From Mesoplasma syrphidae (GTDB lineage: Bacteria; Bacillota_I; Bacilli_A; Mycoplasmatales; Mycoplasmataceae): a DNA stretch of 64,000 bases. The position numbers were made by a program, and so were the translations under genes. Shown here in pieces: positions 1 to 64,000 of the stretch. The notes beneath the pieces were generated by a model. That model made no database searches. It was given only the letters and a program-made list of their open reading frames with translations, and was not told the DNA's origin. Within the stretch, counting starts at the first letter, position 1. Every line of letters begins with the position of its first letter. Location of the stretch: contig NZ_CP025257.1 of the NCBI RefSeq assembly GCF_002843565.1, positions 434,001 to 498,000 of the forward strand, read 5' to 3'.

Positions 1-1317
1 TTAGGAACATTTATATTAATTTTCTTTGCCTCAATTCCATTAATCGCATTATTTGTTCAAAAACAAGAGATTATTTCAGACTTTGGAGTTAGAAATTACA
101 AATTGGCTGTTGCTAATGAAACAAATAAGCTTAGCCAAAAATTTGGCAAAAATTCAATTATTGAGCAATCAATAGCTGATATGAGAATTTTAAGAAATAA
201 TAAATTTCAGTATTTTGATGAATTTGGGAATAAATTTGAATTTGAGGATGCACCAGAAACATTGCCAATTTATGGATTTAATTTAAATAAATATAATGCT
301 AAATTCCCAACTTATGAAAACTTTTACAGATTCGAAGAGAGCTATTTGTATGATTTGATGTATTCAGGATTGGGTTCTGAAGTTGAAAATTTACCATTAT
401 TTGCTTATTTGCAAAAAGACAATAACTTTGTTGGCAAAAAATTTTATGTAAAAGTATCAGAAGAAACTAAGCAGACAAGTATTTTTAAACTTTTCAAAAA
501 AATGACAAATAAAATTGTTTACACTGATGAAGAACTTTTTAATATGTACTCTGAAAAAGCCATTTCAAACTCAATATTTTATCAGCATTCTAACTATTTA
601 AAGCAGGAAGCAAGCCTCGCCAACAAACTTCAAGGAGAGTTTGAATATAAAAAAGTTTTAAAGAAAATTTATAAATCTGCAAATCATCAAGAGAAGGAAA
701 TATTAAAATTAATTGACAGTGTTGTTAAAACTTGCTACTTAATTTATAACCCAGAACTTTTGACAAATAATGGCAGAAATAATGACGTTTTTTCTTTCAG
801 AGAATATCCAAACGGAATTAAAGATTGAACTTGATCCAAATATTTAAAAATTACTCCAGGACAAAGAACAATCCAAAAAGTATTTTTTCAAATTTTAGAA
901 ATAACAACATATGTTTCAGGACAAAATATAAATGAAACTGAAAAACCAATCACAGCTACTGAAGCTATGAAGCAAGTTCGCAAACAGAACTCAAACCCTT
1001 ATAATTTTTTTATCAAGCAAGTTAATTATATTAATAATCCTATATACAATCTAGCATTTGACCATGAAGTTTTTTCAAGTAGCACTTCAAGACTTCCAAT
1101 GCAAATTTATGATGTCAAAGGTTTAAAAACCGTTAATGAAGAAAAGACTACATTCGCAAAATTTGATGGAGCATGAGCTAATGGTAGAAACTATGAAGAA
1201 ATTATTAGTTTAGGGTTTAGTTTAAATATTAACTTAATAGTTTTTTTAGAGATTCTTGGATCAGCTTCTGTGTTATTACTAGGATTTGGAATTTTTTATA
1301 AAAAAATTGTAAAATAA
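1..1317 (+). CDS. membrane protein with large soluble domain (5' end outside window)
   Basis: The frame is open from the first base and ends at TAA 1315-1317, giving 438 residues of a longer protein. It starts inside a hydrophobic helix (residues about 2-20), has a long hydrophilic domain of about 380 residues, and ends with a second membrane helix (about 410-432) and a short Lys-rich tail. Two in-frame TGA codons (826-828 and 1174-1176) must be read as Trp. The layout, a big domain between two membrane spans, is common in Mollicute ABC permease-like and lipoprotein-processing membrane proteins, but I recognise no family motif. The first part of the gene is not visible, so function stays open. 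Confidence 0.7.
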
Positions 1318-1410
1318 CTTTTATATTTCTAAAAGTATTAATAACGAAATCAAAAATGTAACTAAAAATACCTTATATTTTTTTTACTATAAACATTAAT
1401 AAAATATAAA

Positions 1411-1442
1411 AAACAACCGATGAAGGATCATTGGTTGTTTTA
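1411..1442. terminator. bidirectional hairpin terminator
   Basis: An AACAACC-GATGA arm pairs with TCAT-TGGTTGTT across a four-base loop and ends in T residues; the other strand begins with A residues. It sits between the plus-strand gene ending at 1317 and the minus-strand gene ending at 1454, so it can serve both. Confidence 0.8.
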
Positions 1443-1453
1443 ACATAAACTTA

Positions 1454-2188
1454 TTATTGACAAATTTTTTCAAATGCAAAGTTTAGTATATATTGATAGT
1501 AATTTGGAACGAGATTGTTGTATTGTAAATAGCATTGACACGATAAGTAACTTTCAGAAATATCTTGATGATGGATATTAAGTATCTTGGGAATTTTTTC
1601 AATTTTTAAATTTACACTAGCATCAATATAAAACAACATTGAAAAAAATGAAACTATTCTTAAGTCTTTGTTATTAATTCTTCAGCGTGATTCTTTTAAA
1701 TATCTTTTGTAGCCTTTTAGAACTTTAATCCTTATATCTTCGTCAATTTTAAAATCTTTTTTACTATAAAGATTTCATTCGCTTACTAGGGTATTAAATT
1801 CTTTTTCCAATAGTAGTTTTTGTTTTTTAAAAATTAATCCATTAAATTCTCATAATATTAATATAGTATTGATAACAAAGCATATGCAAGAAAAACTTAA
1901 ACTAAAAATATATTCAATTTGATGTTCTTGATTAAGTATTGTTAAAGAAAGCCAAATTGTTCCTCCAAAAATGCTTAAAGCAATTATTATTGAAATATAA
2001 AAATTAAGGGAGTCAATTTTTTTTGAAAAAATAAACATTTTCTTATCTACAAAACTGATATATGAGAAACCTTTTGAATAGCGACACTTGATATTTTTTC
2101 TTAAGACATTTTCCATTTTATTTGAAAAAAGTCAAATTAAAAAGTATAAAGAATTTAGTATTATTAAAATCAAAAAGTAAATTAACAT
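1454..2188 (-). CDS. unknown membrane protein, 244 aa
   Basis: Read on the minus strand with UGA as Trp, this is one continuous frame of 244 residues; TGA codons at about 1850, 1775, 1682 and 2132 (plus-strand TCA) would otherwise split it. A strongly hydrophobic N-terminal helix (residues 2-20) is followed by two more membrane helices around residues 65-85 and 95-115, then a charged cytoplasmic-looking C-terminal half of about 130 residues. ATG at 2188 was chosen because it gives the N-terminal helix; a weak AGG lies upstream, and ATG 2116 is an alternative. It follows another membrane gene on the same strand. No family recognised. Confidence 0.6.
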
Positions 2189-2315
2189 TTTATAAAACCT
2201 AAAATCTATTTTATTTTCTTTAAAAATTTAACAAGATAAATAAAAATGCCAAAATTTATTAGATCAAATGCAATCAAAATTCATATAATCTTTTAAAATA
2301 AATTACCGATATTTT

Positions 2316-2729
2316 TTAGATTCCAGATTTATTTTTTTCAACTTTTAGTCCTATATAAAATATTACAAAAAATGTGATAAAAGGTAATGTGCTTAAACTA
2401 GTCAACAACAATATTGTTTTAAAAGTTAGTAATTTTTTTGCCTGCTTAACTATTAATAAAGTATTACTAATAAAAAGTAGTCAAGAACTAATTAAAAAAA
2501 TAGTTACAGTTATTTTGCTATTTGAATCTGCTTTAAAACTAATAATAGTAAATAATAAAAATAATATAAAACCTATAGATAAAAGTAATGAAGCTATTGC
2601 TGAATAAGCAAACTTTTTTTCATTTACATCACTTTTGTATAAAACAAATTCTTTATATTCAATTTGCGTCATTAATAAAAATGGCACTCCCAAAAATATA
2701 ACTAATGTGATAATTTCGAAAATTTGCAT
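2316..2729 (-). CDS. small multi-pass membrane protein, 137 aa
   Basis: This minus-strand frame of 137 residues has four predicted membrane helices and a Lys-rich C terminus. A TGA at plus-strand TCA 2481-2483 is read as Trp. The start ATG at 2729 is preceded by an AGGT-containing stretch. Its architecture (hydrophobic N-terminal helix, short charged loop, helix pair, KQxxx loop, final helix, basic tail) closely resembles the plus-strand genes at 8984 and 9434, suggesting one small membrane protein family present three times in the window. The function is unknown. It probably shares a transcript with the minus-strand gene downstream, 127 bases away. Confidence 0.55.
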
Positions 2730-3338
2730 TGAATACCTACTTACCTACTTTTTACTATATAAATATAATAACTTCTATTTATTAAAATTATAATGAATAC
2801 AAAACTTATATATGTTTATAAAAATTAAAAGGTTTATAAGATTATATAAGTGTAATACGGTTACAAAAAAACGTCGTTTAAACTTAAAATTAAGAATTGA
2901 CGAAATTAGCATGAGGAATAATGATAATCATTTTATCAATAAGCAAACCAGTTTTAACAAGTGCAATTGCTAGTGTTGCAGTATTGAGAGCTGTATGAAT
3001 ATCAAAGGCGCAATTTGTATATGATCAAAACAAATTTAAAATATAGATGATACTGTAGTTGTAGATTTTTTTGTTTATTAACTCCAATCTTAAATTGTTA
3101 TCTAGAATAGAAAGACAATAATAACTATGTAAAGCTTTATATTTTATTTAATAGATCTTTAAAAAACTATAAATTTTGTATTTTTTGAATAGAACTTGAT
3201 AAAATATATAGGTGATATTAATCACACTTAGAGAGATCTAAAAGTTGGATATAATGCATTGTCGTTTTAAAAAGTTAAGACGCAATAATCTTCATAACAA
3301 CTTTAAAATCAATTAACTAAAGAAACGGAGATATTACT
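2730..3338. other. sparse intergenic region with promoter-like -10 and one small ORF
   Basis: About 600 bases with no long frame on either strand. The left part separates divergent transcription units (minus-strand gene from 2729, plus-strand gene from 3339). A TATAAT hexamer at 3250-3255 and a TAAAAT-type -10 near 3199-3204 are candidate promoters for the gene at 3339. The only coding candidate is the short frame at 2921-3046, listed separately. Otherwise nothing recognised. Confidence 0.5.
2921..3046 (+). CDS. possible 41-aa hydrophobic peptide
   Basis: A short frame from ATG 2921 to TAG 3044-3046 with a GAGGA Shine-Dalgarno-like sequence at 2913-2917, close to the start. The peptide is hydrophobic over its first 28 residues (Ile/Leu/Val/Ala-rich), with one Trp encoded by TGA, then a polar, Lys-containing tail. 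It could be a small membrane peptide, the remnant of a larger membrane gene, or chance. No homologue is recognised, and no terminator directly follows. Confidence 0.25.
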
Positions 3339-4736
3339 ATGAGTGATATAATTTTAATTTGTCCACATTGTCAAAAAAACATAACAAAAATGGATTTAGA
3401 AAACAGTGAACATAGTTGAGCTAATGTTGAAAAATTTTTAGATCAAGAAAAAGCTTTGATGTTTAAAAAAATTGAAAGTCAAGTTAAAGAAGCATTAACT
3501 CTTGAATTTGAAAAAGCAAAACAATTAGAAGTTTTGCAAACACGAAAAGAGTTAGAACAAGAAATTGCTATTTATAAAAATGCGATTGAAAAAAATCGTG
3601 CTGATTTTAATAATACTGTTAGTAGTGCTAAACAAGAATATGATTTGAAACTAGCAAATTTATTAAATCAGAAGCAAAGTGAAATTAATGATTATAAATC
3701 AAGACTAATGCAACTTGAAGAACAACAAGAATTATTAATTAAAAATGAAATAGCCCAAAATGATAAAAAATATAATGACACTATTAATACGTTAAAAGTT
3801 AAAATTTTAGAAATGGAAAAATCACAGGAAAACTTGATCTTAAAAAAACGTTCTGAATTTCAAGAAGAAATTAAACCAACAATTGAGGCTTTAAAAGAGC
3901 AGTTAATGAGAAAAGAAATTTCTTTAGCAAATACTCAAGCTGAATTTCAATTAAAATTAGCCAATTTTGAAAATGAAACTCAAAAAAAATATCAACAACA
4001 AATTGAAGAGTTAAAAATTGCTAATGCTCAAAATAAGATTTTACAATCAAAACGTAAAGGTGAGAACTTTGAACATGAAGTTGAAGGAGAATTACGTAAG
4101 GCGTTTGGAATGTTTGATTCAATAACTAAAATCAATAATGTTACAGCTGATAAAAAAGCAGATTATTTACAAGTTATTAAAAATAGTCAAGGTATTGAAA
4201 TAGGTAAAATAGTTTATGAAGTAAAAAATGCGGAATGAAAAAATTCTTGAGAAGGAAAATTAGCAACTGATGTTGCTAATAATAAAACTAAATATGGTAT
4301 TTTAGTAGCTACTAGTTTTAATGAAGAATATAATGGTATTCCATTTATAAGAAGCGAGAAATTCCCAAATATTTGAATAACTGATAGTGAAAGTTTTATT
4401 TTTGTCGGTCAAATCGTTCGTAAACTAATTGAAGTCGAAAATGATTATTTGTCAAAAACTCAATTATTAACTCAAGATACTAATAATGAACTTGTTAAAG
4501 AATACGAAACTAAGAAAGCTAAATTAGAAGAATACTGAACAGTTGAATTTCCTAAAACTTATAAAATTATTGAAACAGAATTGAAAGCGATCGATTCTGT
4601 TAAAAATTCTTTAGAAAACAATTCAGCTAAATTAGCAAAAGCTTCAACAAGATTAAGTATTCAATTTAAAGACAAAATTATTAAAGGATTATCAAAAATT
4701 TTGGGGACATTAGTGGTTGAAGAAAATAATTTTTAA
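3339..4736 (+). CDS. DUF2130 family protein, nuclease-like
   Basis: A 465-residue protein starting at ATG 3339 with a good SD (ACGGAG). It begins with a CPHC pair (Cys8, Cys11; half of a zinc ribbon), continues as a long charged coiled coil (about residues 25-215), and ends in the conserved DUF2130 globular domain (about 225-380) with a further helical tail. In that domain Asp275 and Glu294-x-Lys296 are arranged like the catalytic D...ExK of PD-(D/E)XK nucleases; this reading is my inference. Three TGA codons (3418, 4237 and 4247 region) encode Trp. It lies 20 bases upstream of the RloC-like gene, which has its own SD, so the two are probably cotranscribed. The biological role of DUF2130 proteins is not established. 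Confidence 0.8.
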
Positions 4737-4756
4737 AAAAGATATAAAGGAGTAAA

Positions 4757-6952
4757 ATGATAAAACAAATCGAGATTAATGATATAGCTTCATACAAAGA
4801 ATTAGCATTTTTAGAATGTAAAAAAATTAATTTTATATATGGCGGAAATGGTACAGGAAAAAGCACAATATCAAATTTACTGAATGAATACCCAAATTCA
4901 ACTTTTAATTTTAAAATTAATTGCGATAAAAAAGTGAATGAAAAAATACTAGTTTTTGATAAAAATTTTGTCAAAAGTAATTTTTTGAAATCAAATGAAA
5001 TAAAAGGTATTTTTACATTGGGGGAAGCGAATGTCGAAATTCAAAAAAGGATAGAAGAACTTTCTAAAGAAAAAGAATTTCATAATTCTAAAATGGAATC
5101 TTTTTTATTCTCTGAAGCAGAAATTGAAAATAATATGGAAAAAGAGGAACAAAAGATTATTAAAATAGCATGAGAATATTATAAAAAGTGATCATCAAAT
5201 TTTCAAATTTTTTTTAAGGGAGCAAGAAAATCTAAAAGTGATTATTTTTTTAATTTTTTTAATTCAAACTATGTAAAATATAAAGATATGAATTCAAAAA
5301 TAAGTGATTTTTTGTTATTAAAAAAAGAATATCAGAAGTTTTATATTGATAATTTTATAGTAGAGAAAATTTCAAAAATTCAATTAATTAAAAAAATTGA
5401 TCTTAGCGAATCAGAAAGTGCTGTACTATTTGAAAAAGTTGAGGGAAACAAAAATTGCAAAATTTCAAGAACAATAGATAATTTAAATAATAGTGAGTGA
5501 GTAAAAGAGGGAATAACTTTTTTAGAAAAAACAAAGGAATGTTGTCCTTTTTGTCAACAAAATATCAATAGCGATTTATTAAAAGAAATTGCTAATTATT
5601 TTGATGAAAAATATGACAATAAAATTATTTTTATAAATAATTTATTTAAAAAATATAACGATGATTCTATTAATATATTGAAAGAATTTGAAATTGCCAT
5701 CAAGCTGGAAAAGGAATTTTTTGGAACAACTGAAGTTTTAGCACTAGAAAGTAAAATTAGAAATGGCTTTTTTAATAATTTAAATAAATTTGAAAAAAAA
5801 CTTCGATTTCCATCTAATTCTATAATTTTAACAAATCTTAATAATTTTATTGAAGAATATAATAATAAGATAGTAAGCATAAATGAAAAAATAGAAGAAA
5901 ATAATGCAAAAATTGAAAACCTGGAAGAATATATGGAAGATATAAAAAGTAGTTTTTTTATATTGTTTTTTAAAGAGCAAGATTCTTTTATTAAAGAATG
6001 AGAACAACAAAAAATAAGAGATGAAAAAGGCAAAAAAAATTTGATTGAAAAGAAAGAAAAATTAAATTCTAAAATTAAAGAAATTGAAGAAGAGATTAAA
6101 AGTTTGGAAAATAAAATAACAAGTATTGTACCAGTCATTGAAAAAATAAATAGCAATCTTGATACATTTAATTTTAAAAATTTTTTTATAAAAGAAAACA
6201 GTGAAAAAAGAGGTACTCTAAAAATTGTAAGAATGGATGGAACGGATGTCAATGATACACTAAGCGAAGGTGAATTTAATTTTATTGCATTTTTGTACTA
6301 TTATTTTTTAGTTTATGGTAGTCAAGAAAAAAGAGGAATAAATGTACCTAAAATAATTGTAATTGATGATCCAATATCAAGTTTAGATAATAATATTTTG
6401 TTCGTTGTTAGCATTTTGGTAAACGATATATTGCAAAATTGTATTAAAAATAAAAAAGAAATTAAACAAGTATTTATTTTTACACATAATCTTTATTTTT
6501 ACAAAGAAGTTATTTCAATTGTGAATATTTTAAAATATAAAGATGTTAGCTATTCAGTAATTAAAAAACAATCTGGCATTAGCAAAATTTATACAACAGA
6601 AAATAATTCTATATTTAGTTCTTATGAAATGTTATGAAATGAACTAAGACAAGAAAATATTTCTTCAATGACTGCAATGAATATTATGAGAAGAATAATT
6701 GAACACTACTTTAAAATCATAGGCAATTATAATATACGAAATGAGATTATAGATAAGTTTGAAGGAGAAGAAAAGCTGGCACTTAATTCTTTTTTTAAGT
6801 TCATGAATGATGGTTCTCATTCTATCACAGATGATTTTGAATGAGTGTCAGATGATTTGACACTTGAAAATAGTTTAAAGTTATTTGAAAAAGTTTTTGA
6901 ATTAACAAAACAAAAGTCACACTACGATATGATGACTCGAAATTGAAAATAG
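4757..6952 (+). CDS. AAA_13 ATPase, RloC/PrrC-type anticodon nuclease candidate
   Basis: A 731-residue SMC/Rad50-like protein. Walker A (GGNGTGKS, residues 29-36), a coiled-coil centre with a zinc-hook-like CPFC (Cys263, Cys266), a second coiled coil, an ABC-signature-like LSEGE (502-506), Walker B with the D-loop (Asp537-Asp538, DPISSLD) and an FTHN switch follow in order. This is the layout of RloC, a tRNA anticodon nuclease that cleaves the wobble position during phage infection or DNA damage. The C-terminal part carries Arg645-x3-Glu649 and, 39 residues on, His688 in a GSHS context, matching the Arg-x3-Glu...His triad reported for the PrrC/RloC nuclease. About six TGA codons are Trp. The start has an SD (AAAGGAG). 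The ATPase family is certain; the nuclease assignment is likely but untested. Confidence 0.82.
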
Positions 6953-7033
6953 ATTTTATAATAATCATAATTTTATTATTGAATGTTTTACATAAAAAAG
7001 ATACTATTTTATTAAAAATAAGACGGAGAATAA

Positions 7034-7690
7034 ATGAGAGTAGCAATTTTTGGAACAACTGGAGCTGGAAAAACAACACTAATTACAAAATTACAGCAGA
7101 AATTGCCCCAAGATTACAAAATCTTTTGAGAGACATCTTTAGAATGTCCATATTTTAAAGAAGCTTATGATGAAGAAAATATTGATCAACAAGCAATGAA
7201 TTATAAGTTAGATTTGTGAATGTTAACAGATCGTATGAAATCATTTGCAAAAAATAAAAATGAAAAGAATGTTATTTATGATCGAAGTGTGTTAGATTCA
7301 ATGATTTTCGCTGATGCTGATCATAAATTTCAACGCATTAATGATACTGATTACAAAGTTTTTAAAGACTATTTTCAATCATGTATTTTACCAGACCTTT
7401 TTAGAGATGATAATAAGAATTCAGGATTTGATTTGGTAGTGTATTTAAAAGTTGATGCAGAAGTAGCTATTCAAAGAATTCTTGGAAGAGGACGTGAATC
7501 AGAAGTCGATACTGAATATGATTTTTGAAGAACTTTGACTGAAATTTATGATAAATGATTTCATAAATATAAAATGATGGCACCATTTATGGTAATTGAT
7601 GGTAATTCAACTGATCCAGATTCATATGCTGAAGAAGTCATTATTCAAATAAAAAATATTGAAAAACTAAAGTGCAAAGAAAAACAATAA
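7034..7690 (+). CDS. deoxynucleoside kinase (deoxyadenosine/deoxyguanosine type)
   Basis: A 218-residue kinase that phosphorylates deoxynucleosides to dNMPs using ATP, a key salvage step in Mollicutes, which cannot make purines. Walker A GTTGAGKTT is at residues 7-15, the substrate-site Glu is in the WETSLECPYF stretch, a DRSVLDS motif (equivalent to the ERS motif) near residue 82 supplies the catalytic Asp/Arg pair, and a RGRESE lid sits near residue 147. The length fits the bacterial dNK family. Start ATG 7034 has a GACGGAG upstream. Four TGA codons are Trp. It lies after the RloC-like gene with an 81-base gap and ends at a strong terminator. The exact base preference cannot be read from the sequence. 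Confidence 0.85.
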
Positions 7691-7696
7691 AAATAA

Positions 7697-7728
7697 AGAA
7701 ATGAGTTCTTAACTCATTTTTTCATTTT
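7697..7728 (+). terminator. rho-independent terminator after deoxynucleoside kinase
   Basis: A nine-base stem (AAATGAGTT / AACTCATTT) with a three-base loop, followed by a T-rich tract. It begins seven bases after the kinase stop codon. Confidence 0.85.
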
Positions 7729-7758
7729 AAAAAGTAAAATAATATCAAAGGAGTGTTT

Positions 7759-8661
7759 ATGGAAAAAAGTTTATCAAATGATTTAGTAACTGAAATTATG
7801 ATTTTTAACAAACCACTCTACGAAAAAAAATGAGTTGAATATCAAAACAAACTTAGAAACGATAAGGTTTTACAACAAATTGCTAATAATGTGGTTTTAG
7901 ATCAACCTTGTATAAAAATCGAGAATTATATGTATACAGAGTATTTGACAACATATACTGGAAGCTCGTTTTATAATACACTGAGCTATATTAAGACTAT
8001 TTGCAGTATTCAAGTCTTTGATAACGCTAAAATTGAGCTTGTAGGGATTAATTCTCGTTTACAGACAATCATTAATAATGGTTTTGCTATTTTGGAAGAT
8101 TCTAAATCTAATTTAGAAGTTGATAGTTCATTTGAAGATTTTTTAAACGATATTCAAGTTGAACTTTATCAAGAATTTTTAGTTAGTTTAAAAAATCAAT
8201 TGGGTAACAAAATCATTCCAAGTATTTTAAAAACGTATTTAAATTCATTTGTATTAGAAGACGAATTAATTTTAAAAAAACATCAACTAGTAGTTGAGAA
8301 AGCTTTTAAAATTATTAGTTCTAAAACAGAAATTAAAACTCAAGAACTGTTAAAAAGAATTTATGGAAAATATTCATTAAAAAATTATTTTAACCAGGAG
8401 ACTAACTTTAATAAGAAAAAACGTTTTGATGACTTTCTAAATGACAATGTTCTTTTTAATTTTAATTTTGAGGATCAAGAAATTGCTTTAAAAACTTTGG
8501 GATTGTCTATTCATGCAACTAAAAGTGATATTAAAAAAGCTTATCGAGAATTGGCAATTAAATATCATCCAGATAATAATCATTCTGATCAAGCTGAAAT
8601 TGAAATGAAACGAATTAATATTGCTTATAATTTGCTTAAACAAAATATAAACGAAAAATAG
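7759..8661 (+). CDS. J-domain protein (C-terminal DnaJ domain)
   Basis: A 300-residue protein with SD AAAGGAG before ATG 7759. Residues 1-235 are helical and unlike known domains; residues about 243-300 form a J-domain with the diagnostic His-Pro-Asp (KYHPDNN). J-domains stimulate the ATPase of DnaK chaperones. In classical DnaJ the J-domain is N-terminal; here it is at the C terminus, as in several Mollicute J-domain proteins of unknown client. One TGA (7831 region) is Trp. The gene is monocistronic between two terminators. Domain assignment is firm, specific role unknown. Confidence 0.85.
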
Positions 8662-8801
8662 ATAATATTAATGCGAAGAATAGAAGAATGTAAATTTATA
8701 TTTGTAGTTTTTGGAATATCTTTTTACTTGCAAAGTAGTATTTTTTAAAGATCTTTAGTGTTAAGTCAACAACCGTTTCTATGTCTAATATTTTATCTTG
8801 C

Positions 8802-8850
8802 AAATGGAGACAAAACTTGTTAGTTTTGTCTCCATTTTTTTTTTTTTTTT
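8802..8850 (+). terminator. strong rho-independent terminator
   Basis: A 14-15 base stem (AAATGGAGACAAAAC with its complement GTTTTGTCTCCATTT), a small loop and a run of about 18 T. It closes the J-domain gene. Confidence 0.92.
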
Positions 8851-8983
8851 GATTAGGCTCCTAAGATTTTCATTAATGAGAATATATTTTGTTTTTGAAT
8901 AGGTTTTCTATTCAAAAACAAAATTAGTATTTAATTAATTCTAACCTACTAATAAATATAATTAGTATGCATTGAAAGAAAAA

Positions 8984-9400
8984 ATGGGTACTAAAATGGA
9001 TATCATAATTTGATTTTTCACTGGCATATGAGTAATTTGACCAATATCACTTTTATATGGTATTGAACACAAAAAAATCAATAATTTAGAAATTAAAGTT
9101 CGTAGAAAAGTATTTTGACATATCATATTTGTCAATGTTTTTTCTTGAATTTCAATGATAAGCTTTACACTCTTATTTTTATTAATTTTTAAAGCAAAAA
9201 AAATTGATACTATTCTAACCGTTTCTTTTTATATTTTTTTAGTCGTGCTTAATTTAACAATCTTGATGAGTAACACAATTTTATGTTATAAACAGACTTC
9301 TTTTTCTATAAAAAAGCGTATAACTTTTATAATTATCAGTATTATCCCTATTGTTGGAATAATACCGATCTTTTGGTTATATAAAAATAAATGTGAGTAA
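8984..9400 (+). CDS. small multi-pass membrane protein, 138 aa
   Basis: A 138-residue frame with four hydrophobic helices and a basic C-terminal tail, ending at TAA 9398-9400. Five Trp are encoded by TGA and at least one by TGG near the end. ATG 8984 or the internal ATG 8996 could start it; no good SD is visible at either. It resembles in length and helix arrangement the gene at 9434 and the minus-strand gene at 2316-2729, including a Lys-rich loop before the last helix. The function is unknown. The gene at 9434 follows 33 bases downstream, so the two are probably cotranscribed. Confidence 0.55.
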
Positions 9401-9433
9401 AAATATTTCTATTAAAGCTAATTGGAGGTTCAG

Positions 9434-9840
9434 ATGCTAATATTACAATCTATATTAGGAATTATTTTTGTTATGGGTCCGTTATATTTAATATTTGAAA
9501 TTGATTACTCAGCTGCAAGCGATAAGGAATCTTCTAATTATAAAGAAACTTATGTTTGATTTGTTACTGTTAATTTAATTCTCTTATTGGGAATAACATT
9601 TTATTTAATTATTTATATTGTTTTTCTAGGCATAAAAACTGAAGATCACTTACTAAACACAATAATTTTTTCTACAATGATGATTGTTTTGTGAAGTATT
9701 TATCTTGCCAATAACTTAAAAATTTACAAAGTAACTAAAAATTTAGTGAATTTTAAAAAAATTTTATAGTAATAATTTTATTACCAGTCTTAAATATAAT
9801 AGCAATTATATGTTTATTTTTTGTTTGCTTAAAGAGCTAA
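9434..9840 (+). pseudogene. small membrane protein gene with a probable frameshift
   Basis: ATG 9434 has an excellent SD (TTGGAGG) and opens a 111-codon frame with three membrane helices that stops at TAG 9767-9769. Just before the stop there is a run of seven A. In the next frame the sequence continues from about 9760 as a hydrophobic helix and short basic end, stopping at TAA 9838-9840. This continuation lines up with the fourth helix of the relatives at 8984-9400 and 2316-2729. The simplest reading is a one-base slip in the A run that broke the gene; a programmed slip or a sequencing error are alternatives. The 111-residue product may still be made. Confidence 0.5.
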
Positions 9841-9957
9841 AATTTAGTAAACTTAATCACTTGTTTTTAAACTTATTTTGAGACTATATAGTTTACAATA
9901 AATTTATAATATTAAATTTAAATGACTAACTATAATAATAGTCAAGAAAAGGAATCT

Positions 9958-10821
9958 ATGAAACAATATTTAAATTTACTTCAGGATGTTTTAGAACATG
10001 GTGAAGTTCGTCAAGATCGAACTGGAACTGGAACACTATCAAAATTTGGAATGCAAGCTCGTTATGATCTACGTCAGGGCTTTCCAGTAGTAACTACTAA
10101 AAAAGTATTTTTTAAAGCGATTGTTCATGAAATTTTGTGATTTATATCAGGAGATACTAACATTAAATATCTTGTTGATAATGGTGTTAATATTTGAAAT
10201 GAGTGACCGTATGCAAACTATCAAAAATCTGATTCATTTAAAGGAGAAACATTAGAAGAATTTATTGAAAAAATCAAAAGTGATGCTACTTTTGCCCTTC
10301 GTTATGGAGATCTTGGACCTGTTTATGGAAAACAATGACGAAACTTTAATGGAATTGATCAATTTAACAAATTACTTTCACAATTAAAAAATAATCCCAA
10401 TTCACGTCGCCATATAGTTTCTGCTTGAAATCCAGTTGAAGTCGAAGATATGTTATTGCCACCATGTCATTCATTATTTCAATTATATGTCAGCGAAGAA
10501 GGTTTTTTAGATCTACAACTTTATCAACGCAGTGGTGATTTATTTTTAGGAATTCCTTTTAATATTGCTAGTTATGCGTTATTACTAGAATTAATTGCTA
10601 AAGAATGTGATTTAAAGCCTCGATATTTTATTCATACAATTGGAGATGCTCATATTTATTTAAATCACGTTGAGCAAGTCAAACTACAACTTTCTCGTGA
10701 ACCAAAACCTTTGAGTAAAATAAATATTAAAAATAAATCTATTTATGAAATTAAATTTGAAGATATTGTATTAGAAAACTATCAATCATGACCGGGAATA
10801 AAAGGAAAAGTCGCTGTTTAG
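9958..10821 (+). CDS. thyA: thymidylate synthase
   Basis: A 287-residue enzyme that converts dUMP to dTMP with methylene-tetrahydrofolate. Clear family blocks are present: the N-terminal RTGTGT loop, the catalytic Pro-Cys-His ([13 protein letters not shown]), the [18 protein letters not shown] block and the C-terminal PGIKGKVAV. Trp positions conserved in ThyA are encoded by TGA, good evidence for code 4. Start ATG 9958 (MKQYL) was preferred over ATG 9922 because it has an AAAAGGA SD and matches the usual ThyA N terminus. A small unknown gene follows in place of the dihydrofolate reductase gene often found there. Confidence 0.95.
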
Positions 10822-10884
10822 AAAGCCTAAATAAGTAGTTTTGATATGTTAGAATAAAGATATCAAGATTAAGGCGGTAACTTT

Positions 10885-11142
10885 ATGGCTAAAGATATTA
10901 ACAATACAGTAGATTTTTTAGATTTAAGAAACTTGGATGGTAAAAAAGTTGATAGACTTTTAAGCGAGGGCAAAACATTAGTATTTGCATACAGAAAAGG
11001 CTGAATGGTTAAGGGTTGAATTAAAAAAAGTTACAACCGTTGAATTAAAGCAAATATCGAAGTTAAACAAGAGTTAGATAATTGTGGAATTTGTTACTGC
11101 AAGAAACCTGCAAATGTTTTGGTTTATGTTTGAAGGGAATAA
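10885..11142 (+). CDS. unknown small protein, 85 aa
   Basis: A short frame with an AAGGCGG SD 10 bases before ATG 10885. The product is basic, soluble-looking and Trp-rich (five TGA Trp codons), with a Cys cluster CGICYC near residue 70 that could bind metal. It follows thyA by 63 bases without a terminator, so it is probably on the thyA transcript. No family recognised. The good SD and the consistent TGA-Trp use argue for a real gene. Confidence 0.5.
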
Positions 11143-11265
11143 AAAGGTGGTTACAAATATGTATACAAGCTGCAGTTATGTTTCTGTCTTAAATTTTTAA
11201 GAACAAACAAGCATGAATATTATTTATTAATATAAATGAAACGTAAAGCAAGAGTAAAGGAAAAA

Positions 11266-12519
11266 ATGAAATACTGATTTGAAAAAAATTTAATTATAAA
11301 TGGAAAAATGACTATGAATATTATAAATTTTTATTTTGTTGATGCTGCTTTAGTTAAATATGAAATCTATTTTTATGATAAAAAAAATAAAAATATTAGT
11401 AAAGATGATATTTTTTTCTCTATAGATGAAACAATTTTAAATTTAAGTCTTTTTTTAAGTTTTTTTTATATACCTCATAATAATTTTTGTTTTTCTGAAT
11501 ATTATGATTTAAGTAGTGAAGATTCTTTTTTGCTAAGTTTAAAAAATTATAAAAAAGACTTATTAATTATTAATAAACAGCAAAAAAAAGCGGGAAATTT
11601 TTCCGAATTAGAAATGGCTTTTCTTTGTGCGTTATATATTGAAAATGAAAGAACTCAAAATTTTCCTAATAAGGAATTATTAATAGATTTTTTATGTAAA
11701 ATAGCAAAATATGTAGGAACAAAACGAAAACTTAGATCTTATATAAATAAACTTTCTAATATTTTGGCATATGATATTTTAAGAAAGAATATTGTTAGTT
11801 CTGGAATGAAATCGGATAAAAAAGTGCAGATAACAAAAAAACAGTATTTAGAATTTCTAAATAAATATAATATAAATGATTTAACAAATAAACCTGTTTG
11901 AGTTGAAAAAGATATTTATTATTCGCGAGAAGGAATTTATTATTTATATATACTTTTTGATAATGATTTAAATAAAATCACAAATTATATAAATAATGAA
12001 TTAATGTATAAAGAAGAGTATAATAATGATTTAACGAAGCAAGCGGGAAATGAGTTATATTTTTCAGAAAAAATAAGTTGTCATTCTGCTCTTTCAAAAC
12101 CTGAAATTTTTAATTTTGACAAAATGGTTTTTTCACGTGTTTTTTTTACAAGAATAAGGAATAAAACAATTGTTAATGAATATTTGAAAAACAATAAAAT
12201 ATGTGAGTTTTGTTTAAAAACTGAAACTTTTATTAAAGAAAAAGATCAAATGTATTTTGAGGTTCATCATTTTATACCTTGTAATATAAAGATTCAAAAT
12301 CAATATAAGAATAATTTAGATAACTTTGCTAATTTGCTTTCCTTATGTCCAGAATGTCACCGAAAGATTCATTTTTCTATTAAAGAAGTTAGAGAAGAAA
12401 TGATTAAAAAACTTTATTATGAAAAGTTTAATAAAAATCAAACTTTTAAAAAATATTTTTTTGAAGAAAATATAGAAAAGATTATTAGAAATTATTCTGA
12501 AACTTTTAATTTAGAATAA
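11266..12519 (+). CDS. HNH endonuclease-like protein, likely restriction enzyme partner of the C5 methyltransferase
   Basis: A 417-residue protein. Residues 1-300 form a domain I do not recognise; residues about 305-380 are a zinc-type HNH nuclease with CEFC (Cys313, Cys316), the catalytic His pair VHH (His334-His335), LDNFANLLSLC and CPECHRKIH, which supplies the second Cys pair and the final His. HNH enzymes cut DNA with a single metal ion. It stands directly before a cytosine methyltransferase (50-base gap), the classic type II R-M pairing. Start 11266 was chosen for its AAAGGA SD. The C-terminal 120 residues are clearly related to those of the gene at 14599, while the N-terminal parts differ. 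Nuclease family sure; restriction role inferred from context. Confidence 0.8.
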
Positions 12520-12539
12520 TATGTTAAAAAATAAAAATT

Positions 12540-12548
12540 TGATAAAAT
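12540..12548 (+). promoter_or_regulatory. extended -10 element upstream of the methyltransferase
   Basis: TGATAAAAT matches an extended -10 (TGn TAnAAT). Its end lies six bases before ATG 12555, so transcripts from it would start at or near that ATG and be leaderless. This would let the methyltransferase be expressed apart from the nuclease. Confidence 0.4.
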
Positions 12549-12569
12549 AATAAAATGAAAGAGAAAAAC

Positions 12570-13877
12570 ATGGATAAAATAATTAAAAAGAAATTAAAGT
12601 TTATTGATTTATTTTCGGGAATTGGTGGTTTTCACTTAGCAGCTGAAAATTTTTCATTTAATTCGAATGAAATAGAATTAAAATGTATTTTAGCATCCGA
12701 AATTGATCCTTTTGCTAAAATAGTTTATTCTAAAAATTATAATTGAGATATTGCTGAAATTAAAAATATTAGGGAAATAAATGAAAATGACATCGAAAAT
12801 TTTAATATCCTTTTTGGTGGTTTTCCATGCCAAGCATTTTCAAATGCTGGTAAAAAACAAGGATTTAAAGATCAAGTTAAGGGAACTCTTTTTTTTGATA
12901 TTGTGAGAATAATCGATGCAAAAAAACCTGATTTTTTTTTATTAGAAAATGTGAAACATTTAGTTAAACATGATTTTGGAAAAACTTTTGAAACTATAAA
13001 TAAGACCATAAATGAAATGGGATATTTAACTACTTCTAGACCTTTAATATTGAACTCAGTAAATTTTGGTTCATTACAAAAAAGAGAACGTGTTTATATT
13101 GTAGGTGTTAAAAAAGGTAATAATGCGCAAGAAAAAATTGATCAAATTGCAAATGATTTAAAAAATATAAATTTAAAGAGGGATTCAATTGAAGACTTTT
13201 TTCTAAAATCTGGAAAGCCAAATGAAAATTTATATCTGGATAATAAAAGAGACATAAAAATTTTAGTTGCGCTAAAAGCTTGAGAAGAATTTATACAAAA
13301 CGTTAAGTTTCCTGCTAATAAAACTTTGCCTGTTATTTGATTAGATTCCTTTAATGTTTCTATTAAAGACAGAGTAAACTATACTAAAAATTTTTCGGAA
13401 TGAAGAAGAAAATATTACACTGATATGTGAGATATATATGATAATAATAAAACTTTTATTGATATTTGAATGAGAAAACACAAAACTAAAAATTGAGCAA
13501 AACGAGAAAGAAAGTTTGAGTGACAAGCTGGTAAAGATGCTCCAAGAACGTTAACAGAGACTTTTATACAACTTAGACAATCAGGAATAAGATGTAGAAA
13601 AAAAGAATATTTTCCAACCCTCGTAGCAATGGTGCAAATGCCTTTATTTTTTGATAAAAATATTGACAAGTGAAGATATCTTTCATCAAAAGAAGCAGCG
13701 TTACTTCAGGATTTTAATTTTTCTAATCCCAATAAAAAATTTTTAAAATTTGATGATATTATAAATAATGAAAATAAAAATGTTGAGCATATATCAAACA
13801 AGCAATTTGGAAATGCGGTCAATGTGAAAGTAATTGAAAAAATAATTGAAAGAATATTAGAAGATTTTAAACTATAG
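12570..13877 (+). CDS. DNA (cytosine-5)-methyltransferase
   Basis: A 435-residue C5 methyltransferase that transfers methyl groups from S-adenosylmethionine to cytosine in a specific sequence. Motif I (DLFSGIGGF) is near the start, motif IV GFPCQAFS has the catalytic Cys87, motif VI is ENVKHL, motif VIII is QKRERVYIVG near residue 170, and motif X is QFGNAVNVKV near the end. The region between VIII and X (about 190-390) is the target recognition domain and is Trp-rich (many TGA). ATG 12570 has an AAAGAG SD; ATG 12555 in the same frame is the alternative and may be used on a leaderless transcript. All core motifs are present, so it should be active. It pairs with the HNH gene upstream. Confidence 0.92.
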
Positions 13878-13911
13878 TAAATTATGAATATAGAAAAGGC
13901 GAATTATATCA

Positions 13912-14532
13912 ATGAAACCTGTACAAATTATACTAATTGCTGGAGGTTCTGCTTCAGGAAAAACAACTGTTGCAAAAAGAATTGCGAATGTAATATTGAA
14001 AGACAAATCTGTGACTTATTTATCAATGGATAATTATTATAAAAATTTTCCAGAAATGACTTTGCAAGAAAGAAAAAAAATGAATTTTGATCATCCAAAT
14101 ATTATGGATATAGACCTAATGGTGAAGCAACTAGTCGAACTTAAAAAACGTCAGGCAATAGAAGTTCCAAAGTACGATTTCACTACATCTTTGAGAATGA
14201 AAGAGACATTTCGTGTAGAACCAGCAGATGTTATTATTATTGATGGAATATTCACTTTACATATTGATAAAATTAGAAAATTTGGAGATATTAAATTATT
14301 TATAAAAACTCCGGATGATGTTCGATTTATTAGAAGATTAACAAGAGATATAGAAGAGCGTGGCTTTACAACAGACCAAGTTATTAATCAGTATCTTGAA
14401 ACGGTTAAACCAATGCATGATTTTTTTGTGGGACCAAGTATTGATTTCGCTGACGTTATTATTCCTTATCAGGAGGGAAACGAAGTTGCAATTGATTTAG
14501 TAGCTACAAAAGTTGCAAGTTGAGTTGATTAA
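13912..14532 (+). CDS. udk: uridine kinase
   Basis: A 206-residue P-loop kinase that phosphorylates uridine and cytidine to UMP and CMP. GGSASGKTTVA (residues about 11-21) is Walker A, LSMDNYY the substrate-binding segment, FDHPNIMD the typical Udk block, and the RRLTRDIEERG lid follows. The length is normal for Udk. It has an AAAAGGCG SD. It is a housekeeping pyrimidine-salvage gene lying between the two halves of a restriction island: methyltransferase 35 bases upstream, second HNH gene 66 bases downstream beyond a terminator. Confidence 0.92.
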
Positions 14533-14566
14533 AAAAGGTTAGTTTTTAAAACAGACCTTTTTTTTG
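14531..14566 (+). terminator. rho-independent terminator after udk
   Basis: AAAAAAGGT pairs with ACCTTTTTTT across a loop and continues in T residues, starting at the udk stop codon. Confidence 0.75.
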
Positions 14567-14598
14567 TTGTAAAATATTTATATATAAAGGAACCTATT

Positions 14599-15756
14599 AT
14601 GATAAAAGAAAAAGTCTACAAAGTTATTTGAAATAATGAAGAAATTGAAGTAAATAATGCAAAATTTAAAATAATGCAACTAGTGTCTGATAATTTTGTT
14701 GCATCTATTAAAACAAATATAAAAGAAAAAATTGATGAAGATTTTGTTGTGACTGACAATTACAATAATCTATTAGGATTTAATAAGTATAAAAATAATT
14801 CCTTACTTTTTATTTTTCTTCCCTTAAAAAATAGCGGAACAAAAGAAAATACGAAAAAGCGATTTCAAATTTCCATCAAAAATAAGGAAATATCACAAGA
14901 TTATTCAAAAATATTTATTATTGGGTATTTAAAAATTTGTGATAAAGAAGAAAAGTTTAAATATTTATTCTTTATTAGTGAAGATATAAAAAATTTTTAT
15001 ACTAGTTATATTAATAAAAAAACATTCAAAGAAACATTGCAACAAAGTTACAGTTCTTACTGAATTAATGACTGAGAAAAAATAAAGGAAGTTGCGTTTA
15101 GTAAAGAAAAGTTACTAATAAGTTACGGACTTAACATATCAAATAGAAAAAATAAAAATGCAAATTTTTTTGTAAGAAAATATTTTATATCTAAGGATTT
15201 TGATATTTTATTTGAAACTTTTTTTGAAAAAGAATTTAGAAATGCAACTGAGACAGCACTTGTTAATTTGATAGATGACGATGATTTTTTAAATGAATTA
15301 AAAAGTAATAAAGATGATTTTAATTATGAATTTGAACAACCGGTTAAGTTTAATTTTAATGATGCACAGAATTTTGTTACAATATGTAAATTAAAAAGAA
15401 ATAAGAGTTTAGCAAACTTTTATTTGATAAAAAATCAAAAATGTGAGCTGTGCAATATTAAAAAGACTTTTAAAAAAGATAATACGCTTATTGAATATTT
15501 TGAAGTTCATCATTTTATTCCCTATAATAAGAAGGTTCAAAAGTATTATGAAAATACTCTTGATCATTATTACAATTTGGTTTCTTTGTGTCCTAAATGT
15601 CACAGAGAAATTCATATGTCAAATGAGGAAAATAGAAAAAAACTTATTAGTAGAATTTATAGGGTAAAAGTAAATAGTACATTTCAAAAATATTATCCTG
15701 AAACAAACTTGGATATGATTTTGAAAAATTATAAAGAGACTTTAAAAGATAATTAA
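14599..15756 (+). CDS. second HNH endonuclease-like protein, paralogue of the gene at 11266
   Basis: A 385-residue protein with SD AAAGGA. Residues 1-265 are of unknown fold and share no visible similarity with the N-terminal part of the 11266 protein. Residues about 270-345 are an HNH nuclease with CELC (Cys282, Cys285), VHHFIPYN (His304-His305), SLCPKCHREIH, closely matching the 11266 protein through to the C terminus. Two TGA Trp codons lie at 15061 and 15073. It is the first gene of a three-gene run (HNH, GHKL ATPase, Z1 helicase) after a terminator, with gaps of 32 and 1 bases. It is probably the nuclease subunit of that complex; the unique N-terminal part may set target or partner specificity (inference). 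Confidence 0.8.
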
Positions 15757-15788
15757 ACTAACTAAGAAATAATAGAAATGGAATTACA

Positions 15789-17411
15789 ATGGAAAAAAAA
15801 GAAATAGATATAAGTCCTAAAACTTCGATTTATAAAGCATTTAAAAGAATGTCTTATCAACTTGAGACCGCTATTGCCGAATTTATAGATAACTCTACCA
15901 GTTCTTATTTTGATCATAAAGATGAGTTAGAAAATATTTATAAACTTAAAAATCAAACATACAAACTTAAAATATATGTTCTTTATGGTAATATGGGAAA
16001 ACCTGAAGATTCTTTTTTACAAATAAAAGACAATGCATATGGAATGAATTTTGATGATTTTCAAAGAGCAATAAGATTAAATGATATTCCAAAAGATAGA
16101 AGCGGAAGAAATGAATTTGGAATGGGTTTAAAAACGGCAGGAGTTTGATTTGCTAATGAACTAAGAATAACGTCTTCTTCTTTAACAAGCAATGAGCAAT
16201 ATAAAATAGTTTTGAATGTTGATGATTTAGAACGAGAAGAAGCTAATACTTTAAGGGTTGAAACAAAAGAGGTTTCTGAATTAAATCATGGAACAACTAT
16301 TTTCCTTAAAAATATGTCAAACGTTCCCAAAAGCAAAATTCAAAAACAAAATCTGATTGATTTGTTATCAAGCATATATAGAAACGATTTGGAGACCGGC
16401 AGTATTGAAATAATTCTTGCGGAGTATAAAAAAAGCGATGGATGCTGATACGATTTTAATGGAAACAAATACGGGAAAACTTCAGATGCGTATATAAACA
16501 TTCCTTCTATTCAATGGGAAAATAAAAAAATATACGTTATCAAGGAGGGAGAGAAAAATAACCCGCAAAATGCTGATTATGAAGTAAAGACTACGTTTGA
16601 TGATTATATAGATTTTGAAGGAACAAAATATAAAGTTTTTGGATGAATTGGAGCATTGGAAATATCATCAAGAAAATGAAACGGTTTTGCCCTTTTGCGT
16701 AGAGGCAGAGTAATAACTGGTGGAAAACCTTATAGTGGATATAAAGTTAAGGAAATTAGTGGGCAGTCGGGTTCTTTTGAGGATATTAGAATTATAGGGG
16801 AAATTAATATGGATAATTTTCCGGTAAACCAAGCTAAAGACGGTTTTTCATGAAATAATGGTCTTGAGGATGCTTTTATAGATTTTTTGATTAACAAAAC
16901 GGATGCCAGAAAAATTAAAAAAATAGCTCATGAAATAAGAAAAAAAGAACCAGTGAATATTGAAATTTTTAAAGATAAAAAATATAAAAAGGACGTAAAC
17001 AAAGAAATCAAAGAAAGTTTCAAAAATTCAATAAATACAGAAACAGAAATAACTATTAATGACATTGAACTAGATTCTTATCAAAAAAGTAATGATATTT
17101 TAGAGCACATTGAAATTGTTTTTGAAGATTATTTAACTGGAGAAGTGACAAATATTAATTATTTAATATCAAATAAAAAAGAACCCACAAATTGAATTGA
17201 TATTTTGATAAATAATGATGATAAGTATTCTTTTATTTTGTATATAGATCATGAATTTATTAAACCATTTTCTTCTGATCAACATTTTTTAAAATTTATT
17301 AAGCAGTTTGTGTCTGCATATGCTACATCTATGATTTTTGCAATAAAAAATGATTTAGGAATAGAATCAATTAATTTGCAAATGAATAAGTTTTTGAAGG
17401 GATATAAATAG
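15789..17411 (+). CDS. GHKL ATPase, MORC/MutL-like, restriction-associated
   Basis: A 540-residue protein with a Bergerat ATP-binding fold: N-box Glu31...Asn35 (AEFIDNS), G1 motif Asp81-NAYG, G2 motif FGMGLKT (110-116), and a later Lys/Gln-containing segment NFPVNQAKDGF typical of the S5-like half of such ATPases. The C-terminal 150 residues are Lys-rich and helical. Comparative genomics has placed ATPases of this type next to Z1 helicases, DNA methyltransferases and nucleases in restriction systems, and proposed them as the source of eukaryotic MORC proteins; that is the arrangement here. Both TGA and TGG encode Trp. It ends one base before the Z1 gene starts, so the two are surely cotranscribed. 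Confidence 0.85.
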
Positions 17412-17412
17412 T

Positions 17413-19569
17413 ATGAGCAACAATAATATATTTGAAACTAATTTTATAAATGTTTACAGTAAAGAACCGTTTTTATCTAAAAGTAAAGCTGAAATGATGA
17501 TAAAAAATAGTAAAGATACTTTAAAAGAAATGATGGGAGAAGATCAAAAACCAAATAATAAAACGGGACTTTTAGTTGGAAAAGTTCAATCTGGTAAAAC
17601 TGCAAATTTTTTAGCTTTAATATCAACCTCATTTGATAATGGTTATGACATTGCACTTGTTTTTGCTGGAAAAGAAAATAAATTGTATAATCAAAATTGT
17701 GATCGAATTTCTGAATTATTTAGCAAGCAAGATATTCTAAAAAGAGATCTGAAACCACTTGTAAAAGTTATTAAAAATGATAAAGAAAATGATGACGTTC
17801 TTAAATGAATAAATAATGGAACTAAAATTGTTATTATCGCTATGAAAGAAAATGTTAGTTTCGATCGAATACAAACATTATTGAAAAAGAACGAAAATTT
17901 GGTAAATAAAAAGTTTTTAATAATTGATGATGAAGGAGACCAAGGAACTTTAAATGCCAATGCTTTTTATGAAAATAAAAATGCAACTAAATGAAATAGT
18001 GAAATAAGTCATATAAGAGAATTAATTAGAAATTATTCTTTTATAACTGTGACAGCGACTCCTTATGCAAATCTTTTTATTGATGAAAAAGATATATTTT
18101 TACCTAAGTTTATTAAAAGAATAATACCAGATGAAAATTACACTGGATTAGATGCTTTTCACAGTGAAGAAAGTAATAATATTATAATTATTCCTGAGAA
18201 AGATATGATTTTGGGAAAAGAACATGATGTAAGGTTTAATCAAAATCTATCTATAAGAAAAGCAGTTTCAACATTTCTAATTTCTGCAGCTCTTAAGTGT
18301 ATTGATTTAAAAATAAATGCATCAGAAATGTTGATTCATAATTCAGAAAAAAAAATAGTTCACGAAAATATTAAATCTAACATTCAAAATATTATTCAAT
18401 TGCAAATGGATTATTCTAAAAAAAGATCTGACTCAATTGAATTTAAAAAAGGATATATGAACTTTATAAATTTGGGTTTTGAAAAAGTACTAAATAGAAA
18501 AGCAAATATTAGCAATAAACTAGATAAAGAACTTATTAAACTTGTTACAGAATCTTTACCAGGGATAGAAATATCAATTATTAATCAAAACTATAAAAAA
18601 AATTCTCAAATACATGATGACCCTTTGACCATATATATAGGTGCTGCAATGATAGAAAGAGGAGTGACATTTAAAAATTTGACAACTGTTTACATGTCTA
18701 GGGAAGCCAAACAGGCAAATGTTGATACGCTGCTTCAAAGAGGAAGATGATTTGGTTATAGAAGACAAACAATTGAATATATTAAAATATTCTTATCAGA
18801 CAAGTTAAAAAGTCGTTTTGAAATTTTGAGGCAACTGGAAGAAGAAATGTGAGATGAACTCGGAAGACTTGAAAATGGTGAATATGGTTCAATTGAAGAA
18901 TGAATTAAAAATATACATTTCAGATTAGGCGATAGAAAACTGCAAATGAATTTAACAAGAAAAGGAGTTTCTCCAAAAATGTCTAAAGGATACTTGAAAT
19001 CATGATTTTCACAAACTAAGGTTAAATTAAGGAGCAACGAGTTCGAAAAAAATATGCTTCAAAAACTAAAAAAAGAAGCCATACCGTTAAAGTTTGGAAA
19101 TATTAAGCATGGTTTGAAGGAGTTTAATAATATAAGCGAATTTGAGTTATATATGGGAGAAAGCTTTGAATCTTTTTTAGACAAAGTTAATATAGATAAA
19201 AGTCTATGAAATGCTTATGCCAAAAATGCAATTAATACAAATGTAAATTTAATACTGATGCGTCCAGATTTGGATGAAAAAGCGTACAGAACAGTGTTTG
19301 AAGAAAACCAAGAAATAAATTTATTTGCTGCTGGAAGTGCGGAATATAGTTTCTCGACTATGGATATTGAAAGCAAAAATTTTTATTTTGGTGATAGAAA
19401 GATAGATCTTTATCAAATAAATGCAAATAAAATAACTATACTAGTATATTCATTAGAAATTAAATTTGTTAATAAAAACTCTAATTTAATTGCCTCTTGA
19501 AAAAACGAAGTTTGTTACGCAGTTCACTTTCCAAAAACAAATCATATATATGCTTATAAAAAAACATAA
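17413..19569 (+). CDS. Z1-type superfamily II helicase of a restriction system
   Basis: A 718-residue ATPase. Walker A GKVQSGKT is at residues 56-63, Walker B IDDEGDQ at Asp172-Asp173, motif III TATPYAN near 214, the GAAMIERGVTFKNL segment near 415 and motif VI LLQRGRWFGYRR near 440 (the Trp is TGA). This GKxQSGKT / DDEGD / QRGRWFG set is the signature of Z1-domain proteins, which pair with GHKL ATPases in DNA-restriction loci. Roughly 270 further residues form the Z1 C-terminal region. It presumably moves along DNA to bring the nuclease to its target (inference from family). ATG follows the upstream stop by one base, consistent with translational coupling. Confidence 0.87.
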
Positions 19570-19570
19570 T

Positions 19571-19607
19571 AATGTGGAAAAGTGGAAAACTTTTTCACAT
19601 TTTATTT
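19571..19607 (+). terminator. rho-independent terminator closing the restriction operon
   Basis: AATGTGGAAAAGT pairs with ACTTTTTCACATT (one G-T pair) across a five-base loop, followed by a T-rich tract, directly after the Z1 stop codon. Confidence 0.82.
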
Positions 19608-19677
19608 ATTTACATTTATAATTTATAAATAGACAAAGTTTAAGACTTTGATATTTTGTTATGAAAAGGAGACTAAT

Positions 19678-21633
19678 ATGGCAAATACTAAAAATAGCTA
19701 TGATGAAAGTGCCATTCAGGTTCTTGAAGGTTTAGAAGCAGTTCGAAAACGTCCAGGAATGTACATTGGTTCAACAGATGGACGTGGTTTACATCACTTG
19801 GTTTGAGAAATTGTTGATAACTCAATTGATGAGGCATTAGCTGGATATGCTACAGAAATTAATGTTGTACTTGAAAAGAACGGATCAGTAACTGTTTCAG
19901 ATAATGGCCGTGGAGTTCCAATTGGAATGCATGCGACTGGTAAACCTACTCCTGAGGTGATTTTTTCTGTGCTTCATGCTGGAGGAAAATTTGGTGGAAG
20001 TGGATATAAAACATCTGGAGGACTTCACGGAGTTGGGTCCTCAGTTGTTAATGCTTTATCTAAAAAATTCAAAGTTACTATCCATCGTGATAAACAAATA
20101 AATGAAATTGAATTTAAAGATGGAGGAAAGTTAGCAAAACCACTTGTGCAAACTGGAAATACTTATAAAACTGGAACAACAGTTAATTTTTTACCCGATG
20201 ATTCAATTTTTACTACAACTAAATTTAGTTTTACAACAATTGCTGAACGTTTGAAAGAATCAGCTCTTTTAAATTCTGGATTGCAAATTACTTTAAAAGA
20301 TGAAACAACTGATAAGCACGTTGAATATAACTATGAAAATGGTTTGCAAGAGTTTGTTCGTGAATTAGGAGAAGACTTTAAAAAAATTACTGATCCTGTG
20401 ACTGTTAAAGGAGATGTTCGTCGTATTGAAGCTGAAATTTGTTTACAGTATACTGAAGATTACAATGAAACCGTTTTAGGATTCGCAAATAATGTTAAAA
20501 CAAGTGATGGTGGAACTCACATTACTGGATTTAAAGCAGGTTTGGCACGAGCAATTAACGATTATGCTAAAAATACTAAAATTTTAAAAGAAAAAGAAGC
20601 TCGTTTAGATTCAAATGATCTTCGTGAAGGATTAATTGCTATTGTAACTGTTAAAATTCCTGAAGACTTAATTGAATATGAAGGTCAAACTAAAGGAAAA
20701 TTAGGAACTCCCGATGCTAAAGCAGCAGTTGAGCAAATTACTTACAACTTTTTTAACTTTTGATTAACTGAAAATAAAGTTCCTGCAACTAAAATTGTAG
20801 AAAAAGCACTGTTAGCTCGTCGTGCTCGTGAAGAAGCTCGAAAAGCTCGTCAAGCAATTCGTGATACTAAAGGAAAAAAACAAGGGCGTTCAATGCTTGG
20901 TAAATTAACTCCTGCTCAAGGCCGTAAAAAGGCTATTAACGAGTTATATCTTGTCGAAGGAGATTCAGCTGGGGGAAGCGCTAAATCTGGAAGAGATCGT
21001 ACCTTTCAAGCGATTCTACCATTACGTGGAAAAGTTATTAACTCTGAGAAAGCCAAAATTGCTGATCTAATGAAAAATGAAGAAATTAATACGATCATTA
21101 CAGCTATTGGAGCTGGTATTGGATCTGATTTTGAAATTGCTGATATTAACTACGGAAAAGTTATCATCATGACGGATGCTGATACTGATGGAGCTCATAT
21201 TCAAACATTATTATTAACATTCTTCTTTAGATATATGAAAGATTTAATTGTTAATAAACATATTTTTATTGCGTTACCACCATTATATAAATTAACTTTT
21301 TCAGATCATTCATTTATATACTTATGAGACGAAGACGAATTAGCAGAATATTCACGAAATTCAAAAAAGAAATTTGAAATTCAACGTTATAAAGGATTAG
21401 GAGAAATGAATGCTGACCAATTGTGAGAAACAACAATGGATCCTGACAAACGAAAATTAATTTTAGTAACAATTGATGATGCGTTAGCAGCTGAAAAAGC
21501 TTTTAGAACTTTAATGGGTGATGATGCTGAAAAACGTAAAGAGTGAATTCAAGATAACGTTAAGTTTACTTTAGAAGATAAAGCAGCGGATATTATCATT
21601 GAAGCTGAACCAACTGTGAAAATAGAAGAATAG
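19678..21633 (+). CDS. parE: DNA topoisomerase IV subunit B
   Basis: A 651-residue GHKL-type ATPase subunit. The N-terminal [11 protein letters not shown], the N-box [11 protein letters not shown], the DNGRGVP motif, the [14 protein letters not shown] lid, and in the Toprim half [14 protein letters not shown] and [10 protein letters not shown] are all present; the C terminus has [21 protein letters not shown]-type sequence. It works with ParC to decatenate and relax DNA. ParE rather than GyrB is favoured by the parC gene directly downstream (11-base gap) and the length. Trp codons are TGA. SD AAAAGGAG precedes ATG 19678. Confidence 0.93.
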
Positions 21634-21644
21634 GAGAGTACCAA

Positions 21645-24389
21645 ATGGCTAAAAAAACAATTGACAACAGTAATGTTGAAAATGAAAAAGGAATAGTCGT
21701 TTACCCATTAGAAGATCTAATGGGTGATCGTTTTGGACGTTATGCCAAATATATTATTCAAGAACGTGCTCTTCCTGATGTTCGTGATGGTTTAAAACCT
21801 GTTCAACGTCGAATCTTATACGCAATGGGAGATTTAAACTTAACCTCTGATAAAGCATATAAAAAATCTGCTCGTATTGTTGGAGAAGTTATTGGTAAGT
21901 ATCACCCTCATGGTGATACTTCAATTTATGATGCAATGGTAAGAATGAGTCAAACTTGAAAATTGGGAATGCCTTTAATTGATATGCAAGGAAACAATGG
22001 ATCAATTGATGGAGATAGCGCTGCTGCGATGCGTTATACTGAAACTCGTTTGGCAAAAATTTCAAATTTAATGTTAGAAGATTTGGAAAAGAATACCGTA
22101 ATGTTTGCTCCAAACTTTGATGATTCAGAAAAAGAACCAACAGTTCTGCCAAGTTACTTTCCAAATATCTTAACAAATGGAGCTACTGGAATTGCTGCAG
22201 GATATGCTACAAATATGCCTCCCCATAACTTAGGAGAAATAATTGATGCAACAATTCGTTTAATTAAAACTCCTAACACTCGTCTTGATTCAATTTTAGA
22301 AATTGTTAAAGGACCTGATTTTCCAACTGGAGGAGTTGTTCAAGGTCGTGAAGGAGTTCGCGATGCTTTTGCAACTGGTAAAGGAAAAGTAATTATTAAT
22401 TCAAAATGACACGAAGAAAATGGAAATATCATTATTGATGAAATTCCCTATGAAGTTGTCAAACAAGATCTTGTTCGTAAAATCGGAGAAGTAATTGATA
22501 ATAATCCTGGTTTAGGAATTCAAGAGATTCGTGATGAAACTGATAGAACTGGATTACGAATTGCTATTGACTTAAGCGATAAAGCAAACGTTGAAACTGT
22601 TCGTAAGTTTTTATTTAAAAATACTCCATTATCAATTTCATTTAATTACAACAATGTTGTAATTGTTGACAAACAACCTCAACAATTAGGAATTATTGAA
22701 ATTATCAAAGCATATATTGTTCACTATAAAGAAGTGTTTACTCGTCGTACTCAATTTGATGTTAATAAAGCTAAAACTCGTTTAGAATTGGTTTTAGGAT
22801 TAATTAAAGCAATGTCAATTTTAGATCAAATTATTGTTGCTATTAGAGCTTCAACTAACCGTAGTGATGCGATTAGTAATTTAGTTGATCAATTTGATTT
22901 TTCTCAACCTCAAGCAACTGCGATTGTTGATATGCGTTTACACCGTTTAACTTCAACAGATATTGTTAAACTTCATGAAGAAAAAGCTTCACTAGAAACT
23001 TTAATTAAACATTTAGATGAAATTTTAAATAGCGAAGAAGTTCTAGATACTGAAATTATTTCGCGTTTAAAAGAAGTTAAGAAAAACTTTGCCATTCCTC
23101 GTCGTAGTGAAATGACTGATATTGTAGAAAGCCTTGAAGTTGAATTTAAAGATACTTTAGTTGAAAAAGAATTTACTTTATGAGTTTCTAAAGATGGATA
23201 TTTGAAAGCTGTTGATAATGCGATTGTTGCTAAAAATGATTTAGCAACTTTTGGTCGTAAGCCAAATGACTTATGAATAACATCAACAAAAGTATCTAAC
23301 TTAGAACATTTATTATTAATTTCTAATGTTGGAACATACTATTCAATTCCGTTATATAAATTACCAATGAGTAAATGAAAAGATATGGGTGTGCATATTA
23401 ATACTGTTGCTACAATGGATGGAAATGAAGAAATTGTTTCTGCGTTTGTTATTAAAAACTTTGAACAAGCAACCCAACAAATTTTATTGACAACAAAATT
23501 GGGAATGATCAAAAGAACTCCAATTGTTGATTTGGAAACAAAAATCTTTACTAGAGCATTTAAATGTATGAAATTAAGTGATAATGATCAAATTGTTTCA
23601 GCTTCACTTGTAACATCAAAAACTCGTACATGTGCAATTATAACTCGTAATGGATTTGGGGTTCGTTATCACATTGAAGATATCCCAGTTCAAGGAACTA
23701 ACTCCAAAGGGGTTAAAGCATCAAATCTTAAAGATGATGTGATTGTTTCAGGAAAACCTTTAGAAAATGATGATGCAATTATGTTTATTACTGATAAAGA
23801 TAGTATGAAAAAAGTTGCTCAAGCTGAAGTTCCAATTTATATTCGTCCAAAACGTGGAGCAAGATTATTCCCTGAACGTAAACGTGGCGTTGAGTATATT
23901 TCATATGGATTTAGTGTGAATGCAACTGATACAATCAAAATTCTTGATCAAAATGATGAGTACAACCAAATTAGTGTGGCAAAAGCAAAATTCTTGGATT
24001 TAGCTTCAACAACAGCTGATACTGGAATTGATCAAATCGTTGCTGCCAATTTAGAAAAAGCCTATCAAGTTACAAATGGTGATCTACCACCTGAATCTAC
24101 AAATAATTCAAATGAAGGTGAAGAATATGTTTCTAAAGCTGAAATTAGAGCTAAACATGATGCAAATAAAGGTAAAGTAACTGATAAGGTAGTTGTAACT
24201 AAAACTATTAAAGAACAAGGCAAAGAAAAAGCTGCTGAAATTAAAGGAACTGATTTATCAGATTTGTTGGGTGATATTTCATCAATTTTAGGAAATGTAA
24301 CAACTCCGAAAACAACTAAAACTAAAAAACCAAAAACGGAAGACATAGATAAAATACAGTTAAATTTTGATGATTTATTTGATGAATAA
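21645..24389 (+). CDS. parC: DNA topoisomerase IV subunit A
   Basis: A 914-residue DNA-cleaving subunit. [35 protein letters not shown] is split here into its ParC-type pieces: [12 protein letters not shown], the [15 protein letters not shown] block, the [14 protein letters not shown] quinolone region and [11 protein letters not shown] with the catalytic Tyr. The C-terminal beta-pinwheel region runs from about residue 500, and the last 130 residues are a Lys/Thr/Asp-rich, low-complexity tail. LEDLMGDRF and [20 protein letters not shown] distinguish ParC from GyrA. SD AGGAGAG overlaps the parE stop, showing an operon. Confidence 0.93.
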
Positions 24390-24443
24390 AAATAAATATT
24401 TTTATTCATAGTTTAAAGTAATAGACCAGATACGAATACTAAA

Positions 24444-24751
24444 ATGAATGTTACAAATTATGCGGTTAAACCTTACCAAACAAGTAAAGCAACATTTGGA
24501 GGAAGTGGAGTTGTGCATCACGCCAATAATTCAAACCTAAGTTTTAATACTTTTGGAAGTTCATCATCTGTATCTCATTTAGGATGTTCTACAATTCACA
24601 ACAAAAAATTAATGTGAATAGCAATTTTATCGGCAATCAACATATATTGGGAAGTATTTTACTTACACCTGGCTTAATTTGAACAATAAATGCTGCTAAC
24701 TTTGTATCGACGGGAAATTTTGCTAACATTTTTATTGAAAAGAACAATTAA
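24444..24751 (+). pseudogene. decayed gene fragment, frameshifted
   Basis: From ATG 24444 a frame of 77 codons runs to TAA 24675-24677, rich in Ser, Asn and Gly with a hydrophobic end. From about 24585 a different frame continues with a better protein-like sequence (polar segment, a hydrophobic GSILLTPGLIW stretch, then VSTGNFANIF) up to TAA 24749-24751. No SD is seen and the protein families are not recognised. The pattern suggests the remains of a longer gene whose frame was shifted, lying in the 517-base gap between parC and the helicase gene; chance open frames are possible. Confidence 0.35.
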
Positions 24752-24906
24752 ACTTTAAAAACAAAATAATAATTAAAAATAGAAATATTAAAATATCCGA
24801 CAAAATATTTGATAAAATAAAAAATTATTATGAATGGTAATTAAAATTTGATTTTTTTATTACTATAATATATTTTATATTCAAAAAATTACAAAAGGGA
24901 ATAGGT

Positions 24907-27900
24907 ATGGAAAGTAAAACATTAATAAAAGAATTCAAAACTAGATTATTATCAACAAATAGACGTGGAAGCATTTATTATAATAGTTTTATAAAAAGAT
25001 CAAGTACGATTAATTTATTTAAATTTCAAAAATTCAAAATTCTTGTTGATGAAAAAACTCTTAAAAACTCTATAGATGAAAATATAATAAAAATAGATTT
25101 TAGACTTGTAACATCAGAACCAAATTCTAAAGAGTTTGCTAAAATAAATAGTTATGTAAAAGAATTAAAAACAATTATTTCAAAAAATAAATTATTAATT
25201 TCTGAACGAAATCAAGATTGCTTTTTTATTGGTAAATATTTTATTGAAGGTATGCTTTCAAAAAATGATAAAGATTATTTTAGAGCTCCTTTATTTTTAC
25301 AAAAAATAATAGTTGAAAAAGAAAATCTTAAAGAGTTTTCTTTAAAAATAGAAAATGAAGTAATCTTTAACAATGCTTTAATGAATTTATTGGCTCAAAA
25401 AAACTCAATTAAATGAAATTTTTATGAATATAACTCTGAGGATTTTAAAAGCAAGGAACTTTCTGAAAAAAATATTGCAAAATTACTTAATCAAGCAGGG
25501 ATCAAGTTAATTAATGAATACAATGAAATAAGCAAAATATTTAATAATGAATATGAGGATATTAGTTCTTCTTCTAAAAATGAAGAGGTATCAAAATTTT
25601 TAAATTCTAAAAAGGTAGGCTTGTATGCTTATCCTATTCCAATTACAGCAATTGGCTTATATGACTTAGCAGCAAGTAATATTTTAGCGGCTTATGAAAT
25701 AATTGAAAATGACATTGATTTTTTTGAAAAACTTGCAGCAGAAGAATATGATTCATTGATTAAAGCTAAAGAAGTAACCGAAAAAGATATTAAGACTATT
25801 TCTGTTTTGGATTATTCTCAAAAATCTGCGGTACTAAATTCCTTAAAAGAGTCTAGTTTTATTTTTGGACCTCCTGGAACTGGGAAATCGCAAACAATAG
25901 TTAACTTAATCGCAAATATTTTATATAAAGATAACAAGGCTCTTTTCATTACTGAAAAGAAAGTAGCATCTACAGTAGTGTACGATAAGCTAAAAAAATT
26001 AAACGAATTTACTCTTATGCTTCACAATAACGAAAAAGCAAAAGATGTACATCAAAAAGTAGCAAATTTATACTACAAAATTCAAAGACTTATACAAAAT
26101 GATGAATATTTAGAAGTTGACTTTGACGATTATGATGAACAAATTATCGATATTTTTAATAATGTTAAAAAATATAAAAATCTAATGAATACTGATGAAG
26201 GAAAAAAATATATTAGGTTTTTGAGAGATATTTCTCAAGATACAAACAATAACTCTGTTAAGTACGAAAATAATTTGTTTTTTGAAATAGAAACTGATTT
26301 AAATGTTATTACTAAAAGTAGTTTTTGAAAAGATTTAAAAAACATAGAAAATTTATTCAATGTATCTTATTCTTATAAAAATTTTTGAAATTCTATTATA
26401 ACTCAAAATACTAGTATGCCAAAATTTATTTTCAATAAAAAAGGTTATAATAAAATTAGTACAAAAGTATCATTATTTAAAATTAAAAAATATAAACTAT
26501 TTTTAAATTCAAGCGAATTTAAAGAATATGAACAAAAGATAAAAGCCTTTTCATATAAACATGAAATTGAAAATATACACAAATTAATGAAGTTAATTGA
26601 AATTCTTTTAGAAAGCAACTTAAAATTAAATGACTTAACAATTAAACAAATTTTTGTTAATTATTTCGAGAAAAAAAATAGCGATGATTTGAATTTTTTT
26701 GATTCTAATTGAAATCATAGGCTGCAAACACTATTTAAAAATAAGGCTAAATCTGATTTGAATGGAATTTATAATCAACATATTAATAATATTGTTAAGA
26801 CTATTAAAACCAAAGAATATAATGATATTGAAACAAATACTAACAGAAGTATGGCGGCCTTATTCAATAAGATGGGAAGAAATATTGAAAGTGTCAAAAA
26901 TCATATTCGGCTTACAACATGATTTAAAAATTACTATCCAATAATTGAGACGATGTTTCCAATTATTATTGCTTCTCCAGAATCAATTTCTAATCATAGA
27001 TTATTGCCAATTGATAAAGAAGAGTTTGATTATTGTATATTTGATGAAGCTTCTCAAATATTCACTGAAAAATGCTTACCTGCAATGTATAGAGCAAAAA
27101 AATATATAATTTCGGGAGATGACAAACAATTAGCACCTTCTAGTTTTTTTCAATCCCGAACAAATATAGAAAATGAAACAAGTGAAGATATTACAAATTT
27201 TGAAGAGGATATTGTAAACTTTTCAAATCAAACAAGTCTAATTGATTTTGCTAAAGGTAAATATCGTAAATTTATGTTGAGTTTTCATTATCGAAGTAGA
27301 TTTGAAGAATTGATTCAATTTTCAAATCATAAATATTATGAAGGAAATTTAAATGTTGTTAGCGATCCAACATTTGAAAAAAAACCTATTGAGGTAATTA
27401 ACGTAAGCGGAGAAAGAATAAATCGTTTAAATGCTGTAGAAGCTGATGAAGTAATAAAACTAGTAAAAAACATTGTCAAAAACAACAGTGAAAAAAGTAT
27501 TGGTATAATTACTTTTAATTCCGAACAACAAAAACTCATTGAAGATAAAATAGAAATATTAGCTAGTCAAAATGTAGATATCTATAATAGTTATAAGTTG
27601 AAAGAAAATGGTGAAAATTTATTTATTAAAAATATTGAAAACGTTCAAGGGGATGAAAGGGATATAATAGTTTTTTCTGTTGGTTTTGCAAGAGACGAAA
27701 ATGGAAGTTTCCGAAATCACTTTGGGCCTATCAATACTGAAGGTGGAGAACGTAGATTAAATGTCGCAATTACGCGTGCAAAAGAAAAAATGTATGTTAT
27801 TAAATCAATTAATTCTGATTTAATTAATGCAAATCCAGACTCAACTGGAGCAGTTCATTTTAAACAATTTTTGGAGTATTGTGAAAAATTGCAAAAACCG

Positions 27901-28332
27901 GAAGGATTTTATTCTGATGAGGTTCAAATATTGTTAAAAAATCAAACTAGTGTTGCTAAAAGTGATACTGATCAACTTGAATTTGATTCTCATTTTGAAG
28001 AAGAAGTTTATGATGCAGTTAACAAAATATTACCACCAGAATTATCTCTTAAAACACAGATAGAATGTTCAGGATTTAAAATTGACCAGGCTATTTACGA
28101 TGAAAGATTTAACAAATATATATTGGCCATAGAATGTGATGGATGGGCTTTTCATTCTTCTGAATATCAAAGACAAAGAGATATAGAACGTCAAATATTT
28201 TTGGAAAATAGAGGATGAAAATTTAAACGAATATTATCTACACAGTGATGAAACAAAAATTCATATATTAAAGAAAGTTTTTTAGATTCTATTAAGGAAG
28301 AAATTATGGAATATTTGAAAAGTACTAATTAA
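24907..28332 (+). CDS. SF1 helicase fused to a restriction-endonuclease-like domain
   Basis: A 1141-residue protein. After about 300 N-terminal residues of unclear fold comes an AAA_11/AAA_12 (Upf1/Dna2-like) SF1 helicase: Walker A GPPGTGKS (321-328), Walker B DEAS (Asp713), motif III SGDDKQLAPS, LSFHYRS motif IV, the VQGDERD motif V and NVAITRAKEKM motif VI. The C-terminal 110 residues, with IECDGWAFHSSEYQRQRDIER and a final RILSTQWW, match the Vsr/DUF559-like REase_MTES_1575 domain. Such fusions are common in bacterial defence loci. TGA and TGG both encode Trp. It is preceded by a long AT-rich gap with no strong SD (AAAAGGG at 24894-24900 is the best) and is followed 20 bases later by a membrane protein gene. 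Confidence 0.88.
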
Positions 28333-28352
28333 AAGGATAGAGGGAGAAAAAA

Positions 28353-28850
28353 ATGCCAAGTTGAGCTATATTATTAACTACTGTAATAGTCATATTTAGT
28401 TTTATTATCATTTGTATTTCTGCTAGTTCTTATACAAAAGAAAAGCAATATTTTTATTCTAAAACTGAGAATATAATATCTGATAATATTATTTTATTGA
28501 AAGGCGAAGAACACATTTGAAATAATGAATCTATTTTAAATGACCTAAAAATAGAAATTCAAAATTCAATACGGGATAATCGAAGAGGCGAATTTAAAAT
28601 AAAACCTTCTGTAACTAACAATGGACCGATAAAAATGAAAGAGTTAAAAAAAATAGTGGCTGCTGCTTTGGAAAAAGATCTTAATATGAATTTTACGAGC
28701 ATTGCTAATTATAAAACAAAGACTCACTCTACTAATACTTTAAGTAATACAAAACCTTTATCTAATAACTTGTCTAACTCTAGAAGTGAAACCTCATCTC
28801 TACCGAATATTTCAAAACGAAATGGAAATAAGAGTCGAGTAATTAAATAA
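28353..28850 (+). CDS. small membrane-anchored protein downstream of helicase, 165 aa
   Basis: A 165-residue frame with SD GAGGGAG before ATG 28353. One N-terminal membrane helix (about residues 4-25) is followed by a soluble, charged part and a Ser/Asn/Thr-rich low-complexity tail. Two TGA codons are Trp. It lies 20 bases after the helicase-nuclease and before a strong terminator, so the two form an operon; it could tether or sense for the helicase, but this is only suggested by position. No family recognised. Confidence 0.6.
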
Positions 28851-28874
28851 TTACAGAGTAAAAAATATTAAAAT

Positions 28875-28918
28875 AAAATTGAAAAATACCATTTCAAATG
28901 GTATTTTTCAATTTTAAT
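28875..28918 (+). terminator. long perfect hairpin terminator
   Basis: A 17-base perfect stem (AAAATTGAAAAATACCA and its complement) around a seven-base loop; T and A tracts on both sides would allow termination in both directions. Confidence 0.85.
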
Positions 28919-29226
28919 ATTTAATCTATTACTTATTTCTTAATTATCAAAGTTTATCATAATTGGTCTACTTAATAATATTTTTCAATAAATATATTTG
29001 TCATTAATATTATGAATTTTAGTTTATCAAATGTTTTCAGAAGTCTAACAATTACGAAAAAGTAAAGTCATAACAAATTTTAAAATCAAAAAGTTTGTTT
29101 AAATTACATTTAAAATAACCAAATCTAACTAAATTATTATTTTAATTTTTAACTATTATTTAGGAATTAATATTTTAACTATAGTTATTGACTCTTATTT
29201 GTTAAAATATAACAAAGCAGGTATTT
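28919..29226. other. AT-rich gap upstream of recD2
   Basis: About 300 bases with no coding frame of note. Near its end a TTGACT (29188-29193) and a TATAAC (29208-29213) look promoter-like, but their spacing (14) is short. Nothing else recognised. Confidence 0.4.
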
Positions 29227-31431
29227 ATGGATGAACTAAAAACACTACGCGGATATATCTTTAAAACTTTATATTCAAATGCTGATGGATGAGGAATCGC
29301 TATTTTTAGCAGCGAAGAAAATCGCAAATTACAAATAAAAATTAAAGGTAATATTGGGTTAATGCGCAATAAAGTTCTTTATGAGATTAAAGGAAAGTTT
29401 GAAAGTCATGTTAAGTTTGGAAAAACTTTTGCTGTTGAATCATATAAAATTGGGGAAACAAACTCTTTAGAACAAACCATTAAATATTTATCATCACCAT
29501 TGTTTCCTGGAGTTGGAAAAAGAGCAGCTGAAACTATTTGCGAGTACTACAAAATTAATGTTATTCGTAAAATTAAGGAAAACTATGATGAGTTATTTCA
29601 AATTCCAGGTTTGGATTCAAAACAAGCATATATTATTCGTCAACAAATGATCGCAATTCAAGACAGTGAGCGTTTAACTGAAATCTTTTTTGAAAATGAT
29701 TTAAAAATTGATATTTTAAATCAAATGAAAAAACATACTGATTCTGATGAAGAAATTGAATCAATTTTCAAGAATCATTTTTATGCTTTTGCAACTCGTC
29801 GTCGTTTGCGTAGTTTTGAAGATGTTGATAAGATTGCACTGCATTTTGGTCAAGAAGAATTTGGTCGTGAGCGAATTGCTTATTGAGCACAAAAATTAGC
29901 AACTGATATTTTAATGCAAACTGGAGATACTTATACTGATAAGACAGCTTTATTTACAAAGATTTTTAAAACTTTAAATATTGAAGATGAATCTACTGTA
30001 ATTCAAGGAATCTTATATGCTAAAGAACACGATCTTTTAATTTTAACAGAACAACGTATTTATACTTATGAGAGCTATAATGATGAACAAATTATTGCAA
30101 AGAAATTGATTGAAATTAATGAAACTCAAAAACTAGTTTCTGAAGAACGTTTAGAATTACTAATTGATGAAGTCGAAAAAAGTATTGCACGTAGTTCTAA
30201 AGATGATAGCTTTAAATACGATGAAGAACAACGTCAAGCATTAAGAATGTTTGCTCATAATAAATTATTTATTTTAACTGGAGGACCTGGAACTGGGAAA
30301 ACAACTGTAATTCGTGGAATGGTGAAGCTTTTTAATATGCTTTATAATGAGCCAAGTATTGCTATTGCGGCGCCAACTGGTCGAGCAGCTTCAAGAATTA
30401 GAGAAAGTTCATGAGAACTACCAGCAACAACCCTACACCGTTTATTATGTGCAAATTCCAATGATGACTTTGATATTGATGCTAATAACCCATTACATCA
30501 TAATTTGATTATTGTTGATGAATGTTCAATGATTGAAAATCGTTTATTTTCACAATTTATTCAGTCAATTGGAAGCGCTAAAAAAATTGTTTTAGTCGGG
30601 GACGTAAACCAATTAGCATCAGTTGGATTTGGAAATATGTTTGAAGATATTATTCAAGTCCAAAAATTTCCAGTAATGATCTTAAAAAGCATCCATCGTC
30701 AAAAAGGCGGTAATGGAATTATTGATTTGGCATATACCATTCAAGAAAGCAATTTAGATTACCTTGATTTTTCAAATTTAACTAATGTTAATTGCCGCTT
30801 TACTGAAGATGCTGATACTGGCTTAGAACAAGTTAAAACTATTTTTAGTTCTGAAAAAATAGAACTTGAACAATCACCACTAAATTTACAAATTATTGCA
30901 CCAGTTTATGCTGGTAAATTGGGAATTGAAAATTTAAATAATGTTATTCAAGCTGAATATAATGACAATATTTTAGATCAAAGTAAAGTATATGATCGTG
31001 GGCGTTTTCGTTATACTTTAAAAGATAAAATTATGTTTTTAAAAAATGATTCACAATTAGATCTTGCCAATGGAGACATTGGAATTATCGAAACAATTAA
31101 TTTTAAAGGCGATAAATTTGAAAATGCCTTTGTAGACTTTTCAAACAGCCAAGCAGTTTTAGAATCAAGTAATTTTAATGACGTATCATTATCTTATGCA
31201 TGTAGTGTTCATAAAACTCAAGGTAGTGAATATAAGAAAGTTATTTTAACGATTGAAAATGGTAAAACTGCGTTTTTCCTTAATAAGAAAATTTTATATA
31301 CAGCTGTTACTCGAGCAAAAGACGAATTGTTTATTGTTGGAAGCAAAAGTTTATTTTTAAAAGCAGCAAAACGCTTACCGCCTCAACGAAAAACTACTTT
31401 AAAACAAGTGATTTTGAGAAATTCTAATTAA
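29227..31431 (+). CDS. recD2: RecD2-like ATP-dependent DNA helicase
   Basis: A 734-residue SF1B 5'-3' helicase. The N-terminal 250 residues include an OB-like part and two helix-hairpin-helix motifs (FPGVGKRAAETI, IPGLDSKQAYII) typical of RecD2. Walker A GGPGTGKTT starts at Gly352, the Q-motif is EQRQAL, motif Ia AAPTGRAASR, Walker B VDECSM, then GDVNQLASVG and the UvrD-like C-terminal SVHKTQGSEY and TAVTRAKDEL. RecD2 acts in DNA repair in bacteria without RecBC. Trp codons are TGA. Start ATG 29227 has only a weak CAGG upstream. Length is typical for the family. Confidence 0.92.
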
Positions 31432-31474
31432 GGATTATAATTATTAAATAAAATACATTAAGAAGGTAATTAAT

Positions 31475-32617
31475 ATGATTATTAAAAACGCAAAAATTGT
31501 TTTAGAAGATAAGATTATTGAAAATGGCTATCTTATAGTCGAAAATAAAAAGATTGCAGCTATTGAAGAAGGTACAACAGTTAAAGAAGGAATTGATGTT
31601 GAAGGTAAATGAGTTTTGCCCGGTTTTATTGATTGTCATGTTCATGGGGGATATGGTGTTGATTTTGAAACAGGAGACGAAAATCGCTTTGAAACCTTTG
31701 CCATTAATGTTGCTAAAGAAGGAATTACGAAATATTTGCAAGCTTCAGTTACTAATAGTCAAACCAATAATGAAAAATATTATCAGGAGTTTGGGACTTT
31801 TATGAGTACAAAAAATCAGGTTGGTGCTAAATGTTTAGGCGCACACATGGAAGGACCTTTTATATCACCAGACCGTAAAGGGGCTCATGAAGTAACATTA
31901 TTAATTAAACCAAACATTGAAATTACTCAAAAACTAATTGATCTATCAAATAATAATTTGAAAATGGTTACATATGCTGGAGAACTTCAAGATGGCAGTT
32001 ATACTAGTTTCTTAATAGAAAATCAAATTGTTCCTTCAATTGGACATTCAAATATGGAAGCATATGAATTTGAAAAAGATTATAATTTAGGAGCTCGTCA
32101 TATTACTCATTTATTTAATGCCATGAGTGGAGTTGATCAACGCCGACCAGGATTAGCAACAGCTGCCTTAAATCATCATGATGTATTAGTTGAAGTTATA
32201 TCAGATGGAATTCATATTCATCCTGATACTTTAAAAATGATTTATGATCATAAAGGACCTGATAACATCTGTATTATAACTGATGCTATGAATGCCAAAG
32301 GATTACCTGATGGTGAATATAGATTGGGAGAATTAAAAGTTATTAAACAAAATATGACAGTTGCTTTAAAAGAAACTGGAGTTTTAGCCGGAGCTGGGGC
32401 AACTTTTGATCATAATGTTCGAACTTATCAGCAAGTATGTCAAATCCCAATGACACAACTAATTAAAATGACATCAATTAACATTGCCAAACAGTTAGGA
32501 ATTTTTGAATCAACAGGAAGTTTGACTCTTAACAAATTAGCAGATATTGTTGTTTTGGATGAAAATTTAAATGTCGCAATGACAATTATTGAAGGAAGCG
32601 TAGGATATAAGAACTAA
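31475..32617 (+). CDS. nagA: N-acetylglucosamine-6-phosphate deacetylase
   Basis: A 380-residue amidohydrolase that makes glucosamine-6-phosphate from GlcNAc-6-P. The metal-binding His55-x-His57 lies in DCHVHGG, then AHMEGPFISP with the catalytic-site Glu, PSIGHSN, HLFNAMS, the ISDGIHIHP block and ITDAMNAKG with the catalytic Asp are in family order. It has an AGAAGG SD. It feeds amino-sugar carbon into glycolysis. The start codon of the next gene overlaps the nagA stop (TAATG), so the two are coupled. Confidence 0.93.
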
Positions 32618-33303
32618 TGAATGTTAAAACATATACATTTGTAAAATACATTGCAACAATTGCATCAATTTTGGTGTTAACAGCCCCTCTAATTGTCTTT
32701 GTGCAACTATGAAGAACGATTTTTAATCAACAAGCAACGGTAATAACTGCAAGTGTTATTTTACTAGTTATTGGAATTACTGCTTTAACAATATATATTT
32801 TTCTTCGTAATATTCTAAAAAATAAATCTGAGTATATTTATAAACAAAGAGACAAAATCAAGTTATGAATTTCATTTGCCTCATATTGCTTGAGTGCTTT
32901 ATTAGCAACAATTTTAGTAATTGTTGAATTAACAGTAACTGCAAATTCAGGAATGATTACATTTTATGTAATTTATCCATTAGTCTTTATAACAATGATT
33001 AGTGGAGCAATTTTTGAGTCATTATCTAGAATTAATGAACAAATCTTTTTATATCAAAAAGAATACTTGGAATCTCAAGAAATTAAGAAATCTAAAATTA
33101 GAAAAATTATTAGTCAGCAAAGTGACGCTGAAAAATTGTTATCTAAAACAGAAATGAAACAAGAAAAAAAATTGAAAATTGATGAAGAAAACGATTTTAA
33201 AAAAGTTGGTTCTAAGAATCCTTTTCTAGATGAAGAGTTAAACAAAAAACTTAAAGAACAAGAAGAACTTGATCAATGATTAAAAAAAGATATTACAAAT
33301 TAA
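32617..33303 (+). CDS. unknown membrane protein, 228 aa
   Basis: ATG 32617 overlaps the nagA TAA. The first 140 residues have four membrane helices (about 9-30, 43-66, 87-108, 115-138), and the last 90 are a very charged Lys/Glu cytoplasmic tail likely to form a coiled coil. Three TGA Trp codons occur (for example 32710 and 33277). No known family. Coupling to nagA may reflect compact packing rather than shared function. Confidence 0.65.
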
Positions 33304-33521
33304 TACTTTTTAGATAAAATAAAATTGTTAATATATATGGTTTTAAATTTTATGTATAGGCATCTTAAACTTAGAAAACGGTTTTAGGGGCAAGTATATA
33401 ATGTTTATAGGCCATATATATTTTCTTTTTCAAAATAATTGAAAAATATAAACTGTTTTTTCATTCAATGTACTTAAAGAATAACTTATTTATAGTTAAT
33501 AATATGAAAGTATAAAAAAGC

Positions 33522-34217
33522 ATGATTATAATAGAAAATTTAAAATACAGTATTAATCCTAAAATAAGTAATTTAGAATTGGACATTCAAAGTTTAAAAA
33601 TTGATGATGGTGATGTTGTAGCATTTTTAGGTGAAAATGGATCTGGAAAAACAACTTTAATTGATATTATCATTGGAAACTTAAGACCACAAAAGGGGCA
33701 AATAAATTTTATTGGAGAAGAACCAATAATTTCTGCTGTTTTTCAAGATAGTTTTTTTGATGAAATAGCTATTGAAGAAACACTTTTATTTTTTAAAAGA
33801 ATAAATAATAGTGAAATAAACATTACAGATCTCTTATTTGATTTTGAATTATTGGAATCTAGATTTAAGCTTTTTAGTGAATTAAGTTTTAGCCAAAAGC
33901 AACGATTTAGATTTATTGTTGCGCTAATTAAGCCATTTTCAATTTTAATTTTAGATGAAGTTATGACAGGAATTGATTTAGTATGAAAATCTAGAATCAG
34001 AAACGTAATTTCGGAAATCATTAAAATGAATAAAACTGTTATTATTATTTCTCATGAAATAGAAGATGTAGCAAGCTTTTGTAACAAAGTCGTTTATTTT
34101 GAAAAAGGAAAAATTAAGCAAAATTTTAAATTGACAGGTTCTTTTGAAAGTAAAAAAAATATTTTATTTGAAAAGATAAATTATTTAAAGGAAATTATTA
34201 AGGAGAAAGAATTTTAA
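33522..34217 (+). CDS. ABC transporter ATP-binding protein
   Basis: A 231-residue ABC ATPase. Walker A GENGSGKTT near residue 40, an atypical signature LSFSQKQRF, Walker B ILILDEV and the H-loop ISHE are all present, with the D-loop MTGID. It would power export through the permease encoded just downstream, whose ATG overlaps this gene's TAA. No SD is seen; a TATAAA at 33511-33516 sits five bases before the ATG, so the mRNA may be leaderless. Because the partner permease is broken, the transporter may be inactive or use another permease. Confidence 0.87.
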
Positions 34218-35026
34218 TGAGACAAATTATTTTAATATTTTATAGAAATTTTAAAATTTCTATTAGTTCTTTGACAAAAGCAACTACTACAATTATTTTT
34301 TTTGGAATACTTATACCGTTAATGACGATTGCACCAATTTCTCAAATATTTGGTACTGGAAATATATCAAATAATCTTTTTGTTAATAATGGTATTCTTA
34401 TAAAAGTATCGATAATTAGTGGTTTACTAATTTATATCGCAAAAAAGATGCGCAAAGATTTTAAAAATGGATTTTTAAAGAACTTATTCGTTAATAACAT
34501 TACAAAACAGCAATATTTTTTTGGAAACATAATTTACTGAACAATTTTTATTCTTATTTCCTCAATTATATCCTTAGCTTTTTTTATAATTCTATGTAAT
34601 ACAGGAAATATTAAAATAAATGAAACCCTTTATACAAAAGCCTTATTTTATTTATCCTATTTTTTTGCAATTCCAATATTTTCATTTTAATTGCTTGCTT
34701 TAATCATCTGACTTAGTTTCAGAGTTGGCAAAAATTCCTTGCCACAACAGTATACAATATTGTTTTTTATATTTATTTTTTGAGTATGATTTTGATTTTA
34801 CAGCATATTTCCACAATTAAAATCAATTAGCTATATTTTAATGCTCATTCCAACTTTAAATTTCTTTTTTTCAATACCTCAAAATTTAAGTTTCTTTTCT
34901 ATACATCATTGATGAATATATATAGTCAACATATTTTATTTGCTTATAGTACTTTTCATTATATTTTTTTATAAGACAGATAATTGACTAAAAATTAATG
35001 AAAAGTACTCTAAAAAAGGGTTTTAA
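34217..35026 (+). pseudogene. ABC transporter permease interrupted by an in-frame TAA
   Basis: ATG 34217 overlaps the stop of the ABC ATPase. The frame encodes membrane helices up to codon 157 and meets TAA at 34688-34690. The same frame then stays open for another 111 codons, encoding further clear membrane helices and nine TGA-Trp codons, to TAA 35024-35026. The intact gene would be 269 residues with six helices, normal for this permease type. A single base change created the stop, so the decay looks recent. A sequencing error is possible. The N-terminal 157 residues may still be made. Confidence 0.7.
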
Positions 35027-35213
35027 AATACTAAAAAATAAATTTGACTATTAGCTTAATCAAAAGTATGAAATAGATTTAAAAATTAAAATACGAATGC
35101 AATGTAGGAATAACAAATAGTAAGTATTAATTAAAATTAGCAAAATGAGTATCTTAGCTATTATTTGTCCTTTAATATTCTAAAACTAAATCCAAAATTA
35201 AATAACAAATATA

Positions 35214-35250
35214 TTAAAGACACGGAAATAATTATTTCCGTGTCTTTAAA
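35214..35250. terminator. perfect hairpin terminator
   Basis: AAAGACACGGAAAT and ATTTCCGTGTCTTT form a 14-base perfect stem with an AATT loop, the most GC-rich spot in its neighbourhood. It is flanked by A and T tracts and lies 190 bases after the broken permease. Confidence 0.85.
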
Positions 35251-35413
35251 CTTTTTGACTTACAAGAAATATTAAGCAAACATAATAATGATTTATTATT
35301 TTTCCAACTAATATCATTAACTAACATTACTGAACTTGTATTTAAAAATTTAGTATATTTTTTCATTCACATGCAAAATATTTTAAATAAAATGAAAATA
35401 TCACTTTTTAAAT

Positions 35414-35422
35414 TGATATAAT
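35414..35422 (+). promoter_or_regulatory. extended -10 for a likely leaderless transcript
   Basis: TGATATAAT is a perfect extended -10 (TGnTATAAT). It ends six bases before ATG 35429, so the first transcribed base should be at or next to the start codon; no SD is present. Confidence 0.6.
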
Positions 35423-35428
35423 TTTTTT

Positions 35429-36109
35429 ATGAAAAACTTGACAAGCGATTTTAAAACTAATGGTAAATCTAATAAAAAACTAATCATTAAGAATGATTAT
35501 ATTTATAAAGAAAAAAATGAAAGATTTTTAGATTTTGTTTTTTTAACAAATATATTGCTAGAAAAAAAATTTAAATATGTTTTAGAAGTTGAAAACTATG
35601 ATGAGAATTATTACAAATACAAATTTATTAATGGTCTTTCATTTGAAAAAGTGGAAACAATTGATATTAAAATCATTTTAAAAATTGTCAAAATTGTCAA
35701 AGCAATGCATGAAATAAAATTTGAAAATGATAAAGTCATTATTCATAAAGACTTGAGTCCATTAAATGTAATATTTGATAATAATTTCGATCCTATTATG
35801 ATAATTGATTGAGATTCTTGTTGTCTTGGCAATAAATATTATGATATTGCTTATATTTGTTGACTTTGAGTTAATTTTGGAAGTGAAGAAAAAAATCATC
35901 TGTTATATATAGACTATATAATTAAGATTTGCAATTTTCTTTCATACAAGTTGGAAGATGTTAAAAAACTAAAACGCGAAATTTTGTTATTAATACGCAC
36001 CTATAAAAAGACGATTAAAAAAGAAAATGCTTTTTTAATTAAATGAGCGAGTTACACACAAACTTGAGTTTATAGAAAGTGAAAATATGTTGAAACTGAA
36101 TTTGAATAA
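35429..36109 (+). CDS. APH/choline-kinase-fold phosphotransferase
   Basis: A 226-residue kinase-like protein. The catalytic loop HKDLSPLNV (His106, Asp108, Asn113) and the metal-binding IIDWDSC about 15 residues later (Trp from TGA) are the Brenner and DFG-equivalent motifs of the aminoglycoside phosphotransferase/choline kinase fold. The short N-terminal lobe has a Lys-containing strand. Possible substrates include choline, thiamine or sugars; none can be chosen. It overlaps the MATE-like gene by 23 bases and probably shares its transcript. Confidence 0.75.
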
Positions 36110-37475
36110 TAAATTAGCACAAACAAAAGAATTGTTTGTCACTCAAAAAAATGATTGAAAAAACTTTTTTTGAATATTTTTATATATATTATTGCCTAGT
36201 ATATGATTATTGATTAGAACTTTAGTAATTACAAAATATATGAATGCGAGTATTGATACATATGCTCAGTGAGAATACTTGAATATTATGCTTGAAGTAG
36301 TACAAGAAACTGTAGTTTTTCCATTGTACTGATGATTTGGAAAAATTAATAAAAAAGACAAAAGTCAGCTTAAAAAAGTTAAAGATGTCTATTTATTAGT
36401 TTTTATAGTTTATGCTTTATTAATTTTTATCTTTTCTTTTTTTGTTGCAGACATTGTTAAAGTTATTAATCCTGAAAAAGACGTTCAGGAAAAAGCATTT
36501 TTTGTACTACAACTATGATCCAAAGTACCAAATATATTATTGGGAATTTCAATTATAGTATTATTGAACATGAAAGCATATAAAAAACTAGGATTTTTAG
36601 TTGTTGGAAAAGTATTTTTATTAGTTATTTTTGATTTGCTTTTTGCAAATGCTAATGTTTTTACAAATAATTATATAGGTTTGGGAACAAGTTCATTAGT
36701 TGGAGCAATTTTGTTGCTGATAATTTCAATGCTATTTGTTGCAGATGAATTTGGATTTAGAGAATTTTGAATTTCAAATAGAATGATATTTAGTTTTAAA
36801 AACAGTAGTTTTAACAGAACTTTTTTTTCTAACTTATTAGCGAGTTTCTTATTCTCTTGCACAAGTAATATTTTTTATTTAATCATGATGGCTAAAAATA
36901 TGAATTTGGCAAATGGTTCAGCAGCATATTGACTGTCAAATCAAGTTATATGAAGTTGAATATTATTGTTGCCCAACGTTTTGGGTTATATTAACAAATC
37001 AATTATTTCAACAATACAGCAAAAAAATCAAAAGCAGGAAATCATAATTATCATTCAATTTCAGGTTTTATCATTTTTGGCAATTGCAATAAGCATGTTA
37101 ATTTTTATTCCTTTATATAAGCCGTTCACATATTTTTTATCAAACTCTAATTTGAGTTTATCTAATCAAAGTTGAGCAATTTTTTCAAAGGTAATATGTT
37201 TTTATATATTTTATGCACTTTCTCAATCTATATCAGCATACTTTAATGCAAAAGGAGCAAATTGAATTTTATTCATTCAAACTATTCTAACTAATATTAT
37301 TGCTTACTTACCTTTTATTGCGCTAAATTTTATTAACAAAATTGATTTGCATGATGTAAACGTTTTGGCAATTATGTTTGGAATAACTTTATTTGTATCT
37401 TTTATTGTTAATCTATTTTTATTAATAATATATTTAGCTATTAATCGTAATAAAAATCTATGCATAACTGATTAG
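36087..37475 (+). CDS. MATE-like multidrug/lipid exporter
   Basis: A 462-residue membrane protein with about 12 helices in two similar halves, as in the MATE/MOP flippase superfamily. Many Trp are TGA (nine in the first 250 bases alone). The start ATG 36087 lies inside the end of the kinase gene; only a weak GAAAGTG precedes it. MOP-family proteins export drugs or flip lipid-linked sugars. The neighbouring kinase could modify the exported molecule, which is speculation. A MatE family assignment is more certain than the substrate. Confidence 0.7.
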
Positions 37476-37538
37476 GTAATGAAACACTATTCTTTTGTTC
37501 TTAAATTCAATATTTGTTTTTTTATTTATAACATATCT

Positions 37539-37630
37539 TTGCTAAAAGGATTAATAATTATCATAAGAGTTGCAAATAATATTTGGAACTTGCCAGGGAG
37601 TTATATTTATATGCCAGTATATTAAAAATA
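37539..37630. repeat. direct repeat copy 1: displaced leader of the FNT transporter gene
   Basis: A 92-base segment nearly identical to 42715-42807. It includes the stem-loop (37569-37589), an SD (degraded to GGGAG-T) and the first codons ATG CCA GTA, after which a two-base insertion makes an immediate stop (37611-37625). It lies just upstream of the GntR gene and has no coding sequence of its own, so it is a remnant of the FNT gene's 5' end. Confidence 0.85.
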
Positions 37631-37687
37631 GATCGTGAATAAAAAATATTTTTAGAATTGATAAAAACTATTGATTAGGAGTATTAA

Positions 37688-38350
37688 ATGACACTTAGCA
37701 AAGAAATTTTTAATTTAATTTTACTTGAAGTTAAAAGCAAACAGGCAGGTTCACAGTTATTAAGCGAACAGGCATATGCTAAAAAGTACTATACAACAAG
37801 ACAAACAATTAGGGGCGCTCTCAAAGCTTTAGAAAGTCAAAATATTATTTATTCAGTGAAAGGAAAAGGCTATTTTGTAAATTCAAAAATTCTTTGAAAA
37901 CGTTTAATACCTTTTAGCATTAAACATCAGTCTACAACATCTCAAATATTAAAAAAAGATATTGAACTTGACAAATATTTTGTTGGCAATTTTTTAACTT
38001 GCAAAAATGATTTTAAATCGCTTATCAAGCTGCGCTATATTAAAAATAATATACACAAATATTCTATTGTCTGGATTAATACAAAAATTGTTGGCACATT
38101 AGATTATCAAGAAATTAAAAATAGCGTTTTAGTTTTTTTAGAGAAACGACAAGTTTTAGCTAAGAGCTATACAAAAATAATTTTATTAAAAGCAAATGAT
38201 ATTGACTCAAAAATTTTGGGTATTAAACCAATTGAATATGTTCCTTGTCGATATTCGGTGCTAATAAATGATTATAATGAAGTAATTCAATGTTCTATTG
38301 AAAAATATGTACCAGATCAATTTGATCTAAATAGTAAAGAAGTGTTTTAA
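37688..38350 (+). CDS. GntR-family transcriptional regulator
   Basis: A 220-residue regulator with an N-terminal winged-helix domain (about 1-68, QAYAKKYYTTRQTIRGALKAL as helix-turn-helix and KGKGYFV as wing) and a C-terminal UTRA-like effector domain, as in sugar-responsive HutC/TreR-type repressors. SD TAGGAG precedes ATG 37688. It stands right before the PTS and glucosidase genes; a perfect 14-base palindrome at 38372-38385 lies in the gap and is its likely operator. Likely effector: the phosphorylated sugar brought in by the PTS (inference). Both TGG and TGA code for Trp. Confidence 0.87.
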
Positions 38351-38366
38351 ACACTTTTTTTGTTTT
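38336..38366 (+). terminator. terminator overlapping the GntR stop codon
   Basis: AAGTGTTT and AAACACTT form a short stem with the stop codon in the loop, followed by a T tract. It may attenuate read-through into the PTS gene. Confidence 0.7.
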
Positions 38367-38371
38367 TCAAA

Positions 38372-38385
38372 CTTGTATATACAAG
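38372..38385. promoter_or_regulatory. palindromic operator, likely for the GntR regulator
   Basis: CTTGTATATACAAG is a perfect 14-base palindrome, the size and style of GntR/HutC operators (as in the GT-N-TA-N-AC type). It sits 62 bases before the PTS start and beside a TATGAT and a TATAAG that could be -10 elements, so a bound repressor would block transcription of the sugar operon. Confidence 0.75.
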
Positions 38386-38446
38386 AATATGATCCATTTT
38401 ATAAGATGTAGAATTTTTTTGATATTAAATATCGGAAAGGAAAAAC

Positions 38447-40378
38447 ATGAAGAAAACGCAAACAAATCACATTGGTTTTTTTAAGACCAAAAGTCAAAAA
38501 CTAAGTGCAGTTTTTAAAAAAGGCAAAAACTCCAAAGTGCATGAGTTTTTGTCTAAATTTGCAAAAGCTATTTTAACAATGATTGCTGTTTTACCAGCTG
38601 CTGGTCTTTTAATTACTTTAGGAAAAATTATTGGACCTTTAGGTTTGGGGCAAATCGAAAAAACTTCGGCAGTTTTTTTAAAAATAGGTGAAATTATTGA
38701 AACTATTGGATGAATACCATTCACTCACATGGGCTTACTATTTGCGATTGCAATTGGTGGTTCTTGATCTAAAAATCAAGCTGGAGGAGCCTTTGCTGGT
38801 GGCCTTGCCTATTTTGTTTTATTAGCAGTCGGTTCAACTATCTTTATAACAAAAACAGAAATTGATTCATCTGGTAAGCAAATTGCCTTGTTTATGAACT
38901 ATATTATGTGCGGTAAGTGAATGCCAATTGATGATTTCTTTATTAATCAATCTGGAGTTAAAGCATTACGTTTTGACGCTTTAGGTGGAATTATTATGGG
39001 TTTCATTGGTGCTTCAATCTTTAACAAATTTTATACTTTTAATAAACTACCAAACAGTCTGGCATTTTTTAATGGACCTAGATTTGTTCCATTTATGGTA
39101 TTTATAATAGTATTACCAATTTCATGTGTCTTGACAGTTTTATGACCGGCAGTTCAAGTGGGAATTAATCAAATTGGTAAGCAAATTGCAACAAATAATA
39201 AACTACCTTTTGCAATGCCATTTTTATATGGCCTTTTAGAAAGATTATTACTACCATTTGGATTGCATCATATGATTACAATTCCAATGAATTATACTTC
39301 TTTTGGAGGAAACCTTGACTATTTATCAGCAGATCAATTTGCTGAGACTTTAAAAAATTCAGGCTTTGGTAATAAAGTATCAGCAGGGCAAGTTGCCGAA
39401 TTTTTTAGAACATATTCAGGCAAGGTATCAGATTTATCAGCAGAAGGACAAGAAAAAATGTACTTTACATGAATAACTGCATTGGGACACGTCAAAGGAA
39501 ACTGAGAACAGTTTGCCAAAATACATCAAATTGATTTAAGTACTCAAGATATGTACAACATTGTGCTTGACTCTTTTGAACCTGTTCGTTTTAAGGCGGG
39601 TCAAATGATTACTTCAACTGGAAGCTTGGTCGGAGCTGGTTTTGGAATGCTATATGCTATTCCAAAGTCACATCGTGATCGCAATAAATCGATTTATGTT
39701 TCAGGTGCATTGGCTTGTGCTTTAACAGGAGTAACTGAGCCAATTGAATTTATCTTTATATTCACAGCTCCTTTTTTATATGTAATACATGCTTTTTTAA
39801 CAGGAATTGCATTTGGATTAGTTGATTTTATTCCAATGCGAATTCATGCTTTTGGGGGTATCGAAACAATTATTAAGTACTTTGGGATTACAGGACCTAC
39901 ATCACTGCCATCAGCTGGATTTAGAGCTAACTTATGATTTGATGGATTGTGATTTTCATTAACAAGTATTATTTTTGGTGGTCTATATTTTGTCATATTT
40001 AAATACATCACTAAAATATTTAAACCTTCAGTTCCTGGTTTTGAGTCAAATTCGGCAACAAATAATGCACCAAGCAATCAGCCAAAAAAAGTTTTTAAAG
40101 ACGAAAATGTCATTGACAAGATTATTGTTTTATTGGGTGGGGTTTATAATATTTTGGAAGTCGATGCTTGCATGTCTAGATTAAGAGTTATTGTCAAGAA
40201 TCCAGATAGGGTTGCTTCACAAGAAGAATTTAAAAACGAAACTGGAGCAGTCGCAATTGTTCAAAAGAACAATTCATATCAAGTTATTTATGGCGGAAAA
40301 AGTGATTTATACAAGCATAAAATTTTAGCAAAAATAGATTTGGAGAGGCACAGTAATGAGTTGAACACGAAATCTTAA
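38447..40378 (+). CDS. PTS transporter, EIIC-EIIB (glucose/maltose superfamily)
   Basis: A 643-residue sugar permease. An N-terminal extension of about 40 Lys-rich residues leads into the EIIC domain with ten or so helices; GVTEPIEFIFIFTAP is the conserved EIIC substrate-loop motif. A linker and an EIIB domain follow, with the phosphorylated Cys575 in DACMSRLRV. No EIIA is attached, so a separate EIIA must supply phosphate. The downstream GH31 gene suggests an alpha-glucoside such as maltose or isomaltose. SD is AAAGGA. The glucosidase start lies inside its last codons. Confidence 0.9.
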
Positions 40379-42620
40379 ACCAGAAATGATGAACCATAGT
40401 TTTCCAATAAAACAAAGAATTTTTGATCACAATTATGAATATTGTGTCGCCAAACATGTATCAGATCTTTGAGAAAAAAATCAGGTATTGCACATTGAAG
40501 TGACATTATCGAATTTCCAAAAGGCGACTTTAGAGGTAAGTCTACTTGATATTGGAGTTATTAATATTAAATATAGTTCGAAAAAAAGACCGCCAACATT
40601 TAATGAGTATTTGAATAGCAAAGTTCAGAAAGTGCCATTGAACTATCAGATTTATGATGACAAAATTAAAATCTACACTCCACAAAGTGAAACTTTAATA
40701 GTGACCAAAAATCCCTTTAAAATTACTTTATTGGATAAAAAAAATCAACCCAAATTTCAAACAAATGATCGTAGTGGTTATGAGTTTTTAGCTGATCATA
40801 TAAATCCTGGACTAGGGTTTAAGATTCAAGAAGCCAACTATCGTCAACCCTTTATGTCATTTTGAATAGAAAATGACGAAAAATTATACGGCCTTGGTGA
40901 AAAATTTCGTCCTTTAGTTAAAAACGGTGTAGAGAGTGTTATTTATAATACTGACAATTCAGTTGTGGCAAATCATGACTTAGCATATAATGGCTTGCCA
41001 TTACTATACTCAACAAAAAATTGAGGTGTATTATTAAACACTGGTAACAAAACAACTTTCGAGATAGGTTCTCCAACAACTGATGCTTTATCTTTTTTAA
41101 CAGATGATGAGTATTTAGATCTCTATTTTTTTACTGGTGATAATATTAAGGAAATGATTTATCAATATACTGAGTTAACGGGAAAAATTAAGGCAATTCC
41201 AGACAGTGCCTATGGAATCTGATTAAATCGTTTATACTTTCATAATTATAATGAATTGGCCAAAGAAATTGCAAATGCGCGCCAATGTAGTTTTCCGGTA
41301 GACGTTATTACTTTAGATCCTAAATGATTAAAAAATCGTTTTACTAAAAGTTGTAATTTCGAGTATAATACTGATGCTTTTGGAAATTTCAACTTAATGT
41401 TTACAAAAGTTAAAGATAAAAATTTAAAAATGTGTTTTTGAATTAATCCTTATATTCAAAACGATAACTCTGACAATTGAAAGTTTTTATTAAAAAATAA
41501 TTTCCTAGTAAAAACAACTTCCAACCAGTTTGCTCATCCTTGAACAGGAACTGAAACATATCAAGAAAACAACCATTTAATTGATTTTACTAATCCGCAA
41601 GCCTTTCAATGATATAAAGAAGAACTAAAAAAATTGTTTAAATTAGGATTACGTTATCTTAAACCTGATTATGGAGATGGTTTGCCAGAAGATGCTTTAA
41701 TGTATAATGGCTTTACAGGAAAAGAATTTCGGCAATATTACGCTTATTTATATGCTAAATGTTGTTTTGAGGCAAGTGAAGAATACTTTGGAATAGGTAA
41801 CACAATGATATTATGTCGTCCGGGATATATTGGAACTCAAAAATTTCCTGGAAAATGATCTGGAGATAGCATTAGCAATTTTCGAGAACTTAAAAATCAT
41901 TTAAATGCTGGCTTATCTTTAGGATTGGCAGGAGAAATAATTTGAGGAACTGATATTGGTGGCTTTAAAAAAACAAATGACTTTACAGATGACCTATTCA
42001 TTCGTTGAATTCAAATTGGAATGTTAACTCCTTTTAGTCGTTATCATAGTATTGGAAAAAATGAACCATGATATTTTTCAAATCAGGTTTTAGATATTGC
42101 AATAAAAACTGCAAAATTAAAAAAACAACTGCTACCACATTATAAAATTTTTGAAGCCTTGGCAGCAAAAACTGGCGTACCAATTATGCGACCTTTGGTA
42201 TTGGAAAATCAAAATGATGCAATTGCACAAAAAATTGATGACCAATTTTATTTGGGTGATACCATTATGGTTGCTCCAATTTTAACGGCCAATACAACTT
42301 CTCGTCAAGTATACTTCCCAAAAGGAATATGAAGAAATTTTTTTGATAAAAGCGAATTTTATTTTGGAGAGCGAGTTTACAATATTGAATGTCCTCTTAC
42401 AGAAACTTTAATTTTTGTAAAAGACGGAAGTATAGTTGTAACTCTTGAAAGTGGGGATTATAAGTTTGATGATTTGAATTTGCAGACATTAGTAATTAAA
42501 AAGTTTGGCGAAATCAGAGATTTAGTTTATAAATTTAAATTAAATTCTGAAGAGCAACAAATAATTTTTAAAAATAATAATATTTCAGTATTGACTAATT
42601 TAAAATTTAAGATTATTTAA
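40356..42620 (+). CDS. GH31 family alpha-glucosidase
   Basis: A 754-residue glycoside hydrolase with the GH31 plan: N-terminal beta-sandwich, a (beta/alpha)8 barrel from about residue 300, and C-terminal beta domains. Asp438 in LKPDYGDG is the nucleophile and Asp504 in WSGDS the acid/base; GTDIGGF and the Arg/His block PFSRYHS also match. No signal peptide, so it acts in the cytoplasm on the phosphorylated or free sugar imported by the PTS. An SD (GGAGAGG) lies within the PTS gene, and the two genes overlap by 23 bases. Alpha-glucosidase, isomaltase and xylosidase cannot be separated here. Confidence 0.88.
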
Positions 42621-42714
42621 TTTTACTTCAAAGCTCTGTTTCAATGTAAAAAATATGTATTTATTTATTATTCTGGTTTTCGATTTAGCATAAGATTTTT
42701 TATTCGCAATATAA

Positions 42715-42807
42715 TTGCTTTAAATGGGTTAATAATTATCATGGGGGTTCCAAATAAAATTTGGAACTTGCCAGGGAGGTATATTTATATGCCAGTAATT
42801 AAAAATA
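42715..42807. repeat. direct repeat copy 2: leader and start of the FNT transporter gene
   Basis: The intact counterpart of 37539-37630. It holds a 9-base inverted repeat, the SD GGGAGGT, the start codon and the first codons of the transporter gene. The two copies bracket the GntR-PTS-GH31 operon at a distance of about 5.2 kb. Confidence 0.85.
42747..42767 (+). promoter_or_regulatory. leader hairpin just upstream of the FNT ribosome-binding site
   Basis: GTTCCAAAT and ATTTGGAAC form a perfect nine-base stem with an AAA loop, seven bases before the SD. The displaced copy keeps it with one mismatch (37569-37589). It may control translation or bind a regulator; no T tract follows, so it is not a terminator. 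Confidence 0.55.
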
Positions 42808-43802
42808 AATTAAGCATAGATGCTGAAATTGAAAGTTTATCTAAGTTAGATTACTCTTTACTAGATAAACCAATGTCAATTGCTCAACAAGGTATTGTTG
42901 AGGGGTTTGCAGTATCTATTGATATGTTAAATCAAAAACTAACTAAACATCTACTTTTAGGAATTGCTGCTGGAATTTTCGTAGCATTAGCTTACATAGG
43001 TTGCTTTTATGGTGCTTATCAAGTACCGAATGCATCAGTTCGTAAGATAATCTTTGCGGCAATCTTTCCAGCAGCAATTATTTTTATTGTTTTTATTGGA
43101 GGTGGTTTTTTAACTGCTTACATGTTCTCAACTATTCCAATGTTAAAAAAGAATTTGGGAATAAAACCTTATCTTATTGGATTAGGGGGAATTTATTTGG
43201 GTAATTTTTTAGGTCAATTCATTTTTATGCTTTTATGATTTGCGGCTGGGGCAATGAATGATCAAAAACTCTCACAATTCATATTTGAATTCGCTTTAGG
43301 AAAAATGGATGGAACTGGAGCCGAATTAATTTCAATGATGGGTAAAAACATCGATAAGTTATCATCTTCAACATTATTGAAAACTTTTACATATTGCTTT
43401 TTTTCAGCTGTAATTTGTAACTTTTTAGTTCAACAAAGTGTTCCAGTTTCAAGATCAACTAAAGACAAACTTGCCTTAATTATTTTGCTAAGTATTATAA
43501 TTTTTATGTTTGTGATTTCAGGATTACAGCATAGTGTCGCTAACTTATTTCTAATGATTTGATTGTTAATGGCTAATTGATGAGAAATTGAGGTTGTCAT
43601 CATTAATAACTTGCAAACATTTGAGAACGTCAAAATAAACTCACAATTAGCATGATACTTTTTCGGATTAAATATTATTCCAGCGATTTTGGGAAACTTT
43701 GTAGGGGGAATTAGTATGGGAGGGTTGTTGTACTGAATTAACAAGGAAAAAGTTGATTTGAAATTAGCTCAATTGCGATTACAGGATCTTCAAAAAAGTT
43801 AA
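42789..43802 (+). CDS. formate/nitrite transporter (FNT) family protein
   Basis: A 337-residue membrane protein with six helices. The helix-3-loop NFLVQQSV, the motif SGLQHSVANLFLM (FNT GFEHSVANM type, with the central His) and the final GNFVGGISMGGLLYW are diagnostic for the pentameric FNT channels that carry formate, nitrite or lactate-like anions. Start ATG 42789 was chosen for its strong GGGAGGT SD; an upstream ATG 42741 would place the leader hairpin inside the gene. In a lactate-producing Mollicute, export of formate or lactate is plausible. Confidence 0.87.
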
Positions 43803-43961
43803 TAAAATAACTAATAAATGCTCTCATAATGAAAGTAAAAGAATTGTTATGTTAAAATTATTTTGTAAAAAGTAACGTGCATAAATCATAATATATCAAA
43901 TATAAATTTTTTAATTTAAAAAATACTTAAGTTAAAAAATTAAAAATATGGAGAAAAAATT

Positions 43962-45395
43962 ATGAAAAAAATACTTACAATACTTGGAACTATAAGTTTA
44001 ACAGCAACGTCTTCTGCTTCAGTAGTTAGTTATGCTCCGAAGCTAAAAAATGATAATTTATTGGGTTTTAAAAGTGGTGTTTCAAAAAATTCATGTTCTT
44101 TGAATGGTGAACATTTAAGCACTTGTAGTGCAAAAGATGTTTCAAAATTTACTAATAATCGAACTACTTACAATTCTGTTGGAACAACTTATATTGATGA
44201 GTGGGTGGTTAACGCTCATTATGACATGTGAAAAAATCGAGGTAATGGATTATATACGTATGCCAATATTTATAAATTATTAGAGGGAACAATTCCTGGC
44301 TTCAAAAATGAAACAAATTCATTAATGAAACAAACTATTACTAAGACATTTATGTCTCAAACACTAGAATATGCAAACAAAGAAATTTCTGGAATTTACA
44401 TTGAGGTTCAAATAAATGTATTTGGAAATTATGTAGAAAACATTAAGTTTGGAATCTTTGATTCGTGAAAAAGATTTCCTACAGATTCAATTGAATCAAC
44501 AATTAATGGTCCATGAGGAGAAACAATCTATTGAAATGGAAATGTCAATGATACTGGGAGACGTTCTTCAGTGGGAATACCAAAATACCAAAGATATGAA
44601 AATGATATCAATAAACTAAAAAGAGATTTTCCGTTTTTTGCTTTACCTGATGCAACTGCTAGGTATAAATCAGGTATGGGAGATGAAATGTTAATACAAT
44701 GAGGTAATGATATTTTTTCATCAACTGCAATCCAAAATAGTCCAACATTTTTTAAACATGAAGAATTTAATGTTGGTGGTTGAAACATGATCAGACTTAA
44801 AATAGATTACAAAATAAGCTATACAACAGATATGATACAGTTAGCTGTAGATTATGATATATTAGCAGTGATGCCAAAAAATACGAGATACGGTGTAGAA
44901 ATAAAATATGGTGATTATTTTATTATGTTTGATAACAAAGGTCTCAATGAGATAAATAACAATTATGATGATTTGATTAAAGAGGTAAATAGCAGACAAC
45001 TACCACCAGCTGGCGGAAGCAAAGCAATTTCAACTGCAAATTTTAACACAGGTGCACATAATCCGTATATAGGAATCAAATTTAATCATGCCATGATGCA
45101 TATGATTGCTTCATCACTTTGTGCGGTAAATCTTTCAATAAGAGATATGTTTGATAATGTTTTCACAATGCTCTTTTCTCAGTACATTGGTGCATCTGAA
45201 AGTGAAAGACATTTAATTTTAGATTTGGCTGTGGGAAATATTCAATCAAATTATCCAGGTAGTGGTGTTCAGGGGTTTATTGATGACTATATTTCACGAC
45301 CTGAATTATCGGGATCAAATTTTGGAGTTTACATAACTTCAAGAAGATTTGAAACAGGAAATCTTTACTTAATTGACCCATGAAATAGTCTATAA
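43962..45395 (+). CDS. secreted protein with Sec signal peptide, 477 aa
   Basis: A 477-residue protein with a clear signal peptide: MKK start, hydrophobic core ILTILGTISLTAT, then SSASVVSYAP as a likely cleavage site, without a lipobox Cys, so it should be released or wall-less-surface exposed rather than lipid-anchored. The mature part is polar, rich in Asn, Ser, Tyr and Ile, with several Trp (TGA and one TGG). The lineage has many lineage-specific secreted proteins of this kind. SD ATGGAG before ATG 43962. No domain recognised. Confidence 0.75.
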
Positions 45396-45435
45396 TTTTT
45401 ATACCTTTAAAAAGAAAAAAATGGTAAATAAATAA

Positions 45436-45471
45436 TGAATTCTGCATTGTCTTGATGCAGAATTTTTTTAA
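45436..45471 (+). terminator. rho-independent terminator after the secreted protein gene
   Basis: AATTCTGCAT and ATGCAGAATT form a ten-base stem followed by a run of T. Confidence 0.87.
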
Positions 45472-45619
45472 AATATAAATCTAATCTACAAAATAGACAT
45501 CACCAGAACAAGCTTCAGTACTTTTTTTGCTCTCACCTAAAATAAAAAAATAATACTTCATTTTTGCTCTAAAAAATGTGGATGTCCAAATTTTAAGAGA
45601 TAAAAACTAAAGGGCATAG

Positions 45620-45644
45620 TGATATAATCATATAGAATTATAAT
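45620..45644 (+). promoter_or_regulatory. ldh promoter with extended -10
   Basis: TGATATAAT (45620-45628) is a perfect extended -10, 33 bases before ldh; a second TATAAT occurs at 45639-45644. No good -35 is seen, common when the TG extension is present. Confidence 0.65.
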
Positions 45645-45660
45645 TTAAGGAGAGAAAAAT

Positions 45661-46617
45661 ATGAAAAAGACATCAAATAAAGTTGTTTTAATTGGAGCTG
45701 GAGCTGTTGGAACATCATTTATGTATTCAGCAATCAACCAAGGAATTGCATCAGACTATGTATTAATCGATGCTTTCCCTCAAGCAGCCCAAGGAAATGC
45801 GCTTGACTTAGCTGATACAATGGCTGTTTTACCAGTGCCATTTACATCAATTAAAGCTGGAGATTACTCTGATTGTGGAGACGCAGATGTAATCGTTATA
45901 ACTGCTGGACGTCCACAAAAAGAAGGGGAAACTAGATTAGAAATGGTTGCTGGAAATGCTGTAATCATGAAATCAATTGCCGAAGAAGTTAAAAAATCAG
46001 GATTTAAAGGAATTACGGTTATAGCTTCAAATCCAGTTGACGTTTTAACATTGGTATACCAAGAAGTTACAGGATTTGATCAACACAAAGTTATCGGATC
46101 AGGAACTACTTTAGATTCAGCTCGTTTAAGAAGATTATTAGCTGATAAATTGAATGTTGGAGCAGAATCAGTTGATGCTTTCTTAGCTGGAGAACATGGA
46201 GATTCATCAGTTGCTGTTTGATCACATGCCTCAGTTATGGGACAACCAATCAGCAAATATATAGCTGATGGAACAATTACTCAAGCCGATTTAGATCAAA
46301 TTAGAGAAGAAGCTGTTCATATGGCTTACAAAATTATTGAATTAAAACGTGCTACATTTTACGGAATTGGAGTATGTTTAGCAAAAATTGTTAAAGCAGT
46401 TTTAAGAAATGAGCGTACAACTTTAATGGTTGGAGCCAAATTAAATGGTGAGTATGGAAATAAGGACTTATTTACTGGAGTTCCTGCAATAATAGGTCAA
46501 AATGGTTGAGAAGCAATTATTGAATGAAATTTAACAGAAAATGAACAAAACTTGTTTAACCAATCATGTGCTACATTATCAACAACAATTGCTAAAGCTA
46601 GAGAAGCAATTAAATAG
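45661..46617 (+). CDS. ldh: L-lactate dehydrogenase
   Basis: A 318-residue NAD-dependent enzyme reducing pyruvate to lactate, recycling NADH from glycolysis. The Rossmann motif GAGAVGTSF is at the N terminus, VITAGRPQKEGETR forms the active-site loop with the substrate Arg, ASNPVDVLT follows, and GEHGDSS carries the catalytic His179. Gln-type substrate loop (QKEGETR) favours LDH over malate dehydrogenase. SD AAGGAGAG. Monocistronic between two terminators. Trp codons are TGA. Confidence 0.95.
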
Positions 46618-46637
46618 GATTATTAATTAAAAAATAT

Positions 46638-46666
46638 TAAAAAAGGTGCTTTTAGCACTTTTTTTA
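46638..46666 (+). terminator. rho-independent terminator after ldh
   Basis: AAAAGGTGC and GCACTTTTTT form a short stem around TTTTA, with a T tract. Confidence 0.85.
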
Positions 46667-46732
46667 TTGATTTTGAAAATTGTTATTTTTGAATAGGTTA
46701 TAATTATTACAAATTATTAAGAAGAGGTTGTT

Positions 46733-48043
46733 ATGAAAATAAAGATCAGAGATCATATGGACACAAAAATGCTGAACAAAATTCAAGATTATGTTGTTAA
46801 TCTTAATTTGGATGCCGATTCTGTAATGTCAATTATGGCTAAGGAGTTTTATCATTTTGATGATGCGACACTTTTAGAAGCTAAGAAATTTGTAATGTAT
46901 TTGATATGGTTACATGATAATAATAAAAGTTTGAAAGATGCTTTTGATAACTTTGTTGAGCGTTTGGAGCTACTAGAACGCCAAAAAGAACGTGAACATG
47001 CTCGTGCACAAAGAGGGCGACCAGACTTTGAAAAACAGCGTCTACAAATTGAAGAGCGTCGTCGTGAGCAGCAACGAATTGATCGTTATGCAACATTGGC
47101 TCGCCAGCAACGTGAACGTGAAGAAGCTAAAAAACTGGAAAATGATGCTAATAATTTGACTGATATAGAAATTACTAGAAGTGAAGAAAAAGATGAAACT
47201 TTTGTGGTTCAAGCTGATAAAACGGTAGAATATATTAAGCTTTTAGCTGAGGAAGTTGATTATGAAAAAACTTTAGATTTTAGCGCTCGTAAAGAAATTT
47301 TTGATCAAGCACTTAAAAATGTTGACAATACTCAATCAATAATTAATGAAACTAGATTAGAAACAATTATTGATGAGATTACTATAAATAACGATTATGG
47401 TGTTGATGATGATGAAAATCATTTAACTTTAGACGAAGTTTTAAACTCAACTTTTGGAGAAGATTTGGATCAAACTTTGGACAATAGTACTCACAGTTTA
47501 GATGCCGAATTAGTTTTTAATCAACATGAAGATACTCGAACAATGGGAATTGATGATTTAGATTTGGAATCAATTAACTTTGAAGAGGTAGAAGACTTAA
47601 AAACATTTATCAGTAAAAATTATACAAATTCCACAATTAGCAGTACTGATTACGTGTTATCAAATAATGAAAATTTAAGTCGCGTAACTCCTGCTGAAAT
47701 TGCTAAAACAATTAATGATATTTTTAAAGATGAAAATCATGTTGACGAAAAGACATTGACTAATTATCTTGATCAAGACTACGATAGTGAAGAAGAGCTT
47801 ACAAGAACGATTATTGAAGCTTTGGATGACGAAGAAATTCTAAACACTTTAATTGCTGATAATGATGATACATTAATAAAATTTGAAGATATTACAGAAG
47901 CAAATACTCAGGAAGCAATTGAATTTCTGGCAAACTTTGAAAATAAGTATGGAACAATTCCTTTAGAGGACAATACAATTTTAGAAGATGAAATTGAAGA
48001 AGAAACAATGGGAATTTTTAACAGTCTTTATAAAGAAAAATAA
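46733..48043 (+). CDS. unknown acidic coiled-coil protein, 436 aa
   Basis: A 436-residue protein with SD AGAGG before ATG 46733. Residues 1-85 look like a small helical domain; 85-145 form an Arg/Gln/Glu-rich helix (RQKEREHARAQRG, EERRREQQRI) that is strongly charged and probably coiled coil; the remaining 290 residues are acidic (many Asp and Glu) with a repetitive helical look, for example LDEVLNSTFGEDLD and similar segments. No TGA codon, one TGG. Such proteins occur in Mollicutes as cytoskeletal or scaffolding candidates; family unknown. A TATAAT lies at 46699-46704. Confidence 0.75.
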   Translation: MKIKIRDHMDTKMLNKIQDYVVNLNLDADSVMSIMAKEFYHFDDATLLEAKKFVMYLIWLHDNNKSLKDAFDNFVERLELLERQKEREHARAQRGRPDFEKQRLQIEERRREQQRIDRYATLARQQREREEAKKLENDANNLTDIEITRSEEKDETFVVQADKTVEYIKLLAEEVDYEKTLDFSARKEIFDQALKNVDNTQSIINETRLETIIDEITINNDYGVDDDENHLTLDEVLNSTFGEDLDQTLDNSTHSLDAELVFNQHEDTRTMGIDDLDLESINFEEVEDLKTFISKNYTNSTISSTDYVLSNNENLSRVTPAEIAKTINDIFKDENHVDEKTLTNYLDQDYDSEEELTRTIIEALDDEEILNTLIADNDDTLIKFEDITEANTQEAIEFLANFENKYGTIPLEDNTILEDEIEEETMGIFNSLYKEK

Positions 48044-48165
48044 AATTAGCTACTTGCAAAACCTTAATTTAAAAAAATGATGTTTTTTATTAGAAATCTT
48101 GTAAATAAATTTGCAAATTTGTCTTAAATTAGGGTATTATTATATTGAATTGGAGTTGAATACAT

Positions 48166-48330
48166 ATGGCAAGTGTTATCGTACACGAAGGAGAACCAAT
48201 TGAAAAAGCGTTAAAACGTTTTCAAAAGGTAGCATCAGTTAATAAAGCTGAAGCAAGAAAACGTGAATACCACTTAAGTAAAAAAGAAAAACGAATTTAC
48301 AAACAAAAGCAAAACCGTAAATTTAAATAA
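48166..48330 (+). CDS. rpsU: 30S ribosomal protein S21
   Basis: A 54-residue basic protein matching bacterial S21: VIVHEGEPIEKALKRFQK at the N terminus, then EARKREY and a Lys-rich tail. S21 sits near the anti-SD region of the 30S subunit. SD TTGGAG before ATG 48166. A promoter-like pair TTGTCT (48119-48124) and TATATT (48141-48146) at spacing 16 lies upstream, and a terminator follows at once. Confidence 0.93.
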   Translation: MASVIVHEGEPIEKALKRFQKVASVNKAEARKREYHLSKKEKRIYKQKQNRKFK

Positions 48331-48352
48331 TTTTACTAAGATTCACGACTGT

Positions 48353-48388
48353 TAAATGAACCATTAATAAAGGGTTCATTTTTTTATT
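48353..48388 (+). terminator. rho-independent terminator after rpsU
   Basis: AAATGAACC pairs with GGTTCATTT, followed by a T tract; it lies 23 bases after the rpsU stop. Confidence 0.85.
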
Positions 48389-48415
48389 TTCTTCTAATAC
48401 TTATTGGGAGGTGTT

Positions 48416-48970
48416 ATGAGAAATTATATAATTGGCACAGTTAAGATAGTTCAATATAACCAGGTTACAATCGAAGTTAATTCTTATGGAGAAAACTTTT
48501 TCATTCTTGAAAAAGAAAGGCCATTTTTGATTATCAACACTGAAATTAAATTATATACTGCAACATATAAAACTGAGTTTGAGGATCTAGAATTTGGGTT
48601 TGTAAACTATGAAATTTATGGTTTATTTAAAAATCTTATCAAGATTAAAACTGTCGGCTATAAGACAGCTCTTCAGCTTTTAGAAACATATGAAGTATTA
48701 GATCTTTTGGATATTATCCAAAATGGAGATCTTGATAAAATTATGATAATTAAAGGCATCGGAAATTTTACGGCCAAGTTAATCATCGAAATTCTGCAGA
48801 AACAGTATTTTAATTTTAAATTAACTAATAAAAAGGAGAAGTTATTAGTTTCATTACAAAAATTAGGATTCAAATCTAAAGAAATATACCAAGTTTTGCG
48901 AAAATTAGATGATTCATTAACTTTTGAAAAAATGGTAGAAAAGGCTGTTTTAAATATTGGTCAACAATAA
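48416..48970 (+). CDS. ruvA: Holliday junction DNA helicase subunit RuvA
   Basis: A 184-residue junction-binding protein. The N-terminal OB fold (residues 1-62) leads into two helix-hairpin-helix motifs (KTVGYKTALQLL and IKGIGNFTAKLIIEI), then a C-terminal domain III that contacts RuvB. Start ATG 48416 has a GGGAGGTG SD; the in-frame TTG 48404 lies before the SD and is not used. RuvB follows with overlapping reading frames, giving the classic ruvAB operon. Confidence 0.88.
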   Translation: MRNYIIGTVKIVQYNQVTIEVNSYGENFFILEKERPFLIINTEIKLYTATYKTEFEDLEFGFVNYEIYGLFKNLIKIKTVGYKTALQLLETYEVLDLLDIIQNGDLDKIMIIKGIGNFTAKLIIEILQKQYFNFKLTNKKEKLLVSLQKLGFKSKEIYQVLRKLDDSLTFEKMVEKAVLNIGQQ

Positions 48971-49913
48971 TTTTAGACCCAACTCTTGAAACGAGTTTTT
49001 GGGACAATCTCAAATTATATCAAATTTAAAAATATATGTTGAATCTGCGAGGCAACAAAATAAGACTCTGGATCATTTGTTGATACACGGTTCTAGTGGA
49101 ATGGGAAAAACATCTCTGGCGTTCCTAATTTCAAAAGTTATGAAATCAAAATTACATATTTTAAATGGACCAAGTATTCAAAAGCCAAGTGATCTAATTG
49201 CTGTTTTAAGTGCTCTTAAACCAAGCGACATTTTGTTTATTGACGAAGTGCATGCGATATCTAAAGAAATCCTAGAAATTTTATACCCTGTTTTAGAAGA
49301 TAATAAAATGAACCTTGTCATTGGAAAAGATTATAATTCTAAAATTATAAATGTATCGTTACCTGAATTTACAATTATTTGTGCAACAACTGAAATCTAT
49401 AAATTATCATATCCATTGTTGAACCGGTTTCCTATTCACTTTCAAATTATGGATTATTCGTTATCAGAAATGTCTCAAATTATCAAAAATGCATCTAATC
49501 GCATCGACTTACAGTTAAGCACATCCAGCTGTGAATTTATTGCTAGTTATTGTCGAAATACTCCAAGAATCGCAATTAATTTAGTTAATCGAATAAAAGA
49601 CTACATAATAACTAAGCATGTTAATTGTACAAATATTGTCAGTTTAAAAACTATTTTTAAACAAATGGGCATATACAGCCAAGGGTTAACCAACAATGAT
49701 GTCGAATATTTGAAAATTCTGAAAGAGCATAAAACATTAGGAATTGAATCATTGGCTCAAATATTAGATGCGCCAATTGCGACAATTATTCAAAATATTG
49801 AGCCAGTACTAATAAGAGAGCAATTTGTTTTACGAACTTTAAGAGGACGTATGATTACAGACAAAGGTTTAAAGTACTTAAGTGAAATTTTTAATAAAGA
49901 AGCTGCTAATTAA
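48957..49913 (+). CDS. ruvB: Holliday junction branch migration ATPase RuvB, TTG start
   Basis: A 318-residue AAA+ motor. The N-terminal FRPNSWNEFLGQ matches RuvB (R/LRP..F.EFIGQ), so the gene must begin before it; the only usable codon between the upstream in-frame TAA (48951) and this block is TTG 48957 (ATA 48954 is less likely), inside ruvA. The Trp in the block is TGA. Walker A GSSGMGKT (residues 45-52), Walker B FIDEVH, sensor 1 CATTE and the C-terminal winged helix LRTLRGRMITDKG follow. No SD is seen; translation is probably coupled to ruvA termination 11 bases on. Its last codons form half of a terminator palindrome. Confidence 0.88.
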
Positions 49914-49926
49914 TTAGCAGCTTCTT
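49897..49926. terminator. 30-base perfect palindrome serving as convergent terminator
   Basis: AAGAAGCTGCTAA and its complement are joined by TTAA to form a perfect inverted repeat. It contains the last codons and stop codons of both ruvB (plus) and the minus-strand gene at 49910, so both proteins end in Glu-Ala-Ala-Asn. Confidence 0.85.
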
Positions 49927-50722
49927 CAATTTTTTCATAAATTTTCTTACACATTGATACTAAAACTACCAAACTATTAACAGTGTTAGTTATTGATACA
50001 TATTTTTCAACATCTTGCTTGAAATTTGAATCTTTTAAAGATTCCAAACCCCCCGTTAAATTACCAAAATCACCTAAAAAATTTGGCTCTTTAAATTCTG
50101 TAAAATATTCTTTAATGGTCTCAGCAGCGTGCATTTTAATATCTCAGCCTTTGGCTGTTTGAATTGTTGTAAAATTTGGAGATACTTTTTCAGCATCATT
50201 AGGGTTATTAGTTAAAAAGACTCTTAACTGCTCTAAATCTTCTGTTAGTAAGCTGCTCAACAGGTAATTAACATCTTCAAGATCAAGTGTTGCTAAATTT
50301 TCTTGATCTCCCAGTTTGGGAATAATTGATTGAATTTTTTCAATCTGCTGAGCTTGAATTTTAAATTCTGAACCAAATTGAAGCTTTAAGATTGATTTAG
50401 TCATTCCATTAGTACCTGCACCTTGACTCATTATTCCTGCTAAAAAGTTTGCACCATCGGAAAATAGTTTTGATGAGTCAACACTATTTAATTTTAAATA
50501 CGTCAATAACTCATCAGTGTCGCGAATTACTCCAAGATCACTATTAATTTCTCCTAAAAATAAATCAATATCAACTTCACTAGGAATAAAAGTCGATAAC
50601 ATAGGATTGGTATTTGTCAAAGCAGCATTAGCAAAATCTCGCTTAATCGCCAAACCCTTTTCAAATAGCTTTGCAGCTGTTATTTCGATTATCTGACTAT
50701 TAATAAATTCTTTAAAATTCAT
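49910..50722 (-). CDS. unknown helical protein, 270 aa
   Basis: Read on the minus strand with UGA as Trp (plus TCA 50144-50146), this is one frame of 270 residues from ATG 50722 to TAA 49910. SD AAAAGGAA is present. It is helical with no signal peptide, mixed charge, and a Gly/Asn-rich stretch near residue 85-100. It converges on ruvB through the palindrome above. No domain recognised; the standard code would split it into two pieces, so it could be missed. Confidence 0.7.
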
Positions 50723-50856
50723 AAAAATTCCTTTTCTAACGGTTTTTTGTTGATTAGCCGCTTTTATTTATATAATTATATTATATCAATTGAATATATT
50801 TAAATAAATAAAACCTTATTTTGATACTATTATATAAAGAAAAGTCGGGATGATTA

Positions 50857-51789
50857 ATGAAGTATAAGGCAATTAAAAAACAAGAAGATCGATATTACAT
50901 TAATGAATATCAATTTTTTTATGTCGATAAAGAAGAAATGAAGGCAAGAATGAGTGAAATTCAATTTCCAGCAATTGTTATGGATACAGAATTTTTTAAC
51001 CGCTCTCATGAATCTTATGACTATGATGAAAAAGCTTTTCCACGTCTTTATGATGAAGAACAAAAAGATTTGGTTTATGTTTTACAATATTCGTTTGCCA
51101 AAAACTTTAAAGAAATTCACAATCGACAAAATTCTAAGGCAATTAAATCAATGACAATTAAGCGTAGTTTTAAAGACTCCGAATACAGCTTTGAAGCCCA
51201 ATATGATTCAACAGTTAAAAGTTTTATAAATATGTGCATTAATAAAAATATTAAGACATTGGTTTTTGCAGGTAAAGAAAATGATGCTCGAATTTTAAAA
51301 TCATGAATTAATAAAAATAAAGCATTACTAAATAACAAGCGTAGTGATCTTTTTGTTATAAATCATAAAACTAAAGAATACGATGTTAACGCTTTTGATA
51401 TTTACAATGTTTTAAGTCAAAATATGTCATTTTCAAATTTTGATAAACAGGGATCACAATTTTATGAGCCAAAAAATTTGAAACCTGGCAAAAAAGGTGA
51501 GAATACTTTAGCTTTACCAAGCCTAAAAAAGTTTTTTGATTATATGCAAACTATTTATCCAAATAATCAATTTGAAGAGGAAGAAGATATTTACAATTTA
51601 TGTGTCAGCGCTTTAAGATTTTTTTCTTATAAAGAATCAAATTTTAAAGACTACTTAAAGTGAAACAAGGATGTTAAAAGGGCAAAAACTCACTGTTATA
51701 ACGATGTTCTAAAGCTTTTATATTTGATTGATTTCTTATATGTTTTCATGTTTTATGATGATTCAGAGAATAAGTATATTAAAAAATAG
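50857..51789 (+). CDS. DEDD-exonuclease-like protein (candidate), 310 aa
   Basis: A 310-residue protein. The segment AIVMDTEFF (Asp43, Glu45) looks like Exo I of DEDD 3'-5' exonucleases; KTLVFAGKENDARILKSW resembles Exo II with its central Asp, and THCYNDVLKLLYLI near the end resembles Exo III (D with a nearby His/Tyr). The order and spacing fit the fold, but the motifs are degenerate, so this is an inference. Two TGA Trp codons. No strong SD (GGGATGATTA precedes ATG). YqeH follows 15 bases after. Confidence 0.55.
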
Positions 51790-51804
51790 AGGGAGTACTA
51801 GACG

Positions 51805-52896
51805 ATGAAAAAATGTATTGGATGTGGAATTTGCTTACAAACAACAATATCAAATAAGCCAGGATTTACTAACAAACTCGAAAATGATTATTGCTTGAGA
51901 TGCTTTAGAATTAAAAACTATAATGACCTAATTGATCAAGAACTTGATCAAGAAACTTTTATAGCTAATATCAAAAATATTGTTCATAATGATAAGGATC
52001 CAATTTTTTATTATATTTTGGATATCTTTGACTTAGAAGGCACTAGAATGTTGGAAATTGAAAATTTAATTGCCAACAAAACAGTAGTAATTGTGATTAA
52101 TAAAATCGATTTAATTCCTAAATCAGTTAAGCTATCGAAAATAAGAAAGTATGTAACTAAAATGTTTGCAAGTTCAAAATTGGCAAATGCAAAAATTATT
52201 TTAACTGCTAGTGATAATCAAAAACTAATTTTGCCATTTTTGAATATTGTTCTGAAATCCTTTCAAAATCAGTACTTTATTGGAGCTTCAAATGTGGGGA
52301 AATCTTCATTAATTAATGCTTTAATGAAAGCTAACAATTTAGTTCCCAAAATTTTGGAATCTAGGTACTTCAATACTACATTAGAATTAATTGATATTAA
52401 TCTAGATTCAGGCGTAAAAATTATTGATACTCCTGGAATTGCTCGCAATAATTCAATTGCTCATATCATGAATCAAAAAGATTGACAATATTGCTATTTT
52501 AAAAAAGAGCTTCGTCAGTATACCTTTCAATTAAATTCTGAGCAGGCCATGTTTTTTTCAGGTTTAGCATGATTTACTTTTATAAGCGAAACTAAAATTA
52601 GGCAAAATTTCCATATCTATGTTAATAAAGAAATTTTGTTGCACAGAACAAAGCAAAACAATGCTGCAAATTATTTTACAAAGAATAAGGAATTGTTAAT
52701 TACACCAACTGTTATTGACGAGGGCCAGGAATACCATTTTAAATTTGAAAAAAGTGACATCGGAAAAGAGTTTGATATATCAATTTCAGGATTGGGTTGA
52801 ATTAACTTTATTGTTCAATCTGAGCAAGAAATCACTTTTATTATTCCTTTAAAGAATCAAAAAACTTTAATATCTTTGAGAGAACCTATTATTTAA
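51805..52896 (+). CDS. yqeH: ribosome biogenesis GTPase YqeH
   Basis: A 363-residue circularly permuted GTPase for 30S subunit assembly. It starts with a zinc finger CIGCG...CLRC, then G4 NKID comes before G1 GASNVGKSS (from residue 160) and G3 DTPG (from Asp208), the permuted order typical of YqeH. A beta-rich C-terminal region follows. SD GAGGGAG before ATG 51805. Trp codons are TGA. Ends at TAA 52894-52896. Confidence 0.92.
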
Positions 52897-52990
52897 TGAG
52901 TTCTTTTATTTTATTTGAAATAGATGGTAGTTTAAAAGTGCTAAATATTTTATAATTAATGTAAGAAATTTAAACGGAAAGAGTGTGTTT

Positions 52991-53950
52991 ATGAGAAAAA
53001 TTTTGGGAATTGATTTAGGTGGAACAAGTGCTAAAGTTGGAATTGTTAATCAATTTGGGGAACTTGAAACATCATTTATTGTTAAAAATGACAAGAGCAA
53101 TTTGCTAGAAAATTTAGCTAAGAAAACAATCAACAAAATTGAACAATTGGGATACAACTATGATATAGATATTGAAAGAATTGGATTTGCTTGTCCAGGG
53201 TTTATTAATCACGAAGAAGGAATTGTTATTTTATCGGGAAATTTAAATCTGCAAAATTTTGATATTAAAACAGCAATTAAGAGTTTATTCAAAAAACAGG
53301 AAGTTTATATTTTAAATGATGTTAATGCTGCAGCTTTAGGAGAATATTGAACTGGTTCTGCATCACGTTATTCATCAGGAATTTTTTATTGATTGGGAAC
53401 CGGAATTGGTGGGGCTATTGTTAGCGAAAATAAATTATTGTCTGGGGAACATGGCTTTGCTGGAGAATTTGGCCATGGTGGAAAGATGCAAACCTTATTT
53501 AAATGTAACTGCGGTTTAAATTATTGTATTGAAAGAACTTGTTCAGCTGTTTCTTTTGGAAAAACATTTACAAAATTGGTTGCCGATAATAACTTAACAA
53601 GTATTGCAAAATTGTTTAAAAATCCAAATGACATTACAATGGAAGAAATATCAAAAGTATACAAGGAAAATAATAAACCTCAAGAAATTAGAGTTTTGAT
53701 TGAAGAAATTTATCGACCATTGTTCAATCATATGGCAATTATGATTCAAGCTTTAGATCCTGCCCTTGTTGTCATCGGAGGTGGTGGTTCTGGAATGGGA
53801 ACGGATTTATTGGAAATTATTGAGGAAAATGTTAAACCATTAATCGTGAAAATTATTAGGGATCAAATTACTTTTGATTTGGCGTCATTAGAAAATTGTT
53901 CGGGAATTATTGGAGCAGCTTATTATGCAATTAATAACTGAGACTACTAA
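52991..53950 (+). CDS. glcK: ROK-family glucokinase
   Basis: A 319-residue sugar kinase. The phosphate-binding GIDLGGTSAKVGIV opens the protein; GTGIGGAIV, the ROK zinc site CNCGLNYCIE near residue 175, and GGGGSGMG of the adenosine site follow. It phosphorylates glucose released by the GH31 glucosidase or similar. Start ATG 52991 was preferred over GTG 52985 two codons upstream because of SD spacing. Its TAA shares the A with the ATG of the next gene (TAATG). A TATAAT at 52951-52956 is the likely -10. Confidence 0.88.
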
Positions 53951-54210
53951 TGAGAAATAATATTGAGATGCTATCTTTTCAAGAATTAATCTTGGAAATT
54001 AACCGTTTGGTTGCAATTAAAAAAACTCGTGCTTTATCAGTTGAAGAAGAAGAAATGCGTAGTTTGTTGCGTACACGTTATATTGAACTTTATAAACGTA
54101 ATTTAGAGCATCAACTTCAATCAATTAAAGTTGTTAATGAAAATGGCGAAGATATCACACCAAAAAAAATAAAAGATCTAAAAAAACAAGGAGATACTAA
54201 TGAAAAATAA
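53950..54210 (+). CDS. DUF896 (YnzC-like) protein
   Basis: An 86-residue protein with the DUF896 pattern: EMLSFQELILEINRLVA, then LSVEEEEMRSLLR and the C-terminal KVVNENGEDITPKKIKDLKK. Two helices form a hairpin in known structures. In Bacillus the related YnzC is linked to the SOS regulon; here it is translationally coupled to glucokinase (TAATG) and overlaps the transketolase start by 11 bases. The function is not established. Confidence 0.85.
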   Translation: MRNNIEMLSFQELILEINRLVAIKKTRALSVEEEEMRSLLRTRYIELYKRNLEHQLQSIKVVNENGEDITPKKIKDLKKQGDTNEK

Positions 54211-56176
54211 TATTGGAAATGACAATTTAAATGCATTAAGAATATTGGGAGTTGAAGCTGTTAATAAAGCCAATTCAGGGCACCCAGGGATTGTTTTGGG
54301 AGCTGCTCCAATGGTATTTACTTTATTTACTAAAATTATGAAGCAGAATCCACAAAATCCTAAATGATTTGACCGTGATCGCTTCGTTTTGTCAGCTGGA
54401 CACGGAAGTGCTTTATTATATTCAGCGTTACATTTATCGGGATACGATTTATCAATTAAAGATTTAAAAAAGTTTCGCCAATGAGGAAGTTTAACTCCAG
54501 GACATCCAGAATCAATAATTACAACTGGTGTTGAAGTTACAACTGGACCTTTGGGACAAGGAATTGGAATGGGTGTTGGAATGGCTTTAGCTGAAGCATT
54601 TTTGGCAAATAAGTTTAACAAACCTGGATATGATATTATTAATCATTTTACTTATGTTTTATGTGGTGATGGAGATTTGCAAGAAGGAGTTGCTCAAGAA
54701 GCAATCTCATTTGCTGGCAAAAATCAGCTAAATAAATTAATTTTGTTGCATGATTCAAATGATATTCAACTAGACGATGAAGTTGCAAAAGCTCAGGCCG
54801 AAAACTTAAAACTAAGATTTAGGTCAGCTAATTGAAATACTCTTCGAGTAGAAAACGGAGAAGATTTGAAATCTTTGGAAAAAGCGCTTAAGAAAGCTAA
54901 GAGTTCTTCAAAACCAACTTACATTGAAGTTAAAACTATAATTGGTTTAGGAGCACCAAAGGCTGCCACTAGTTCAGTTCATGGAGCACCTTTAGGAAAA
55001 GATCTTGAAACAGTTAAAAATTACTTTAGCTGATCACACAAAGACTTTGAAGTTCCACAAACTGTTATGGATTTTTGAAAAGAAAATGTCTGAACTCGCG
55101 GTCTTGAAATTAATAATTCGTGGGATGAACTTTATAAAAGCTATGCAAAGCAGTATCCAACTGAATTTGCAGAACTAGAAAAAGCTTTAAATCGAAATTG
55201 AACCTTTGATGAAGCTAAAATAATGAGTCAAATTCCATTAAAACCTCAAGCAACGAGAATTAGCTCTGGAACTATTTTTAATACATTGGTACAATCTAAT
55301 TCTACAATGTTAGGTGGAAGCGCTGATTTAGCATCATCAACAAAAATTAAAGGTCCAGATGGAAATTACGAACCTTCATTTAAGCAAGGGCGTAATATAA
55401 TGTATGGTGTTAGAGAATTTGGTATGGGAGTTATCAATAACGGAATGACTGCACATGGAGGAATTTTAGCATATGCCAGTGGTTTTTTTGTCTTTGCTGA
55501 TTATTTAAAACCAGCAATGCGATTAGCATCAATTATGAAATTGCAGCAGTTATATATTTTTACTCATGATTCAGTAGCTGTTGGAGAAGATGGGCCAACA
55601 CATCAACCAATTGAGCAATTGGCAATGTTACGTTCAATTCCAAATCATACTTTAATTCGCCCAGCTGACTACTCAGAAACAGCTGCAGCTTATAAAATAG
55701 CTTTAGAAATAACAGATGGACCAACAACATTAGCATTGACCCGTCAAGACTTGCGTGAATTACCACATAAAAATGTTTTTGAAAATGTTAAAAAAGGTGC
55801 ATATATTATTGCAGATGAAAAAGATGCTACAATAACATTAATAGCCTCTGGTTCTGAGGTTGGATTAGCAATTGATGTTAAAGATTCCTTATTGAAAAAT
55901 AATATAAAGGCAAAAGTTGTTTCAATGCCGTCAACATCATTATTTGATAAACAATCATCTAAATATAAAGATTCTATTATAGATCAAAAGACTTTAAGAG
56001 TCTCAATTGAAATGGGAACTACTTGAGGTTGACATAAATATATTGGTGATTCTGGTCTAGCATTTGGAATTGATTCATTTGGGGAATCTGCGCCTGGGGA
56101 AGTTGTTATTGAAAAATTTGGGTTTAAAGTAGATAATATTACTAACCAAATATTAAAACATTTACAAAAAAAATAA
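54200..56176 (+). CDS. tkt: transketolase
   Basis: A 658-residue thiamine-diphosphate enzyme of the pentose phosphate pathway, linking sugar pools and making ribose-5-P for nucleotides. Family blocks: [47 protein letters not shown] for ThDP binding, then the Pyr-domain TRISSG, REFGMG and [17 protein letters not shown] is AAGGAG within the DUF896 gene. Several Trp are TGA (for example 54835 and 55030 region); the length fits the family. Confidence 0.94.
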
Positions 56177-56186
56177 GGAGAGAAAA

Positions 56187-56438
56187 ATGAATATATTATT
56201 GGCAACTAGCTTTTCAGCTGGAGGATTAGCAGGAATGCTAATCGGAGTTATTTTAGGAGCATTATTAGTTGGAGGAATTATTGGATTTTTTATTACAAGA
56301 ATTGTTGTTAAAAAACAATTAAAAGAAAATCCACCTATTAACGAAAAGCAAATTAGAGCTATGTACATGAGTATGGGAAGAAAACCATCTGAAGCAGACA
56401 TTAAAAAAACAATGAACGCAATGAAGCGTGGAAAATAA
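56187..56438 (+). CDS. UPF0154 family membrane protein
   Basis: An 83-residue protein with one membrane helix (about residues 13-42, with a Gly-rich GLAGMLIGVILGALLVGGIIG zipper split here as GLAGMLIG and GALLVGGIIG) and a basic cytoplasmic tail NEKQIRAMYMSMGRKPSEADI typical of YneF/UPF0154, found throughout Mollicutes. SD TAAGGAGAG directly after transketolase. Function not known. Confidence 0.87.
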   Translation: MNILLATSFSAGGLAGMLIGVILGALLVGGIIGFFITRIVVKKQLKENPPINEKQIRAMYMSMGRKPSEADIKKTMNAMKRGK

Positions 56439-56451
56439 AATTGTTTGGGCA

Positions 56452-56490
56452 ATAAAAAGAGATTCATGTAAATGATTCTCTTTTTATTTA
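56452..56490 (+). terminator. rho-independent terminator after the transketolase operon
   Basis: AAAAAGAGA and TCTCTTTTT form a nine-base outer stem, with an inner TCAT/ATGA pair past one mismatch, followed by T residues. Confidence 0.75.
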
Positions 56491-56533
56491 TAATTATATT
56501 TATATTATTGCAAATGAAAGAAGGTAACAAGTA

Positions 56534-57214
56534 ATGAAGATCTTAATTGTCCTAACTAATGTTTCACAATATGGTAATAGTTCTCAAGCAACTGGTCTAT
56601 GATTGAGTGAAGTAACTGACTTTATAAAAGGATTTCAAAACTCCGAATTTGACATTGAATATGCTAGTCCAAAAGGAGGCGTAGTGCCTTTAGATCCTCG
56701 CAGCCTTAAAATAGCTGACAGAGATTCATTAGATTTATTAAGTAAAGATACTAATTTTACAAGAGCTTTGAAAAATTCTATGCCTATTAAAGAGGCTATT
56801 ATGAATAAATATGATTTGATTTATTTTGCTGGTGGACATGGAGCTATGTGAGATTTTTATAACAACATTGAAATTGAAAAGCTAGTTATAAATAACTATC
56901 AGCAAGGAGGGTACATTGCTAGTATATGTCATGGAATAGCTGCATTATTATCAATCAAACATGATAGCAGTGAATACTTAATTAGTAATAAACGTATTAC
57001 CGGCTTTACTGATACTGAAGAACTTTTAAGTAGTAAAAAATTTAAAGTTCCATTTTCAAATGAAAGAGTTGCTAAATTTAATGGAGCAATATTTGTTAAG
57101 AAGCGTTTTTTTAAATCTAACGTTGTTGTAGATGGCCAATTAATTACTGGGCAAAATTTTAAATCGGTACTTGCTTTGGCAAAAATATCTAAGAAACTTA
57201 TGACGAACAAGTAA
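56534..57214 (+). CDS. DJ-1/PfpI family protein (Hsp31-like)
   Basis: A 226-residue protein of the DJ-1/ThiJ/PfpI superfamily. The N-terminal KILIVLTNV strand, the acidic-residue block EYASPKGG, FAGGHGAM, and the nucleophile elbow ASICHGIAAL with Cys132 are all present, closest to the Hsp31-like glyoxalase/chaperone branch. Likely role: detoxification of methylglyoxal or protein repair; the exact activity is not decided by sequence. SD GAAGG before ATG 56534. Two TGA Trp codons. Confidence 0.87.
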
Positions 57215-57216
57215 TC

Positions 57217-57265
57217 GATATTTTATATATAAAAAGGAGTACTTAAGTACTCCATATAAAATATC
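57217..57265. terminator. bidirectional terminator between DJ-1 and plsY
   Basis: Outer arms GATATTTTATAT (57217-57228) and ATATAAAATATC (57254-57265) are exact complements and enclose a perfect inner palindrome GGAGTACTTAAGTACTCC (57236-57253), with seven unpaired bases on one side. It separates two convergent genes. Confidence 0.75.
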
Positions 57266-57280
57266 TAGCAATCGTTAATA

Positions 57281-58108
57281 TTAATTCTTTTTAGCCTTTG
57301 TTTCTTTTTTTTGCTTACGGATAAGCTCACGTTCTATTTTTAGTTTATGCTTTTCTTCATTTGTTAACTTTGGAAAGGTAATCGGCTCGGTCTTATTTTT
57401 GATACGTTTAATATTTGGAAAATGTCTTCATCCTAAAATTAAGAAACCAATTAGTATACACATTTGCATTTCCAAAATTGAGGATGCATACTCATGAGGT
57501 GTTAACGTATGCATTCAATTAAATTCTGTTAAAATATATCCATTAGATCAAGCGAGATTAAATTCTGTTCAAGAATTTCAATTAATTAAATAACTATTCA
57601 CTCCATAAGTATGAGGAATTCAAATAATAACCCCAATTGTTAAAGCAGCAATGATTGACGAAACTGAAACTTTTTTGAAAATGAAAATTGTTGTTCATCA
57701 TATAAATAAAAATAATAATAAATATGCATAATTCACAACCAGCAATAATCCCAAAAAACAAGAAACTGCTTTTCCACCTTTAAAATTATAATAAACCGGA
57801 TAACAATGTCCGATTAGGGCAAAGATACAAGGAATAAAATAACTTGTTTGAGAAAAGAGCGAGCTATTAATAAAAGATAATCCTACAGCTACAAAACCTA
57901 CAACAACAACCTTAATACCATCTAGAAAAACTACAGCAATTCCTCATTTCTTTCCTAATAGTCTAGCAGTATTAGTTGCTCCCGCGTTTCCAGATCCAGT
58001 TGTTCTAACGTCAACGCCGTAGCGTCATCTAACAATAATTACGGAAAAAGAGATAGCCCCAATCAAGTATCCAATAATACATGCAATTATAGTGCCTAAG
58101 TAATACAT
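57281..58108 (-). CDS. plsY: glycerol-3-phosphate acyltransferase PlsY
   Basis: A 275-residue integral membrane enzyme that moves an acyl group from acyl-phosphate to glycerol-3-phosphate, the first step in phospholipid synthesis. Family motifs: GSGNAGATN in loop 1 near residue 37, and GHCYPVYYNFKGGKAV in loop 2. The fourth loop Pro-His is in IPHTY. The frame runs through a dozen TGA codons (plus-strand TCA), so only code 4 reveals it. The Lys-rich C-terminal tail of about 45 residues is longer than usual. Start ATG 58108 has a GAAAGGAAG SD. Confidence 0.93.
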
Positions 58109-58180
58109 ATGTTCTTCCTTTCAAGTTCTTATAAAATTATAAGATAAATAATATAAAATATAAAGTAAGGTGGAAGCAAA

Positions 58181-58891
58181 ATGACTTATAATATCTTGGA
58201 AAAAATAGATTTGGAAGAAATAGCTCTTAAAATATTTCAAAGTGAAATTAAAATATTGGATGAATTAATTTTAAAAACCAATGATTCTGCCTTGGATAAA
58301 GTTTATCAGCAGCTTAAAAATTTATATGAGGTAACTTCTATTGAAGCAATTATTAGTAACTTGGCAGTTATTTTTAATGACCTTTCTAGTTTGAAAATAT
58401 ATGATCTTGCAATAATTTTTCAGCAATTTATTCAGCGATATTTATATTTTGGGGAAACAATTAATAATTTCAAAAGCTATTGAGAAGAAAATAAATTAAA
58501 TTTTAATGATATCCAGATTTGTAATGTTTTTTGAGAAACTTTTGCCCCATTTTTTAATGGACAAATAAATTTTTATACGCAACGTTATTTAAATCTTATT
58601 AATACAAGTGATACATTAACTTGTTCTTCAGAACTTAGCTCAATTTTAAATCAGTTTTGCAATAGCATTATTCAAAATCAAGATATCACTCAGAAGATTC
58701 ACTATACAGAAGAATTTTGCAACTATTTAAGCGATTTTAAAAATATAATTATGAAAATTAATATCGATCAAGTTACAGAAGCAAAAGAGCAATTTTTAAA
58801 TAACACAATGGAAATGAAAGTCGCTACACAATCAATTACAATATTTATAGAAAAAGTTGTTGAAAAAATCAATAACGAACAGGGAGAATAA
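58181..58891 (+). CDS. unknown helical protein, 236 aa
   Basis: A 236-residue all-helical acidic protein with SD AAGGTGG before ATG 58181. Two Trp are TGA (58481 and 58531 region). No signal peptide or membrane segment. Its stop is two bases before the next start, so it is cotranscribed with the small membrane protein gene at 58894. No family recognised. It could belong functionally with the membrane cluster that follows. Confidence 0.65.
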
Positions 58892-58893
58892 CT

Positions 58894-59202
58894 ATGACAA
58901 ATCCAAATTTACTAACAAGCGAAGAACTAATTAAAAACAATGAAATGTTAACTCAAGAGCTTCAAGGTTTCAATAAAATTTTAAGAAACCTTGAGAAACA
59001 AATTCGTGGTAAGTACTGATTATGATTTTTATTGCCAATACTGGGATGATTTATCTACATTGCAATTATCAACAAACGCCGTACAACTCCTGAAATTGCT
59101 CAAAGTTTGATGGAAATCAAGACTGCTCAAACAAAAAATCAATTGCAAATAATGCTTAATAATCGTGAGTTGGAAAAACGCCAAGAAACGGAAAATATTT
59201 AA
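58894..59202 (+). CDS. small membrane protein with coiled coil, 102 aa
   Basis: A 102-residue protein. The N-terminal 42 residues form an amphipathic helix (EELIKNNEMLTQELQGF), followed by a membrane helix with four TGA-Trp codons (YWLWFLLPILGWFIYIAII), then a second charged helix. It starts two bases after the upstream stop, so the two genes form a pair. In the standard code it is cut up by TGA codons. Family unknown. Confidence 0.6.
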
Positions 59203-59228
59203 TAGTTACAATTTGTGTCTTATTTTGA

Positions 59229-59257
59229 TTGACATTATTTTTGCTTTGAGAGATTAT
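59229..59257 (+). promoter_or_regulatory. promoter of the marR gene
   Basis: TTGACA (59229-59234) and GATTAT (59252-59257) are spaced by 17 bases, an optimal sigma-70 spacing. It lies 33 bases before ATG 59290. Confidence 0.7.
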
Positions 59258-59289
59258 ATCCTTATAAGAAAAATAAGGAGATTTTATTT

Positions 59290-59751
59290 ATGCAAAAAGA
59301 TGTCATCGAAATTCCATTTTCGTTTAAACTTTATTTTATTATTGTGAATGGAATTAAATATGTTAACAAAAAAAATAGATTGCCAGCAAATATGGATAAA
59401 ATGTATTTTACTGTATTGTTATTAATTTTTTTCAAACCGAAAATCAATCAACGTCAAATTTCTTTGAATTTAGAAATTGACAAAACAACAATGAGTCGAA
59501 TAATTGCTAAATTGGAAGAATTCAATTTTATTACCAAGACTCAAGATCCAACAAATCGTCGTAGTACAAATCTTCAAGTAACCAAAAAAGGGTATGCTTG
59601 AGCAACAGATTTAAATGATTATGTATATGAATACCGCAACAAGTTATTAGAAGGCGCTGACCCAGAAAAAATTAAAATTACGCAAGAGTTAATTAGCCAT
59701 GCACTAAAAAATTCTGCAAATCTAGATAGCGACGAATATTTTAAATTTTAA
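59290..59751 (+). CDS. MarR-family transcriptional regulator
   Basis: A 153-residue winged-helix regulator. The helix-turn-helix INQRQISLNLEIDKTTMSRII and the wing with DPTNRRST (the conserved D-x-R-x-x motif) are typical of MarR proteins that repress transporter genes. SD AAGGAG before ATG 59290. It stands 31 bases before the YhgE/Pip gene, probably as its regulator. One TGA Trp near residue 104. Confidence 0.85.
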
Positions 59752-59782
59752 AAATTTGAAATTTATAAAGAGCTAATATTTT

Positions 59783-62410
59783 ATGTCTAAAAAAAATGAC
59801 AAAAAATTCGTTAAGCGCAACGAAACAATTGACGGATGATTTAAAGGTTTGGGTCAGGCAATTAAAATTGAAATTGAGTCAAGAATTTTTATGTCTTGAA
59901 AACGAATTATTAAATTTATTGGAATTGCAGTTGTTCCAATAATTTATGGGATTACTTGTGTTTTAGCTTTTTGAAATCCAATTGAAGGAATAGGGAAAGC
60001 TCCAATTGCAATTATGAACATGGATCATAATATTATTTTGGTTAGTGCATTTGAAGAAGATAAGGCTTTGAGTCCAGAATCTTCAAGTGGTTATCGTTTA
60101 AAAATGGGGGCTTTAAATTATCGCAACGCTCAAGCAACAATTGGATCTCAAGGAGAGTCAATTGAAGACTTGCATAAAGTTGTTTATAACTTGGAAAATG
60201 GAAAAGATTTTGATGGTAATTCCAAACCAGCTGGAATTGATTTAGTTTTAAATAATGGATTAAAAATTAAAACTGGGGATAATAAAAATATTAAATACGA
60301 AGTAACCAGTAGCTGAGAAATTATTAAATCAAAATTATTGCCAAAAACAGATAACAATATTAGAGATCAAGATTATCTTTTTTCCTCTTCTAAGATTGCT
60401 GATAAGATGGCTTTGACAAATATTAAGTACATTGATAGTAATCAAGAAATTGAGAAGCAATGAAAAGGGACAAAATATTATGCTCAACTAAAACTTAAAA
60501 AAGATTATCTTGCAAACTTAATTGGTTATGCGGGTGCTCTACTATATCAAGCTGCAGCAACAGATGATGAAGTTGCTACTAACTTGAACAAATCTTTAAC
60601 TGAGTGAGTTGCTGAAATGAAGAATAATCAAATTGACATATGAACTACTTTTGAGCGTAACTTTATTTTTGGTTATTATATGAGTACGTTTAATTCCTTT
60701 GCAGAAGGGATGATTATTAAAACAATACCAGCAGTGTTAACTTCATTTGTAGGAACAAATATTATGAATAGTCTTTCAATAACAGGAGATATTTTGAACC
60801 TGGCACTTGCTGATGCTGGAAATACCACTCTAAATAACGAGTTTGATAGTCACCAAAAATATGTAGTAATGAGTGTTCCTAATTTACCAGATTTGGGAAC
60901 ACCTGACAAGCGTCGAATTTTTGAAAAATATACTATTTTTGGAGATGTTGATGAAAATGGGGCTTTGGCAAGCACGGCGAAGGGTGGAAAATTAATTCAA
61001 TTCATTAATGAAATCACTGATTTAGGTAAATGATTGTTGGATAATACTAAGGTTTTGGATGCCTTAGGAATTATTACAGGAAATTCAGAGTTTCAGCAAT
61101 TTATTAAGACTTTGATTATCAATATTATAGATGCAGGAATTAAAGAAGACGCTCCGCATCTTAATCAAGTTTTGTACAATGCCCTAATTGGACAAACAGA
61201 CAAAACAGATAATACAGTTTTGTCAGTAGTCATTAAAAAAATTGCAGTATTATTTGGACTTGGCGACAATCTTAAAAAGATTGAAGCATTTTTAAATAAT
61301 TTGGGAACTTTTGACACTACTTTACTAGAACCAATTATGACTCAAAAACAATTTATTCAAAATGCTGATGCTAGTGTAGCTAAAAACTCGAATTATTTGT
61401 TGGGCGCTACACGAGTTGAAGAATTACCAACTAAACTAAAAATCTTCTTCAATGACAAACTTTTGGGTGGATTTTCACCTGATGAAATTATCAAAGTAGA
61501 TATTCAAGGAGAAAATAATGGCCTATACGGAATTGGGCTAGGAATATTTTTCTTAGTTATTGGATTATGAGTTGGAGTCTTGATGCAAACATTTATTTTT
61601 GATAGAGGAAAACGAGTTGCTAAGGCAACTGCCATTCAATGATATTTGTCAAAAACCGTCTTAATGATGTTGACAGTTTTTGTACAAGCAACACTTCAAA
61701 TTTGGCTAGCATATGCAGTGGGATGAAACATGCTCGGTCTAGCGACAATGTGCTACATTTGGTTATGATTTATTGCATCAGGATTTCTATTTGTAATTAT
61801 TATTCAATCTTTATGATTCATTGTTAAAGATGAATCAATTGGAAAATTTCTGGCTGTAATTGTAATGGTACTGTCACTAGCAGCTGGAGGTGGAACTTTT
61901 CCAGCTTTTGCTCAATTTAAATTCTTTCACTATGTAAGTTATTTTGTACCCTTTACTTATGTAATAAGAGGCTTTACAGCGATAACCTTTGGAACTTCAT
62001 TAGCAACTACAACAACACTTGCAACTCAAATGTATATTTTAAAAAACTTTGCCGTCTTTTTTATCTATATTTTGATTTTTTTGAGTTTAGGTTTAACTGT
62101 CGGCGCAAGAAATCGCTTAAAGGATATGAATTATGGATCGCACCGTGGTATAAAAGTGTTTATGGCTATGAAAGAATTGGGACGTGATACTTCAAAATTT
62201 GCTACTTTTAAAACTCGAAGAAATAGTCAAAAGCCAAAGTACAGTTTTCACTGAAAAACTTTGTCAAAATCTTTTGATCAAGAGTTGTATATGAAATGTC
62301 GAGAACTATTTCCATTTGAAGGAGAATTTAAATGACACAAGAGCAAAACTTATGACTTTGTGCAGAAGCCAAATTATTCAGATGAAGACCAGATTTCTAG
62401 AAATGAATAA
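59783..62410 (+). CDS. YhgE/Pip domain membrane protein (ABC-2-like)
   Basis: An 875-residue protein with one N-terminal membrane helix (about 40-62), a large extracytoplasmic domain (about 65-585, with PIAIMNMD, the usual YhgE/Pip strand opening), and five or six C-terminal membrane helices (about 590-790) with an ABC-2-permease-like arrangement, ending in a basic tail. The Pip family includes the phage-infection protein of Lactococcus, and distant relatives act as EsaA/YueB in type VII secretion. It is probably regulated by the MarR gene. Many TGA Trp codons. No SD beyond a weak GAGC. Confidence 0.78.
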
Positions 62411-62423
62411 TATTTAGATATAT

Positions 62424-62456
62424 TAAAAAAGAAACTTTTAAAAGTTTCTTTTTATT
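62424..62456 (+). terminator. rho-independent terminator after the YhgE/Pip gene
   Basis: AAAAGAAACTTTT and AAAAGTTTCTTTT form a 13-base perfect stem ending in T residues. Confidence 0.82.
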
Positions 62457-62488
62457 TTATAATTAAGATATTGAAATAAGAGGATTAC

Positions 62489-63325
62489 ATGAGAAATATA
62501 TATTACAGTGAACTAACAAAAATGCTTTATAATATGGACCCATCAATTGCAATAATTGGTGACTTTGGAAATTGAACTAAGAACGAGTCAAATTTATTGT
62601 TGGAAGCTAAAAAAAGATTTGCGAATGAAAATTTAAGTATGATAGTTGATTCAGACAATTATAATATTGCTAATATTATTTCAAACAACATTTTAAAAGC
62701 TAAATGCCAAGAGCAGAAACTTACGTATGTCGAATATTACAAAGCAGTTTTTGAACGTAACTGAAGCAATTTTAAACAGGATTTAAATATTAAAAAGGTA
62801 ATTACATTTGATAATTATTCTGAATTGTCAAATTTAGTAAAGGCTTTTGGAAAAGAAAATGTCATTACTATTAATTGAAATGAAAATCAAGATCAATGTC
62901 TGCTAGAAATTTTAAACGCATTAGGAACGGCGAATTTAGATAAATACTTTAATCTAACAGGGCACAATTTTATTTTCAAAGGTCACGTCGAACATGGAAA
63001 TCATTACGGTCGAGAACTTGGTTTTCCAACAGCGAATCTTTTAACTAATAAGATGTTAAAGGCTAAATATGGAGTTTATTTAGTAAAAGTTACTTTACCC
63101 AATGAAGATTTTACTCATTGAGGAATTGCCTCTTTTTGAATTAACAATCAAGGTGTCGAAGTTTTTGAAACCCACATTTTAAATTTTGATCAAGATATCT
63201 ATGGTTGAGGAATCCAAATTGAGCTAATAAAATATTTACGTGATAATCAAAAAGTTAGTTCAGTTAAAGAACTAAAAGAAATAATCAACAATGATAAAAT
63301 AGAGGCATTAAAATTAATTGCCTAG
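62489..63325 (+). CDS. ribF: RibF riboflavin kinase, N-terminal domain divergent
   Basis: A 278-residue protein with SD AGAGG. The C-terminal half is a riboflavin kinase: GHVEHGNHYGRELGFPTANL (with the GxLGFPTAN phosphate motif), the Trp-rich core with TGA codons, and THILNFDQDIYG with the catalytic Glu/Asp region. It makes FMN from riboflavin. The N-terminal half (about 1-160) should be an FAD synthetase nucleotidyltransferase but I do not see its usual GxFDGxHxGH motif, only IIGDFGNW at the right place, so that activity may be reduced or lost. Confidence 0.82.
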
Positions 63326-63333
63326 GAGGCTTT

Positions 63334-64000
63334 ATGAAAAAATATCCAATTCTTGGTTCACATGTTTCAGCATCAGAAAAAAATAACTATTTAATTGGGG
63401 CTGTGACTGAAAGTGTTAATAATGACGCAAACACTTTCATGATTTATACGGGCCCACCTCAAAATGCTAATCGCAAACCAATAGAGAATTTTAAAATAGC
63501 AGAAATGCATGAATTATTGAAAAAGTATAATCTTGATATTAATGATTTAGTGGTTCATGCTCCATATTTAATTAATATATCTAATCCTGTTAATGAGGCA
63601 ACTTGAAATTTTGGGATTCAATTGCTAATTCGTGAAATTGAAAGATGCGAAGCAATTGGAATTAATATTTTAGTATTGCATCCTGGCGCATATACTAAAG
63701 GAGAACCAACTCAGGCATTAGAGAAACTAATTGAGGGTTTGAACCTTGTTAGTGAATATCAAAATAATGTTAGAATAGCGATTGAAACAATGAGCGGCAA
63801 AGGAACTGAAGTCGGAACTGATTTGCAACAAATTGCTTATGTAATATCCAAATTAAACAATCCTGAAAAAGTTGGAGTTTGCTTAGATACCTGTCATATG
63901 AATGATGCTGGATATGATTTAAGTACTTGATCTGCTATCAAAGAAACAATCACTAAAACAGTAGGTTCTGATAAGATTTTGGTATTTCATTTAAATGATT
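63334..64000 (+). CDS. nfo: endonuclease IV (AP endonuclease), 3' end outside window
   Basis: 222 codons of a protein starting at ATG 63334 with an AGGAGG SD nine bases after ribF. LGSHVSAS, the VVHAPYLINISNP block, the metal site HPGAY, IETMSGKGTEVG and CLDTCHMNDAGYD with metal-binding Asp and His are all diagnostic for Nfo, which cuts DNA at abasic sites in base-excision repair. The frame is open to the end of the window. Operon with ribF. Confidence 0.94.

Follow-up and report, generated by a model that had tools for sequence, protein, structure and literature searches.

Mesoplasma syrphidae, a small-genome bacterium related to Spiroplasma, has an AT-rich genome of 908 kb. Within the window, the 64,000-nucleotide stretch of contig NZ_CP025257.1 analysed here, a locus of 8.3 kb carries genes in the order HNH1, M, udk, HNH2, MORC-type GHKL ATPase and Z1 helicase. 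Genes were read with translation table 4 (TGA = W), under which they are intact, whereas table 11 breaks every gene of the locus. The features are as follows:

11266..12519, + strand: HNH1, second HNH nuclease (417 aa; PF01844, 8.9e-06)
12555..13877, + strand: M, cytosine-C5 DNA methyltransferase (440 aa; PF00145 (DNA_methylase), 1.7e-64; TIGR00675, 7e-68)
13912..14532, + strand: udk, housekeeping uridine kinase (PF00485, 1.6e-41)
about 14530..14567, + strand: hairpin and T-run 3' of udk (AAAAAAGGT...ACCTTTTTTTT), read by eye
14599..15756, + strand: HNH2, the R protein (385 aa; divergent MTaX1-like domain at residues 1-245, HNH nuclease domain at 258-384)
15789..17411, + strand: MORC-type GHKL ATPase (540 aa; PF13589 (HATPase_c_3), 8.7e-14)
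17413..19569, + strand: Z1 SF2 helicase/ATPase (718 aa; PF10593 (Z1), 2.4e-32; ResIII, 1.1e-05)
19571..19601, + strand: terminator-like hairpin 3' of Z1, from a consensus scan whose matches occur at chance frequency

The PF01844 (HNH) match lies above cut-off in both HNH1 and HNH2, and the EVHH, N and CxxCH..H motifs are intact in the two proteins; in-frame ATGs for HNH1 are located at 11236, 11266 and 11308. Motifs PCQ, ENV and QxRxR of M are likewise intact, as are GHKL motifs I-IV of the ATPase (EFIDNS, DNAYGM, GRNEFGMGLKT and GTTI) and Walker A, DDEGD and TATP of Z1. With table 4, family matches and intact motifs in agreement, the initial annotation of a C5 methyltransferase, two HNH nucleases, a MORC-like GHKL ATPase and a Z1 helicase within 8.3 kb was borne out. 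It had also treated the locus as a single island; the gene set was confirmed, but udk (13912-14532), which interrupts it, had been overlooked.

Sitting between M and HNH2, udk splits the locus into two halves and is not part of the defence system. The hairpin and T-run that follow it form a probable terminator dividing two transcription units, and were not detected by the consensus terminator scan. In relatives udk adjoins other defence genes, and the locus is part of a hotspot of defence genes surrounding udk that hosts other defence systems too.

The coupled MORC ATPase and Z1 helicase

The GHKL ATPase is laid out as a GHKL domain, an S5-like module and a C-terminal extension. Its S5-domain motif GFALLRRGRVI (residue 299) fits the pattern GhXhhpXXRhl, a motif type kept in 68 of 71 GHKL homologues, and judged by its sequence the protein fits the prokaryotic MORC family as delimited by Iyer et al. 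2008. The structure model (pLDDT 81.5) resembles the ATPase modules of SMCHD1, Hsp90 and Morc3. In Z1, DTLLQRGRWFG at residue 438 fits DThhQXuRhFG, and a relaxed D...Q..R.FG motif was present in 72 of 73 homologues. Searches by sequence found no solved structures related to MORC or Z1. GHKL relatives were absent from phage records, and plasmid records yielded only two GHKL matches, both partial.

The genes for MORC and Z1 form a coupled pair. The gap between them is exactly one base (position 17412), as had been stated at the outset; they are also neighbours in almost every relative, and their trees match. In these trees, HNH-type loci of the Spiroplasma group form one clade.

Co-occurrence and distribution of the genes

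Independent occurrence of the genes, proposed initially as evidence against the island, was looked for in 60 genomes of the family and was found for M alone. Exactly the same seven genomes, and no others, carried close homologues of GHKL, close homologues of Z1 and homologues of HNH2 over its full length (the chance of two such 7/60 sets coinciding is ~2.6e-9, phylogeny ignored), and M was present in all seven. M without HNH2, MORC and Z1 was observed in two further genomes, accompanied only by an HNH_2-type gene in one (G189) and only by an MTaX1 enzyme in the other (G082). The gene set of the locus is not a chance association.

A scan of GTDB species genomes returned 75 GHKL loci, at nearly all of which M is adjacent. 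Sixty-five of these, in bacteria and archaea, are M-MORC-Z1-DUF4420 operons matching the third MORC operon type, MORC-SFII(Z1)-nuclease-Dcm, predicted by Iyer, Abhiman & Aravind 2008 (PMC2292703), where bacterial MORC relatives were proposed to be members of restriction systems. The original statement that GHKL-Z1-methyltransferase restriction loci are known from comparative genomics agrees with that study. The window locus shares with the third type a C5 methylase, a MORC protein with GhXhhpXXRhl, an SFII helicase with a C-terminal DThhQXuRhFG and a dedicated nuclease. However, the window lacks the RE-fold nuclease (which is DUF4420/PF14390 in the loci examined) and has an MTaX1-like-HNH protein and a second HNH gene instead; we therefore file the locus as a variant rather than as a plain member of the type.

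None of the HNH2-type loci carries DUF4420, and all encode an MTaX1-like-HNH protein next to MORC, which indicates that HNH2 substitutes for the DUF4420 nuclease. The window locus belongs to a rarer branch of MORC-Z1 loci in which an R protein with MTaX1-like and HNH domains replaces DUF4420; a type of system predicted in 2008 is seen here in an uncommon form. The swapping of the nuclease subunit while MORC and Z1 stay together points to MORC-Z1 as the engine shared across loci. An HNH version with two nucleases had been called unusual: the HNH form is indeed uncommon, but the two nucleases are not peculiar to this genome, a second HNH gene being present at 7 of the 8 HNH2-type loci.

The HNH proteins and the methyltransferase

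HNH1 carries its HNH domain at the C-terminus, and only in this domain is it similar to HNH2 (50% over 117 aa). Its N-terminal part has no detectable relatives, being unlike both the HNH2 N-domain and the N-domains of other HNH1 proteins. The HNH domain clusters loosely with HNH1 copies of three relatives (G126, G020 and G192) and apart from HNH2. The idea of HNH1 as a recent copy of HNH2 was rejected, as the HNH domains fall, with moderate support, into separate groups older than the window.

The N-domain of HNH2 is common to Mycoplasma R proteins ending in a NOV_C nuclease (hhalign probability 93%, E 3e-7), and its profile matches the R protein of G082 at 2e-7. The latter protein is an MTaX1 (2.5e-17) and is also hit by a model of Type II restriction enzymes (3.8e-38). 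The Pfam MTaX1 model (PF20296) gave no direct match to HNH2 of the window, and its match to an Erysipelotrichaceae HNH2 homologue (5.5e-4, 20.9 bits) was below the cut-off of 25 bits. MTaX1 Type II enzymes (the G082 protein and PADLOC REase_II, PDLC03409) have a related N-domain and a partner C5 methylase of the same family, but differ in the C-terminal nuclease part and have no accompanying MORC and Z1 genes. HNH_2-type proteins beside M have an N-domain motif that looks common to HNH2, for which profile comparison gave no support (probability 1%). No PLD or B3 match to HNH2 was obtained in the Pfam search, and no HNH2 relatives were confirmed in viral contigs. In the AlphaFold model of HNH2 (6 sequences, pLDDT 56), HNH/EcoKMcrA was the sole fold match agreeing with the sequence search; an EcoRV-like fold for the N-domain was set aside given the weak matches (E 0.17 or worse) and the low pLDDT of the model.

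In the methyltransferase tree, M of the window groups with M of G005, G126 and G020 (support 99/98), which carry the same system, while the tree as a whole is only partly congruent with those of MORC and Z1. This partial congruence, together with the occurrence of M without MORC-Z1 in G189 and G082, suggests that M has been partly exchanged. Word-avoidance analysis of 464 kb of the host genome and of 120-140 kb from each of nine relatives, some carrying the system and others lacking it, revealed no palindrome depletion specific to system-bearing genomes. Nor was depletion seen in this analysis for GGNCC/GGWCC, a target of M guessed from the methylase target region.

Proposed mechanism and alternative readings

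The gene content, the intactness of the motifs, the co-occurrence of the genes, the replacement of the nuclease and the shared N-domain were all observed here, and on this basis we consider it likely that the locus encodes one ATP-dependent restriction-modification system of MORC-Z1 type, split around udk. Its mode of action is most likely that of CglI/NgoAVII, supplemented by a MORC ATPase. In those systems (C5 MTase, R and Z1 ATPase), cleavage takes place at unmethylated sites only and needs ATP hydrolysis (PMC4267653). The resemblance extends to the C5 methylase, the SF2/Z1 ATPase and a separate R with nuclease and DNA-binding domains, organised as three stand-alone proteins; in contrast, R of CglI/NgoAVII is PLD+B3 and there is no MORC gene, whereas R of the window is HNH+MTaX1-like and a MORC ATPase is present. 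No biochemical study of, or experiments on, MORC-Z1 restriction systems were found in the literature searched.

M, to judge from its intact motifs, would methylate a cytosine within its recognition sequence in the host's chromosomal DNA. HNH2 would be the restriction subunit, with an MTaX1-like N-domain that senses the site and whether it is methylated, and an HNH domain that cleaves. Z1 is predicted to be a DNA-dependent ATPase or translocase whose firing has to precede cleavage, as it does in CglI/NgoAVII. MORC, a putative GHKL ATPase dimerising upon ATP binding, most likely clamps DNA and links recognition by HNH2 to Z1, and the MORC/Z1 pair, burning ATP, would then most likely license the nuclease against unmarked DNA. 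HNH1 may be a second, non-essential nuclease partnered with the same methylase.

Several observations run against a single system: the split by udk and the probable terminator, M standing with an HNH_2-type gene or an MTaX1 enzyme in place of MORC-Z1, the incongruence of the M tree, the missing Pfam MTaX1 match to HNH2 and the lack of motif avoidance. The first three, together with unrelated defence genes at the udk flanks in relatives, would also be expected if two independent systems occupied one hotspot, HNH1-M being an ordinary two-gene Type II system on the thyA side and HNH2-MORC-Z1 a separate one on the parE side, its own methylase either lost or never required. We regard this as unlikely, because M lies inside the same cluster in the family's six remaining genomes with HNH2-type loci and is adjacent at nearly all homologous loci, G005 has at the same site a contiguous udk-HNH_2-M-HNH2-MORC-Z1-parE, M of the window groups with those of owners of the same system, and the genome has no other C5-methyltransferase match.

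That both HNH proteins are McrA-like, modification-dependent (Type IV) nucleases cutting methylated foreign DNA is suggested by their nearest solved and PADLOC relatives, EcoKMcrA (6ghc) and mREase_IV. It appears very unlikely, since the match is confined to the HNH domain, the N-domain is MTaX1-like and common to a Type II REase, and such nucleases alongside an active C5 methylase would attack the host's own DNA if both recognised the same motif. Hardly any credence can be given to an MZA-like anti-phage system (MutL-like, Z1, DUF, AIPR) in place of restriction-modification. Its GHKL ATPase also adjoins a Z1-domain protein, and NCBIfam models link Z1 to MzaC (2.5e-30) and the GHKL protein to MzaB (5e-07); however, these scores are far under the curated cut-offs (105 vs 1500 bits and 28 vs 850 bits, respectively), no AIPR, DUF or other Mza partner is found at the locus, which has a C5 methylase and HNH nucleases in their place.

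Beyond the single restriction-modification system preferred here, it is possible, as a tentative extension, that the MORC ATP-clamp and the Z1 motor act together as a general licensing unit with interchangeable sensor-nucleases (DUF4420, MTaX1-like+HNH or MTaX1-like+NOV_C), and that the HNH branch uses two different HNH proteins jointly against unmethylated DNA. MORC ATPases of animals and plants silence genomes by routes tied to DNA methylation; such a unit, if real, would be a bacterial counterpart of MORC proteins responding to DNA methylation state. With five genes and one methylase, in a genome this small, the locus is compact enough for the question to be tested directly, and since M is the sole C5-methyltransferase match in its genome, any 5mC in the host would be attributable to it.

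Gene organisation of the locus

The genome of Mesoplasma syrphidae (G000; 908 kb, AT-rich) requires TGA to be read as tryptophan: translation of the window with table 4 left its genes intact, and with table 11 they were broken up. Under code 4, the methyltransferase–HNH plus HNH–GHKL–Z1 restriction island proposed in the initial annotation was confirmed, each gene reading being supported by Pfam and all motifs checked in the locus proteins being complete, but its gene list had omitted udk. The one-base gap claimed between the GHKL and Z1 genes is present (junction TAG-T-ATG).

Gene order in the window
9922-10821, thyA, first gene
Between thyA and HNH1, 85-aa ORF
11266-12519, HNH1, second HNH nuclease (Pfam-supported)
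12555-13877, M, C5 methyltransferase (Pfam-supported)
13912-14532, udk, uridine kinase (Pfam-supported)
14599-15756, HNH2, HNH nuclease, the proposed restriction (R) protein (Pfam-supported)
15789-17411, MORC-type GHKL ATPase (Pfam-supported)
17413-19569, Z1 helicase (Pfam-supported)
Beyond Z1, parE, then parC, end of the order

Because a hairpin with a T-run, spotted by eye, lies 3' of udk, HNH1–M–udk and HNH2–GHKL–Z1 probably constitute two transcription units. The earlier interpretation as a GHKL–Z1–methyltransferase restriction locus of known kind was partly supported, and was amended in that udk splits the locus and the second HNH gene recurs in relatives. The locus is a variant of this kind, in which the HNH-type R subunit and the recurrent second HNH gene are new. 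No experiments on the MORC–Z1 kind were found in the literature searched.

Nucleases of MORC–Z1 loci

Scanning GTDB species genomes with a GHKL alignment, and annotating the loci with profiles built in this analysis, yielded 75 GHKL loci from Bacillota, Bacteroidota, Chloroflexota, Spirochaetes, archaea and others. Of these, 65 had a DUF4420-type nuclease together with M and Z1, usually ordered M–MORC–Z1–DUF4420 (PF14390 verified in 4/5 such nucleases tested). These 65 fit the third of the operon types described by Iyer et al. 2008 (PMC2292703), including its diagnostic motifs, GhXhhpXXRhl in MORC and DThhQXuRhFG in the helicase; the window has GFALLRRGRVI (kept in 68/71 homologues) and DTLLQRGRWFG (relaxed form in 72/73). 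Five further loci lacked DUF4420 and had an R protein immediately upstream of MORC instead, carrying HNH in two (Spiroplasma sp. TIUS-1 and an Erysipelotrichaceae bacterium) and a NOV_C domain in three, all Mycoplasma. This pattern indicates that the nuclease of MORC–Z1 loci is exchanged, HNH2 being the replacement for DUF4420. The last five were cut by contig ends or, at locus L055, had no recognised nuclease. In genome G019 (L029:4279-10809) the system is wrecked, with methylase, GHKL, Z1 and DUF4420 fragmented and a transposase-like 316-aa ORF inserted.

The HNH2 N-domain, with an invariant SG...KR...S-x-W, matched in profile comparisons the N-domain of the Mycoplasma NOV_C proteins (probability 93%, E 3e-7) and a protein of genome G082 (2e-7), which itself scored above the MTaX1 cut-off (2.5e-17) and hit a model for Type II restriction enzymes (3.8e-38). 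As HNH2 of the window gave no direct hit to the Pfam MTaX1 model, we infer through these intermediates that its N-domain is MTaX1-like; discrimination of modified DNA has been suggested as the MTaX1 role (PMC10853773). With a pLDDT of 56, the structure prediction of HNH2 was not good enough to assign its fold.

HNH1 and HNH2 have the HNH domain alone in common. That of HNH1 grouped, with modest support, with the HNH1 copies of G126, G020 and G192, and its N-part is unlike even theirs. A second HNH gene, counting both HNH1-like and HNH_2-type genes, occurred in 7/8 HNH2-type loci seen, the exception being G076. Its recurrence suggests a function, and the exception together with swapping of the gene suggests an accessory one.

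Co-occurrence, gene trees and the udk hotspot

GHKL matches were found in 18 of 198 genomes of the order, nine at E < 1e-75. Across 60 family genomes, full-length HNH2, close Z1 (E < 1e-60) and close GHKL (E < 1e-80) were confined to an identical set of seven, all with M; two such sets would coincide by chance with a probability of ~2.6e-9 (phylogeny ignored). The genes form a single cluster in six, and only in the window does udk split them; G005 has the system at the same chromosomal place, ordered udk–HNH_2 type–M–HNH2–GHKL–Z1–parE. GHKL and Z1 trees were concordant, the HNH-type loci of the Spiroplasma group all falling in one clade. In the tree of M, the window gene grouped with G005, G126 and G020 (support 99/98), and G165, whose M adjoins an HNH_2-type gene, with G036, G018 and G189, all likewise having one, so that in some loci M and its HNH_2 partner appear to have been swapped together. 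Because of this apparent swapping, we retain the reading that HNH1–M and HNH2–MORC–Z1 are independent systems sharing one place, which we nevertheless consider unlikely.

Close M without MORC–Z1 occurred in two genomes. G189 (L214:7582-9939) has M and an HNH_2-type nuclease and nothing else of the system, which suggests that this pair travels as a simple restriction-modification unit; in G082 (L215:7552-9937), a restriction enzyme with an MTaX1 domain is paired with a C5 methylase belonging to the family of the window M, and this two-gene locus has neither MORC nor Z1.

The udk flanks of the close relatives examined hold differing defence genes, and the thyA–udk and udk–parE intervals (window 9922-24389; loci L207-L213, L026) form a defence-gene hotspot of the family. 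Differing restriction or defence genes adjoin udk in 7/8 relatives examined, among them a methylase with an AbiU-like gene (G013), GmrSD (G085) or a PLD-helicase protein (G047), an AIPR gene (G129), and the sets of G097 and G162; none was found beside udk in G159. From this variety, the window system is judged to occupy an integration hotspot. On the parE side of udk, G097, of the same genus, has a different GHKL–Z1 pair, accompanied by a 252-aa protein of unknown kind and a methyltransferase of the adenine (D12) type (L207:4660-9121), and on the other side a methylase with restriction genes; gene content thus indicates that methylase type is likewise exchangeable. The thyA–udk interval of G162 (L208:9201-15482) encodes a DUF4420-type nuclease and a 586-aa Z1-like helicase along with a C5 methylase, a 326-aa unknown and an 822-aa protein for which PADLOC gave no match; no MORC was recognised, and the set is possibly another related system. 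An Old/AbiLi-like gene lies on the other side of udk.

Proposed mechanism and neighbouring genes

GHKL proteins are ATP-dependent dimer clamps. Such a role fits the model of the window protein (26 sequences, pLDDT 81.5), which resembles the SMCHD1 ATPase module, Hsp90 and Morc3 (5ix2: TM 0.45 by query length, 0.56 by target length, rmsd 5.6). The closest systems with biochemistry are CglI/NgoAVII, in which a C5 methylase is accompanied by an R protein and, as a separate protein, an SF2/Z1 ATPase; R, on binding its site, triggers the Z1 protein to hydrolyse ATP, after which unmethylated DNA is cleaved (PMC4267653). We propose that the window system follows this logic, with HNH2 in the R role and with MORC added as a clamp that acts between site recognition and translocation. 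Word statistics yielded no methylation motif; as the genome has a single C5-methyltransferase match, a methylome of the host would be unambiguous.

Downstream of parC, a 1141-aa protein (24907-28332) combining AAA_11/AAA_12 helicase domains with an MTES_1575 nuclease at its C-terminus (Hhe/PDC-S37/ProA-like) is probably another defence gene. A 731-aa AAA_13 protein (4757-6952) matched PADLOC PDC-S06 (3e-198) and, weakly, PrrC, and is adjoined by a DUF2130 protein (3339-4736).
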